64,000 nucleotides of DNA, from assembly GCA_019044685.2 (NCBI GenBank), contig JAGTXX020000015.1, positions 1,240,001 through 1,304,000 of the forward strand. Reading direction: 5' to 3'. Shown piece by piece: positions 1-64,000 of the stretch. Each line of letters opens with the position of its first letter. Position 1 is the first letter of the stretch. The notes under the pieces are model-generated. The model was not told the DNA's origin, did no database searches, and saw nothing but the letters and a program-made list of their open reading frames with translations. The position numbers and the translations under genes were made by a program. Origin of the DNA: Nannochloris sp. 'desiccata'. Taxonomy: Eukaryota > Chlorophyta > Trebouxiophyceae > Chlorellales > Chlorellaceae.

Positions 1-184
1 GCAGTATTTTACAAAGTAATAAAGACAGAAGGGAGTTAACCAGCCAAAATAGGACTGTCAGACCTTTTAAAAAGCATTTTTTTTTTCAAGGGACACAAAA
101 CAAAGAAAGAATTAAACGGGGACTGAAAAACGGGATATCTTAGTTAAAATTTTCTAGTTATATACTACTATTTCAAGCAGTAAC
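1..184. other. 3' flank of STAY-GREEN, no gene seen
   Basis: AT-rich sequence beyond the stop codon of the minus-strand STAY-GREEN gene. I see no coding signal; it probably holds the 3' UTR. Confidence 0.4.
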
Positions 185-1391
185 TTATTGCTGCCGTCTA
201 GTATTTGCAGCAGTAGGTGGCGGACTTCTACTAATCGCTGCTGTCACGACTCCTCGAGCCCTGCCAGCTAGAGTAGATGTCCTTCTTTCTACCTCCCTCG
301 GAGCCGTTGCTGTTGCTGTTGCTGCTACAGCCTGCAGCGTACTAACAGTCGTTGTTGTTGTGCTATTGGTAGCTCCTGAAGAAGACGGAGACTCGTGTTC
401 TTCAACTATGCTTTCTTCGCTGTGTTCCTGCCGCTCTTCCTGCTGTTGCTGCTGCGTTGGTGGCAGTACCGTCGGGGGTGACAGGAGCACTTGTTGCTCT
501 TCATTATCGCCATCCATACTACTCATTGAGCCGGAAAGTGAGGACACCAACTCATTAAATATATTTTTGCCAACTCCAGCGTCCAACCAGGTCGATCTAT
601 CCCCCAGAGAACCCCATTCTACCACTTTATTCAGTGTTGACAGATCACTCACCAAATGAACAAACACGGTGGCGGAGGCTAATTGTGGATGTTCAGCAAG
701 TAATGTCCTATCTGCGTATGCTATCGTATCCAAAACGAGTTTCATCTCCCTCTGGAAAATAAAGCTACGAAGTCTCGGGGGTGCTGGCCATAGCTCTTCC
801 CCACTTACATGACAATATACATTTAGTCTCGGTGGTGTCGAACCATCTGAAGGATGCACCACTGCCCACTCTGCTAGGATCTCGTCACGTACTATTCGGG
901 TATACCACCCTGCTAATTGATCTTCATTGTAATCTAAACCAACTGAAAGGTATAATCTACCTGTGAGATCGTTGTGGGTTAAAGTATAGCGTCTGTTTTG
1001 AGGGACACCGGTGTCGGCCGCAGCGGTGCCAGGTAAATACGTTATATTCAGCTTGGCTGGATCGAAAGGAGGGGGGTCAAATAACGCGAAACGAATCTGT
1101 GATTAGAAAACGGAAAATGTTAAGGGGTTAGAAGGCTGTGCGAAAAATAATTTTGAAGACATTTGAGTGGAGCAGCTAGGTCCCATTGGCAAAACTCACT
1201 TGTAAATCCCCTCGCCGCGGTTGAGTGAGTATTTGTGGCTGGGGCACACTAATATTGGACCCTAGAAAGATAGCTTTCTGCGAGCCGAGGCTTCGTCGCT
1301 CTCCTAGACGCTGTGTTGCACCTCCTAGCCGAAATGGAGAGTAATTGGTGGACGTCACCGCGCCCTGTGCGGTGGTTCCCATTCGCTGCAT
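185..1391 (-). CDS. SGR: STAY-GREEN-type Mg-dechelatase, two exons
   Basis: Predicted plastid enzyme that removes Mg from chlorophyll a to give pheophytin a, the committing step of chlorophyll breakdown. I join exons 1200-1391 and 185-1096 (donor GTGAGT, acceptor CACAG, phase 0) to give 367 residues. The start is the first ATG of an Arg/Ser-rich leader of about 64 residues that looks like a transit peptide. The SGR core runs from about residue 65 to 233. It shows family blocks YTLTHNDLT, LAGWYTRIVRDEILAEW, VYCHVSG, LRSFIFQREM and KVVEWGSL, which match plant SGR blocks in order (known from the family). Residues from about 235 to the end are a Gln/Ser/Thr/Ala-rich low-complexity tail. I do not see the Cys-rich C-terminal motif found in land-plant SGR. 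The family call is firm; activity is inferred. Confidence 0.87.
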
Positions 1392-1917
1392 GCAGCCTAC
1401 GTTCAACTGAAATTCTATCTACAATTCAGCAAGCCTCCAGGCCATCAACAGTCCATCCCTTGCTCTCAAAAATGTTGTGAGGATCGAAATTAAAACTTGG
1501 TTAATTAGCTGCTGCTGTCACCTTTTATCAAAAAGGCAGCGTTTTATTATATCAATACTAAAGTTCATACGAATTAAAGAATTTTTATAGAAACGAGATG
1601 ATCAGTTGACGCTTTATCTTGCGATTTTAGCCGAGGATTGAATTGAAGCGCTCGCGATCGCCTGCAGGCTTTGAAAGTTTAATAATGCAGACCGACTGTG
1701 CTATTCAATCTGGTGGGGCTTGCAATCAAGTTTGTAGCTGGTGATCTTCTAGCAAATTCCTAGTAACCTAACATGTAGACAGTCCTACCTACTGTCACGT
1801 TCTTTGCGCGAAAACAATAATTTGCTGTAAAAGTTACTACAAGTCAAAACAACAACTAACGGCAGCAACAACCTCAAAGACAAGAGAGAGACCTTTTGAA
1901 AAATCTAATCATCATTC
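1392..1917. other. Intergenic, promoter side of STAY-GREEN
   Basis: This stretch lies upstream of the STAY-GREEN start and downstream of the large plastid protein gene. It presumably holds the STAY-GREEN promoter and the 3' UTR of its neighbour. I see no convincing reading frame or RNA gene. Confidence 0.4.
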
Positions 1918-4900
1918 TTACCAACCATCTAGCAACCTGCGACACTCTTCAAGTTGAATAACAGCTTCATCTCCAGCACCGGCATCTACAGCTGCTACTA
2001 AATACCCTTCTGCCTCTTCCAACAACGCCCTCCTTTCTTCTTCTTCTTCTTCTTCTTGTTCTTCTCCATCTCTGTCGCTGCTCCCAATACAGGTGGCTGC
2101 ACTCGCAAGGGCCGTTCCAGCCAACTTCAACCCCTCAGCAGGCTCTGCATCCAACTGCAACGCAGCTTGAAACTTCTCTGCTGCATTACTGAATAGAGAA
2201 TATGCACCAGAAAAGTCTCTACTTTCTTTTACGATTTCCGCTCGAAGACAGACAGCTCTACCCCAATTTAAAAAAGCACGACCCTGGGACGGATCGTTGA
2301 CTAATACTTCACGGTATCTTCTTCCTGCTAGAACAAGCAACTCTGTAGCTTCAGATTGTAACCTCTCAGCCAAAGCACTACTTCTGTTCCCTGAGATATC
2401 CTCCTGTTCCTGTTGCTGCTGCTGCTGCTGCTGCTGTTGGTTGGAAATTCGAGCTAGTTGTCTTTTTACTCTAGCTCTAGCCATCAGAGCATTCCCACTA
2501 TTTCCTATAGCCTTTATTTGTGTGAGAGTGTCATCAGGAATGGATGAAGCAGCTTGGAAACATCTGGCTGCTTCGGTCAACGCAGCATCCGCAGCATTCA
2601 AAGCATCCTGTTGACCAGGCGCTACAGAAAATGAAGTGGTGGCAGCACTCGTAGTGCTAGTACTACTCACTGCAGCTGCAGCGTAGGCTCGACCTTGACG
2701 GAGAAGTTCTAATCCTTGAGTATAAAGAGCTTGTAAATCAACCGGAGCTTGCTGCTCACCCTCTTCTCTTTCTTCTATTCTTTCTTCTTCTCGTTCCTTC
2801 TCCTGGGCTTGGCTGCTTGAGCCTGAAGACGAGGCTGCTACTCTATTACTGCTGCTAGTACTGTACACTTCTTCTTCTTCTACTTCTTCTCCTTCCTCAT
2901 CACCACCCTCCCCAGCAGCTAATGCAGCTTCAAAAGCAATCTGTTCTTGAACAAACGACACGTTTCTACTATTAGCAGCAGCAACAGCAGAACTATTACC
3001 ACTGGCAGTGGCAACAGCACCACTGCCAGCGACCACCGCTGCTTCCTCTACCTCTCCTACTCTTTCTCCAGCAAAACGTGTACCCGGGGTCGCTGTTTCA
3101 TTCATTCTAATATCCTCGTCTTCGTCGAGAGATAACCAATCACTGATAGGCACTCCAGTTGCTGCTAGAGAGCTACTTTTGCTATTCACTTCATCGTCTT
3201 CTTCTTCTTTTCCTTCCTCTGCTACCACAGCAGTGCTCGTAGTAGCATCCCTATTTTCATCGCCATTGTTCTTTTGAATAGCATCATCACCATGGAGCAA
3301 AGCTTGCATGCGTTGATAAGCCTCCTTCTTCGCTGAAGTCTCCTCTTCGTCGAAATTGATAACACCCAGAACGGAAGAATTAGATTTAACATTTGAAGAT
3401 AAGGAAGAAGAAGAAGAATTAGTTGTTGTTGTTGTCGTTGCCTCTTGTTGTTCCCACCGACTTTCAGCGGCAACAACACTGGCACTGGCAGGGACAAGCC
3501 GCTCTTCTAACGCAGCAAGCTGGTTGCCTAAGGATTCTAATTTCACAGACATGGAAGTAATACCAGCTGCAGCTTGATCTAACGTTGCTTCAGTAGCAGC
3601 AGCAGCTTGTGAGGCAGCAGTATCTGAGGAAGCAGATTCTAGCACTGCTGCCTCACGAGCTGCGGCAATAGCCTCTAATACAGGGTTCACTAACTTCACC
3701 ATTCTTATTTCTAGATCTACAAGCCATTTAGAATCTGAAGCTTGTCTATCTACAGCAGCTACTTCAGCAGCAGATCTCAATTCATTCTGCAATTGTAATA
3801 ATGATGCTTCCAACGGACCTAAGAGCAGTTCCTCTGCTACCGCTCCTGGCTGCCTGGCCAACGCCAGTGCCGCTTTTTGAGTTATTTCTTGCTGTTCTAA
3901 CGCTGATTTCACAGATTTAGACAACTCTACGAGTTCAGAACGCAATAAAACGACTTGTTCCGCTGCTATAGAGCCTTCTCCGATTAGATTTTTGATTTGA
4001 ACTTCTTGCTCCGCCTTCAAATCGGTGAGCTGATCATCCAGAACTACTAATTTCTTTCCTAATTGATTCCACTGGGCTGGAGCGATCGTTGCAGGAGTTT
4101 CCATGGCTTCTTTTAGTAATTCGCGCTGCTTTTCTAACAATTCCTGCCCAGCTACTGCGATTTCTTCAGCAACCAAAGCTCGTAAACTTTCTTCGTTGAC
4201 GCTTTGCCTGCTTTGCCTGCTTTGCTCTGCTGCTGCGGTCAGCCCAGGGGCTGCTGCGGCAAGTGCTTGGGGCAGCTGACGAACAGGTTCTAAAGATTGC
4301 CAAACTTCATCACGAATAGTAGCAGCAAGAAGGTCTTTACTTTCCAATAAAGCTCCAGACATGGAGGACCCCAGACGCCGGAGCCCTTCTGACTGAGCTA
4401 CTTCAAGGCCACTTATAGCTCCTTCTAGAGCAGCTAACCTACCATCTACTTTACCCAACGCAGATAATTCATCTCCAGTAGCTTGCCGTAAATCTGCATT
4501 CACGTCTCTACGCAGAGAGACCAGTGCAGCTGAAATTTCCTTGATTGCTTTACTTCGTTGTACCGCCGCATCTTCCAACGCTTCCTTGGTGGCTTCCTCA
4601 ATATTTCGTACAGTGCCTTCTACGGAAGACAGTTTGGCTTCAACAGTACGGACAGCCTTTTCTGGGGAAGCTCTGCCTTGGCGGACTTCATCTACGAGAG
4701 CAGCGACCTCCTCTGCCACTTCTGCCGCACTTTCCTCAGACAGGACGGCAACTTGTCGAAGTGCCATAGCAACTTGAGTTTGGAGCTCAGCTTGAGCTGC
4801 CTGAGAGTCTAATCTTCCACGTTGTTTGCTTGCATAGAGTGCGATTATGGGGAGTAAAATAGGACCGCCAACAAGGAGAGCTTCTTGGGTCAATAGAAAA

Positions 4901-5148
4901 GCAACAGCAGAGCCGACGGTGCCGAGCCACGCTCCTGCATCGATTGTAGCCCAAAAAGAACGCCACGCTGGGCTAGGTTTCGTCACTTGCTCTCTATTAA
5001 GCCCTGATCTCGCTGTAATGGCGCAGTTCAGGCGAATAGGACGGGCAGGAAGTCGAAACACTGGGCTACAGGGGCGTGATTGCAACTGGGGACGGAATTG
5101 TAAAGCAGGAAACGGACATGTCCGCGAGCCCAGTCTTGTTCCCTGCAT
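1918..5148 (-). CDS. Large plastid membrane coiled-coil protein with TPR-like C-terminus
   Basis: A single open frame of 1076 residues starting at the ATG at 5148; the frame stays open four codons further, but only from a TTG. Residues 1-60 are rich in Arg, Ser and Pro with few acids, as in plastid transit peptides. Two closely spaced hydrophobic stretches follow at about 72-106, probably a membrane hairpin. From about 110 to 520 the protein is Ala/Glu/Gln/Leu-rich and looks like long coiled coil. A central acidic and Ser-rich region includes a poly-Gln run coded by CAG. The last 250 or so residues contain helical, Ala-rich segments resembling degenerate TPRs. I recognise no catalytic motif. 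I infer a membrane-anchored plastid structural protein; function unknown. Confidence 0.75.
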   Translation of the reverse strand: MQGTRLGSRTCPFPALQFRPQLQSRPCSPVFRLPARPIRLNCAITARSGLNREQVTKPSPAWRSFWATIDAGAWLGTVGSAVAFLLTQEALLVGGPILLPIIALYASKQRGRLDSQAAQAELQTQVAMALRQVAVLSEESAAEVAEEVAALVDEVRQGRASPEKAVRTVEAKLSSVEGTVRNIEEATKEALEDAAVQRSKAIKEISAALVSLRRDVNADLRQATGDELSALGKVDGRLAALEGAISGLEVAQSEGLRRLGSSMSGALLESKDLLAATIRDEVWQSLEPVRQLPQALAAAAPGLTAAAEQSRQSRQSVNEESLRALVAEEIAVAGQELLEKQRELLKEAMETPATIAPAQWNQLGKKLVVLDDQLTDLKAEQEVQIKNLIGEGSIAAEQVVLLRSELVELSKSVKSALEQQEITQKAALALARQPGAVAEELLLGPLEASLLQLQNELRSAAEVAAVDRQASDSKWLVDLEIRMVKLVNPVLEAIAAAREAAVLESASSDTAASQAAAATEATLDQAAAGITSMSVKLESLGNQLAALEERLVPASASVVAAESRWEQQEATTTTTTNSSSSSLSSNVKSNSSVLGVINFDEEETSAKKEAYQRMQALLHGDDAIQKNNGDENRDATTSTAVVAEEGKEEEDDEVNSKSSSLAATGVPISDWLSLDEDEDIRMNETATPGTRFAGERVGEVEEAAVVAGSGAVATASGNSSAVAAANSRNVSFVQEQIAFEAALAAGEGGDEEGEEVEEEEVYSTSSSNRVAASSSGSSSQAQEKEREEERIEEREEGEQQAPVDLQALYTQGLELLRQGRAYAAAAVSSTSTTSAATTSFSVAPGQQDALNAADAALTEAARCFQAASSIPDDTLTQIKAIGNSGNALMARARVKRQLARISNQQQQQQQQQQEQEDISGNRSSALAERLQSEATELLVLAGRRYREVLVNDPSQGRAFLNWGRAVCLRAEIVKESRDFSGAYSLFSNAAEKFQAALQLDAEPAEGLKLAGTALASAATCIGSSDRDGEEQEEEEEEERRALLEEAEGYLVAAVDAGAGDEAVIQLEECRRLLDGW

Positions 5149-5854
5149 GGCTAATTCCAATATAAAATATTTATTGGGATTATCTAGCGGCTTGGCGGGC
5201 TGATAATTTGGTAATTAAAGTAGAAATAGTTTTAAACTTGAGAAATTGTAATCAGTTGGACGAAGATGAGCCAAAATGCCTGCAATGCGCTTTGCTGTAT
5301 CTAGAATAAACTGTTCAGGACTGAAGAAACAATAGAGTGCTGTGAATATGTTGGATAGATGCTTGAATGAACAAGCACCACTGGCCGTGCTGCGCCAAAG
5401 CACGGATTCAGTCGGTGCTCCTCAGTTTTCGAAGAGGAATCCTGCGAAGATCTCTTAGACTTGTGCTTCTTCGCCTGCTATTTTATTTAAACATCTTTTC
5501 TACAGGTTTGTCTATGGCCAACGCTAATTCCGCCCATGGTAAGTTCGAAACTCTGATCGATGGTAGCTGCCCCTTGTATTGACTGAAGGTCCACTTGCGT
5601 TACCTTTAATCCCCGCCCCGGAAAGGCTCTGCGTTCCTCTGTTCACGTTTACATCGTTGCGTCAAGCTCAGATCTCCTGATCTCGTTGCTTAACGGGGTG
5701 AAGTTTGATCAACTCAACCACGTCAACCAACGTGATCTGACATCCCATTGTTGATGCCAGCTCTCTGCGCAACTCTTCTCCTCTCATCAAGAAATTGCAT
5801 CCGAGAGTTGGTGTCTCGGTGGGAGGAGTAGAGCCCGAATAGCGAATGCTGCTG
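5149..5854. other. Intergenic, no gene supported
   Basis: This stretch contains the upstream region of the large plastid coiled-coil gene. It also contains a short plus-strand frame of about 70 codons (5367-5582) that starts without a good ATG context and matches nothing I recognise. I see no repeats shared with the island that begins at 5855. Confidence 0.35.
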
Positions 5855-6205
5855 TCAACCGCATCGGCCCTGCTCTGCCAACTCTCCCTGTAGGAGCAAA
5901 TCGCCTCGTAACTCAGTTACTAGATTTGAGACCTCCATGGGATTTTTCTGCAAAGGAGGAGACCGAGACCGAGAAGTTGGCGAGTGAGAAGGCGACGAAG
6001 GAGCAGCTTGAGTTTGAGCTTGAGGCGCACCAGGAGCTTGGGGAGCAGGAGCCACCGCAGGTGTCGGGACTGCAGGAGCAGCAACACTGCGTCTAGGGTA
6101 TTTTAATGTATGAAGACCTTTGAGAAAAAGTCTTCGAATGCGCTGGGCAAGACTGTCCAAGCTGTCACCAAAAAAAGAAAGATGGGTACCCAGTTTTGGA
6201 GCTGC
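5855..6205 (-). pseudogene. Truncated copy of the minus-strand island gene
   Basis: The encoded segment RIRRLFLKGLHTLK followed by an Ala/Pro-rich stretch is nearly the same as the start of the last exon of the gene at 6913-8134. At DNA level 6090-6203 follows 7490-7604 closely with few changes. Similarity stops abruptly near 6200. There the sequence switches to the 3' flank that elsewhere lies behind the plus-strand partner gene (9946 onward). Both upstream exons and the conserved C-terminal 170 residues are missing, and the tail after about residue 55 is different. This is best read as a remnant left by a deletion or unequal exchange between island copies. Confidence 0.7.
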
Positions 6206-7452
6206 AATAACTGGGTAGGTATTTTATGAATGAATGAAATGAGCTGGTAGTCGGGTGAAATTATTAATGTGTGCCTTGGAAGAAGAGAAGAGGTCAAAAC
6301 GGACTTGAGCTGTTCCTTGCTCGTCTGGTGGTCATGTTCCTTTCTTGTGCTGCCCAGCAAAAGGCCTGCTGCAACGCTGTGATATATCTACTTAAAACAC
6401 AGCTATCGCGCAGCCATGCGCCTTGTATTCCATACTTGTCTTCTATACTATACTACCACCTCCTGGGCAGCATTGCGCTTCATGCAATGCTTCCCTATAT
6501 CTATTTACCTTATTTCTAATCTACTTAATAAGGTGTAAATCAATCATACATATTATTGCCATAGAAGTATTAGTGACATTGTAACAAGCAAACAAGAAAA
6601 TATCTGTTCTTAGAGGATATTCACCCTGTCCAAAACGCTGTTGATGTTCGCTGTTTGTCTTGCCCTGTTACATTCTTGCCTTATTGACCTACATTCCCGT
6701 CCTGCTTAGCTGAACCTGCCGTGCCCTGCCTTCCTGATTCTATTCCATTATTCCCTTATTCAAAACTACCTATATGCGGGTGCCTGTCCGAGTCGCCTTG
6801 CGGTTCCGAGTGAGTGAGCTACTACTGTAGGAGACTATAAATTATTTGTAACATGAATGGAATCTGAAATCTAATATCTATATAAATAACTAGTCAGCCT
6901 TGAACGAGTCAATCAATACCCATATTCAAAAACTGGCTTCAAGTTCCCAGGGCTCACAGGGCTCATGGGAAGGACGCTGTCCACCACTTGAATGATTCCT
7001 TCATCTTCCTGCGTAACGCCTGGGGCTAAGAGACCAGCAAGCTCAGTTTCCTGCGGCGAGAGCAGACTGAGAGCTGGCACGGCAGAACCAGGGTCGGGCT
7101 GCGCCTGCACAACTCCTGCCGCCATGGTACTGGTCAGAGTTGGATACCCCGAAGGGTTGATAGGATGGGCGACCGTCGCATAAATTGTTTTGTTCTGTAC
7201 TGGGGCGTCTGCAGCCGCCTCACGACAGGCTGCTCTGGTGACAGCAGGCGCATTCCTTGCTGCTTGGATCCTCGGCGAGGAGGCTCTCGGGGAAGCTGGA
7301 AGGATCATTTTTAGAGGTGATTTCTGTTGCTGCTGATGCTGAAGAAAGGGAGGGAAAGAAGGAGTATTGGCAGGAAGTACGTGCGCGGGATCAGCTGGCT
7401 GAGCTTGAGGCGCAGTCACAGCAGTAGGCCTAGGGGCCGGAGCTTGGGGAGC
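6199..7452. repeat. Island repeat copy R1
   Basis: About 1.25 kb that is almost identical to 9946-11199, with roughly seven substitutions or single-base indels noticed by eye. It covers an AT-rich intergenic segment (6206-6912) and the 3' part of the minus-strand gene's last exon. Short open frames inside the intergenic part occur in all copies and look like chance. Confidence 0.9.
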
Positions 7453-8134
7453 AGCAGGAGCAGCCGCAGGTGTCGGGACTGCAGGAGCAGCAGCACTGCG
7501 TCTAGGGCATTTTAATGTATGAAGACCTTTGAGAAAAAGTCTTCGAATGCGGTGGGCAAGACTGCCCAAGCTGCCACCGAAAAAGGAAAGAGGGGGACCC
7601 AGTTCTGGAGCAGGCGCTGCTGCTCCTTCAGCTTCAAAGCTGGCATGTTCTTCGCGTCCACTCAGCTCCTGATCTGTCGCCTTTTTGAGCTACAGAAAAT
7701 TAAAGAAGAAATAATTACATTAGAGAACAATAAAACGCCAGGAAGAGAAAGCCAAAGCCGTTTTAGACAGTAAGGGCCTTCAAGCGCTTGAAGGACAGTT
7801 CTCAAGCAAGAAGTAGCAGGTCTGCTCCCTTACCTCGGTTTTAATCGCTCTTTTTCTGGCTAGGTATCGCCTGGCGCGACTTGTTAGCTCTGCCTCATTG
7901 ATAGTCTCCTGATCGCCCTGCAAAGAAATTGGAAAGGAAGAAGAGGAGCGAGCGACTCGTGAGGGAAGGAGTTGAAAAGTGGGGTTGTTGGCAGAGTGAA
8001 TGATAGCATTAAGCTCCCATAGCTGCTTTAGTGCACAAACATGGATTGAAACTCACAGTAGGTGACCTTTCTTTACGTTTGGTATTGGAGGCAGGTTGGG
8101 GAACCTCGATGGGTAAAAGATGGTTGCGAGGCAT
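6913..8134 (-). CDS. Unknown Pro/Ala/Gln-rich protein, module 1 minus gene
   Basis: I read three exons, 8057-8134, 7834-7917 and 6913-7689, all in phase 0, giving 312 residues. Donors are GTGAGT and GTAAGG; acceptors are TTTGCAG and CTGTAG. The N-terminus is short and basic (residues 1-54). The last exon has a basic RIRRLFLKGLHTLK helix, then long Ala/Pro/Gln-rich stretches including a QQQQ run, and a hydrophobic C-terminal end finishing in EYGY. I recognise no domain. It is head to head with the plus-strand gene at 8433, with 298 bp between start codons. A second copy lies at 10660-11889; the two share their last 170 residues almost exactly but differ in their first half. The protein may be a disordered regulator, but its function is unknown. 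Confidence 0.7.
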
Positions 8135-8432
8135 CTTCCTTGTCGTTCTGGGAATAAAGGTGCTTTCACTGCTGGTGGCTCGGAAGTTATAGAACGAGTT
8201 GCAAATATTTATTTCTGCACGGGTTCAGGGTTGAAGATGCACTTTCTAAGCTGCGCTTGAGCTTGCTGTTGACAGTGTTGCGAAGATTTTCTTAAAACTT
8301 TGAAAGAGCTCTTTGCCTGACAGCCAAAATATTGCACACAAATCTGCATCAAACAGCACCTTCTGAAAGACACAATTATAATACATTATAACAACTTAGT
8401 CTCGATAGTCGCAGTGAGTCCGTCTCTTTACC
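8135..8432. promoter_or_regulatory. Divergent promoter of module 1
   Basis: 298 bp between the starts of two divergent genes. AT-rich blocks such as ttataatacattataac near the plus-strand start could serve as a core promoter. The corresponding 275 bp of module 2 (11890-12164) shows no obvious similarity by eye. Confidence 0.45.
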
Positions 8433-9876
8433 ATGGTCTTCTTTTCTTTGGGCGTGAGATCAATTCTAAAAAGTGGTGGTGCTAGACGCCATGCGAGGGG
8501 TTCCAAGGGGACTCATTTAGGAGGAAGCACTCTGAGACGCGTAATTGCAAATGCCACTGCTATGGCTGCGCCTTTCAAGGTACGTATATTATGATGCTTT
8601 AATTCAATTTCAAAAAAGGAATCGGACCGTAGGAGCAGGTTGCCTCAAACATAGTTCTGCGCCTTACAGCTTCAAATTTGTGTTTTAACCATCGCATTGA
8701 AAGATTATGACCCCCCACCCCTTGTTTTATGTTCCCTCGCAGGGTTGCTTTCCCAACGCCATTCATGCCTGCCCTCGAGCCTCCCCACCGGCTAGCTCAC
8801 AGGCCCAGTCCGACGCTGAAGCTGGGTCTGATTGTTCCTTTGAGGACATTCCCACTTCAGAGTTGATTTTCCTGATCCAACATAGCTGGGAGAATGTCCA
8901 GGAAGTGGAGAAACTCAAAAATCAATTGTCGGCACCCCGCACGATGCAAAAGCCGGAGCAATGGGCTAAGGAGCGCCTCTATCCCTTGAAGGACATGGTT
9001 GCCGGTTATCGCCAAGTCATATTTGATGCTGGGCTTGGCGATTTGCTTGGAGAAGACGTTACCTTGTATGCCATGGATTGCGATCCTATGTTGAATAGAG
9101 TGAAGGCGTGTGATGGCGGCAGCACAGGCGTTGTGGCTGCTGATGCCCCGCTGAGGCCGAACCCCTGCGAAACTGGCGCAGCGATGATGTATGATGTGTC
9201 TGATGAGCCTTATACTAGCCCTGCTACCTCAGGCAGCAAACTTAAGCGCTCCGAAGTCGAGGAAGAGGGACAGCAACAAGAAGACGGCGACTGTGCTGAC
9301 TGCTGTAAGCGGTTGAAGCGTATTGAAGAGCCTAGCCTGCAGGTGCTGTTAGACTACTTGAAGCAGTGCAGCAAAGAAACACTCATTTTTGAGTTTCAAA
9401 AGTGGGAAAGAAAGGAAGAAGAAGCTGTAGTTGAGTGCAGTGTGTATAAAGATGCAGGCACACAGGTCGATGCTCGCTGGGGGGCAGTAAGAGGTGAATA
9501 CGAAGCTGCAGTAGCTGAGTACAACATGCTGCGGGCGATTCTTAAATCTAATAAGTTAGAACGTCTTGTGGATGCTGCTCAGAGCAATCTTTATGATGGT
9601 TATTTATTCAATGATAGTGAAGATGGCTCTGTATTTTTGGGCATGTTGGTCGCAGAAGAAAATGAAGGAAAAGAAGAAGAAATATCATCTCCTACAGTTG
9701 GCGCAGATAGTGACAAGGCTACTCCTGACGAGTACAAAGAGAATGCTGCTCCTTTCCAAAAGGCAGTGGATTTTACACAGCGCATGATGGCGCCTTTCCA
9801 CAACGCTCAGCGGGTGCTGAAAGAATGCAACCGTCGCTTTCAGATGCGAGAAAGAAGTGGAGAGACTAGGTGGTAA
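8433..9876 (+). CDS. Unknown coiled-coil protein with NLS-like motif, module 1 plus gene
   Basis: Exon 1 is 8433-8579 and exon 2 is 8743-9876 (donor AAG/GTACGT, acceptor CGCAG, phase 0), giving 426 residues. The first exon encodes a basic leader containing GARRHARGSKG, shared with the paralogue at 12165. The middle is acidic with a KLKRSE-type basic patch and a second KRLKR patch that could act as nuclear signals. Helical Glu/Lys-rich segments around residues 210-320 look like coiled coil. The final 45 residues, from NAAPFQKAVD to the end, are virtually identical to the paralogue. The bodies of the two proteins align throughout but have diverged strongly. No known domain recognised; function unknown. 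Confidence 0.72.
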
Positions 9877-10190
9877 AGAGGACCGAAGTAGAGCTTGTAG
9901 TAAACTTATTTGGACGGTCATTTAAACTATTAAACTAGAGGAAACGAGCTGCAATAAACTGGGTAGGTATTTTATGAATGAATGAAATGAGCTGGTAGTC
10001 GGGTGAAATTATTAATGTGTGCCTTGGAAGAAGAGAAGAGGTCAAAACGGACTTGAGCTGTTCCTTGCTCGTCTGGTGGTCATGTTCCTTTCTTGTGCTG
10101 CCCAGCAAAAGGCCTGCTGCAACGCTGTGATATATCTACTTAAACACAGCTATCGCGCGGCCATGCGCCTTGTATTCCATACTTGTCTTC
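9739..10190. repeat. Shared 3' end and flank of the two plus genes (R2 side)
   Basis: From GAGAATGCTGCTCC near the end of the plus gene through its stop and 3' flank, this stretch is nearly identical to 13527-13978. Upstream of this point the two paralogues are much less alike, so the boundary is sharp. Confidence 0.88.
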
Positions 10191-11199
10191 TATACTATAC
10201 TACCACCTCCTGGGCAGCATTGCGCTTCATGCAATGCTTCCCTATATCTATTTACCTTATTTCTAATCTACTTAATAAGGTGTAAATCAATCATACATAT
10301 TATTGCCATAGAAGTATTAGTGACATTGTAACAAGCAAACAAGAAAATATCTGTTCTTAGAGGATATTCACCCTGTCCAAAACGCTGTTGATGTTCGCTG
10401 TTTGTCTTGCCCTGTTACATTCTTGCCTTATTGACCTACATTCCCGTCCTGCTTAGCTGAACCTGCCGTGCCCTGCCTTCCTGATTCTATTCCATTATTC
10501 CCTTATTCAAAACTACCTATATGCGGGTGCCTGTCCGAGTCGCCTTGCGGTTCCGAGTGAGTGAGCTACTACTGTAGGAGACTATAAATTATTTGTAACA
10601 TGAATGGAATCTGAAATCTAATATCTATATAAATAACTAGTCAGCCTTGAACGAGTCAATCAATACCCATATTCAAAAACTGGCTTCAAGTTCCCAGGGC
10701 TCACAGGGCTCATGGGAAGGACGCTGTCCACCACTTGAATGATTCCTTCATCTTCCTGCGTAACGCCTGGGGCTAAGAGACCAGCAAGCTCAGTTTCCTG
10801 CGGCGAGAGCAGACTGAGAGCTGGCACGGCAGAACCAGGGTCGGGCTGCGCCTGCACAACTCCTGCCGCCATGGTACTGGTCAGAGTTGGATACCCCGAA
10901 GGGTTGATAGGATGGGAGACCGTCGCATAAATTGTTTTGTTCTGTACTGGGGCGTCTGCAGCCGCCTCACGACAGGCTGCTCTGGTGACAGCAGGCGCAT
11001 TCCTTGCTGCTTGGATCCTCGGCGAGGAGGCTCTCGGGGAAGCTGGAAGGATCATTTTTAGAGGTGATTTCTGTTGCTGCTGATGCTGAAGAAGGGGAGG
11101 GAAAGAAGGAGTATTGGCAGGAAGTACGTGCGCGGGATCAGCTGGTTGAGCTTGAGGCGCAGCCACAGCAGTAGGCCTAGGGGCCGGAGCTTGGGGAGC
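9946..11199. repeat. Island repeat copy R2
   Basis: Near-identical partner of 6199-7452. It includes the 783 bp between the convergent genes ending at 9876 and 10660, where I see no gene. Identity ends at GGAGCTTGGGGAGC inside the last exon of the minus gene, after which the two minus genes diverge. Confidence 0.9.
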
Positions 11200-11889
11200 G
11201 AGAACCACTGGAGCTGCTGCCTGTGCCTCTGCAGCTGCAGGTTCTGGTACAGGCGAGACCTGCATAGGAGAGCCCTCCGATTCTCTCTTGCCGAGACTTC
11301 CCAAGGAGACAAACCCGTTGACAATGTTTGTCCCAACACGCTTGATGGTTTGGTTCAAAGTTTGAAGATTGAGCCGACCAAACCAGCGGCCGGCACCCTG
11401 CACCACGTTCGTCACTCCGGCAAATAAACGAGGTCCTGACGTAGGCTGAGGTTTCGAGAGGTGGATCAGGGTAGTGCGGCCTTGGTTCGCGGCCACTTCA
11501 GCATTTCGTGCAGCCTAGCGATCGCGCTCCTGCAGAATTGTGAGCAACAAGTTTTCAGCCTTTGTGCAGCATGAAAGATGCATAGCCCTAAGTATTCTCG
11601 GCTCTTTTGTGCCGTGAGAATACTTACCTCTCTTCTCCTCTTCCGATCAGCCCTCGCTGCAGCAAGAATAAGCGTTCCTGTTTTAGAGGCGCTGGCCTGC
11701 AATGCCTGGCATCAAGTATGGGGTTAGTTGGGCAACTGCCATCAAAATATGGGGTAAATGTCTTTGCAGCTTTTCATTGCACCTCAATCATATCTTTCTC
11801 ACCTGTTGAGCCTTTGCAGTGATACTGGTCTTCTTGGTAGGAAGCTCTGCTGCTGCCTTTGGAGTTGATCTTCTTTTTTTGCGGGTCAT
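10660..11889 (-). CDS. Unknown Pro/Ala/Gln-rich protein, module 2 minus gene
   Basis: Three exons are read: 11803-11889, 11628-11696 and 10660-11514, all phase 0, giving 336 residues. Donors are GTGAGA and GTAAGT; acceptors are TTGCAG and CGCTAG. The exon 3 acceptor must be the TAG at 11515-11517, because using the earlier CTGCAG would put that TAG in frame. The N-terminus is strongly basic (KKRRS, RKRRRE), suggesting nuclear or organelle targeting. The middle holds a Gly/Arg-rich segment not found in the module 1 copy. The last 170 residues are almost the same as in that copy. It is head to head with the gene at 12165. Function unknown. Confidence 0.68.
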
Positions 11890-12164
11890 GCTTGCTATGC
11901 TGCAACCTTCCGTGGTTGCTTCTGCCGTATCTAACAGGTAAAAAGTTATGCCAAGCTTTTGATAATGCCGGTATGGAATCTCCGGAAACCCACTTTAAAG
12001 GACAGCAAGTCAGACACTCGTGAGCATTTTTCTTTTCCAGCAAACTCTCGAACCCGGTTATTTACAGGATTCTTTGCCAGCAAGAGCTTTATAAATTCTA
12101 AAGTTAGTAAAGTAGGCTAGGTAATATTAGCGAGCGAGGAGTATTTCTAATCTCTATAAACAAG
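11890..12164. promoter_or_regulatory. Divergent promoter of module 2
   Basis: 275 bp between divergent start codons. TATA-like strings (ctttataaattc, ctctataaac) stand within about 80 bp of the plus-strand start. Shared control of both genes is inferred from arrangement only. Confidence 0.45.
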
Positions 12165-13664
12165 ATGACACTCTTCAACTTGGGATCATCGTCAATTCTG
12201 CGTTCTGGCAGCGCCAGACGCCATGCCAGAGGCTCCAAGGGCCTTCAATTTTCTCGGGCTAGCAACATGCAGCGCGTTGTTACGACTCTCAGCGCAATGA
12301 TGTCACCTTTTAAGGTATTACAATGTATAATTCAAAATATTTTTTGAAACTCCGAAATCCCATTGACAGCGGGCTGCACCTGGCAGCTCTTATTTGCCTT
12401 GCAACCACGTCTCTGGAGTATTGATGTTACCCTCAACCCTCTCTTTTCGATCTTCTCGCAGATGTGTTTTCCCACCTCCACTGCCATGCCTTCCCACTGC
12501 ATGGCGTCCCCACCAGCCTCTCCTTCCCAGTCTCAAGAGACCCAGCAGCGTGGGGACGCGTTTGATGGAATGGCCGTAGAGGATTTACTCCAAGAGATCC
12601 AAGCTTTATTTCAAGGCTTTCAGCATGCTCAGAAACTCATGGCAGAGACCAAGCAAGTAGTAGAGGCCCAAGATCGACGCAAGCACGAAATGGAAACCTG
12701 GGCTAAAGAACATGTCTATCAGCAGCAGGTCATTGTTACTGGTCTTCGGCAAGTTATTCTCGATGCTGGCCTTGGTCATTTGCTTGGAGATGACGTTAGC
12801 GTTGATGAAATGGAATGTGATCCTCTGGTGGGAACATGGGCAGAGCCGTGCGACAGTGGGGTAGTCATGGCTGCCGATGCGCCCCTCAGGGATCTTCCCT
12901 GTGAAACTGGCATGTGCCGGGTTTATTTCGTGGAGGAGAAGCCTTATAATAGCCCTGCAAATTCAGGCAGCAAACGCAAGCGCAGTGAAATCGAGGAAGA
13001 GAAAGAAGAAGGTGGGGGGGACGATGACCACGAACTCGACAGCTGCAAACGCCACAAGCCTTCTGACGATTGTAGCCTCGAGGCGTTGTTGGAATACCTG
13101 GAGCAATGCAACATAGAGACCCTTGTGTGTGAGGCTCAGACTTGGTCAATGAAAGCGGAACAGAAAGAAGCTGAGCTTGACGAGGTCTTGGAAAGACGGG
13201 ATGCGCTTTGGGAGGAGAACAACCACAAGCATGAAGCTTTGAAGGCCCAATTTGACAGAGTAAATGAAGAAGTTGCAAGACTTGCAGCCATTCTTGGCGA
13301 CCATAGTCTCATTCATCTTGCATTTCCTACTAAAAGCAACGAGAGCGACGAGAGCGACCGTATCAAAGGTGGTTCTTCCATCTATCTTGGCATGCAAGAC
13401 ACCGAAGCGGAAATAGTAGAAAAAGAAGAGAAAGAGGAAGACGTATCATCTCCTGCGGTGATTCCAAACGCGGATTCAGATCTACAACAGGAAGAAAATA
13501 TCGATGCAAACAGTGCTGAGAATAACGAGAATGCTGCTCCTTTCCAAAAGGCAGTGGATTTAACACAGCGCATGATGGCGCCTTTCCACAACGCTCAGCG
13601 GGTGCTGAAAGAATGCAACCGTCGCTTTCAGATGCGAGAAAGAAGTGGAGAGACTAGGTGGTAA
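12165..13664 (+). CDS. Unknown coiled-coil protein with NLS-like motif, module 2 plus gene
   Basis: Exons 12165-12314 and 12462-13664 (donor AAG/GTATTA, acceptor CGCAG, phase 0) give 450 residues. The splice site and the ARRHARGSKG leader motif match those of the gene at 8433, which supports both models. A basic SGSKRKRSE patch at about residue 210 is followed by an acidic run and CKRHK, as in a bipartite nuclear signal. Residues of about 265-330 are heptad-like and rich in Glu, Lys and Leu, consistent with a coiled coil. The last 45 residues equal those of the paralogue. No known domain recognised. A DNA- or chromatin-associated role is possible but unsupported beyond the basic patches. Confidence 0.72.
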
Positions 13665-14163
13665 AGAGGACCGAAGTAGAGCTTGTAGTAAACTTATTTG
13701 GACGGTCATTTAAACTATTAAACTAGAGGAAACGAGCTGCAATAAACTGGGTAGGTATTTTATGAATGAATGAAATGAGCTGGTAGTCGGGTAAAATTAT
13801 TAATGTGTGCCTTGGAAGAAGAGAAGAGGTCAAAACGGACTTGAGCTGTTCCTTGCTCGTCTGGTGGTCATGTTCCTTTCTTGTGCTGCCCAGCAAAAGG
13901 CCTGCTGCAACGCTGTGGTATATCTACTTAAAACACAGCTATCGCGCGGCCATGCACCTTGTATTCCATACTTGTCTTCTATACTATACTATACTATACT
14001 ATACTATACTATACTATACTATACTATACTATACTATACTATACTATACTATACTATACTATACTATACTATACTATACTATACTATACTATACTATACT
14101 TTATTACCACCACCTTTGCGCTTCATGCAATGCTTCCCTATATCTATTTAACTTATTTCGAAT
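13527..14163. repeat. Island repeat copy R3, truncated
   Basis: Starts inside the plus gene at GAGAATGCTGCTCC and follows the R2 copy (9739 onward) through the 3' flank. It is interrupted by an expanded microsatellite at 13979-14100. A short deletion removes the TCCTGGGCAGC seen in R2, and similarity ends near 14163. The minus gene that should follow is absent. Confidence 0.85.
13979..14100. repeat. Pentanucleotide microsatellite (ATACT)n
   Basis: About 24 uninterrupted ATACT units. The R1 and R2 copies have only two to three units at the same place, so the array expanded inside R3. Open frames rich in Ile-Leu-Tyr-Tyr-Thr come from the repeat and are not genes. Confidence 0.97.
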
Positions 14164-14194
14164 CTGTCGCACGGCTTTTGAATGTGCAGCATAT

Positions 14195-14422
14195 TTTTCC
14201 ACTCCCTCGTAGCAAATTTTCCACTCCCGCCTGCGGGGCTACATATTTTCTATGTAGGGTATTAGGGTATATTTTGTAGTGTATTAGGGCATATTTTGTA
14301 TGTAGGGTATGTAGGGTGTGTAGGGTGTGTAGGTATGTAGGGTATTAGGGTATGTAGGGTATTTCATAATTTGGCTTCCGGGAGTGGAAAAAAAAAAAAA
14401 AAGGTCTAGGAGGGAGTGGAAA
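14195..14422. mobile_element. Fold-back element with nested inverted arms
   Basis: Outer arm TTTTCCACTCCCTC (14195-14208) matches inverted GAGGGAGTGGAAAT (14410-14423) with one mismatch. Inner arm 14217-14229 is an exact 13-base inverted match of 14379-14391. The arms enclose TAGGG-rich sequence. No coding capacity is seen. It resembles a small non-autonomous fold-back or MITE-like element; no target-site duplication was verified. Confidence 0.5.
14251..14363 (+). repeat. Degenerate telomere-like TAGGG repeats
   Basis: About ten TAGGG or TTAGGG-containing units (for example tatgtagggtattaggg) spaced irregularly. It is not a perfect telomere array. It could be an interstitial telomeric remnant or internal sequence of the fold-back element. 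Confidence 0.7.
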
Positions 14423-14582
14423 TGTAGGGTATTTGAATGTTTTTTGACAACACAATTTATAATATTTATTTATTATCACTCCAACTGCTTTATGTTTATT
14501 CCATCATTGACATATTTTACATCTTCTATTTACAATCAACATGACTGTAAAAGAACAACGAAACAGCAGGAAGCATTTTACT

Positions 14583-15373
14583 TTACTCCTCATCAGCAGC
14601 ACTCCAAAAAAACAACCCCGCACAAGGATTCGGATTTAAACCATGCTGCACAGCCCAGTCTTTGACTTGAAAACCCTGCCTTTTCGCAGGTCTACGTGCT
14701 TTCACACGCTCTTTCTGCTTAAAAACTAGAAACAAATAGCGATGTTTGCCCTTGGCTGGCTCGGGAGGCATGTAGCTCTCTACTTCTTCTCCTCGAATGA
14801 CGTCTGTGCCGGGAATATTTATAACCAACCAGTGCAGCCAGCTACGGTATTTAGGTGTATTAGGTGCTGGAGCATCAGGATCGACCATTACCAGAGTATA
14901 GGTATGGTTTTTAGGGAGAATTTCGATTGTCGGTTCAGAAAGAAGCTCATCTGGAGAGATCGTTTGGCCATTTTCGATTTGAAGGGAGCCGTATTTAATA
15001 ATCAATTCAGCTTCATCGCTGATCTCTGCAATAGACATTATAGTAGAAAGCCAGTAGAAGGTTTATTTGTAGGGTTTAAAGAAGAACGAGACTTAATTGT
15101 GGCTAAAAAAAAAGATAAGCCGGGCAAGCGCTGTGGTTAATAAAAATTTCTTTTGTTTAAAGATAAGCTTCCCTAGACGGCTAATGACGCTACAAATCCC
15201 CTTGTTGGACTCTTTGTATGGTATTTAATTCAACAAAACTTACGATCTACTATCTGAGGCACAGCTTTGCATGCAGCAAAGGCCACAGTGGTATCGGAAA
15301 TTTTATCAGGAAAGTCTGATATCTCAAAGGGGCCTCGGGCCTCCTGAGTGGGACTTTTAATAGAGTGAGGCAT
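14583..15373 (-). CDS. PEBP-family protein (FT/TFL1/MFT-like)
   Basis: Phosphatidylethanolamine-binding proteins are small anion-pocket proteins; in plants they act as transcription co-regulators in flowering and seed control, elsewhere as kinase or protease inhibitors. I join exons 15244-15373 and 14583-15025 (donor GTAAGT, acceptor TTGCAG, phase 1) for 190 residues, the usual family length. The join turns the N-terminus into the expected AVPQIVD-QISDEAELIIKYG strand. Pocket motifs DPDAPAP and HWLVINIPG are present at about residues 90-120, and YLFLVFKQ follows. There is no clear targeting signal. FT, TFL1 or MFT subtype cannot be assigned by eye; MFT-like is most likely for an alga by family history. 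Confidence 0.88.
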
Positions 15374-15785
15374 TATTGTGGTCTGTTATCAATGTTCGAG
15401 TGTGCAGAATTTAAGCTTATGTTCGTTTGAGAAGAAAGAGCGGGTGTCCAAGGTTTTTGGCCTCGTGGCTTTCAGTTCAGCTTCCTAGGGAAGAAATGGA
15501 GGAATACATTCGTTTTCCTGATTCCTACGAGGCAATTCATACTTCCCAAGTGAATTCTGTTACTGAGAATGATGTGGCGTCTGCATATTGTTTACTGCTG
15601 CCCCCCCTGACAAACACGTTGCCTGAGTTTGACCTAAATATCATCATGACATGGCGTGGGCGCTGAGCTTTACCCAGCAAAGATCTGGTCTAATTGAACA
15701 GCTTCTGGACATCAATTGGTGGCAACATCTTTCCCGCATAATTCAATTTTATTTCACTCTAGTTCAGCGTTGTAATTTATCTGCA
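15374..15785. promoter_or_regulatory. Divergent upstream region of PEBP and CBM20 genes
   Basis: 412 bp between two divergent start codons. A plus-strand frame at 15427-15666 has no recognisable content. The region probably holds both promoters and 5' UTRs. Confidence 0.35.
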
Positions 15786-17047
15786 ATGTCTGCGGTGTCA
15801 GCGATCACTGCACACATTGGTGTCAGCAATCTGGTTGCTATTTCTTCTTCTCGGCGAGGTAATGCACCTCGTATGATCTGTTCAGCTCATTTCATGAACA
15901 TGCCACGTCCTCAGTTTTCAAGTAAGCTCGGAAAATGTACTGGCTTTTGCGTCGAATCCCTCAAAATCGAATTTCTGTCCTCGTTTTAAAATTTACAGCA
16001 TTTCCGTTCCATGCTTTTCAGGCAATTCTTTCAAATCTAATATCACGAAGAACGGAGGTACCAAAGGATTCTTTAACTCTTCTTCCAAGGTAATCAGCAC
16101 CTTTTGATTTTTGAATCTCTACATCCCTCGATATCAGCCCAACAACTTTTCAGCAATACTAATCCTGCTCTCTGTATCCTTTGCAGCAGTCCCGTGCATC
16201 TTTTACTCCATGTGCAGCTCTTGTCAACGTAGAATTCCTCGTTCCTGAGCTTCCTTTGGAATTCGGCCAGAGTCTTAAGATTGTCGGTGGAGCTCCCTCT
16301 CTCGGCAATTGGGAAGCCAGCACAGGCGCTGTCCTTGAATGGCAAGAAGGAAACAACTGGAAGGGTGCAGCTGAAGTAGAAGTTGGCTCTGAGGTGGAAT
16401 TTAAGCTTGTTAAAGTTGCAGGAGAGGATTGGTCTTCTTGGGAGGACGGTGAAAATAAAGTGTTTGCTATACCCGCTACTGCAACTGGAGTTGAGGTCAT
16501 CTGTCTCTGGGAAGGAGACATCTCTATTGAAGTAAGCGAAGCTACAGCCGTAGTTGAGGAAAAGCCTAAAAAGTCTTCTTCCTCTTCTTCATCAAAGGCT
16601 AAAGCACCAAAGAAAGCTAAAAAAGAAGAGAAAGCCGATGAACCTATTGCTGCTGCTGCTGCCGCTGCTGCCCCTGCCGCTGCTGCCCCTGCCGCTGCTG
16701 CCCCTGCCGCTGCTGCCCCTGCCGCTGTTGTTGTTGCCGAGAAGGAAGAAAATGCAGCTCCCCAAGAACCTGCTGCTGTTGCTGCCCCTGCCGCTGTTGT
16801 TGTTGCCGAGAAGGAAGAGAGACCATCTCACCAAGAGAAAGAGAAAGACGCTCCTGCTGAATCTGCTCCTACCCACTCTAATGGAGCAGCAGCAGCAGCA
16901 GCACCAAGCACTGGTGTCGATATTTCTTCTGAAATGAGCTCTCTTGCAAATGCAGTTTCAGTTGGCAGCGACGGTTCATTGATGATTGAGTTCAATAGCA
17001 ATGCCGATGGTGTCACCGCTGCATCCCTTGCAGCTAAATTAAAATAA
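15786..17047 (+). CDS. Plastid-targeted CBM20 starch-binding protein
   Basis: Three exons, 15786-15921, 16022-16089 and 16187-17047, give 354 residues. An alternative donor for exon 1 (after CGAG at about 15858) keeps the same phase and would shorten the leader. The first 68 residues are Ser/Arg/Asn-rich and suit a plastid transit peptide. Residues of about 80-175 form a CBM20: VNVEFLVPE, GQSLKIVGG, SLGNWEAS, LEWQEGNNW and WEGDISIEV fit the family, including the conserved Trp residues of the glucan sites. The rest is Lys-rich, then Ala-Pro repeats encoded by near-exact DNA repeats at about 16655-16815, then a short helical end. No catalytic domain is present, so it is probably a starch scaffold or regulator. 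Confidence 0.85.
16655..16815 (+). repeat. Tandem Ala-Pro coding repeat
   Basis: Units of gctgctgcccctgcc recur several times, and the longer block gctgttgttgttgccgagaaggaagaa occurs twice about 75 bp apart. The copies keep reading frame, extending the linker of the CBM20 protein. Such arrays commonly vary in length between strains. Confidence 0.85.
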
Positions 17048-17516
17048 CAAGGTGCCTTGAACTGCTGTTCTTTCTACCTGTTATCATTTACAAATTATGT
17101 GTTGCGTGCTCTCTTGCCCTTTTCCAAGTACAAGAAGAAATAATAATAAGAACACTATGAAAGAAAGAACCTCGCGGTGGTCGTCTCACCCTCATTTCAT
17201 TGCCTGCACTTATCCTGATTTGATTTTTTCTCTTTCTTTCTTACTTTCTTTTTCGTTTTTCCGCTTCGCTCAAATTTTTCTCTTCTTCTGATTTTTGACT
17301 CCCTTGATTGATTATCATTATTCTCTTCTCTTGAGATGACCCATGTTCTATCTGTAAACCAATATACCATAACACATTGCTAAGTTTTCGCATTTTTAAC
17401 ACTTGACAAGTTATTTCCTCGCCCTCTCGACACAAAAAAAGAACAGCACAAAGAATAAAGCAGACCGAATTATATTATCACTTGACAAAATAATACTGCC
17501 AGGAATACATAAAGAA
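17048..17516. other. Convergent 3' region, no gene seen
   Basis: Pyrimidine-rich sequence between two convergent genes, probably both 3' UTRs. Open frames here lack recognisable content. Confidence 0.4.
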
Positions 17517-18666
17517 TTACTCCAGTTGCGCTCCACTGTGTACTCTGTATCCTTCAGGCACAAACCACTGACTCAGATTGACACCGTCCGACACCAACCG
17601 ACCCACCACCGGCTCGGTCTTACCCAAAATAGCCTCATGCACAAAGCCATTACTTACCAATACAGAGCGATCAAATACACTAAATGCACGTCCATCCATT
17701 GTTGTCACCGTACCACCAGCTTCCTCTACAATCAACACCCCCGCGGCCATATCCCAAGGCTTTAACCGGAACTCCCAATAGGCCTCGCAAATACCCGTTG
17801 CCACATGACACATATCAATGGCAGCAGAGCCTAAACGACGCACCCCCTGTGTGATATCTGTAAACTCACGGAAGAGTTTGAGATTTGCTTCCCATGCTTC
17901 ATCGTGATCATAGCCAAAGCCGGTGACTACAAGCGACTTTTGAAGGTCGTGTGTTCGGGAGACGGAGATCGGTTGTCCATTGAGAGTCGCACCTCCATTG
18001 CGTTTTGCAGCGTATGTTCTGGTGATCCAGCTCCCTGGTCCACCGCAGAATTCAATGACGGTGGATGCAACAGGGATGGCATGGCGTAGGCAAGCTATGC
18101 TGACGGCAAAAGAAGGGTACCCGTGGGCAAAGTTGGTGGTGCCATCCAGAGGATCCACACACCATAGGTAATCTACAAAGAGTTTTATTTATTTTGGAAC
18201 AGTTCTAGAATTCTTTAGTCAAGAAATAAAGGCGAGTGCTAGAAAGGATGGAAAGGATGTATAGTAGAATAGAAAATGACGATTAGAGAAAGTCAGAATT
18301 AAAAAGAACTAAAAATATCTACCTACCTGAAGCGGTGTTTCCAAAAACGCCGCCTTCTTCTCCCAATATAGCATGATCAGGGAACGCTTCAGAGATAATT
18401 TTAAGGATAGCATCTTCGCTTGCTTTATCAGTATCAGTGACAAGGTCAGTGGCACCTTTGTAAGAGATATTACGAGGCTTGTCTACTGCGTCGAGGATAA
18501 TAGCAGCGCCAGCGTCGGCAGCACGCTGAGCGACAGCAAGGAGATCAGCATTGGGGACTTTGGTGGATGCAAAGACGGTTATAGAACGACGAGACGTGGC
18601 TCTAAGAGGTCTAGAAGCTAGGGAACTGAAGCGAGCGCTCTTAAGAGCAGGTGATTGTGCCAACAT
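17517..18666 (-). CDS. IMPL1: Plastid inositol monophosphatase-like phosphatase
   Basis: Member of the Mg-dependent, Li-sensitive IMPase family. In plants the plastid IMPL1 branch dephosphorylates inositol monophosphates and related substrates. Exons 18327-18666 and 17517-18172 join in phase 1 (GTAGGT donor, TTTGTAG acceptor) to give 331 residues. The join completes the metal motif WCVDPLDGTTNFAHG. An Arg/Ser-rich leader of about 35 residues (SRRSITVFAS) looks like a transit peptide. Other metal ligands are visible: LGEEGG at about residue 103 and KPWDMAAG at about 250. Family membership is clear; the IMPL1 rather than IMPL2 (histidinol-phosphatase) assignment is inferred. Confidence 0.87.
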
Positions 18667-18944
18667 GTCGATTTGAATTAAGAATTACTTCCTATCTAGA
18701 TTATGAGACACGATGCGCTCGCCAAATGAATACAAGTCGACAATGATTTGCAGATGAATGCAACTTGATTAGGAAATAACTTGATTTGATGTATGCATTT
18801 TCTTAAAGTTCACGCTGTGACGGGGCCCCCGGGCTTTTAAAAAATAAAAGTCAAAAGAAGCCTTGAACAAGCACAACTGCATAATAATATTTCGTTACAT
18901 ACATTTTCGGAAATAATGGGTCTATATTGAGATAACAAGGTCCC
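18667..18944. promoter_or_regulatory. Divergent upstream region of IMPL1 and transporter genes
   Basis: 278 bp between divergent start codons with no coding signal. A GC-rich block (ctgtgacggggcccccgggc) near 18815 stands out from the AT-rich surroundings. Confidence 0.4.
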
Positions 18945-20696
18945 ATGGCAGACGTCAAACGCCGACAAGTCTCAATCGACGAGGCAATTTCACATGTGGG
19001 TGGGGATTTTGCCTTGGCGCAGAAACTTCAGACAGCAGTGGTGAGGCTTTGCAATAGTATGTGATATTTTTAAAGTCTTTTTAGGGGTACAGTGAACTCG
19101 CTTTATACCACTAACTAAACCTGTTTATGATTGCAGTGTGCCCTCGCCTGGTCGATCACAGCTTTTCACACGCTACTAGTAATTTTTACTGGTCTAGGCA
19201 TAGACCCACAGCGTCTAAGACTCATAGAATGCACAAAAACGGGCGGAGAAGCATGCGAGGCTGCTCTAGGCCACCCTTATCCTGCCATGTGTGCTCTCCC
19301 GCCGGACGCTTGGGCCTTCAAATCACGGGGCTTCTCTCTTGTATCTGAGTTTAACCTCGTCTGCGACAAAGCTTGGTTAGTCCACGCTGCAGCAGGCTGT
19401 TTCTTCCTCGGAACTCTCATAGGTTGTGCTATTTGGCACTGGTTATCAGACACAGTCCCGCCTCGAAGAATGCTGCACTCTTCGGCGATTATCTCTGGCG
19501 TTGCAGGTTCTCTAGCTGCCACGGCGCCTTTTTTATGGGCATTTATGCTGTTTAGAGTTTTAACAGGCGTAGGCGTGGGTGGTATAGGCCTAGCATCTTT
19601 TGTACTAGCTTCAGATGTGATGGGAGCCTCATGGCGACCGTACACTGGTTTATTTCTACATGGTGGATTTTCTGCAGGAGCTGCTGCCGCTACTCTTTTA
19701 GCATGGGTTATTCCTTCCTGGCGGTGGATTACGTTCCTTAGCGGTATTGCATCCTTAGCCCTGGCTATTTTCACGTGGTCTCTGCTCGTAGAAAGCCCGC
19801 AATGGCTGTTATTGCGAGGCAGGAAAGGGGAAGCTACAGCAGCAATTGCATCGGTGGCGTTTACCAACAGCCGCAGACCTCCAGAATTTCCACTAGCCGA
19901 TCCAGCAGGACTTTTAGCGAATCCACACCGTACTCTATTAGATGTGCTTCGAAACACGCGTCTACGCAGAAGCACAGCTCTTTTATGTTTGATCTGGTTT
20001 ATTGCCACGACAGCCTATTATTCTGGAGTGATGCTCATGGACGCCTTGGGAAGCGGCAATCCAGATGGGGATGGAACTTCACTAGAGTTAGCTCTAAGTG
20101 GATTTTTATATGAACTACCCGGTGTGGCTGCAGCATGGCTTGTAGCGGAGCGCTTAGGTAGAAAGCACGCTGCAATAGGGGGCTTACTACAAGCAGGGGG
20201 TTGTTTGTTAGGCGCAGGTCTGGCGAGGGGGGACGCTCAAAGAGCGTTACTTGTAACAGCTCGATTTGGCCTTGCTGCAGCGTGTTCGGCCATGTATTTA
20301 CTATCATGGGAGACGTTCCCTGTTGTGGTACAGCATCCTGGCATGGCTGTAACGAACTACGCGTCAAGAATAGGTGCAGTTGTTACTCCGTCATTAGCCT
20401 TAGCGGCTTCTCGGCTTCGGTCAGGGCTGGTGCCTTTGGTTCTTACAGGGGCAACCTGCCTGGGCGCAGCGATTTTAGTGAGTTTACTTCCTGAGACATT
20501 GAATGGCCCTGTGCATGAGACTATTCAGGATATGAATGCAGCTTATTCAGTGAAAAGACATCGATCGTGGACATATTCTTTGAAAAATGTGTTTAAAAGG
20601 CCGCCTTCTTCTTCTAGTGGTGGTGCTGCTGGTACGCCACTTGGAGCGGTGGCTCTACCGACGATGCCTCTAGATCCTGCGGCGCGTAGTGTCTAG
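18945..20696 (+). CDS. SLC22-like major facilitator transporter
   Basis: Exons 18945-19040 and 19137-20696 join in phase 0 (GTGAGG donor, TTGCAG acceptor) to give 551 residues. The cytosolic start is followed by TM1 and a large extracytosolic loop with several Cys, then about eleven further membrane segments, as in organic cation/carnitine transporters. The linker after TM6 carries ESPQWLLLRGR, close to the ESPRWLL signature of sugar and organic-ion porters. The short C-terminus is Ser/Gly-rich. Substrate is unknown; organic cation, anion or carnitine-like transport is a family inference. No plastid signal is seen, so plasma membrane is most likely. Confidence 0.82.
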
Positions 20697-21027
20697 TTAA
20701 CTCAATTATAGGGTATTCATACTTATTTTGTGCTTCCCTCTTTTCTTTATTTTTTTTTGTTTTCAAATACTCTTCTTCTTCCCGTCTGTGTTGCAATCTT
20801 TTTATTTTTATTTTAATCTTTTTGTTTTGTTAAATTGTAGATTTGTTTGCTTGCTTGAATACCTATTGCAAGCCTGTACTATGCTCGATGTAAAAGAACT
20901 AAGAGTTTGCCTGTGGCAGTGCCCTTTCAGCCATCTTCAACAGTTGCGCTCTGTGGCTTTTTTTTGCTGCTTGAAAACAGGGCAAATTATTCCTTGGATT
21001 GTTAAAATCTATTGTACTTCCGAAACC
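20697..21027. other. Intergenic between transporter and Gemin2
   Basis: Contains a T-rich tract (20750-20830) that is probably the transporter 3' UTR. An in-frame ATG at 20881 could extend Gemin2 by 49 residues, but the added sequence is hydrophobic and unlike the family. Confidence 0.4.
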
Positions 21028-22223
21028 ATGGCTGATTTACAAGAAGAAGAAAATTATGAGTTTCGGACTGACGGTCAAGATGATGAAATGTTTGAAGCTG
21101 GCGATCATGATTTACTTAAAGATGAACAAGACGTAGAACCCAATTATGTTACTGATGAAGAAGTAGATAAACGCCAATATGGTATCTATCAAGCGTTGCC
21201 TGTCGACGATGCTGAGCCTGACTGGGAATCTGAAGAACCGGCAACGGTCGAGGAATATTTGAGAAGAGTCAGGTAAGAAAATATTAGTTTTTGCAGCTTC
21301 AGCACGAGCTCATCTGTAAACATACATTATCGCAATAGCTATCTTATGGTATATGTCACTAAGATCCTGTTCAATAATCTCCAGGTATGAGGCTCGGCAA
21401 TTGCCCGCAATAGTGACTAGCAACGTCGATCCTCGACAATACGATACAAATCAAACAACTAGATACCCACAATTAGAAATGGAAGATGAAGATGCAATGG
21501 AATGCAGTGAAGAATTGAAACCCACGCTACGCTGGGTGAGGATGTTTCTAAGAAATTTTGCCACCCTCCGCCACCGCCTGCAACGGTAAACAGCCTACGT
21601 TCGTTATTTTTACATGCTACTTGATGACTGTAGTATGTCTAATGTATGTCTAATTACTATCCACACGCGTTATTTTACTCTGCAGGGAAGTTGAAATAGA
21701 AACTGGTCAGGTACCTGGCCTTCCTCTTAGAGTCCCACTTCCTTATTTGTCAGGAAGAAACCCTGCAGTGGAAGACCACTCATTAGACGCTCCTTCCTCA
21801 CTAATGCCTGAATTAGCAGCCCTGAAAGGCTTGGATCAAGTTCAAATAGTTACAAAACTAATAAAAGCAGTGCGTGCTCTCGTTCGCTCCTCCGTAGACA
21901 CAGGCGCAGATACCGCCATTGCTCTCCCGCCAACACAGCTTCCTGACCTTGCAGCCGTGTTATACGCTCTTTCTGCTCGTGTAGAACGCCCATTACATGC
22001 AGATACAGCTGCTTCATACCGTTCTTTACTTAGGAAATGCAAATTATGGCGTGCACAATCTATACATAGCCCTACAGATCCATTATTACCTCATCTAAAT
22101 ATTTTAATTTCAATAGCGGGCGGATATTTTAGACAAGATGAGGAGCTTTCTTCTATGTGGGATCAAGAGGAAGAAGAAATAATGATAGACGAAGAACATG
22201 ATGTAGACGATATTATGCTTTAA
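21028..22223 (+). CDS. GEMIN2: Gemin2/SIP1, SMN-complex protein
   Basis: Gemin2 holds the Sm pentamer open during spliceosomal snRNP assembly in the cytoplasm. Three exons, 21028-21272, 21385-21585 and 21686-22223, join in phase 2 at both junctions and give 327 residues. The start was chosen at accATGG, which also avoids a hydrophobic extension. Hallmarks are TVEEYLRRVRYEA near residue 75, matching the family block EYLRRVxxEA; LYALSARVERPL; and LNILISIAGGYFRQDEEL near the C-terminus, matching the human protein's YALLACLEKPL and LNLLICLVSRYF blocks as I remember them. The N-terminal 70 residues are highly acidic. The match is clear across the whole protein. Confidence 0.88.
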
Positions 22224-22611
22224 GTTGGTCTTCAGCGTTTTTCTTTCTTCCTCTTAGAGGCTAGTATGTTCTGTTTTACAACTTTTTTTGCTTTCTAGAA
22301 AACATCAAGTGCTGCAAAAAGAAGAAGAAACTAATTTTTCTTGTGATCAAGTCATTGAACCAAAGGGAAAAGAGAATAAATAAAGAGAAAAGGAAGGGCG
22401 GAGATTCATTTTATGCTATTTATTACTATCTAAACACAAGCTCTAAATTTCATTTTATCTTTAGGGTTGGTTGTATTAAATAGCAGCTGGGTCGCCAAGG
22501 ATTAGAAAGAAAGGAAGAAAAACAACTGCACATTTTTCAGAACAAGAATAGAGCCAAACTCCCATTTTTCCAGTTACTTTTCTTTTCTCGAGGTCGTTAC
22601 ATGGTGCTTTT
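22224..22611. other. Convergent 3' region, no gene seen
   Basis: AT-rich sequence between convergent genes, probably both 3' UTRs. No reading frame or repeat of note. Confidence 0.4.
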
Positions 22612-23820
22612 TTAAGAGAAGTTGAGGCTAGGCAACTTCAGACCAGCTCCCAAAGTAGGGATAGAGCCCAAGAACGTAGTCAACTGACCAGCAAGAGCTT
22701 GATGGGCACCGCCAATGGCCCCAGTAACACCCTTGATTTCAGTCATCACTGTAGCAGTGATGGCGTTAAGATCAACAGGGGCAGCGCCATCAAAGACATA
22801 AAGAACCTTGGTAAGAGGCTCGCCGAATGTTTTGGTCACTTTGCATTCTTTAGAGGAGAACGCGGGAGCGGATTTGAATTTGGATGTGAAATTGGCGGGA
22901 GTCTTGAAAAGAGAAATAGATGGTTCTACGCAATCAAGAACCTTGCGGTTTTCGGCTGTAGAGAAAGTAAAGCAAGAGAAATTTTAGGATTGGAATTTGG
23001 CAAGGAAGTAGAGGTAATGGGCAAAATGTAATCAATGAATTAAAAGTGGTGGCTGTGGTGGTGGTGGTCGGTTGGTCGGGAGATGCAGCGGCAGAAATAA
23101 AAAGTAAGTTTTCTAAAAAGACGGAGAGAAACGTACCGATGAGGATTTCTTCGTTAAAAGTGCAAGCGCCAGCACTGAGAACAAGCTCAAAGCCGTGTCC
23201 CATGAACTTGGCTGGCTTCTTCACAGACGGAGTGAAGGTGGCTGGAGTGCACCACTGGGCCTCGTACGCGTTGAGGACAGTTTCAAGCTGGTCATAGGCA
23301 AGACCCATAGTAGATCCAACGCCGGCAAGGCTGCCAAGCATCTGGTTACCGAGAGTTTTGTAGCCGTTGAATACAGTCTGGCCCATGGTCTTGTAGTCGT
23401 CAAGGAGCTGCGAAGCAATGGAACCAGTGCTGGAAACAAGAGGCTGAGCAAAGGCGCCTACGACAGACTGAACATCGTTGACGTTGCTCGCGACGCTGCT
23501 GGTGACCTGGTTAGTGACAGATCCCATACCTTGGAAGATCTCTGCGAGGGCGGATAAAACAGTGAAGGGAAAAGGTGAGGTGACGTTTACAATCAAGTGG
23601 TGGTCATCTTTGAAAAAAAGAAGAAGATGCGATCAAAGAGGAAGATGACGCTTCTAAATGGAAATAAGTTATTCTTGAGAATCTCACTTGACATAGCGTC
23701 AGATACGGCCTGTTCAATGGCGTTCTGAATAGGGTTATCGGTTATCAGACCCTGAACATTGCTGCCGCACAAGACCAAAGTAATGGCAATGGCAAAAACG
23801 CAAGTTGACTTGGCCACCAT
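22612..23820 (-). CDS. Secreted Cys-containing protein, divergent paralogue A
   Basis: Exons 23688-23820, 23137-23541 and 22612-22955, joined in phase 1 at both junctions (donors GTGAGA and GTACGT, acceptors CGCAG and TACAG), give 293 residues. Residues 1-24 form a typical signal peptide (MVAKS, hydrophobic core, then NVQG). A helical region follows, rich in Val, Ser, Gly and Gln. A Cys region then holds QWCTPATFTPSVKKPAKFMGHGF, GACTFNEE, LDCVEPS and KECKVTKTFGEPLTKVLYVFDG. The same cysteines and spacing occur in the divergent gene at 24168. I recognise no database family. A structural cell-wall or extracellular role is possible but not shown. Confidence 0.78.
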
Positions 23821-24167
23821 TTTGGCTACGTGGGTTGCTGAATAACTCTGCAGAGGTAAAGTATAGATTATTTATGTGTAGTTATTGGCAGTTCAAGCTA
23901 TTCTGTCTCGATTCTGGGGGCTCCAAGCGTCGCAGTTGACCGTTGACTTCTTCTTTTCTCGAGGCACCGCAGCAAAAGTGCTCTTAGTGGCTCCGAACTG
24001 GGACACTCGACAGCAATTTTGCATCTTAATTCAGCCTCCCCTTCCCCCCAATTCATTATCAATTATTATTTGCGCTTATTGCGCTTATTGTCTACGCCTG
24101 CCAGTGCACCACTACCCTTCTACTACACTACACGTGCACACATTGTTGCAACCATCTGGTAAACATC
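23821..24167. promoter_or_regulatory. Divergent promoter of the secreted paralogue pair
   Basis: 347 bp between divergent start codons. A CT-rich segment and a duplicated tgcgcttattgcgcttattg near 24070 lie within it. Joint control of both genes is inferred from position. Confidence 0.4.
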
Positions 24168-25732
24168 ATGCGTTCTACCCGCACCCTCATTGTTCTCACC
24201 CTGGCCCTGTGTGCCATCTCTGCACGGGCACAAGATCCTGCTGCCAATAATGTGCAGCAAGGTCACCTCTTGAACCAGCTTCAAGGTGAGTTGCTACTTT
24301 TCACTCATCACATGTTCACATTGTCAAGGTGCACACGCAACCCTACCTCGGTGCATCAAACGTTTTATTATAACTTCTTAACCGCTCATTACACTCTCTA
24401 ATACTATACCATACTCTTCTTAATTGCGCTGTAGGCCTTCCCGCTGGATTTGACCTCAATCTGCTCAGACCTCAAGGCGTCCACGGTAAGCCGCTCCTCC
24501 TGCTCTTTATCTAGTCTCTTCTCTCTCTTTCTATCTTGCTCTCATATCTGCTTGGGTGCCACATATATTACTTCATTCTACTATCTAGCCCTCTCTTCTC
24601 ACATTTCTTCATCCTATTTCTCGCAGGCGCCGTCCTCAATTCTGTCGGCAACGTCGCTGACCACGTCTCTAACACTGCTGCTGGTACCGTCCGTACTGTA
24701 GGTAACGTCGCCAGCGGTATTGGTGGTGCTATCGGTACTGTCGCTGATGTCACTGCTCAGACTATTAGAGACATCCCCTCTGATATCCGTGGCACTCTTG
24801 CTGACACCCGTGAGTCCATCTCTCAGGATTTCCAAACAGCTCGCGAAGCTGCCGGTATGCTTGGCCAGTTTGCCCAAAACACTCTCCCTATGATCCCTCC
24901 TTTACACCAAGCCTGGAACCCTGCTGCTTGGAGAGAACAATACAGTGCCTATGGCTCTCAATTCGACAACGCTTACGGTGCTCTTGAAGGTACTCTTGAA
25001 AGCATCGCTGAAGGAATCTCTGCTAAATACTGCACTGAAGCTGTCTACGTTCCTAAAACCAAGGAGCCTGCTGAATTTACTGGTCCCGGATTCAGTATTA
25101 CTTTCTTAACTGGTGAATGCTCCATTGACGAGAAGGCATTGTTGTGTAAGTTTTATTTTATTTTACTTCCTACCATCGAAAAACCTCTGTCTTCTTTACT
25201 TTGCCATTAATAATTAAATAATTTTTTCTATTCTTCCTCTACAGTTGACAAGACTAAGACGATTGACTGCCTCAAGCCCTCTGTTGTCTACGAGAAGACC
25301 CCTGCCACGTTTGTCGGCAAGTACAAAGCTTCTCCCGAGTTCTATGGAAAGGAGTGCAAGGTCACCAAGAGTTTCGGTGAAGAAATTACCAAGGTTCTCT
25401 ACGTCTTTGACGGCTCTGACAATCTCCCCTTGGCCAACTTGACCAGCCGTATTACCTCTGAAGTTCAAGACGTTCTTGGTGGAGCTCGTGCCGGTGCAGG
25501 TGCCGTGACTGACCAGCTTCAATCTTTCTTGGCCAGTATGCCCAAGATTCCCGGATTGATGGATGGAAAGATTGGAAACATGAACCTTATCCCCAACTTT
25601 GACATGCCTGCTTTCAACTTGCCCAACTACGGTGGCGCCTCTGTTCAGACTCCCCCTGTCCAAGCATTTGAAGGTGCAGCTGATCCTTATGAGCAGCTCA
25701 GAGCCGCTCTCGGCACCTACCAAACCCAGTAG
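24168..25732 (+). CDS. Secreted Cys-containing protein, divergent paralogue B
   Basis: Four exons, 24168-24285, 24435-24485, 24627-25145 and 25245-25732, all joined in phase 1, give 391 residues. A signal peptide is plain (residues 1-21, ending SARAQD). A helical repeat-like region with VGNVADHVSNTAAGTVRTVGNVASG resembles amphipathic, apolipoprotein- or LEA-like repeats. The Cys region holds KYCTEAVYVPKTKEPAEFTGPGF, GECSIDEKAL, IDCLKPS and KECKVTKSFGEEITKVLYVFDG, which align with paralogue A. The C-terminus adds about 60 residues rich in Pro, Asn and Gly. Intron positions near the Cys blocks are shared with paralogue A, supporting common descent. Family unknown to me. Confidence 0.8.
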
Positions 25733-26126
25733 ATTGGTCTACTAATGGTATTATGTTAGATTATTCTTCTAATTATTATGATAACACCAATTCCATCTTT
25801 TTAAATTATGAAAACAGCAACTTTCCGCCACGGGCACGGTTTTTGTTCTGTGGTGCCTTTTGCTTTTCGACCTTTGTGTCTTCTTCATTATTGAGCAGCA
25901 TTATCTATAATTATAATTCGTATGTTATTTATCAATCCAAACTTCTTGGTTTTGATCTTGTAAGCAATTAATCGCGATAAAAAAGAAGCAAGTTCAAGTC
26001 TTCTCTAAGTGGCGGCGGCAGCCTGCCTGAGGGACAGCAGATTGCACTTACTGTTAATTCCCAGTCTCTCAGTTACAATATTTCTATTCTTCGTATGACT
26101 TTATATTTACAGTATCGATATTAATC
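25733..26126. other. Intergenic, no gene seen
   Basis: AT-rich sequence between two plus-strand genes. Open frames are short and unrecognisable; it likely holds a 3' UTR and the promoter of the Tim17-family gene. Confidence 0.35.
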
Positions 26127-27019
26127 ATGAGATGCAAGGAATCAGAGGGTTGGAAACAGCGACTTGCAATTAAATTACAAATCGGAGGCAAGTGATCATT
26201 AAGCAATGCAGGAAAAAAGCTGGTTTCAAGATAATCAAGTAACCTCTTACTAATATATTTTCGATGTTGCTGATTGCAGCGGTTGGTGGTGCTGTGATGG
26301 GCTCTATTATAGGCACCCGACACAATACACCGCTTCTTCGCACCACAGCTGTCAGCACAGCCAGTGTATTGATTTTAACTGGATGTTTTAGTGGTATGGA
26401 TATCTTTATCTGAATAAAGTAGTGTTTCATATCTCAAAGTAGTAGATTAGCATCTCTACATCCAACCTTTCGTTCTATTTAGTAACTTCCTTTCCTTCTT
26501 TCCCGTCAATTTGTAGCGGTTCAAGAGACCACTAGACGGCTGCGTTGCCAAGACAGCCCTCTAAACAGCGGTATAGCAGGCGCAGCCACAGGAGCATTAC
26601 TTTTCGCATCACACAGTGCTGCTCCACCTCGAGGAGCTGTCATTTGTGGAGCGCTCGGTGCAGCGGCACATTGGGCGGTAGATCAAATTGCTTTAGAAAA
26701 GAACTGCCGTTCATTTTTAATAGCTTGGGGCTTATTAGACGATATACCAAGCACCAGTAATCATCATAGACTAGGGAACAATGGCATCAGCAGTAGTAGC
26801 AGTAGTGTAAATAGGGGGATCGAAGGAATTGAGGAAAAGGAAGGTTTATGGGCTAGGCTTCGACCTTATTTCCCGATTCGGCAATTGACTGATGCTGAGT
26901 GGGAAGAACATCAGAAAAAGGCAGCTGCAGTAGAAGAGAAGGCGAGAACAGCTGCATTACAAGGTGTGAGTGATGCTGCACTGGATATAGTTGTTGACGA
27001 TAATCACAAAGCAAAATAA
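26127..27019 (+). CDS. Tim17/Tim22/Tim23-family membrane protein
   Basis: Three exons, 26127-26187, 26280-26393 and 26517-27019, join in phase 1 and give 225 residues. Intron 1 appears to use a GC donor (GAG/GCAAGTGA) with a normal TTGCAG acceptor; no GT donor nearby keeps the frame. Four Gly/Ala-rich hydrophobic segments (GGAVMGSIIGT, TASVLILTGCF, GIAGAATGALLFA, GAVICGALGAAAHWAVDQ) are typical of this family, which includes mitochondrial and plastid import channels and PRAT proteins. The C-terminus, from about residue 160, is charged and helical with PYFPIRQLTDAEWEEH. I cannot tell which import or PRAT subgroup it belongs to. No cleavable leader is seen. Confidence 0.7.
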
Positions 27020-27173
27020 ACATGTAATTACGAGTATGCCATATCATGATAATAGACAAAATATCAAAGTTTATATCTGTTTCCTGAACACGATAAAACG
27101 AATAAGACATGAACCAACTATTAGTCGCCAAGGAGTTTATTATTAAGTGCAGGAATAATAAACCCAGCACCAT

Positions 27174-27860
27174 GGCGCCTAATATTGCCCTGCTGGTGCT
27201 ATTCCTGTTGCTGCCTCAGCTAGTTCTGCCAGGGTCACCCTGAGGGTGTCTGACCGGCAGAGCAGCTTGAGTTAGACCCTCAAGGTGTTCTCTATCCGCA
27301 TTGAAACCAGCATGTAAAGCCTTTTCACGGTCGATTTGTTGTTCTAGTGACACGGTAGCATCTGTATGTAAGCTTTCTATGTCTGCGATGGCTTGATACA
27401 TTATTTCTGAAGAAGACTAGAGATCAGCAATTGTGGTGGAGGCTGCAGTTGAGACGTCACGGAGCAGTTGTTGCCTAGAGTAGCTTTTTTTATCATTGCC
27501 GAGGGAAATGACTATTAAGAGATCCATTACGTAAATTAAGATGATGAAGAATTGGAGAATGGATAAAAAGAGGATGCTACGACTTGGAGCTTCACACTTT
27601 GATTCTTGTTGGTTCAAACCGCAAAGGCCGCTGCAAGATTGGAAAAAACAAAATCGTCTATTTGTTAGTTTCGGGTTCTACACGTTTCTTTGTATATTGG
27701 TAATGTTGACTCACAGATGGGGCTTCCCGTCAGAAAGGGCTTGCATAGTCGTCGCGACATCGGTTGTCATTATTTTCTTGCATCCGCTTGAAGGTGGGCA
27801 AGCTTGCTGCATGGTTCCACGTTTCTGGCTAATTATCATGGTTTTTTTCTTTTGAATGTC
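27174..27860 (-). other. Possible small minus-strand gene, structure unresolved
   Basis: Two facts suggest a gene. A frame with ATG at about 27838 ends at a good donor (CATCT/GTGAGT near 27703) and can be joined in phase to an exon after CTTGCAG near 27631. Further downstream, a 61-codon frame (27216-27401) reads as a helical, Glu/His-rich segment (IADIESLHTDA, REHLEGLTQ). A TAG lies in frame between the two blocks at about 27417, and possible splices around it would be unusually short. I cannot decide between one gene with an unseen intron, two small genes, or a decayed gene. Confidence 0.3.
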
Positions 27861-28091
27861 GATTACCCTTGATAGTAGAGGGATTTGTATTTATTCACCA
27901 ACCAATTGTTACCGGAACGACTTTTCAAAGTTTCTTCCCTCTCAGAGTCTGTTGCCACTTGCTCATTTACAACTAGTTCAGGTATTATGAACCACAAGTA
28001 TCATTCCTAATCGATGCAAGTACATTGTTATTACAATACAATTGGCGGGCTCGTTATACTTTTCTGTTTTTGACAACATTTAATCCAAAAT
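27861..28091. promoter_or_regulatory. Upstream region of the phytyl ester synthase gene
   Basis: AT-rich sequence ahead of the start at 28092, with no reading frame of interest. Confidence 0.35.
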
Positions 28092-30422
28092 ATGATGCAT
28101 GTTCTTGCTTCAAATGTGCGGCTTTCGCCCACTTTAGTCCACAATAAACGCGGCAATAAACGCACTATTAAATTAAACATCAAGGCGGCTGCTTCTCCAA
28201 TGGCACCGTCCAAACCATCGTCAACAGCTGCCTCTAAAAACACGGTCAGCCTGGACTCCATGATTTGCAGAGATCAGGGCCCTCCGCGTCTCTGCTGCCC
28301 TCTTCCAGACTTTGATGCTGAATTGCCACTTGCTGGACGCAGTTCTCTCCCCATGATGGTATATCTCCCTGGTATCGATGGCACAGGGCTTGCTGCTCAG
28401 CGACAATTTGAATCCATCCTCTCCCGCTTTGACCTCATCACTCTAGTTACTCCCCCAGAGGACCGCACAGACTTCTGTGCTCTCGTAGACATTGTCACCA
28501 AATTTCTCAAGGAAGAGGTGCCCTTACATCCACCTACACGACCCATTTACATTCTTGGAGAGTCATTCGGTGGTGTTTTAGCATTGGCCGTGGCGAAGGA
28601 GGCACCTCACCTCGTTGATCGACTCGTTCTCGTCAACCCCGCAACCAGTTTTGAAGACTCTTTATGGCCACTCATCGGTCCTTTATTACCAAACGTCCCT
28701 TCTCAAGCGTACCAAGCGCTCCCTATAGCCCTGGCCCCTGTTTTGGGCAACCCAATTAACTTGTTAGCAGCCGCTCTTGACAGTACAGATGAGACTTCTT
28801 CTCTTGGTGATCGATTAAACGCAGTCGTGCGTGGTGCAGCCCAGCTGCTTTCACAACTCCCTTTACTTGCAGACCTGCTACCTCCTGAAACCCTTGCCTG
28901 GAAGTTAAAATTACTCCAACAAGGGTGCGTTGAGGTTGCCCCAATTCTCGGCCAGGTCCCTCAAAGAGTGCTTTTAATCATCGGGGACCAGGATTTACTT
29001 ATCCCATCTAAAGAGGAAGGTCCTCGGTTACAACGTGCATTACCACGTGCACACCTCCGTGTAGAAAAGGGCCGCAGCCATGCGCTTTTACAAGAAGGAG
29101 GCGTCGACTTGGTGGCGATCATGGAACAAGAAGGCGCATTAGTCTGGCGTCGGCGTATGTCTGCCCCCATAAAGAAACGTGACCAAGGTAAAAACGCAGG
29201 TTTTGGTTCTGCAGCACCTATAGAACTCCCGACTGACGTAGAATTAAAACGCTATGCCGATAGAACCACTGGTATTGGCCGGAAACTTGCTTCTCCCGTA
29301 TTTTTCTCGACCTCGGAGAATGGAGAAGTTTCCCTTGGTCTAGGGAATATTCCAAATCCTGGAAGTGGCCCTGTATTGTATGTAGGCAATCATCAGACGT
29401 TAGCATTGGATTTAGGCGTGTTGTGTGAAGAATTATTAAGTAAGCGGGAGATTATGTTGAGAGGTTTGGCCCATCCCGTAATATTTGCGCAGGCCACCGG
29501 AGATACAAATAGCAGCAGCAGCAGCAGTCGTAGTCGTAGTGGTGCTTCATCATCTTCAATATCAAATAGTAGTGGAAATGGTAGTACAGGGGGTGGGTTG
29601 TCACCCTTTGATGTAATCCCAGCCTTTGGCCAGCTGTTTTCAGGTCGGGGTCTTGGTGGATTTTTCCCCGCCAGTGGTGGAAATTCATCCTCTTCAGATC
29701 CTTTTTCAACCGGTGGGAGTGGGAGTGGTTCTAATTCTGAAAACGGCGGGCGTCGTCCTGCAGATGGACGTCAAGCATTTGCTGATTTTATGGTTGAATT
29801 CGGTGCTGTCCCCGTCTCAGGTCGTAATTTGATTCGATTATTACAAAACGGAGAAAATGTGCTGTTGTTTCCTGGTGGAGTACGAGAAGCCTATCGCCGC
29901 AAAAACGAAGAATATCAATTATTTTGGCCACAAAGAGCTGAATTTGTACGTATGGCTGCAAAATATGGCGCTACAATCGTCCCTTTTGCTGCTGTAGGTG
30001 TTGATGATTCACTCGAAATCATTTTAGATGGAGAAGAATTGAAAAAGACCCCGATACTTGGTCAAATGGTGTCTTCCCGGGCTGCAGGCTTACCGCAAGC
30101 TCGTCGTGGTGTCTCTGCTGCAGGATCTGGGACTAATGGAGAAGAAGAACAAGAATCGTTTATTTCTCCTCTTGCATTACCCAAATTGCCTCCAAGGCGT
30201 ATGTATTTCTTATTTCAAAAGCCTATTATCACAAGCTCCCAGGATTTAGAAGATCGAGTACGGTGCGAGGAGTTGTACAATGAAGTGAAAGGGCAAGTAC
30301 GAGGTGGGTTAGATTACTTGTTGAGTAAAAGGAAGGAAGATCCGTATGAAGACTTTGGCAAGAGGGTGGTATATGAAGCGACAAGGATGGGACAGCAAGC
30401 GCCTACGTTCCCGTTGCCGTGA
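28092..30422 (+). CDS. PES: Phytyl ester synthase / diacylglycerol acyltransferase-like (PES family)
   Basis: Esterase-lipase-thioesterase family enzyme of plastids; plant members esterify phytol and diacylglycerol with fatty acids during chlorophyll breakdown. One exon of 776 residues. The first 60 residues are basic and Ser/Ala-rich, fitting a transit peptide. An alpha/beta-hydrolase half follows with oxyanion-side LPGIDGTG, nucleophile elbow GESFGG at about residue 156, acid in GDQDLLIP and His in GRSHALLQ. The second half is an acyltransferase domain with NHQTLALD at about 433 (NHxxxxD) and LFPGGVREA at about 594. A Ser/Gly-rich insertion of about 100 residues interrupts it. Both active sites look intact. 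Confidence 0.9.
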   Translation: MMHVLASNVRLSPTLVHNKRGNKRTIKLNIKAAASPMAPSKPSSTAASKNTVSLDSMICRDQGPPRLCCPLPDFDAELPLAGRSSLPMMVYLPGIDGTGLAAQRQFESILSRFDLITLVTPPEDRTDFCALVDIVTKFLKEEVPLHPPTRPIYILGESFGGVLALAVAKEAPHLVDRLVLVNPATSFEDSLWPLIGPLLPNVPSQAYQALPIALAPVLGNPINLLAAALDSTDETSSLGDRLNAVVRGAAQLLSQLPLLADLLPPETLAWKLKLLQQGCVEVAPILGQVPQRVLLIIGDQDLLIPSKEEGPRLQRALPRAHLRVEKGRSHALLQEGGVDLVAIMEQEGALVWRRRMSAPIKKRDQGKNAGFGSAAPIELPTDVELKRYADRTTGIGRKLASPVFFSTSENGEVSLGLGNIPNPGSGPVLYVGNHQTLALDLGVLCEELLSKREIMLRGLAHPVIFAQATGDTNSSSSSSRSRSGASSSSISNSSGNGSTGGGLSPFDVIPAFGQLFSGRGLGGFFPASGGNSSSSDPFSTGGSGSGSNSENGGRRPADGRQAFADFMVEFGAVPVSGRNLIRLLQNGENVLLFPGGVREAYRRKNEEYQLFWPQRAEFVRMAAKYGATIVPFAAVGVDDSLEIILDGEELKKTPILGQMVSSRAAGLPQARRGVSAAGSGTNGEEEQESFISPLALPKLPPRRMYFLFQKPIITSSQDLEDRVRCEELYNEVKGQVRGGLDYLLSKRKEDPYEDFGKRVVYEATRMGQQAPTFPLP

Positions 30423-30925
30423 ATTAAATATTTATTTTAAGCTCTTTACCCAATCTCTTTTCAAAAATATATATGTTTGTTTGTACAATGCCAGTATTTC
30501 TTATATATGTTGAAGCTATTCTATTTCTATATTAGGTGTTTTATTACAACATGGGGCGACAAAAAGAAATTAAGAAAAGAAAGAAGGGGGGGGGGGGGAG
30601 GGGGGCGTCAGTAAAACAGTGGGGGTATGAGGTAAAAAAAGAGGTCAAATTATTTAATTAAGTAGAAGCTTTTGGTGCTCTACTTTATCAGAAACAGCAA
30701 CGTTGAAATAATAAAAACTTCGAAAGACGAGGGCTCAAACAGCCAGGGGACAACTTCAACAGAGCGGAAACGTATAATAATAAATGGGTAGGAAAAAGGG
30801 GAAAATAAAAAAGTAGAAAAGACAACAAGGTACATAGTAGCCGACATAGAGAGAGTTAGACTGAAAAAACAAAAACAGCGTGTTTTTTATCCATATTATT
30901 CCAATGGGATCCTAGACAAAAGGTC
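30423..30925. other. Convergent 3' region with poly-G tract
   Basis: The region holds a run of 13 G and, after one A, 6 more G (30586-30605), and otherwise AT-rich sequence. It likely contains the 3' UTRs of the flanking convergent genes. No gene seen. Confidence 0.6.
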
Positions 30926-33876
30926 CTAATAGCCTTGTGGGGAAGGCACGTACACGCCAGAAGGTCCAGCTCTCGCCGCCTCAGCCGCAGCAGCTGCCAT
31001 CGCATTTTGATCGAGTCCAGCATTGACAACCGCAAAATCAGCACGTGCTTCATACTGCCCTTGTCCAGTACGACGCACCCCTTTATACTTTGACGTTCTC
31101 TGCAACGCCAATGCACTATCTTTCTTCAGGGCAGCGACCACATCTGCGTCGGAATGCATTTTTAAAACAGGGATTGTATTTGCATACGTTTCTTTAGGGA
31201 AGTTTGTAGTTGCAGACTCGCCATAGAGTTTTAACGCAGCGATGTCGTGAGCACGACCAGCTTGGTCGCGGGTGGGGAACTTGCCGAGGAAAATACATTG
31301 ACCTTGTTGATGGCTGCCGGCACCACCGTCGCTGCCATCTCCTCCAGCTTCAAGACCGCCAGGAGAGGAGGAATCAATCACACCTGATAAACCAGCAGTG
31401 TTTCCATTAAGTGGATCGATACCATCAGCACCATTGCCCAACGGGAGTTCTCCATCTTGTTGGTGCTGCTCCTGCTGCTGTATCGCTGCTGGCGGTGGCA
31501 CCACGAATGCATCAAAAAACAGGGACCAAGCATCTCTCTTCACACCCAACATCTGTGGCGGCGAACCGATACTCCCACCATCTCCACCATTGCAATTCCC
31601 ATCACCAGCAGAATTTGTGGTTCCTAGGGCGGGGGGCGGGGGAGGGGTTGAGCTTTGAAGTTCTTTAGTGACCAGGGAAGTGATCAGGCCGTGCCCGGTG
31701 GCGGCGTTAAGTTGGCGGCCACCAGGCGCCACCTGAGCAACATGCTCTGGCATTGAGCTCGAGGTAGAAAGTGATTGACCTTGGCCATTAGGGTGGACGT
31801 CGCCTGTAGAGGTAGAGTGGCCTGGAGGAGGAGCAGAGGGAGCAGCGCCAGCAAGAGGCTGTTGTTGAGTACGTTGTATTGCTGGTGCTGCTTGCATTGT
31901 AGCAGTTTGAGAGGAAGGAGGACGAGAAGGAGGATTGAACTGATTCGGCAGGGGAGGTAATCTTTGCAACTGCATTTGCATGTTGTACATACTACCATCT
32001 GCTACCTGCTGAGGCAACGGCAATGGCATTGACGGCTGCTGCTGCTGTTGTTGTTGTTGTTGGATGGTGTTATTAGATATTCCAAACCCTTGGGGTGGCA
32101 CTCCAGCAAAGTAGTTATGCTGCTGGAAAGATCCAAATATGTCTTTCACTATGGGCAGCTCACGGTTGTCTCTGGCAGTCGCCTCGAGGGCAGGACCGTG
32201 GCGATACATTTTGCCGGTGACGGGACTGCAAGAAAGAAAATTAAAAATTAAAAAGGGGGGTTGTAATAGATGGAATTGGAGGAAACTCGTGACTGTTGAT
32301 ATCAGTTCACATGAGTCACGATATGTTGAGAATATTATTATTATTTGGTTCCTTAACTACTCTAGTGCTTTTTCTACTTACTCGAATGTGTAGCCTTGTT
32401 CAGCTTTGGCAGTACGCTGCGACATTGTCTCATTGGTCGATGCCGTCACTTTTGAACCTCTTTTCCTTTTAGCAGGCATTTTACGAGGGGATGGTGGGTT
32501 GTCCATTGGAGAGGGTAATCCAGAATGCATCATCATGGTGCTGTGATGCATGTTGTGAGGGTCCATGAAATGCATGCTTTGATGCTGAGGGTGAGGAGGT
32601 GCCATCATATGAGGCATCGGGGGAGGTGGCCCCATGCTGCCCGACAAGCCTTCCATTCCAGCAGAGTACTGCTGTTGTTGGCCATGGTGTTGTTGCTGCA
32701 TACCAGAGTGGTATTGATTAGACCATTGAGGTTGCCCAGCAGGCCCAGCAGCACCATTCGGAGGAAAGTACCCGGGAGCTGGTCCTTGCATTTGCTGCCA
32801 CTGCTGGTTGTGATGGCCGTGCCCATGGGGAGGTGGACTGGATGCAGACGAAACGTGGAGAATTTGACCAGTACGTGAATCAACGTAGACAGGAATCCCG
32901 TGTTGAGGCATGCTTAATGGCATCCCATTGCTCCCACCGCCACCGCCATGGTGATGGTTGTTCATAGGTCCAGGGAAGAAAGCTTGCTGTTGCTGGTATT
33001 GTTGTCGGTGAGGTGGAGCCATCATCTGGTGTTGCTGCATTTGAGATGGAGAGGTGCAATACGAAGGATGGTGGCTAGGAGGAGCGGTGGTCCCGCTTGG
33101 TGCATGTGTGGCACCACCGCCACCGCCGTTATCAGCGCCACTGTTTCCAGGACCAGGAGATCCAGCATTATTCGCTTGGAGAGAAGCGAGGACACTCCGT
33201 GCAGCGTCAACTTCAGAGGGAGCAGCACCATTACCACCAGCAGTAGAGGAAGGGCGGCGATGATCATGTTGACGGTGTTGCTGTTGGTGCACTTCACGAC
33301 TGCTACTGGTGTTATTACGAAAAGCGGCAGTTTGGACTGCATTAAGCCCAGGAAATTCCAAAGTTAACAGTTCATTACCGTCTCCGTCGCCGAAAATATC
33401 AGGTAGAGGCATTTCTAAATCAAAACTGCCATCGAAGTTTAATAAACGGTTGAGTTCCTCGTTGCTGAGGTGTTGCAAACTGCCAGAAGTGGGGGAGTTG
33501 ATTGAAGGAGGGCGGGCTTCTTGGGCTGGATTTGGATCAGCCATGGTAGTATTAAAGGTCATGCCGTCCCTGTGAAGAAAGAAGGAAAAGAAATAGTATT
33601 AATGAAATGGGAGGGAAGAAGCGGGTGCTTCTTAGTGCATGCAGAAATGAAATAAGAGTAGAAACTAGCTAAATTAATGATTATATGCATTAAGCCCTGA
33701 TGAGGCTAGTTTTAATCGTTAACTTACTTCAAAAAGGTGTCCAAAACATCGTTAAGATGGGAGACTGGCTGTGAACTGGGCTGGCAGTGAGGTGGTGCGA
33801 CAGCGGCAGTTGCTCCTTTTGAGGTCATCTCAGAGGCAAGACCGCCCTCAGCTGCGCCTCTCTCTGTCCTAGCCAT
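30926..33876 (-). CDS. Long Gln/His-rich AP2-like transcription factor
   Basis: Exons 33728-33876, 32382-33569 and 30926-32225 join in phase 2 at both junctions (donors GTAAGT, acceptors CACAG and TGCAG) and give 878 residues. Most of the protein is low complexity: Gln, His, Met, Pro and Gly runs typical of activation domains. KMPAKRKRGSK at about residue 415 is a likely nuclear signal. At about 755-800, IFLGKFPTRDQAGRAHDIAALKLYGESATTNFPKE matches the second half of an AP2 domain. At about 823, SKYKGVRRTGQGQYEARADF matches the first half of another. Neither is complete as read, so DNA binding may be altered or an intron may be missed. AP2 relationship is clear; function is inferred. Confidence 0.75.
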
Positions 33877-34307
33877 AAAATTATAGAGTTGAATAATAAA
33901 AAGCGGGCAGTGCGAGGGCAGTGCGGGGGTGTTTGTGAGAAATCAGGTATTGAATGGAGCCCGATCACGGAAAGAATGGCTCTAGAATACAAATATAACG
34001 CCCTCGAATAGATATACAACTCCTTGTTGAGACTCTAGCTCCGAAATTATAAATTATTGCGCTCTAATTTAAGGGTGAACCTCTGCAATGTGTGTTTAAT
34101 TCTGACAGGTCTTGCCACATGAGACGATCGAAACCTAGAAATTTTGCTCTAAAAGGAAGCTATTATACTTTTAACACTTAGTTAATAAGTAATAATGCCA
34201 GTCTATATTGAAATTCAAGATTTTAAGGACTCCCGCGATGCCAATTTGGGCCTTGTGAACAAAAATACCAAGAAGTCAACTTTAGGAAGAAGGCGTGCTC
34301 GATGATT
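33877..34307. promoter_or_regulatory. Divergent upstream region
   Basis: About 430 bp between the AP2-like gene and the plus-strand membrane coiled-coil gene. No convincing coding sequence; it presumably includes both promoters. Confidence 0.35.
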
Positions 34308-35808
34308 ATGAGAGGAAGGTTTCGAGAATTTGGGTGAATATTAGCGCTTGTAAAAGTTCCTAATGCATAATATATTGAAAATTCACGATGTTGGGAACGT
34401 GCGGTACCGGGCCACGCCTCTGCAGCGTGACCTGGAGGTCGCCATGCGTGTTTAAAATTCAAAAATCGAACCATCGTGTTGCATTCAGAAACTGCACCTA
34501 CATTACATCGTGAGAACTGCATCCACTCTAACAATATTAATCACCGTATGTACTTTAAATAAGAACACGTTTTAACCTTTTATCTCCCATTCCATATGCA
34601 GATTATTCAATAGACGTGGCAACGGAGCAGCCCCGACCCAGCAGCAAACTCACCCTGTTGTAGCAGTGAACCCTAACCCACCCCCACCTATAGTCTACCA
34701 CCCTCAACCCCTCCCTTGGGTCTCTATCTTCCTCGTTTTCGGTCTCACACTCAGCTCCATCTGTAGCATGATCACTGTTTTCATTTTATATATGCGGCCG
34801 ATGCTTCAAGCAACACAGCGAGCTGCCGAAGTTTCCGAGCTCGCAGCCAAGGATATGCGTCACACAGCCGAAGAAATGGATAAAACAGCTGCTATGTTTA
34901 GGGATGATATTCCATTGACGATGCAGGATGTGCAGAGAACAGCGGAGGAATGGGAATTGGTGGGGAAACAATTAAATTTCTTAGTCGCATCAGTGACTCG
35001 GCCGCTAAATCCGAGATTGCCACGACCAGGCGGTGGTGGCAACAATAGCTCTCCTTCCTCATCTTCCTCTAGTTCAGATAGCAATCTAGTGAAAGCGACA
35101 TCAAGTGCAGCATCCGATTGGGTCGGTCAAGCTGGAGCGAGCACTGCCAATCTATCTAAAAGAGTTGCTTCTGATACTTCATCCCTAGCGAGTTCCCTTT
35201 GGACAACGGTGAATCAATTAAGACAGCAATTAGGCTGGTCCGGGTTAAGTAAAGATGCTGCTGAAGAGGCAAAACGGTTGGTCTATATAGGAAGACAACA
35301 ACAAGAAGCACGGTCGTGGATTGCAGCGTGGCGAAGTCGCACAGGAACTTTTAAGAATTCAGAAAGATTAACTCCCGCTCAAGTTGCGAGCAATACACGA
35401 ATCGTAGCAGCTCAGCAGCGATCACAGGATGAAAAGGATTTACAGGTGGTTCAACAGGTGGGTGAGATGGTACAAAAGAAGGTGGGATTACAAGAAGAAC
35501 ATCCTGAAGAGGCGCAAGAGGCGGTGCAAGCAGTCCTTCAAGCGCTGGAGCGGGCCCAGAGAGCGGCAGAGGAGGCAGCGGCATCTTCTTCAGCGTTGGA
35601 AAGAGCGATTGAGCAAGCGGAGAGTGCGGGGGCGTTGTCGAGCGATGAGGAAGAGGATTTCTTGTTAGAGGATTGGGCTTCAGATGATGAGAATGGAATT
35701 GTGAAGACGGATGAAATTAAAAAAGAAGGCGGGGGAGATAAAAGCAGCGAGTCTAATGCAATAACCTCCCGTTCTTCTTTTTTCCAAGAGGTATTGGAGC
35801 TTTTTTGA
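34308..35808 (+). CDS. Single-pass membrane protein with DUF948-like coiled coil
   Basis: The main exon is 34602-35808. I propose a 26-base first exon, 34308-34333 (ATG to GG/GTGAAT), which is the only nearby ATG that joins in phase 2; it gives 410 residues beginning MRGRFREFGLFNRR. This first exon is uncertain. A membrane segment (WVSIFLVFGLTLSSICSMITVFILY) lies at about 55-80, followed by a repeated helical pattern of Ala, Glu, Thr and Met (AAKDMRHTAEEMDKTA, VQRTAEEWE). That pattern resembles the DUF948-type coiled coils found in cyanobacteria and plastids. The C-terminal half is Ala/Glu-rich, then acidic. I do not know its function; plastid localisation is a guess from the family look. Confidence 0.6.
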
Positions 35809-36148
35809 GTGGTGCTGACAAAGCCCGTAACTTTGATACCTGTTTAGTTTAATGAAGTTTTCTGTTCACCTTTTTTTTTACTTGGATTTCCGTTATGTTG
35901 TCAATAGATGAATGAATTAATAAAGCTAGTTTCAAAAGTAGCAGTAATATTTGTTGACTGATTGATTGAATAATTGATTGGGATTGAGAGAGACAAAGAA
36001 AATATAGCAAATAGAATACAACACAGGAGGAAAGTTCCACCGAAAATGAAGAAAGACGACAAGACGTAATAAGTAATATCTATATCTGTAAATTTTTATC
36101 ATTGTAAAAAGTAGATATATTGAGTGATAGATGTAACAAGTACCATTT
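35809..36148. other. Convergent 3' region, no gene seen
   Basis: AT-rich sequence between convergent genes, presumably both 3' UTRs. Confidence 0.4.
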
Positions 36149-37773
36149 CTACCAGGGAATCTCTACTAGACCAAAAGAATCGTGGTGATGTGTACAAAAA
36201 GGTTGAAACCCAGGTAGTTTTCCGACAACAGCAATCTCATGCCACACCCGTCTGCCTCCGAACGATAGCGTGGCCACGATGCCTAAAGTCATTACGCCTG
36301 CTAAAAGAAACACAACAGCACTAGCGCCACGTTTTTTAACGACTTTGGAAAGAGTTGTAACACCTAGGAAGCCAAATATACAGCACACAGAGCCAAAAAC
36401 GGCTGCCAAGGGAAGATCTAGGCGGCCATCGAAGGCAAAGGCGATTGCCGCAGAGGACGACGAGAATAAAACCATCAACGAGCTGGTTGCAGCGGCGACT
36501 TGAGCCTGGATGCCAATTTCTAGCAGTAATGGGTTGAGAAGGAAGCCTCCCCCCATGCCAATTAAGCCTGCCAGAGCACCAGCACCGACTGCAATTCCTG
36601 CTGATGACGTCAACGTCAGTTTGCTTAGAGAAGAAGAAGGAGAAGTTGCATTGCCGCGATCTTCTGCTCCCTCTTCGCGGCGTTGTTGTTGTTGTTGTTC
36701 AGGAGAGCTAAGTAAAGGAGTTGCAATGCTAGGTACTGCATCTGTTCCTTCTTCGCCACCTAGGTATTCTGCTGCTGCTGCTGCTGTTTGGACAGCCCGC
36801 TTGACAAAATAGAGCGTGGCAGTTAGCGCCACTGCGACTTGTACCAAATACAGCCCTGCGTAGGGTACAGTGCACCTTCCATGTCTACTTTTCCCCAAAT
36901 CCAATGCCGCAAATACAATCCAGAGAGCTACTAGTTGAGCTATCTGCGTCCAAGGAAGCTTTGGGCGAGCCCCCTGCCCCAGTGAACTTATGGCCCTCGC
37001 AAGAGGAGCGCCCCCACTATCGAGGGCGCAATCACTTCCATTCTCCGCTTCTTCAGCTGACCAACGTAACGCTTCGAGTGCTTCGCATTCTCGCTCTTTG
37101 TTACGCATGCGTATAGCCAGACGTAGCATCCTTTGCGCCATATAAGTAAGCACAATGGAAATGGCAACGGTGATGAGCCAAGGAGGGGAGACGGCATTGG
37201 CGAGCACGCCAAAGCTAATGCCCAGTAGTAAAGCAGGGGTAAGAACAAGGACAAGATTGAAGTCTACGAGAGGCTTATGAGGAAAAAAAGGGTGGGGATT
37301 TGCTAAATTAAATAACGCTACGCCAATGCCGCTCGAAGCGATTACTGCTTGGCTAAGGCCAGTGCTTCCTTTTATGCTCAATCCAAGAATGACATTGAAA
37401 ATTGGGACTAGGATGCCTCCACCGCCAACACCGGCGGACATGCTTAGTGCGCAGGCCTGCGAAAATTTGGTGCTCGAAAAACAAAGTAATTAAAGAGTGA
37501 TCCGCGTCAATTGAACATTTTCATAATCTATATTGTTGCACGCACCAGGCCGGCCGATATGAGAGCGATGAATGTTCTGAGGCCCCAATGTATATCGTCA
37601 TCTGTGCTAGGATTAGGGGCAGGTGGCTCTACAGGAGGTGGCGAGTGTCTATGAGCATGTGCTGCAGCATTGGCAATGACGCTTAACGCAAGCACTGAAA
37701 ACAGCGCTGTGCGATGGTACGTATGCATCATGTGTTGATCGTTATCTAATTGTCTTGGAAAAAACAAATTCAT
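36149..37773 (-). CDS. TauE/SafE-family sulfite or organosulfur exporter, copy 1
   Basis: Exons 37546-37773 and 36149-37456 join in phase 0 (GTGCGT donor, TCGCAG acceptor) and give 511 residues. A second ATG pair at 37731 would give a cleaner signal peptide (MHTYHRTALFSVLALSVIANAAAHA) and may be the true start. TauE/SafE proteins have two inverted repeats of four membrane segments; here both repeat signatures appear as SAGVGGGGILVPIFNVILG at about residue 82 and GLIGMGGGFLLNPLLLEIG later. A long acidic, Gln-rich loop separates the halves. Substrate by family is sulfite, sulfoacetate or similar anions; not shown here. It lies in tandem with a related gene at 38151-39919. Confidence 0.85.
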
Positions 37774-38150
37774 TAAATTTCAAACTGCCTTTGCTTTGTC
37801 ATTGCCAGCACAAAAATTGCAAGCTATGCTTGAATATTCAATATTGCCCTAAATATTTGCCCTTTCAAAGTTTTGAGCCGTAGGGGACCCTTGAACTCAA
37901 CATGCTCGTGCTTCTACAAGTAACTAAGCAGCTTTCACTGAACAATGGTTTTCATTACACAGTCTCAAGTCTCAAAACTTAGCAATCTAAATCCATATAA
38001 AGCTCTCTTTACAGGACAAAGTCCCAAAATTCAAATGATACCACCCGGCAATGGTCCAGGGAAAAATAAATATCAACTCCCTTTTGAAACCTCAACAACA
38101 GAAGGGAACACGGGAATTATTTAAAAAATAATGATTCAAGAAAATATCAT
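37774..38150. other. Intergenic between tandem TauE/SafE genes
   Basis: 377 bp, AT-rich, presumably the promoter of copy 1 and the 3' UTR of copy 2. No gene seen. Confidence 0.4.
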
Positions 38151-39919
38151 TCACCCTGAGCAGAATTGAGCAGCTGCTTCTATATTTCCATTATCAATTA
38201 CTCCTTGCACCGCTTCTCTTCCCGCAAATCCCGCTACCAGTCCCGCACTAATAACCACCAGTATCCCCAATAATAACGTAATTAAACTCGCCATATTATA
38301 TCTTCTCACTAAACCTGAGAGAACAAACACTCCTACAAGCCCTCCAACAAAGCACACGGGACCATACACAGCAAAATAACTTAAATTAATTCTGCCATAG
38401 AGACCAAACGTCACCGACGCGATGCTCGAAGAGAAGAGAACGACGAGAGTGGAGGTAGCAGCTGCAGATTGAGGGTGTACTCCAAGCTCCATCATTAAAG
38501 GAGCTATTAGGACGCCACCACCGAGTCCAACCATACCAGCAACCATGCCAATAAGGATAACAAAGATGTAGATGTAGAAGAGACGGCGGACAGGCCAATC
38601 TTTGGTACTATCATCTGCTTTCCTTTTTTCTTCAACGCCACCATTGCTGCTATCTCTGTTGTTATTACTACTAATGCCGTTGGTATTTGTAGCGGGTGTA
38701 GGGATAGGGGCAGAGATAGGGGTAGAGGTACTAGCACTATCACTAGCACTAGCATGGCCGTTGCCATTGCCGTTTTCAATGACAGGGGAAGAGGCCGTGC
38801 GGGCAGATTTATTTTCTTCTTCTTTTTCTACGATTTCCGGCAATGTTTGTTTCTGTTTACTTTTATAATGCAGGAACACAGAAACTATTGTAAATGCAGC
38901 GACAAGTAATACTTGTACTCCAAACAATACTCCGTATTGCCATGCACATCGATTGAATTGAGATTTTCCTATTTGGAAACCGAGAAGGACCCCGCCTGTG
39001 ATAAGAAGCTCTACTAGATAAGCCCATTCAATGATAGGTCGATGAAGGACACCAGCCCATTCCTGAGAAGATAGAGAAAGAGAAATCGAGTCATTTATGC
39101 ACCAGACTTGTCATATACGTCTCAAGGGTAATGGGAGAAGAGAAAAAAACAAATTCATGAACAGTGGGCAGGGGAAAAGAAAGAAAGAAAAAAGTTGATT
39201 TTTTGGGGGGGCATCTTACTCTAAAAGAAGTTGATGACCTCTTTAAAGTTCTATCTTGGATTGCATCATTACTGTCACCATTACTGCTATATTCCGACGC
39301 ATCTGTCCTCTCTTTTCGCTTCTGCTGTATCCCCTTGTGCAACGTCCTCAACCCAACCAAAACTAATATTAAAAACAACACTATAGACACGATCAACGGC
39401 GGTGTTATGATATTCAATAAAACACCGATAGAGACTCCTAAAACGAGGGCAGGCATGAGTAGTGCAGCTAAAGAGTATTCTATTAATGCTGTTGAGTAAA
39501 CAGATGGGTGCCGTAGGAGAATAGAGTACATTGTTCCGCCGAGAGTGCCACAGGCGACGAGTGCTTGCGACATCGAGGCCGCGGCACCAACACTAAAACC
39601 TAAAAGAGCATTGAATAGAGGGACCCAGAAAAGCCCGCCACCAATGCCAACGCTATTAGCTAACCCAGATACCTGCGAGGCAGGCGGTGAATGTGGTTAA
39701 AAATGAAAAGACGACGATAATGTGTCGCTTCCAGGTGCCGGGATTGATGCCCTTGGGATCGCTTCTACTTACCACAAAGGCAATGCAAATGCCAACAGCA
39801 TCTTTCCAATCAGCATTGAAGGGTGCTGTGTCCACGGGATTTGACTGGAGCAATTGCCGGGAAAAGGTAACCCATGAGTACTCTATGGGCCCATTTTGAG
39901 CATCCCAAAGAACTCTCAT
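38151..39919 (-). CDS. TauE/SafE-family sulfite or organosulfur exporter, copy 2
   Basis: Exons 39773-39919, 39220-39672 and 38151-39062 join in phase 0 and give 503 residues. The open frame upstream of the ATG begins at a TTG and is not used. Membrane repeat signatures SVGIGGGLFWVPLFNALLG and GMVGLGGGVLIAPLMMELG are both present. The central loop is Ser/Thr/Asn-rich and charged. Compared with copy 1, the intron positions and loop differ, so the duplication is not recent. No obvious cleavable signal peptide, unlike copy 1. Plasma membrane or organelle location cannot be told. Confidence 0.83.
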
Positions 39920-40151
39920 GGTATATAGGTACCCGAGATCCAAACTAATGACAATTTACATCTATTTTTTGTGCTAGGGTATGCAGCCGCAGAGGCTCTA
40001 TGCGCATCTGTAAATTCTAATTGCAACTATTTAAACGCTTCACTGATATAATGTAGTACTACGCAGTTCCAATTGACCATTACAAAATACTGCGAAATAT
40101 CAAATATCTACTCAATCTCTCTCTCACAAATATGGTTGTGCAGTCCTATTT

Positions 40152-41009
40152 TCAAGCTTCCAGCCCCAGGCACCGCTTGATAGAGTCTTCAAACTCTATA
40201 CTTGTATTCATTGCTTCTTTTAACAACTCAGAAATACTCTTACCCCCTGCTTCAACATCTCCCTGTGTTGCTCTATCCAGCCTATCATCTAAAAGTTGCA
40301 ATTGCCTAATAAATAACTGCATTTTTGCTTCCGTCTCAGCAACTAATTTTTCATTTTTTGTTAAAGTCGTTGCGTTTTTCACTATTAAACGCAGTTTGCA
40401 AGGGTCCCCGAACTTATACTCCTGTCCAATTGAGGCTGCTGTTGTCAGATCTTGCTTTCCTTCGAAATCGAAGACAATGCAATCGAGAGACGCTGCTCTG
40501 AGGGACTCCAAGGCGGCGGTGTAATTTTCAATTTCCGCTTGTACAGAGGCAGAATCGGGGCTTTCGAGAGCAGTAGCAGCGGTTTCCAACCGTTGCCTGG
40601 AGAGCTGTATGGGACCTAGGAAGAAAGATCCACCGTTGGCTTGCTGTCGGGTGCGGTAGAAATTGGCAACAGCTCTAAAAGGGTTGGCACTGCTGCCGGT
40701 ATCGTCGATATTGGCAGCAAGCGCTGGGCCTGGAGAGCTGACAGCGAGTCCTGCCAGCAATGAGGCTGCTATCTGTCCACAAATACGGCCGCAAAATGCT
40801 TCTAAAGGTTCTTGGGGCAGCTGATTGGCCCGAATTGTTGGGGTCATTTTGTTTTTCAAATGTGATCGAAAAGGCACCATGCGTGCAGAGCAGGCAGCTT
40901 GGGAGGCGATCATGGGCTGCGATGTTTGGATCTTCATAGCGCTTAGCTTTTGATAATCAAGGTTTGATTCGCTGTGAAAGACAAGTGAGATTTGAGATTG
41001 CGATTTCAT
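40152..41009 (-). CDS. Predicted thylakoid-lumen protein, function unknown
   Basis: A single exon of 285 residues. An internal Met at residue 25 (MKIQTSQPMIASQ) is an equally good or better start. A basic, Ser/Thr-rich leader is followed by a hydrophobic stretch ending in SPGPALAAN at about residues 85-100, the classic lumen-targeting cleavage signal. No twin-arginine precedes it, so a Sec route is likely. The mature part of about 185 residues is helical with three Cys. Helix-bundle proteins such as PsbQ look similar in outline, but I do not see enough to place it there. Confidence 0.72.
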   Translation of the reverse strand: MKSQSQISLVFHSESNLDYQKLSAMKIQTSQPMIASQAACSARMVPFRSHLKNKMTPTIRANQLPQEPLEAFCGRICGQIAASLLAGLAVSSPGPALAANIDDTGSSANPFRAVANFYRTRQQANGGSFFLGPIQLSRQRLETAATALESPDSASVQAEIENYTAALESLRAASLDCIVFDFEGKQDLTTAASIGQEYKFGDPCKLRLIVKNATTLTKNEKLVAETEAKMQLFIRQLQLLDDRLDRATQGDVEAGGKSISELLKEAMNTSIEFEDSIKRCLGLEA

Positions 41010-41192
41010 CCAAACCGGAACACACTGATTTTCCGGTGAACTGAAGAAACTTTCTTCTTAGGAAGCAGTGGCAGTTGAAATATTTGCAGGGTTTCTGGCA
41101 CTTTCGGATCATAATCATACCATATAGAATACGTAGGAATCGGCGGGGAAAGCTATGTCTTTATTATTGTTCACTAAACTTCAGATCACAGA
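41010..41192. promoter_or_regulatory. Compact divergent promoter
   Basis: Only 183 bp separate the starts of the lumen-type protein and nibrin genes, so their promoters must overlap. No TATA box is evident close to either start. Confidence 0.4.
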
Positions 41193-42851
41193 ATGAGCAT
41201 TTGGCTTTTGGAAGCGAAGGCTTTTCCAAACGATACAAGGAGCGAGGCAGCTACATCCTCCCGTTTCTGGCTCAATCCTGGAACATATATAGTAGGACGT
41301 AAAGAAGGTCAGTGCGACGTAGACGTCCCTGAGGATAAATCTATCTCTAGAGTCCACGCGGAGATCAAAGTGCCCTCAACAGAAGAACTGCAGCAGTCTC
41401 CTTACATCACCGTCAAAGACAAAAGTAAATATGGCACCTACGTTACTAGCGAGAATAATAATCTGCAGCATGAAGGCCAGGTTGGAACAGTGCAAAATGT
41501 AGAGCACCGCTGGCTCATTAAATGGGGGTACCAATCGATTTTCAGGTATGTAGGGTACAGAAGGCAATTACTTCTGCTTTCATCTAGTTTATTCCTATCT
41601 TTGCTACTCCTTCCGTTGTCTTACTTTTTCTGTGTTACTATTTCCCTACAGAGTAAAAAAGATGGATTGGAGCGTCGTCTTGCACCCAAGCTGCACCCAC
41701 CAAACCCTTACTCTTGCAATTGAGCTCGGATTCACCATCCTCGCCGATGTAGATGACACTGTTTCTGAACAACACCATGCTGAATCTTTCACATATCTCA
41801 TCATGCCACACTCAGAAGCACCCCTTGATGGTTTTATTCTGAAGGCGGCAATGACGGGGATGCCGGTAGTTTCAGCAGAGTGGCTTTTAAAGTGGAAAGA
41901 ACGGAAAGTTTGGAAGAATCAACACCCCAATTACGAAGACTACGTAATCAAGTTTGAAAATAGTGCAGGAATACCTCAGGGGGATGTCTTAGAGAAGGCT
42001 AGGGACGCTGTTCAACGCCAACCGCTCAAAAAATTAAAATTCTTTTTCAAACCCCAAGAGAAGGAAGAAAGCGTTGACGGCCGTATTTGCCTGGGTCTAC
42101 AATCAGCAACGGTACTTGCTGGTGGGAAACTGGTCCACTGGCCTACTACTAAAGCAAAAGCTCCAAAAGGAGATAAGAAATCGTGTGTGCTAGTATTACC
42201 ATCACAGCAGCAGCACCACCACGTCCCCGTATATTTGAAAAATTTCAAATGGATTACATACGAGTCTTTGACCCTGGGCATCGTCACTGATCGTATAGAT
42301 AAATACATTGTAGATCCTGAGGATAGTGATGGTATAGTACCGTATCCAGTAGGAACAGTGCCTGATAGCGAAGACGAGGCAGAGGCAGTGGAGATGGACG
42401 TGGCCGCACCGGTGGCAATAGTGGAGGAGGCGGCGGCGGCAGTGTCCCAGGGAGATTTTGCAAAGGCTGGAAAGTCAGCATCGAAAAGCAAGCAGAGCTC
42501 TGAGAAGTCGCCTTCTCGTGCTACGCGCTCTAAACGTAAAATTGAAATATCAGAGATAAAGGTAGATCCAGCCCGTGGGGAAGGAAAGCAAGTAGAAGAA
42601 AAATTAAGAGAGGAAGGACGACGAGAAGCTCCCGCCGCTCCTGACCATTCTCCTGCACCTTCAAAGCGACGAAGAACCCGAGACGGAGGAGCATCAATAG
42701 CCGCTTCACAAAATGATTCTCTTGCTTTGGAATCACCGCCTTCGGTCCATCCTTCTCTGACTAAAAGAGGACGGAACAAGACCACCACAACCGAGACAGC
42801 CCCTGTTCCTTACCCGGTTCTCGAGCCCCAAGCCCCTGCTGCTTCTGCTGC

Positions 42852-42899
<48 letters not shown>

Positions 42900-43554
42900 A
42901 GAGATTAAGAGTAAGAATGAAGCATCTAAGAGGAAAGCAACAAAGGCAAGCGCCTCTCCTTCTCCTGGTAAAGGGGGACTTACTAGGGCAGGAGGCCATG
43001 CTTCGATGGTCTTACCTCGAGGAGAAGGTTGGAAGTCAGTGGCGGCATCTCCAAAGAAAGAAGCTGGGGAAGAAGGGACCACCAGTGCTGGAGCCACGAC
43101 ACCCCAACCTGCTTCTCCTAGCGCTGCTTCCCCAGCCACAATAAATAACGCTGCTCCTGCTGTAGAAGAAACTAAAACTTCTGCTCTAGATGCAAGTACT
43201 GTCGTTGTAGACGCCTCTATTATGGTCGCTCACTTCCATGATGATTATGGTAATTGTACTCCAAGAGGAGGAGGGTTTAAAGCATTCCGCCGTAAGGGTT
43301 TTACTACCCCTACTGCGAGGTTACCTAGAATTCCGTTTAATCCTGAACCATACCGAGAGGGACAGGGCTATAAATCTGAACTAAATGATGAGTTTTTAAG
43401 AGAAGAAGCTGAAAAGGAAGCTGCTATGGAGGCAGCTGATGCGTTATTTGATGCGAATTTGAAGCCAAAGAGGGATAAAAAGGCATTGGATGAGGGGAAG
43501 AGGAAATTATTAGCCATGCTGCCGGAAGCTGCCCGCAGGCGTTTAGACAGATAA
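41193..43554 (+). CDS. NBS1: Nibrin/NBS1, MRN-complex subunit
   Basis: Nibrin brings MRE11-RAD50 to DNA double-strand breaks and activates ATM in the nucleus. Exons 41193-41545 and 41652-43554 join in phase 2 (GTATGT donor, CTACAG acceptor) to 751 residues. An FHA domain at about residues 25-110 shows YIVGRKEGQ, SISRVHAEI and SKYGTYV. BRCT-like sequence follows at about 118-220 and a second BRCT is likely at 230-320. The middle is low complexity, with a pure poly-Ala run coded by GCT repeats (42838-42897) and KRKIE/KRRRTR nuclear signals. A basic block FKAFRRKGF at about 659 resembles the MRE11-binding motif. The domain order is that of nibrin. Confidence 0.85.
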
Positions 43555-43667
43555 GATAAAATAAACAACCACTTTGATATTAAGTGTTTCTGATGAATAG
43601 ATATGAATGAAATTTTACATGTGTAACACTAACACTGTTGAATATAATACTAAATATAGTTATTTAG

Positions 43668-45779
43668 TTAAAGAAGCACTGATGGTTGCACCTGCGCAGT
43701 GGCCTCTCTCCTTTGCGCCTTGACCTTCTCCTCCTTGTACAACGTCTTCAATTCTTTCTTTGTCGCACGTGCATCGCGTTTCATCTCCTTGACTGCATTC
43801 TTTCTAGCACGTTTCTCCTCTGCACTCTCTCCTTTCTTCCTTTCCATCACCGCTGTTGGAACTATTTTTTTCTTTCCACCCACCAAACCATCTTCTTCTT
43901 CTTGTTCACCATTCTGCGCCTGTCGTTGCTGAGCATATTTACTAGGCAAGACACCCATAGGAATACCATCTTTATTCAACCGAATCATCCCACTAGGCGG
44001 TGCCTTTCGGCTTCTCCCAGGTTCTGTTATTGTCCCCGGGTGATTGTAAAGATTCGATCTTAAAGAAAGTACAGATTCGCAATCCCATCCAGCTGTCGGA
44101 TCGACTTCTTTCTTCCTTAATTCAAATACATCGACTGTATTATTAATCCCAAGTGCTTCTTCTTCGCCCATACGACGAATTGCGGCGCGGGCAGCCGTGA
44201 TGGCGACCTCGGCGTCAGCGTCGTCAAAACCGGCTGCTTCGAGGCGAGCTTTTAAAATAGATTCACCCCGTCTTCTTCTTTGTGCAGGCTTTTTAGAAGC
44301 CTTTTCTTGTTGTTCATCTTCAGAACCTTCTTCTCCATCAGCTGTAACAGCAGTAGTTGAAGCGATACTATCTTCTTCTTCCTCTTCGGCGGAATAGTCT
44401 TCGTCCAAATCGGCGCCACCTCGTGCGGCTTTTCTTTCTTCCAAAAATTGATTTAAAATAGTATCAAAATCTCTCACATCTGCAAATCCTTGAATAGCAC
44501 CAGCATCGGCTTCATCTTCCATACTCCCAATCTCATCTTCATCGTATTCTAAAGCCAACTGCTCAAATCGTTCATCTATAGCACCCAGCAAATTCTTTCG
44601 ATCTGTCCGCTCCTCTCGCCAATACGTTGAAGCAATGCTCCCTGGTCGGGGAGGGGTTTTGCCGTTGGTTGTACCAACATACACATCGTCTCTATCGTCT
44701 TCACTTCCTCCCTCTTCTTCAGAATACTCCTCTACAGACGAATACTCTTCTTCTTCTTCTTCTTCATTGTCGTCTTCACCGACGTTGCCTCCGGTGCCAA
44801 GAGTGCCCTGAGTTGCTGCGAGAATAAAATCATCCAGAAGATCACCTTCACCTAAAACTCTGCCTCTCACACGTCCACCGTCTTTCGATTTCTTACTCAG
44901 ACCATCTCTTGCTCCAGTTGCTGCTACGGCTTTCTTTGCTTCTGCAGGAGCCACCGTCGATGTGGAGGCAGACGTACCATGTGCTTCCTCTTCCTCTTCT
45001 ATCACATCAAGGTCATCATCAGCTTCAAGCGCACGCATCAATTCTTCCAACTCCTCAATATCACGTCGTTCAGCGCCCAACTCTTCAGCGTCTTTCCTTT
45101 TAGAGAAGGCAGTCACACCGCCCATCATCTCTGTTGCTTCATCATCGACATCAGTCGGCTGTAACACCCTTAAACCTGCAGCATCAAATACCGCTACATC
45201 AGCTTCAGGTTGCTGTAACGCTGCCGCTTTCATAAACACGGAAGGACCCACAGGGCCTGTTTCCTTCATTTTTGATGGGCATTTGCCTCCTAGAATGGCA
45301 GTTGTGGTTTCTGTACGAGTGGCTAGTAAGGCTGCTTCTTTGGCTGCGGTGGCCGCTGCCACAGCTGCTACAGCTTCTTTATCCTCTTCGTCTTCATCTT
45401 CACTTCTTTGTTGTTTTCCTGCGAGGCCTTCTAAGCTACCGGCTCCAACGCCTAATGTACGCACGTGGCGTAAATAGTCATAGCCATCGTCTGGAAAGCC
45501 TAATTCAACAAGCTCCCGTCGACGTTCATCTGTCATTTCACCTTGAAGTTCTTGGTCTTCAATCCACGCTAAAGGATGGCCTGGAGGATATCTACGAGTA
45601 GCAACAGCAGTTTGGTGGGCCTCTGCAACAGCTTCGACGTCTGGTTGGCCAGCAGCGGCACCACCACGGCCGGCTTCCATGAGAGTGCGTTCCGGCAGGG
45701 CATCGGCGTCTTCAGTTGAGCGATATACGAGACTGTAGGTGACAGATTTCTTTTTATCGATAAATTTCTTCTTCACCAT
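43668..45779 (-). CDS. LTV1: LTV1, 40S ribosome biogenesis factor
   Basis: LTV1 escorts pre-40S particles during late maturation and nuclear export. One exon of 703 residues starting at MVKKKFIDKKKSVTYSLVYRS, the typical LTV1 opening. PDDGYDYLRHVRTLG at about residue 95 is the family block following it. The centre is acidic with long Glu/Asp and Ala-rich stretches. Near the C-terminus LRSNLYNHPGTITEPGR and MIRLNKDGIPMGVLP are conserved LTV1 segments, and the end is a basic Lys/Arg-rich helix. The protein is longer than yeast LTV1 because of low-complexity insertions. No intron is needed. Confidence 0.9.
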   Translation of the reverse strand: MVKKKFIDKKKSVTYSLVYRSTEDADALPERTLMEAGRGGAAAGQPDVEAVAEAHQTAVATRRYPPGHPLAWIEDQELQGEMTDERRRELVELGFPDDGYDYLRHVRTLGVGAGSLEGLAGKQQRSEDEDEEDKEAVAAVAAATAAKEAALLATRTETTTAILGGKCPSKMKETGPVGPSVFMKAAALQQPEADVAVFDAAGLRVLQPTDVDDEATEMMGGVTAFSKRKDAEELGAERRDIEELEELMRALEADDDLDVIEEEEEAHGTSASTSTVAPAEAKKAVAATGARDGLSKKSKDGGRVRGRVLGEGDLLDDFILAATQGTLGTGGNVGEDDNEEEEEEEYSSVEEYSEEEGGSEDDRDDVYVGTTNGKTPPRPGSIASTYWREERTDRKNLLGAIDERFEQLALEYDEDEIGSMEDEADAGAIQGFADVRDFDTILNQFLEERKAARGGADLDEDYSAEEEEEDSIASTTAVTADGEEGSEDEQQEKASKKPAQRRRRGESILKARLEAAGFDDADAEVAITAARAAIRRMGEEEALGINNTVDVFELRKKEVDPTAGWDCESVLSLRSNLYNHPGTITEPGRSRKAPPSGMIRLNKDGIPMGVLPSKYAQQRQAQNGEQEEEDGLVGGKKKIVPTAVMERKKGESAEEKRARKNAVKEMKRDARATKKELKTLYKEEKVKAQRREATAQVQPSVLL

Positions 45780-46619
45780 GGTGCTAGATTTTTGAATTTA
45801 GAGCAAACTTGCAGCTTGCGCAGAGATGCAGGACTTTAAAGGGATGCAATATAAGCGCATGAGTTGTCCAGCTTCCTAACCCTGCCGTTTTGGTATTGTA
45901 TAAATGTTGCAGATATAAACAAACGAACTTAGCATATGCTTTTTTTATGTTTTATGACCCCACCATGGCGGCTTGAAATTCAATATTTGCCTCCGAGGGA
46001 GTCCCTCGAGCTCTTAAATCGCAGATTAAATAACTCACGATTGTCGCGACATGTCACTTTCCATTAATTTTCAATTTTTACTTACAATGCTGTCATATAC
46101 TCTACTAATAATATTTACCGAAACCTGTGATTTGGGAAAAATGTTTGTTTGCGATCAAAAAGAGATCTGCGCTGCACCCTCTAGCAATCACCAATAACTT
46201 CGCCATCTATGTATGTTTGCACTTGATAAGCATGAGTTTCGGCCGCCAGTAGACTGATCGCTGCACTGGCCCCTGATCATCTTTGAAAATAAATTCATGG
46301 GCTAAAAATGTAGTTTGATTTGACGTTTGCCTTGTTTTCTCACCTTGATTCAGGTTTTTAAAATCGTACATTGGGGCAAATCTCTCTCCTTCAAGTCAGC
46401 TCCTCCTCGAGCAGCAACGGCAGTGGTGGTGACGCCGCTCTTTGGATGTCGTCGTCTGCAGCGCCCTTGCTCCACACTATCTTGTGGACGGCCCCCCCAA
46501 TCTAGCTCTTCCAGGCAGCTTTGCAGTATCTTACCTATAGCATCACACATTCTATGTGCCGCAAAAGATGATGATGCTATTGCTACACCTGCTGCTGCGG
46601 CTGAATCGTACATGCTTAA
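45780..46619. other. Intergenic upstream of LTV1, no gene supported
   Basis: An open plus-strand frame from about 46327 and a minus-strand frame at 46350-46613 overlap each other and match nothing I recognise. Probably the LTV1 promoter and spacer DNA. Confidence 0.3.
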
Positions 46620-47483
46620 GAGTGGCCTGATTTTTCAAAGAAGATATCAGTTCCAAATGTTCGCAAAAAGTTCTTCAACCGCAGCAGAGAGTATACCATG
46701 CTAATAGAATACTTGGATGACGGACCTAGTAAACCTTTTTTGCTTCTTGGCCCCATAATTAGCGGAAAATCGGCAAGTCCTATCGTCGTCAGTAGCCGCA
46801 TAGCAGAGGTTTCTTTTTGCTTGTAGTAGAGAATATAGTCAGCGGCTTGTCAATTCATAAGCAGGTTAAGATTGCTGTTGCGACTGGGAGGGTGGCAGTG
46901 CTACCGCCACCATAGCGGCGATTCCTGTTCTTTATTGTACTCTTTTCTTCTACTATATACAGATCCTGATGAAAATCTAGTGTACCTGATACATATATCG
47001 TATAGAGGCCATCTACAAGCTCTTCTCGATGGTTTGCTTTCTATGTCTCCTCTATTGAGACAGTAACCGGCCTGTTGATGCTTCAGAAGCTCTGAAGTAG
47101 GCTTCCTCAATGAGCTCAAATGCATTTTGGGCTTTGGATTGGAGGCGTGGCACCACCGCCCCCTCAGATAGCAAAATTACAAAACTAGAGTTTTTCTCAT
47201 ATACATATCATCAAGCAAAGTTAAAACATTAAAATCTAGCAAAAATGATCCCTCAAAATTTCCTATTTACCACCATCTCCAGAAGCTCTTCTATCTCATT
47301 AGAAGAGACCCTTTGTCACACCAAAACATTTACGAGTGTGTCGATGTTTTGGTAGTGACAAAGGGACCCACCTCCTTTACTATCTCCTTTGCTACCTTAC
47401 CCGCTCCGGAAGATGCAACATCCGAGAAGGGCCGACTGAATCTGAAAGGCTTTATTCCGACAAATGCCTGCAAAGCAAATTAA
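46620..47483 (+). pseudogene. Possible P-loop ATPase gene or remnant, structure unresolved
   Basis: An exon-like frame from about 46644 reads RKKFFNRSREYTMLIEYLDD followed by FLLLGPIISGKSA, a Walker A (GxxxxGKS) in the context of archaeal-type or AAA ATPases. A second frame after TATACAG near 46963 reads ENLVYLIHISYRG and a third, 47283-47483 after CTCCAG, is open for 66 codons. The first two blocks can be joined only through a weak donor, no start codon is clear and no Walker B is seen. It may be a decayed gene or one whose introns I cannot place. Confidence 0.33.
47309..47365. other. Long near-perfect hairpin
   Basis: CCCTTTGTCAC plus ACCAAAACAT (47309-47329) pairs with ATGTTTTGGT plus GTGACAAAGGG (47344-47365). 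This makes 21 paired bases with one bulged A and a 14-base loop. It could be a small-RNA precursor or a fold-back remnant. It lies inside the third open frame of the possible P-loop locus. Confidence 0.6.
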
Positions 47484-48104
47484 AATTCATGTGTGGTAAG
47501 TAATGCGAGCTCAAAGATATTTGAGGATCCCTCTGTCCAAAGTTGTTAGCTCTGCTGGAGCAACCACCCAAAATAATAAATTCAATGAACACACAGCAAC
47601 CAGCATGCCGTGGCGTGGCTACCTTAGAAAAGCCGATGCCAAATGTCTGAAGGGCTCGGTTTTAAATGCTAGGATTTGTTTTTAACCTACTGTGTAAGAA
47701 AGGATCATCAAATGTTCATGCAGACAGACGTTAAAACCTAGTCTAACACTTACTTTAGAGCGGGCGGTGTTCCCGAAGAAGAACTGGATCGCAACAAGTA
47801 TTTCCGCTCCCCTTCAGCCTAAAGCGCATTGTGGGAGGATACCCAAAATTTATAGATAGTAAAGAAAACAATTAAAATTGTAGGCGAGTGTGCTTACCCG
47901 TGTGCTTGGCCCTGGGGAACAATAAACAATAAATAAAAAATGTTTCTTCCTGGTCTTCCACATATTCATCTAAACTGACGACATGTTCAGCTTTCGGCAT
48001 TTCATATTGTGATTGGATCACCGTGTTTGAGATAAGTTGGCGAGCACAGGCTCAGATCATTCGGGTATCCAGTGAAAAAGCTTCGTAAATAAAAAAAAGC
48101 AAAC
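47484..48104. other. Intergenic upstream of the YME1-type gene
   Basis: AT-rich sequence without a supported gene. Short frames at 47503-47685 and elsewhere have no recognisable content. Confidence 0.35.
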
Positions 48105-50296
48105 ATGTTGAGGGGAAGGTCCTCAAGGCAGATCGCCACAGTAAGTCTTTTCAACCGCTGCTTTGCATGTGTACAAATAGACCCATATTGCCAGTCTTGC
48201 TTCAAACCTCATACTGCCGTCATGAATCTCTACTTTTTTGATTGCAGGATTTTATAAATGCTTCTAGAGGGGTCATGAACCGTGGTAGTCAGGCTAGCAC
48301 TACCGGCCGGACGACACATCGTAGGGTATTTAATTTCATGGCTGGTGAGCTCCCTGCAGATGCAGCAGGTCAAGCTAGATATGTTCGAGACTTGATTCAA
48401 AGTGGACGTCATGACGCAGTTATCGAGCTGTGGGAAAGCGGCCGTTTAGCAAACCCTGAGGGCTTGTTTAGCGAATATGTCACAGCATTAGCCAGAGTTG
48501 GCCGATTAGATAACTCAGCGCTCATAGACACTTTGCAGAGAGGTTACGCAGCAGCTGTGCGTGGGTCTGGCGCCAGGGCAGCACAAGCATCTGCTTCTTC
48601 TACTTCTGCTGGAGGAATATCTGGGATGCCTACATTTGCATCTAGAGCATTTGAAAGTAGTACACGTGCGCAACAGCAAGGAGGATCTCCTTCTTTCATG
48701 GAAGCAGCTGCCCCATTATTTGGCGGCGGTGCTTTCTCTGCTGCAGCCAACGGCACTGCTTCACAGCTAGGCTCTGCCCGCAACCCCATCTACATGATGC
48801 AAGCTGAACCCACATTCTGGGCGCAATTGTGGCGGTCTGTACGTGTTCTTGGTCTCGCTTTCTTATTTATGGCAGGCTTGGGCGCCATGGTGGAGGATCG
48901 CGGAATGGGTCGTGGAATTTTAAACAACCCAGATTTAAAGCCACAGCACGATACTAAGACTAAGTTTGCAGATGTCAAGGGGGTAGATGAAGCAAAAGCA
49001 GAGTTGGAAGAAATTGTAGCGTACCTTAGAGCCCCCGAAAAATTTACAACCCTCGGAGGAAAGCTCCCGAAAGGAGTTCTACTTGTAGGACCCCCAGGGA
49101 CTGGTAAAACGATGCTCGCCCGTGCTATCGCTGGCGAAGCAGGAGTTCCTTTCTTCTACACCTCTGGGTCTGAGTTTGAGGAGATGTTTGTCGGTGTCGG
49201 TGCCCGCCGTGTCCGGGATCTCTTTGCTGCAGCGAAGAAAGCAGCCCCGTGTATTATCTTCATCGATGAAATCGATGCTATTGGTGGATCGCGGAACCCA
49301 AAAGATCAACAGTACATGAAAATGACGCTCAATCAGCTGCTGGTAGAGCTGGATGGCTTCAAACCGAGTGAGGGGGTCATTGTGGTTGCCGCTACAAATT
49401 TCCCTGAATCGTTAGATAAAGCTCTTATACGCCCTGGACGCTTTGATCGACATGTCGTAGTACCTAATCCCGATGTTGAAGGTCGTCGTCAGATCCTAGA
49501 AGCCCATTTTAAAAGTATCCGACGTGCCCCTGGCGTTGACTTGAAAACGATTGCTAAAGGAACTCCTGGCTTTTCTGGAGCAGACTTGGCAAACTTGGTC
49601 AACGTGGCTGCTTTACGTGCTGCTTCTCTCGGTGCAACTGCAGTTGATATGGCCGCTATGGAGTACGCGAAAGATCGGATTTTAATGGGCGCCGAAAGGA
49701 AAAGTGCCGTTATCTCAGAGAAGAATAGAAAACTCACAGCCTACCACGAAGGTGGCCATGCATTGGTAGCTTTATACACCGATGGCGCACATCCAGTGCA
49801 TAAAGCGACTGTAGTCCCTCGTGGAGTAGCTCTTGGCATGGTTATGCAGCTTCCTGAGAGTGATGACGAGACCAGTATTAGTCGAAGACAGCTTCTCGCG
49901 AAATTGGATGTAGCTATGGGTGGACGCGTGGCAGAGGAGCTTATCTTCGGGGAAGAGCATGTCACCACTGGTGCATCTTCAGATCTTGAACAGGCTACGA
50001 GGTTAGCGAGGGCTATGGTGACTAGGTACGGAATGAGCGAGAAAATTGGACAAATGGCAATCAGCTATGATGACGGTGGTGCCAGTCTGAGTAGTGAGAC
50101 TCGTGCAGCAGTTGAATCAGAGGTTAAAAGATTACTTACAGCAGCACATGATCGAGCGAGAATGCTGTTGAAGACGCACGAAAACGAGCTGCATGCGTTG
50201 GCAAAGGAATTGATAGATAAGGAAACATTGACAGGAGCGCAAATTAGAGAAGTGTTGATGAAAAATGGCGGGAGAGCAGCTGCAGCAGCGAGTTGA
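48105..50296 (+). CDS. YME1: YME1-type ATP-dependent metalloprotease (i-AAA/FtsH family)
   Basis: Membrane protease that degrades unassembled or damaged inner-membrane proteins, facing the mitochondrial intermembrane space in the i-AAA type. Exon 1 (48105-48140) codes only 12 residues; it joins exon 2 (48248-50296) in phase 0 for 694 residues. A single membrane segment lies at about 208-228. The AAA domain shows GPPGTGKT at about 292, pore motif FVGVGARR, Walker [13 protein letters not shown] at about 348 and RPGRFDRH. The protease zinc site is HEGGH at about 511; the Gly pair is the variant usual in YME1. Only one membrane segment and the N-terminal domain favour YME1 over m-AAA and plastid FtsH. 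Confidence 0.9.
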
Positions 50297-50607
50297 GAGT
50301 ACTTACTATTATTTAAAATGAATAATATACTGTTTATATATCTCCTAGCTCTCTGTCAACTCACTCTGTGTGATAAACTAAATTATAGAATGGCAACCAA
50401 CAGACAAAATTCAAAGTCAAAATCCTAGTAGGAAATCAGCTGGCAAAGATTTTGGCGCCTTAAACCGACTTCGGCTTGGAAGTGGCTAAAACCGTATACT
50501 TTTTACCACAAAACCCTCATTAATTTTACCATTTAATAACTTTAGAGTATTTCTTGGCCAATTGCACTTGCCCCTGCAGCAAAGTTCTTCTTACACGAGA
50601 CATAACG
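50297..50607. other. Intergenic, upstream of phosphofructokinase
   Basis: 311 bp with no gene. The frame upstream of the phosphofructokinase ATG opens only from TTG, so I treat it as 5' UTR; a possible acceptor CTGCAG at about 50578 may mark a leader intron. Confidence 0.4.
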
Positions 50608-52350
50608 ATGGCGGCCATTATGAAGAGCAGAGTGCTTGCGGGTGCTATTGCTACTAGCAGCGACCAAGTATCTGATTTGCAACTTGAGCGTCTCAACCAT
50701 ACTACTGATGCGCCCAAGATCTTAAAGGTGCCCCATGCCTTGGTGGATGGCGAAGAGCGCAATTCGATGAACAATGATGAAGTTATTTGTTCTCTCTTCC
50801 CTCACCTCACCGGAGATCAGGGCCCTGTCCATCTTGTCCATCTCGAGCAGTGCGATGCATCTGTGGACCCCAAAAACAGCAAACCTCTCCGCGTTGGCCT
50901 TGTCCTCAGCGGTGGCCAAGCTGCTGGTGGTCACAACGTCATCTGGGGACTTTACGAGTATCTCCGCCACCGCCACCCCGGTAGCACTCTTATTGGCTTC
51001 CTTGACGGCCCTCGTGGTGTCATGGAAAAGCGCTACAAGGAGATCACCGCTGAAGAGCTCAACAAGTTCCGCAACATGGGTGGATTCCACCTTTTGGGCT
51101 CTGGCCGTGACAAGATTGAAAAGCCTGAGCAGCTTGCCCAGGCAGCTGCTTCTTGCACTGACCTTGAACTTGATGGACTCATCGTTGTCGGTGGTGATGA
51201 CTCCAACACCAACGCCTGCATCCTGGCTGAGAACTTTCTAGCACAAGGCATAACAACTACTGTTGTCGGTGTCCCTAAAACCATGGATGGAGATCTCAAA
51301 TGCGCTGATGTACCTATTTCCTTTGGATTTGATACGGCCTGCAAGGTCTTTTCTGAGCTTGTCGGTAACATCATGGTTGATTCCGCCTCTGCTCGTAAAT
51401 ACTGGCATTTCATCAGATTGATGGGAAGATCTGCTTCTCATGTGACATTGGAGGTGGCGCTTCAAACCCACCCCAATTGGGCTTTCATTTCTGAAGAGCT
51501 TGCCAGCTCAAAGATCTCTTTGAAAGATGTCGCGAACAAGGTGGCTGATATCGTCTCCGCCCGTGCCTCTGCCGGTCGCAACTATGGTGTCGTCTTGCTT
51601 CCTGAAGGTCTCATCGAGAATGTCCACGATTTCGCCACTTTAATCTCTGAATTGAATGATCTCATGGCTTCTGGTACTGTTGACTCTGAAGATCTTAACC
51701 AAGTGGCCGCTGCTTTATCTGCCGAGTCCAGTGAGCTTTTCACGTCCTTGTCTGTTGGGTTCCAAAGAGAGTTCCTCGGTGACCGTGATCCTCACGGCAA
51801 CGTTCAAGTCTCTCACATTGAAACTGAAAAATTATTGATCAGAATGGTGGAAACTGAGCTTGCAAACCGTACTGCTGCTGGTACTTTTACTGGAAAGTTC
51901 AATGGTGTCGGTCATTTCTTTGGCTACGAAGGTCGCTGCGCTTTACCTTCCAATTTCGACTCTGCTTACTGTTTCAGTCTTGGTGCTGCAGCTGGTGCGT
52001 TATCTGCTGCTAGAAAAACTGGTGTGATGGCTGCTGTCTCTGATCTTCATCTCCCCGCTGCCGAGTGGCGTGTTGGTGGAGTGCCTTTAGTTTCTATGAT
52101 GCATATGGAGCACAGATCCGGTAAACAGAAGCCTGTTATCGCCAAGGCCCTTGTTGAGCTTGAGGGCCAGCCTATGAGTGCCTACAAGGCTCTCCGTGAC
52201 CACTGGGCACTTCACGATTGCTTCCGCTCACCCGGTCCTATTCAATTCAAGGGCCACCAGTGGGCTGATATTGGAAGTATTACTTTGGCATTGGAGATTA
52301 ATAATGGAGACCCTATTATGCTCAAGGATGCCCCTCAAGTCTACGTGTAA
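50608..52350 (+). CDS. PFP: Pyrophosphate-dependent 6-phosphofructokinase
   Basis: Catalyses reversible phosphorylation of fructose 6-phosphate with pyrophosphate in the cytosol. One exon, 580 residues from the ATG at 50608, the normal length for the plant-type long PFP. Substrate motifs are complete: SGGQAAGGHNVIWG at about residue 101, GGDDSNTNA at about 194, VPKTMDGDLK at about 221 and MGRSASHVTLE at about 271. The second Asp in GGDD and Lys in PKTMDGD are marks of PPi rather than ATP use. The motif set resembles the catalytic beta subunit of plants. No targeting signal is evident. Codon use here and in RPS4 looks more C-ending than in neighbours, as expected for a highly expressed gene. 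Confidence 0.93.
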   Translation: MAAIMKSRVLAGAIATSSDQVSDLQLERLNHTTDAPKILKVPHALVDGEERNSMNNDEVICSLFPHLTGDQGPVHLVHLEQCDASVDPKNSKPLRVGLVLSGGQAAGGHNVIWGLYEYLRHRHPGSTLIGFLDGPRGVMEKRYKEITAEELNKFRNMGGFHLLGSGRDKIEKPEQLAQAAASCTDLELDGLIVVGGDDSNTNACILAENFLAQGITTTVVGVPKTMDGDLKCADVPISFGFDTACKVFSELVGNIMVDSASARKYWHFIRLMGRSASHVTLEVALQTHPNWAFISEELASSKISLKDVANKVADIVSARASAGRNYGVVLLPEGLIENVHDFATLISELNDLMASGTVDSEDLNQVAAALSAESSELFTSLSVGFQREFLGDRDPHGNVQVSHIETEKLLIRMVETELANRTAAGTFTGKFNGVGHFFGYEGRCALPSNFDSAYCFSLGAAAGALSAARKTGVMAAVSDLHLPAAEWRVGGVPLVSMMHMEHRSGKQKPVIAKALVELEGQPMSAYKALRDHWALHDCFRSPGPIQFKGHQWADIGSITLALEINNGDPIMLKDAPQVYV

Positions 52351-52762
52351 AGAGAGAGAGAGAGAGAGATTGAAAGTCCTCTTGATACATTTTACCGGCC
52401 ACCGAAGCCGCCAATGGGGTTGAGAAAAACATTAACCACAAATTCGAGTGATACCACTTTTACAACGAATGAAATGAAATTTTTGCCTTTTTGGAGAGGA
52501 ATTTTGGAACACCCAAGAGAATTTTCGTTTTAAAATTTTCTTCTTTTTGTTCTTTCTCCATTTTTTGTCTTTTTCTCAAAATGCGTATTAATACCGACGC
52601 CAAATGAATAATTTTATTTTTATTTCTCTCCTCCTGTCCTTTCTCATGGAAAAGAATGTCTAATTGAATGTTCTAATGTTAGTAATGAACACACGTCGAT
52701 ACGAATTGTAATAAAATATACAGTAAACTAAACTGATTAATTATTTGCAAAATTTTGTTACG
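52351..52762. other. Convergent 3' region with AG microsatellite
   Basis: Starts with an (AG)n run at about 52351-52368 directly after the stop codon. The rest is T-rich 3' UTR-like sequence; no gene. Confidence 0.6.
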
Positions 52763-54022
52763 TCACGCAGTCATTGCCGCCCCTCCTGCTGCGGTAGGAT
52801 CCCCCTTTGCCATCCTCAGTTCCGCCTTCTCCGCTGCCTCTCTCAACCTTCTCACCTCTTTATCATTCCGAATCTCGAGCACTTCAGGGGATCCATCTCC
52901 ACATCCTTTCGATAGACCCACATCGATTCTCAAAACCCGTCCTCCACATGCACTATTGATGCCTGAGCTTTGAATAGTATGGCCTACAACCACCCGTTCT
53001 GCACCCGGAACGCCAGCAAGCGCTTTATGTAGAGCATCGCAATCACAGCGCGAAGCGTCTTCGTGGGAATAGTCCCTCGCCCAGACGACAGCTTCCCTCC
53101 CGGAGAGAAACTGCGGTTTTGCTTTAATAGGTCCTTTTAAAAACCATTCCCTCGCTTCTTTGTTCATTCTTTCTATTCCGTATTCAACATGCTGGGGTAA
53201 TAACCCACCATGAACGAATATAGTCGTTCCGACTTGTAAGACGACTGGATGGGGAGCGATAAATCGAGTCGCAATGGGGCCGCCAGGTTGAAGAGCGGCT
53301 GATCGAGCAGCAAAGCCATCACCGCTACGAAGCCCCATTGCTTTGCGCAAATCAGAGAAATTGGCGTGGCCGTGATGACAGTTACATATGCCTTTTAAAG
53401 CTGCTTCTAAAGCGTGTGTTTGAGCCCATTTATGAAAATCTTGATACCCCCCGGGGGTTACATATCGGAACTGATGAGCTACATTCATTGATTCGTGATT
53501 GCCATTTAATATATGCAGCGCACCTCCTGCAGCATCTGCCTCACGTTGTAATCGTTCTAAGAAATAGAATATTTCGATTTCTTGGTCTCCACGGTCTAAA
53601 ATGTCGCCTACTTGGACTGCAACCGTGGTTCCACCTGACCAGCGGTCTTTCTGGTCGATGAGACCAGCGAGGCGGAACGCACGGCGAGTTTTGGAGATAT
53701 CACCATGAAGATCACCTGATTAGAAAGGGAACATAGGTTAGTTTTAATAAGAGTAAATGGGAGTCTGATCTTGGCAGCGTATGAGAAAAGAGAGAAAAGA
53801 AGGCGGGGAAAAATAAAAAGTGGACTGACCGATAGCGACAAGGCGTTCAGCAGCAGGGAGAACAGCAGGTGGGGAGGCTGCATTGACGTTAGAGCGTGCT
53901 ATAGAAGGTCCAGATGCATGTAGAGTGTCGATCACAGTATTGATGAAAGAATTCCAGACCTGCATGTTGAAAACATGTGGGTTGTGGTGGCCGTTAGTAA
54001 GTGGAATGACAGGATGGAGCAT
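52763..54022 (-). CDS. SLP: Shewanella-like PPP-family phosphatase
   Basis: Ser/Thr or Tyr phosphatase of the bacterial-type SLP branch of the PPP family, found in plants, algae and some protists. Exons 53830-54022 and 52763-53715 join in phase 1 (GTCAGT donor, AATCAG acceptor) for 381 residues; the join recreates VAIGDLHGD. Metal motifs are complete: GDLHGD at 65-70, GDILDRGD at about 100, GNHE at about 137, FVHGGLLPQH and VVGHTIQ. The first 60 residues show no clear plastid transit peptide, which favours an SLP2-like over an SLP1-like form. Much of exon 2's 5' part (53489-53715) lacks an ATG but is clearly coding. Confidence 0.88.
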
Positions 54023-54463
54023 AGTACGTGGGCTCAACTCTACAGATCAGCGAAACATACATCGGGGAAGTGCTTCGAGCAGTAGACACTATCGGCTAAA
54101 GGCTGAGAGCTGAACGGCCACATTTTTATGCTTTCAAATTAATGTTCAGAAACAAAAAGCATCAGGGATCTTAGCACAAGTATTCAAGTATTACTTTATT
54201 ATAGGTTTTATTAATGCAGCTTAATGAAGCAATGAGCCTTTTAACTAAAGTTTCACTTTCAAAGCTTCCAAAGTTGGCAACGACTTCAAAACATTCTTGC
54301 CGATGTCACACGCTTCTGTGCTGGTTGACTCGTTAATGTTAATTGCTTTACATACAGAATCTTCACCTAAATAGCCTGCATACCAGTCCTGATCTCCCCT
54401 TAAAGAGCTAGTGGTGATCCATCAATTTTATAAAGCACTCGAAAGAATAAATCAGAAGAAATA
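54023..54463. promoter_or_regulatory. Divergent upstream region of SLP and TEX261 genes
   Basis: 441 bp between divergent start codons with no coding sequence. Confidence 0.35.
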
Positions 54464-55252
54464 ATGAAGTGGTCATTATCTTTACTGCTAGTTTACTTTG
54501 GATTCTACCTTTTTATAGTCTTTGTATCGTTAAGCATAGGTATGCTTACAATTGCCGCTGAACAGAGCCTTAATTGCCTCAACCAAATTCTTGTTTTGTC
54601 TAGCCTCTCCATTGCCCGACAATTCCTCTCTGCTAACATATTACATATGTTTGTTTCACTTGCAGCATGCGGTTTATACTACCTAGCAGAGCTTATAGAA
54701 GAATTCACGGTAACCACCAAACGAATTCTCGGCTACACCTGCCGGGCAATTTTAGTGGTGCACGCCCTCCTTCTTATAGATAGACTGCCCTTCCATTGCC
54801 TTGTCCTAGGTTTTGGAGCGCACATTTCCTACATTAGGCTGCTAAAACGCTTCCCGTATATGCAATTGTCATCGCCTGAGAGTCTTACTGCTGTTGCCGC
54901 CTGTTTAGTAAGTTCCGCCGCCTGGCTCTATCACTGGCACAAGAGTTACTACACTGTGGAATACATTCTAGCCTTCATGTTAGTGACGAGTTGGTGTGTA
55001 CCATTTGTATTCTTCCTTAGTATGGCAGGAGACCAGGCAGTTCTCCCTGGAGCTGGCGGCTATCCTTATAGCAGTCCTGATCGACGGGACAGCGGCAATG
55101 GCAGCAGCGGTGGAGGTACGGGAAAAAAGCAGCGTAGAGGTTTAGCACTTAGAATATTTGATGTACTGCGCAGAAAACGCGATGAAGTATTACCCGATGT
55201 GATGGCCAAGTTCCCGGCATCGTCAGGATTCATGCCAAAGGAGAAAGTATAA
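54464..55252 (+). CDS. TEX261: TEX261/SVP26-family ER export adaptor
   Basis: SVP26/TEX261 proteins are membrane adaptors that load cargo into COPII vesicles at the ER. The frame is open for 262 codons, but I splice out 54540-54665 (ATAG/GTATGC to CTTGCAG, phase 1). This brings together SLSIA and CGLYYLAELIEE, exactly the family arrangement, and gives 220 residues. Four membrane segments are visible. Family blocks GLYYLAELIEEFT, LLIDRLPFH, LKRFPYMQLSSP and VPFVFFLSMAGDQAVLP all match. The C-terminal tail is Gly/Ser-rich then basic. The removed intron is 126 bases, a multiple of three, with no stop codon. Confidence 0.88.
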   Translation: MKWSLSLLLVYFGFYLFIVFVSLSIGMLTIAAEQSLNCLNQILVLSSLSIARQFLSANILHMFVSLAACGLYYLAELIEEFTVTTKRILGYTCRAILVVHALLLIDRLPFHCLVLGFGAHISYIRLLKRFPYMQLSSPESLTAVAACLVSSAAWLYHWHKSYYTVEYILAFMLVTSWCVPFVFFLSMAGDQAVLPGAGGYPYSSPDRRDSGNGSSGGGTGKKQRRGLALRIFDVLRRKRDEVLPDVMAKFPASSGFMPKEKV

Positions 55253-56098
55253 AAATTAAGTACGCAGCGCTTTTTTTTCCTCGCTTGCTGATACCAATGT
55301 TTTGAAACTGAAATTCTTCTTATTTTCTGTGTTTGACCCCTACTTCTGTGTTCCCTGACTCTAATACTACACTGTACTGTAACGTTTCTAAAAGGAAAAC
55401 ATAACTTAGAATGGGATCATTACAAAAAAACACTCTCATAAAGCAGATGAAAGAACGGGGTGATAATCCATTAGTTGCAAAGTTTTTAGATATAGGTATA
55501 TTTCTTTTTGATAGGTATGGATAATAGAGATTTGTCGACAACTATACGAAACAAACATGCAGGACAATACCGAGGGAGCGAAAAGAAAGAGAGAAAACAG
55601 AGGAAAAAGAGTGTATAGGAAAATTGCACCCCGTCCATGGTATCATATCGTACAACAGGAAAACTGGATCAGGTGTGCTAAAGGGAAGGGGTACCTTCTT
55701 TTTTATTTTCTCTTTTCTCTCCTGCATCTCAATAATAAGGGCGTCTCGGCCTCGCGATCAGATCCTCGATTGAAAACAAATAAAAAACAAAACATAAGAA
55801 AAACAAGAAACGGGGGAGGAAAGAAAATAAAGGGAAGAAAGTAGGCAAGTATCCTTGCATACTCTTTTTAAATAAAAAAACGAAACGACCAAGCAGTGTT
55901 TAGGATAGAGTAGTAATTAAGATTTAAAAAGGTGCGGTAGAATGGAAAATAAACTGAACCAGAAGTCGCAATGACAGAGCAGAGCGGAGCGGATATATTA
56001 TTTTAGGTTATATTTTTCATCTCGGAACTTTTCTCAGTTTGTATCGGTTTATTCAGTGACAGCTGGCAGGAGGCAGCAGAGTGAAAACGAATGATTTT
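55253..56098. other. Convergent 3' region, no gene supported
   Basis: About 850 bp between convergent genes. An open frame of about 95 codons at 55557-55844 is Lys/Arg-rich and low complexity, arising from A-rich sequence, and I do not accept it as a gene. Confidence 0.4.
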
Positions 56099-59000
56099 CT
56101 ATGCCTCTCCAGCAACAGCAACACCATTCGGTTGCTTCGATACCGCCGCTCCTGCTGCAACAGTCTTATGACCACCACCGCCATTTGCTGCCGCCGCCTC
56201 TGCTGCTGCTACAGCCTTTTTAATCATCCCGCCGCCACCTCCAGCGCTCTTACCCAAGCTCCCTGCTGTCCCAACAGACCCAGTATGCATTTTATATAGA
56301 GCGGCTTTCGCCTTGAAATCATCCAAAGACTTGAACTCTTCCTTCAGCAATTTTGCCAGCTCAGCGTTGACCTTCAAAGAAGAGCCTTTAGGCATGCCTG
56401 TATAATGATGGAAGGCCCAAAACTTCTCTAATCCGTACAAATACCCTGCTTTATAATCTCGTAGTACAAGTTCTTCAAAATGGCGGTACAAATCTTCTCT
56501 AAACCCTTTTTCTAAGCCATAAGAAAAAAATCTAAACAAACACTCCAGACCATACTGATCACCACCTTCAGCATCTTCTAAAGCGTAGGTCTTGAAATCG
56601 TTATACATGGTATCGTTGAAATGATCTCGTAAAAAGTAAGACCAAAACCTGAACAATGTATTCATCTCTTCACTCATGCCTACACCACGCTCACCTCGTT
56701 CTGCGATACACCGAGCGAAAAATTTATCGTACTTCATCTGTGTGAACCCATTATCTTCTAAAAGAGCGTAGGAAGGATGCTGGAATTTCGCCAGGGGAGC
56801 GGAAGTGCCTAGGAGAGATGCAGATCGAGGGGATGTACCACGGAAACGGCTGGTGCTTGCTGGGGAGGTGCCATAAGAGGCAGCATTACCACTCAAGGCG
56901 CTGTGTAACATTGAGTCAGCCGGTGGCGTTGATCCAAGTACCCATCCTACAGAGACGGACAAAGGAGATTCCCCCATTTTACCACTTGCACGTGGACCAC
57001 GTATGTGTGTCTTAGGTAACGACGCAGGGTAGAATTTTGCTGTTGGGCCACGGTGTGCCGAAGGAGCACGAGGAGGACGAGCAGGAGCGTTCTTGCTGTT
57101 GGCAGCAGCACCGCTTGTGCTGGTGGCAGAAGACGCATTGGTAGTTTGACGCAATTCTTGAGCGTAGAGTTCCAACCCATCGTTAATAACGGTAGACATA
57201 TCGTCAGAAGCCCCTTTATCACTGCGGAGTTTTACTGGGCTGCGCATAGAAGGCTTGACAACAATCAAACGGGAGAGCTGCGCATCAGTGAGAGTGCCTG
57301 GTTGGGAAGCAGTAGTGGCAGCAGGTTTTGCTGGTTTCTTAGAAGAGTCAGCGTGATGTTCTTCATCAAGTTGGAACATATCGTCTTCGCCAAGCTCTTC
57401 ATCCCCCGCCGCTGCTGGAACTGGTGGTGGTGCTGCTGCTACGGGAGCGGCAGGTGCAGCAACCGCTCCTGCTGCTGGTGCTGCTGCCTTGGTCTTTTCT
57501 GATTTATTTTTACTCTTTGCTGGCTTCTCAGAAACTAACGCTGCTGCTGCTGGTGCTGCTGCACCCCCTTGAGGCAAGCCAGCTGCTACTGCTAGTGCTG
57601 GTGGGTACAATGTCCTATCTCTCTGCTCTACCGGCAACACCCACTGCGCCCACCCCTCTTTAGGTCTCAAAAATAGTTTATCTACGGACAATTCAGTTGT
57701 ACTTGACCCTGCCAAGGACGTCACAATAACTGCCGGGTCGGGCGTCAACATTCTAACTCTATTGAAGGCAGCAATAACATGCAATGGGATCCAGCCTTCT
57801 CCATTCATCTTTGATCTTAAGAAGACATCACGAACCAAGTTTCCAGCTGAGAAATAGAAATCAATTTGATTACGGACGGCTTCTTGGAGCTTGTCGACGG
57901 GGGTGCCGGCCATGCCAACCACAGCAGGGGACACGCCGTAGGCTGCCGGAGGGTAGAAGACAGGCGCAGCAACTGAGTACATGAAACCAGGTACTGGTTG
58001 ACCGTATGCAGACATAGGAATACCGGGGACAGCGGGTTGTTGCGTGCCACGAGAGCCGTAAGCACTACCCCCACGTTGTTGCTGATGTCGGGGATTTCTT
58101 GTGCGGGCTTCTCCACGGCCACGCTGCTGCTGCTGTTGCTGCTGGGACTGGTGTTGATGCTGGATGTGTTGGTGTTGAGATTGCTGCTGCTGTTGTTGTT
58201 GGTCGTGCTGGGCAGGGAGGCCAGCAGGAGGAGGAGGAGGAGCAGGAGTAACTATCGGTGCTGCATGTGCGCCAGGATTAGCGTGAGCTCCTCCAGAAGC
58301 AGCAACTGCATCTTGATTAGTAGCATTGCTAGCATTAATGGCGTTGTTGGCAGTAGTATTGCTACGGCGACCACCATTGCTATTCCGATTGGTATTGCTG
58401 TTGTTGTTGTTGTTGTTGGCTCCTTTGCCTTTTTGACCACCACCACCGCCATGGCCCTTGCCTTCCTTACCTCCTGCAACATCACGATCACCACCAGCTC
58501 CAGATGCAGCAATATCTTTATTTTCAGCTACGTTATCACTAGGCTGCTGCCTGCTATTTCTCTCTTTCTTGCCTCTTGGCTTTTCCGCCGGGGCGGCAGC
58601 AGCAGCAGCAGCAGGAGGCAGTGGAATGGCGGCAGCAGCCTGTTGCCGAAGTACTTTTTTTGGCAGAGGCTCTTTAGAATCCCCTAACGATGGCCATGAC
58701 ACGCCACTTTCTACCAATGGTGCAGCAGGCGCAGCAGGGGTAGGTACTTTCCAAGCAGCTTTCGCTGGCTTGACATCACCACCGCTGCTGCTTGCCGCTG
58801 GGGCAGAGCCTTCACCAGCATTGTCTCTTGATGGTGATGCTGCTGCTGCTATTGCCGGGGCGGAAGCTTCATATGCTGAAGTAGTTTTTTCCTTAGAAGA
58901 TTTCGATGCATTTGCTTCCGTTCCTTTACCACCACTACTAGTTCTGCGCGGAGGCGCTTCTGTGGGTGTCGGACTGGCGGCAGCAGCTGGTGTTGGGAGT

Positions 59001-59436
59001 TTGCCAGCAGAAGAGGACTTGGATACTGACTGAGGCTTTGCTGCTACCTCATCCTTGACACTCTTGGCTTTGGATCCTTTATTTTCTTCACTTGGAGAGG
59101 AAGTTTGAGGCTTGGATGTAACTGATGCTTCTAAATTGTTGGCCTTGACGATTGCCGACCATGGGGTTGCCAAAGGTTTAGTTCGGCGTGCAGTATCCTG
59201 TAGAGAAGACAGAGTAAAGAATCAAAGATGAATCAACTGGTTTTGAACACATTATAGAGTAGTATAGAGTTGATATTATCGCTGGCTGCATGCACGATAA
59301 GGGACATAGTTTCGTGACTTGGGTGTGCAATATGTACCTTCACCTCTTGAGGCTTGTTAACCTCAGCATTGGCTGGTCCCTTTGGGCTACTGGGCTGACT
59401 GCTAGGCTTCAGTGCCTGGCTGTCACCACCAGACAT
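56099..59436 (-). CDS. LARP1: LARP1-like La-related RNA-binding protein
   Basis: LARP1 binds poly(A) and the caps of TOP mRNAs that encode ribosomal proteins, under TOR control. Exons 59338-59436 and 56099-59197 join in phase 0, giving 1065 residues; a donor six bases upstream (GAG/GTGAAG) would also keep frame. The N-terminal half is low complexity (Ala, Pro, Ser, then Asn and Gln/His runs, with RGG-like patches). A La motif lies at about 467-560 ([36 protein letters not shown]). [10 protein letters not shown] is the conserved LARP1 linker block. The C-terminal DM15 region at about 835-975 shows three helical repeats ([50 protein letters not shown]). This order is that of LARP1. Confidence 0.92.
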
Positions 59437-60180
59437 TGTAGAGACTTTTCAAGTTAATCTCCTACACGAGGCTAAATGCTAAATGCACCAAGTTCTAGGG
59501 AGAACACACCAATATGCGTCCACTGAAGCGGCAACTCGTCCTCTAAGGCCACGTAAAAATTGAATGAGTGTAAATTTTGAACTGATAATCAATCAATGAA
59601 TTCAAAAGGCGGCCTTTGGTAACTGGCTGCTGTACTACTCCTGTATATACTAGGTAATGCACTGGCCACACTGGCAGACAAAGAATAACGAATGCCGCCT
59701 TCAGCCGGGTTGCAGCCATGTTCTAGCTGCCTTGAGAGAAGGCCACGACGCACCACAATGACCGAAGAAAGCCTCAGGCTGCCGCAGTGCTGCATTCTGG
59801 GGGGCCGAGTTGAGCCTTTGACCGAATCAATCTTCGTATCCTAGGTGCTTATGATAGCAATATGCCACCCTTGCAACGTACCAGCATAAATTCATTACAC
59901 AATTTATTAGAAAGAATATGAAGAATTTGGGCAAAAGACGAAAAAAAAATTTTTCCACTCCGGCGTCCTCAAATTCATTCAACACCTCATTTAGTGCTGT
60001 TTATAAAACTTTTAAGAGTTCTCAATGCTAAGAAATACAAAGGTTGAGTGTAGATATACCATAGTGAGTTCAATTAGTGAATTATTTCATTCGTTCTGAA
60101 TAATGCGATAGAATACATCGGCTGAACCACCAACCTCAGGACGGCGCCGACCACGACTTTTGAAAACAAATCATGCGTTC
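59437..60180. other. Intergenic upstream of LARP1, no gene seen
   Basis: 744 bp. A TTTTTCCACTCCGG string at 59950 resembles the arms of the fold-back element at 14.2 kb but has no inverted partner nearby. No gene is supported. Confidence 0.4.
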
Positions 60181-61503
60181 TTACCAGACTCCTTGCAGTT
60201 TTCCAAGTTCTTCAACTTGCGTGTTGAACATCATTATATCATATGCCCTGTAAATGACACCAGAAGGAAGAATTAATGGCAAAGAGAGCGGTATGAAACA
60301 TAATCTAGAAGATAAAAAGATGTTTGATTCCCCCGGGTCCTTACTGCAAAAATAAAACAGGATCGTCTTACCTTGTCAAAGCCGTTTGTGCACGGCTCTC
60401 GACTGAAGGAAAACGCAGTGCTTGCTGTTTACATGCCTTGTATAGCAAGAGGTGAGCTTGTCCTGCTCGAGGGTGCAGGGGACCCCATGTAGTTTCAACT
60501 GCGGCAACTTTATGTTCTTGCTCGGTCAAAGCTCTGAACCAATCCTCGCCCTGAGTGACAGTATGCGCAGGAGCAGTTACAGTACTCGTAGGTAAAGAAA
60601 AATTCGACACTATGGTGGTACACGCAGACGTCCAAGGAGCTTCGTTACTCTCACTGTTGAGGAGTCTTTGTCGAGGTCGTTCTGTTGTGGGCGTCACTGC
60701 CGTTGCTGACCTTTCTAAATTGATTATATAATTGCTACTTTTGTCTGTATAATTGTTATTCTGCTGCCCGCTATTCTGGAGTGCTTGCTCGATGGTTATA
60801 TTAGCACCTCCATGATTGTTCTGAATACCCTGCATCTCTAATTTTCTAGCCTTTGTTTCGATTTTTCCAGCAGGTGGTGACGGTGGGGCAGTCCATTGTT
60901 GCCGTTTGGAAGCCGGTAAAGGCTTTGAACTGCTCGCATTCTTTCTCTGTCTTTTCTCTTTCTTGTAGATTTGTGACCCATCTATTACCTGTTGCGCTGC
61001 AGGTACCGCTTTAGGAGGAGGTGGGACGAATTCTTGTTTCGTCCATTCTCTCAGGCCAAACATCCCGCCTCTTGGTCGGACAAAGAGACTCGTCCCATCA
61101 TTCCTCTTGATATCCCCATATAAAGAGCTTGCCATAGTAGCCTCGGGTGTTTTACCTGAACATTTTAGTAATCCCCACTCGAGCGCAAGTTTACAGATCT
61201 CGCCAGTGGCCATTAAGCGTTGCTCCCGACGGAGGACCTCAACTGCCGCTGATTTGAATATGCCGCCTGTAGGGAGAAGGTCGATACCAGCAGCGAGCTG
61301 AGCTGTCCCACGAATTTGAGGCCGTGGTTCTAATTGATTCTACAATATGAAAGACGGAAAAATACACAGTTTGACTATGCCTTTTGCTGGAAATTTTGAA
61401 AGTGAAAATAAAAGCAACACCGCCCACAAGACGGGCAAAGAACCAAACTTACCTGCGCTCCGTTATAGTCAATATCTGACGCTTTGGTCAAATTTGCCGC
61501 CAT
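60181..61503 (-). CDS. HARE-HTH domain protein
   Basis: Exons 61453-61503, 60372-61339 and 60181-60247 give 361 residues. Intron 1 joins in phase 0 (CAG/GTAAGT, TTGTAG). Intron 2 (AG/GTAAGA, TTTACAG) adds the final 21 residues and a stop at 60181. Residues of about 30-110 form a HARE-HTH winged helix (KSAAVEVLRREQRLMATGEICKLALE, SSLYGDIKRND, GMFGLREW), the domain of ASXL-type chromatin proteins, bacterial RNA polymerase delta and some nucleases. The middle is basic with RQRKNASSS and nuclear-signal-like KKEKRQRK. The C-terminus has a conserved-looking helical block (GPLHPRAGQAHLLLYKACKQQALRFP). I infer a nuclear, chromatin-linked role. Confidence 0.78.
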
Positions 61504-62043
61504 ATTTTTCCTATATTTGAAGGAAAGAAGTTACAGTGAGGTTTTGAAGGAATATTTGATGACGAAACTAACGTCGGTAACAAACCGAAAGCCATTCTGT
61601 AGGAGGTACCTTGATCCGAGTTTAAAGTTACTTACCCAGTCTTTATTCTATCCATATCTCTACTTGAACCTAATCTAATATATACTAACCAGAATAGGCC
61701 CCAGATATTCTGTTTCCAAATTTTAAACCAAATTCTTCTCGGCGATCCAGCGATGTCAAATTCTTTCCGATGAAACCAATTGGAAGAGAAAATCACATTC
61801 CCTACCTATGAATTTTAAATTTACGATTTTATTATTATTACGGATTACGTTATACCCCAGTAAATGATGTAACTCGGGCGTTAAAATTTCGAACTGACTT
61901 TGGAGTAAAATCTAACGAAGTTTTAACTCTACTAGACCCTGGCAATCGCCGTCTGAGTTGCAATTAAAAAGCATGCTCAGAGCCGAGTTCTGTCTCTTTA
62001 CACATATTTGCTGAGCACTCACTGTCTAGGAGGCTCTTCAAAC
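61504..62043. promoter_or_regulatory. Divergent upstream region of HARE-HTH and RPS4 genes
   Basis: 540 bp between divergent start codons. A pyrimidine stretch CTGTCTCTTT just ahead of RPS4 (about 61990-62000) may be near its transcription start. No gene. Confidence 0.4.
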
Positions 62044-63369
62044 ATGGTGCGGGGCCCTAAGAAGCATTTGAAGAGGTTAAATGGTAAGCGCCCACCTTGA
62101 ATGGGAAATTAAATTTGAGAAGGGGCGCCCTGAAGATGAAGGAGATAGACTTTACAGAGGATTTTGGATATTCTGTTTCAGTTTTGAAGCCTTTAGCCGC
62201 GTTGATGGAGGGACGGAGCCATGATAGTGCTCTCGGGTGCTCGTAATTTTAGTTTTGGCATCATGCAACTCACCTTTTCCTTCTATATTTCCTTGCCATT
62301 GCAGCCCCTAAGAACTGGTTGTTGGATAAGCTTTCGGGTATCTTTGTAAGTAGCATTGGAAATAGCTAGAGTAAATGCTGAGCAATATCAAACTTTAGAT
62401 GAATTTGATTTGATGGGCCTATTTACTGGACGGCCGTCGCTGCCGGCCCCTACACCTTGCTGGAACATGAAACTCATCAATGTCATTCTCATTAATTGCA
62501 GGCCCCTAAGCCCTCTGCCGGTCCCCACAAGACCCGCGAGTGCTTGCCACTCATTTTGCTGCTGAGGAACCGTCTCAAGTACGTGCTTGCATTAAATATT
62601 AGAAAAGAAGAATTGGGAATTATTAGAACACTGGTCATACTGCGAATGCGATAAGAAAATTGAGAGATGCTCGTCTATAATAACATTAATACTCACCATC
62701 ATCAATTTCTCGTTTTATTAATTATTTTTCAGGTATGCCTTGACTGGCAAGGAGGTCGTTTCTATCCTCATGAACCGTTTGGTTCAGATTGATGGCAAGG
62801 TCCGCACTGATAAGACCTACCCTGTCGGTTACATGGATGTCGTAGATATCCCCAAGACTGACGAGCACTTCCGTCTTCTCTACGACACCAAGGGTCGCTT
62901 TGTCGTCCACCGCATCAGCAAGGAAGAAGCTGCTTACAAGCTCTGCAAGGTCAAGCGTCTCGAATTCGGTAAAGGAGGTGTCCCTTATATCGCAACCCAC
63001 GATGGTCGCACCATCCGCTACCCCGACCCTGATATCAAGGTAAACGATTCCGTTATGTTTGATTTGGAGACTGGAAAGATCCGTGATTTCATTAAATTTG
63101 ATATCGGCAACCTCGCCATGGCTACTGGAGGACATAACAACGGTCGCGTCGGTACCATTGTCCACAAGGAAAAGCACAAGGGATCTTTCGACATCGTCCA
63201 CATCAAAGATGCTGCCGGACATACCTTTGCTACTCGTGTTACCAATGTTTTTGTTATCGGAAAGGGGGACAAGCCCTTGGTTTCCTTGCCCAAGGGTAAA
63301 GGTATTAGGCAGACCATTCTGCAGGAGCAGGCTAAGCTCTACGGAAAGAGCATTAGTGCTCAGGCTTAA
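62044..63369 (+). CDS. RPS4: 40S ribosomal protein S4 (eS4)
   Basis: Cytosolic small-subunit protein. Four exons, 62044-62083, 62305-62345, 62502-62578 and 62733-63369, join through phases 1, 0 and 2 and give 264 residues, essentially the family length. The start [23 protein letters not shown], with an S4 RNA-binding region ([18 protein letters not shown]) and KOW-like segment ([29 protein letters not shown]), is diagnostic. The first three exons are too short to stand out as open frames. Introns early in ribosomal protein genes often support high expression. Confidence 0.96.
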
Positions 63370-63885
63370 TAAGCTTGGCTTTTTAGTCTTTTTAATGTTT
63401 CTGCGTTTCTTTGTCTGCTTAAGAAATAAGAATATAATACATTTTTACCTGCGCTGAACCGCTGTATTCTCCGTTGCATTTAGAGGCAATATTGACAGCA
63501 CCCTGGCCGTAAGGCCTAAATCCCTGTAACTTTAATCGTAGAATTAAATAAATCATATACTTGCTAACGAGAATCAACCGACAGCCTATCTTTAATGTTT
63601 TGAATTCCACTTAATTTACACAAGTGAGAAATGGAAACTCAGCTCGCTATATTGGTACAAAGTGTTTGAACTATAGTAGTCGAAATGAATGTCAAAAATA
63701 ACTTGCAAAGAGAAGCAAGAAAGAAAGTAAACAGCGGGTTGAAAGGATTAGAGAAAGAAGTACCAACAAGAATAAGGGAAACTGTGACAAATATTCTTAT
63801 TTATATCGATAAAGAAACGGACTTAGGTAATTATTTTGAAAATCTCTGTACATAAAATAAGAAAGAAAGAGATAGATAGCAGTCG
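63370..63885. other. Convergent 3' region, no gene seen
   Basis: AT-rich sequence, likely RPS4 3' UTR and the 3' UTR of the minus-strand gene at the window edge. Confidence 0.4.
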
Positions 63886-64000
63886 TTAGAGCATCAACAG
63901 TGTCTGATACCCCGTCACCCTTTGATTGCACATCGGACAGCTATAGGTGGCCGCACAATGCTTCTTGAAACACCCATCACAAGAGGTAAAATGCAGACAT
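63886..64000 (-). CDS. C-terminal end of a RING-like zinc-finger protein (partial)
   Basis: The gene runs off the window. The 38 visible codons end at a TAA at 63886-63888 and encode CLHFTSCDGCFKKHCAATY followed by CPMCNQRVTGY. The Cys/His spacing, ending in CPxC, fits the last two metal-binding pairs of a RING or RING-like finger, so a ubiquitin ligase is a reasonable guess. An intron inside this stretch is not needed. Confidence 0.6.
   Translation of the reverse strand, partial: CLHFTSCDGCFKKHCAATYSCPMCNQRVTGYQTLLML

Follow-up and report, generated by a model that had tools for sequence, protein, structure and literature searches.

Why does one locus of a green alga hold two head-to-head gene pairs that are nearly identical at their outer ends and strongly divergent in between? 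The locus lies in a 64,000-nucleotide stretch of DNA (the window) from the assembly of Nannochloris sp. 'desiccata', for which the available part of PMC12636532 cites Sanders et al. 2022 as the genome paper. A first-pass annotation had described a duplicated, divergently transcribed unit, at coordinates that hold, and alignment together with gene models confirms two tandem modules, each composed of a minus-strand gene, a promoter of about 280 bp and a plus-strand gene. Minus gene A (6913..8134; exons 8134-8057, 7917-7834 and 7689-6913) encodes a basic protein of 312 aa rich in Pro/Ala/Gln (36%). The shared promoter region A (8135..8432) is the 298 bp separating both start codons, and is followed by plus gene A (8433..9876; exons 8433-8579 and 8743-9876), which encodes an acidic protein of 426 aa with predicted coiled coils. 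Minus gene B (10660..11889; exons 11889-11803, 11705-11628 or 11696-11628, and 11514-10660) encodes 339 or 336 aa, and its promoter region (11890..12164; 275 bp, dissimilar to promoter A) is shared with plus gene B (12165..13664; exons 12165-12314 and 12462-13664; 450 aa). The models for all four genes were chosen among several GT-AG options, and public proteins of the species agree with the choices: P0005 is minus A save one residue, P0004 is the 336-aa minus B save two residues, P0002 is plus A save one residue, and P0001, which starts at an internal Met, matches the C-terminal 416 residues of plus B without a difference. The reading frame is open and complete in each of the four genes. As had been claimed, exon structure is kept (three exons per minus gene, two per plus gene), and phase is kept too, all introns of both copies being phase 0. 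Rfam gave no matches in the region 5000-16000.

The two divergent cores are flanked by near-identical repeats, with breakpoints that fall within coding sequence. R1 (6199..7452) consists of spacer and the C-terminal coding part of minus A, and is 99.4% identical to 9946-11199, with 7 differences. Core A, placed by alignment boundaries at 7453..9729, comprises the N-terminal half of minus A, the promoter and most of plus A; its right-hand limit is soft, 3 differences being present as far as 9738. The alignment then gives R2 (9730..11199), which contains the C-terminal coding end of plus A, a convergent spacer and the C-terminal coding part of minus B, and core B (11200..13517), with the N-terminal half of minus B, the promoter and most of plus B. 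R3 (13518..13991) covers the C-terminal coding end of plus B together with the first part of the spacer, is 98.3% identical to 9730-10202, and ends at a TATAC tandem array. A piece of 258 bases is present three times (6199-6455, 9946-10202 and 13734-13991). On the minus strand at 6033..6202, a decayed part of exon 3 of an A-type minus gene (91% identity to 7439-7611) abuts R1 directly and, judged from its sequence, is the remnant of an older, third unit; P0007, a public alternative gene model, extends from minus A into it.

Measured in blocks of 150 alignment columns, DNA identity is 39-68% within the cores, 67% and 78% in the two blocks that span a boundary, and 99-100% in the repeats. Between plus A and plus B, dS falls from 2.0 over 368 core codons, a value that is saturated and rests on a single alignment, to 0.036 over the last 48. 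The corresponding values for minus A and minus B are about 2.8 in the core, where the alignment is unreliable, and 0.007 over 177 codons. In the core, identity between the plus proteins is 47%, the plus core dN is 0.48, well below dS, and codon position 3 is the least conserved. The cores are old, and the plus gene is under constraint. The strong divergence noted earlier for the promoters and the N-terminal halves is borne out: an alignment of promoters A and B is no better than shuffles (181 of 200 reached its score), the two share no 9-mer on either strand, and the score of the minus N-terminal halves was reached by 50 of 1000 shuffles, leaving their homology not established. Within the repeats, identity is as high in the non-coding spacer as in the coding part, and therefore selection at the protein level does not account for it.

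The unit is duplicated, its genes are intact, exon number and phase are conserved, and the outer repeats are near-identical. The locus is probably an old tandem duplication of a head-to-head pair, now two complete units and a remnant, with recombination. Recombination between the direct repeats, either gene conversion or unequal crossing-over, would keep the 3' halves and the spacer alike; the left remnant unit and the thrice-present 258-base piece are candidate substrates for such exchange. The core, that is the minus N-terminus, the promoter and most of the plus gene, would pass on as a single block. The acidic coiled-coil plus protein may enter the nucleus and bind the basic, largely disordered minus protein encoded beside it, and the alga would thus possess a single two-protein complex in two versions, A and B, whose tails are interchangeable.

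The nuclear-complex step, taken alone, is tentative and somewhat doubtful. The opposite charge of the partners (pI 5.0 and 4.8 for the plus proteins, 9.5 and 10.5 for the minus proteins) was counted in its favor, as were the long helices predicted by AlphaFold for plus A, one of 59 residues. Counted against it were a broken NLS-like patch in plus A, a transit-peptide-like plus N-terminus, low AlphaFold confidence and the failure to find a plus partner for the minus relative P0006. The NLS-like patches reported at first pass were found, as SGSKRKR(S/C)(E/D), in plus B, P0002, P0003 and P0008; the window's plus A reads SGSKLKRSE, and the distant P0009 lacks the patch. The plus proteins contain no D or E in their first ~70 residues, with a net charge of +9 and +8 in the first 50, a composition that would also suit an organelle transit peptide. 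AlphaFold mean pLDDT was 53 for plus A and 44 for minus B, values of low confidence obtained with three sequences per alignment; the description of the minus proteins as basic and poorly structured agrees with their pI and with the value for minus B. A KEN-type motif occurs in plus A and P0003, and a reading of it as a cell-cycle degron was dropped because plus B and P0008 lack it. An internal repeat within the plus protein was unconvincing (hhalign probability <5).

Neither family had a domain that was recognized initially, and searches of Pfam, NCBIfam, PHROGs and PDB likewise revealed no known family for the window's proteins. The best PHROGs match among the window's own genes had an E of 0.24, and a stretch of P0009 matched a PHROGs family of unknown function (E 0.0015). 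The best PDB sequence match (E 0.059) was taken as chance, and Foldseek against PDB with the plus model as query gave a single match, at E 7.7. Weak CENP-R matches (plus B, E 0.17; P0008, E 0.059) and a Redic1-like match of P0003 (E 0.023) were rejected as far below curated cut-offs. Three protein searches, in which 7,996, 7,998 and 7,996 candidates were scored and which more distant relatives may escape, yielded three plus relatives (P0003, P0008 and P0009) and a single minus relative (P0006).

It is unlikely that the cores are former alternative alleles (idiomorphs) of a balanced mating-type or non-self recognition locus, joined by unequal crossover at the 258-base repeat. Such an origin is consistent with core borders that are sharp and lie inside genes, with uniform flanks, and with the lack of established homology between the A and B minus N-terminal halves. 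The minus relative P0006 also fits the B-type minus core (score 107; 0 of 1000 shuffles) far better than the A-type (score 51; 16 of 1000), but a fast-evolving minus A would yield an identical result. Each relative's record gave only one plus or one minus match, which is weak evidence because only about 8,000 candidates were scored per search. Former alleles are also not favored by the plus cores, for which no tree stands out clearly (the three groupings have 6, 3 and 7 sites; bootstrap 76). The left part of the contig is a long inverted repeat whose arms meet near 629-630 kb, in a repeat found on other contigs, and both cores are on both arm copies. According to the first-pass annotation, high diversity limited to the cores would support a paired system; this pattern was not borne out between the window and the second assembled arm copy, which differ by 3 substitutions in 4,595 core bases and by 9 in the 9,383 compared bases outside the cores. 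Cores no more variable than their surroundings speak against a recognition locus that is hypervariable at present. The searches also turned up no known sex-linked gene there. A more specific proposal, that the cores are ancient Chlorellales idiomorphs of a non-self recognition or mating-type pair, now in tandem on one chromosome, is quite improbable; under it, exchange between repeats could give A-only and B-only chromosomes, each with a complete pair.

A toxin-antidote or other selfish linked pair is very unlikely; nothing but the close divergent linkage and the rapid change of the minus gene argues for it, whereas no family was matched and the same units occur in both arm copies. The earlier link to toxin-antidote, mating-type or self-recognition systems was offered as an analogy and keeps that status, given the lack of a Pfam family in the four proteins and the distance to the nearest RWP-RK match on the contig. 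Equally slight is the probability that these are genes of a transposon or an integrated virus. A segment of the repeat spacer (10351-10617) is dispersed, with 70-88% identical copies on other contigs and 8 of 12 matches outside the locus and its duplicate arm, but the coding parts match only this locus and its duplicates, with no dispersed copies; no transposon or viral protein family was matched, and neither plus nor minus has relatives on viral contigs. An assembly error as the source of the tandem arrangement is the least credible reading, since, although the contig has the inverted repeat described above and its initial 11,961 bases form a fold-back, the difference between cores A and B far exceeds sequencing error, both are intact, the other arm copy shows the identical order, and a second annotation set of the species, Ndes2526B, lists plus A, plus B and a minus A model under the adjacent gene numbers 08194-08196.

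The preferred reading, an old tandem duplication with recombination, may be set beside known systems, some recognition systems among them, which the layout resembles by analogy. In the mat locus of Tetrahymena thermophila, as described in the available part of PMC3608545, MTA/MTB pairs lie head-to-head in a tandem array of six, similarly oriented, with type-specific 5' segments and shared 3' segments among which recombination occurs; the common 3' exons code for membrane helices, and germline genes in the interior of the array are truncated. The alga likewise has head-to-head pairs in a same-orientation tandem, with type-specific 5' and shared 3' segments. Unlike Tetrahymena, it has two units plus a remnant rather than six pairs, and membership in MTA/MTB fails because all four algal genes are complete and their proteins lack a membrane-like segment, the highest 19-residue hydropathy mean being 0.91-1.36 among the four, where the usual threshold for a membrane segment is about 1.6. 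Histone H2A-H2B units are also divergent pairs in tandem that undergo concerted evolution with homogenized segments. The algal pair shares the divergent, tandem arrangement and the homogenized segments, but only its outer halves are uniform, the cores are synonymously saturated, and the proteins match no known family in the databases searched. Chlorophyte mating-type loci can carry an RWP-RK (MID-like) gene, whereas RWP-RK has 7 matches in the genome and none in the window, the nearest on the contig being ~136 kb off. Basidiomycete HD1/HD2 mating-type genes are divergently transcribed, encode presumably interacting nuclear proteins and are sometimes duplicated. In contrast, none of the four algal proteins had a Pfam homeodomain match up to E 10. 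PMC4915694 is a reference for HD1/HD2 pairs.

For Chlorella, the accessible portion of PMC12636532 speaks only of a possible cryptic, uncharacterized sexual cycle, and the literature search, in the source portions available, found no characterized mating-type locus of Nannochloris or Picochlorum. An orphan pair with old, differing fronts and tails that stay alike offers a clear example from nature of recombination at work on gene halves. Should the cores turn out to be alternative forms that persist across species, the locus would become a tangible candidate for a recognition or mating-type locus in this group of algae.

Two tandem units, A on the left and B on the right, each consist of one minus and one plus gene arranged head to head, with start codons 298 (A) and 275 (B) bases apart. 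The gene models were picked among several splice options and are backed by public proteins, which differ from them by one residue for plus A (P0002), one for minus A (P0005) and two for minus B (P0004, 336-residue form). The public annotation of plus B (P0001) begins at an internal methionine; its remaining residues are identical to the model. The duplicated divergent module reported by the first-pass annotation is confirmed, as is its conserved exon structure, with every intron in phase 0 in both units. The right-hand neighbours look ordinary: one gene encodes a phosphatidylethanolamine-binding protein (14586-15062, minus), and the product of the other carries a CBM20 starch-binding domain (16163-17044, plus). 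Two adjacent TauE/SafE-type transporter frames (36152-37489 and 38154-39110, both minus) are possibly a tandem pair.

The cores are framed by near-identical DNA, R1 (6199-7452), R2 (9730-11199) and R3 (13518-13991). R1 and R2 show seven differences in 1.25 kb, and R2 and R3 eight in 0.47 kb. The left break is sharp, at 7452/7453 inside minus exon 3, and the right break lies near 9738 inside plus exon 2. A segment at 6033-6202, a 91% match to A-type minus exon 3, is directly continuous with R1, indicating that the array formerly had at least one further unit; P0007, the species' alternative gene model, fuses minus A with this remnant. A 258-base piece occurs at 6199-6455, 9946-10202 and 13734-13991, where unequal crossing-over could readily take place. 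One stretch of the repeat spacer (about 10351-10617, also 6604-6870) has relatives of 70-88% identity on contigs C1, C5, C6, C9, C10 and C12, which hold eight of the 12 matches. R3 is cut off at a TATAC tandem array (13979-14100) that differs in size between the two assembled copies of the locus, and TAGGGTAT-like repeats (14240-14440) lie beyond it.

Divergence between the units is concentrated in the cores. Over 368 aligned codons of the plus core, dN is 0.48 and dS about 2.0 (saturated, from a single alignment), and codon positions 1, 2 and 3 have identities of 0.62, 0.65 and 0.45; dS is 0.036 in the last 48 plus codons and 0.007 in the 177 C-terminal minus codons. Minus core dS is about 2.8, a value from a possibly spurious alignment. 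In local DNA alignments of A and B, with 200 shuffles per part, the observed score was reached by no shuffle for plus exon 1 or the exon 2 core and by four for the plus intron; plus A and plus B are therefore of common descent. The promoters had been described as strongly diverged, and 181 of 200 shuffles reach their score. For the minus gene the counts are 149 (exon 1), 177 (exon 2), 11 (exon 3 core), 7 (intron 1) and 62 (intron 2). The minus N-terminal halves are likewise diverged as claimed, but their protein similarity is weak (50 of 1000 shuffles reach the score of 45), and it is their position, exon number and phase, rather than their sequence, that mainly suggest common descent.

Protein searches, each with 7,996 candidates scored, found P0001, P0002 and P0003 for the plus family and, with a masked alignment, P0001, P0003, P0008 and P0009; the minus search found P0004, P0005, P0006 and P0007 among 7,998. 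P0009 is a distant plus relative (E 2.5e-4) whose five genome matches (best E 8.3e-7) all fall at this locus and its duplicates. The minus relative P0006 scores 107 against the B-type core (0 of 1000 shuffles) and 51 against the A-type (16 of 1000), which would fit an A/B split older than the split from that species; rapid evolution of minus A would give the same picture. Among the plus genes, three groupings have 6, 3 and 7 supporting sites and do not decide the age of the split, and the tree of four sequences has a bootstrap of 76. Plus core identity is 47% between A and B and 42-52% among A, B, P0003 and P0008, so A and B appear about as far apart as proteins of different species. The observed features are explained by an old tandem pair whose outer halves probably recombine. 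It is unlikely that the A and B cores are instead former alternative alleles (idiomorphs) of one locus.

As first noted, the proteins have no recognised domain: Pfam, NCBIfam and PHROG gave no family with a meaningful score for the four window genes, and PDB sequence and fold searches gave matches at chance level only. None has a membrane-like segment. The pI is 5.0 and 4.8 for the acidic plus proteins and 9.5 and 10.5 for the basic minus proteins. In AlphaFold models, built on three sequences per alignment, plus A (P0002) has predicted helices, one of 59 residues (mean pLDDT 53), and minus B (P0004) is mostly predicted disorder (mean pLDDT 44); together with the pI values, this is consistent with the minus proteins being basic and disordered, as proposed. 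The proposed NLS-like patch reads SGSKRKR, then S/C, then E/D, and is common to P0002, plus B, P0003 and P0008. It is absent from P0009 and interrupted by L in the window's plus A, where the other copy of the locus has a different base. A nuclear location is a guess, because the acid-free plus N-termini would also suit a transit peptide.

The assembly has 18 contigs totalling 21.55 Mb, and PMC12636532 gives 45.0% GC and 21.6 Mb for N. desiccata UTEX 2526 and mentions diploid Nannochloris assemblies. The contigs of a second annotation set, Ndes2526B, have other lengths. Contig C15 (2,153,451 bases), which carries the locus and has the window at 1240001-1304000, contains two arm copies in inverted order, 99.7% identical over 71.5 kb and with the inverted copy also found at 200 kb, in a comparison made outside 205-626 kb. 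They join near 629-630 kb within sequence found on other contigs too. The centre of this long inverted repeat (L032, C15:630001-635000) has close copies on C3, C6, C8, C11, C14 and C18. Copies of this sequence on other contigs lie several times near contig starts, and it is perhaps subtelomeric; TTTAGGG repeats occur at the right end of C15, and L032, 5 kb long, showed no run of at least three such units. The probable reading is that the contig joins two haplotypes at their ends; a genuine duplication is the alternative. The other arm copy ends in a fold-back at window position 18332 (C15:1258332; L009-L011). The stretch C15:1-11961 forms a near-perfect palindrome (99.5%) whose centre, near 5980, corresponds to 18332; the fold-back is probably an assembly end artefact. 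Window 20000-24000 is single-copy except for one 101-base match.

High diversity limited to the cores, which a paired system had been expected to show, was not observed. Over window 1-13978 the arm copies differ by 12 substitutions, three in the cores (4,595 bases) and nine elsewhere (9,383 bases), and by six internal indels, every one of which lies to the left of the module; a further 71.5 kb of arm has 151 mismatches. In this sample of two copies, diversity does not peak in the cores.

The layout resembles the Tetrahymena mat locus, which PMC3608545 describes as head-to-head pairs in tandem whose 5' segments are specific and whose 3' segments are shared. Two defining features of that locus, a transmembrane segment and truncated genes, are missing here. 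Homeodomains are absent from the proteins here, and none of the seven RWP-RK matches in the genome falls inside the window. The duplicated module itself is confirmed; its link to toxin-antidote, mating-type or self-recognition systems is an analogy, and the locus may operate in the manner of a cassette array.
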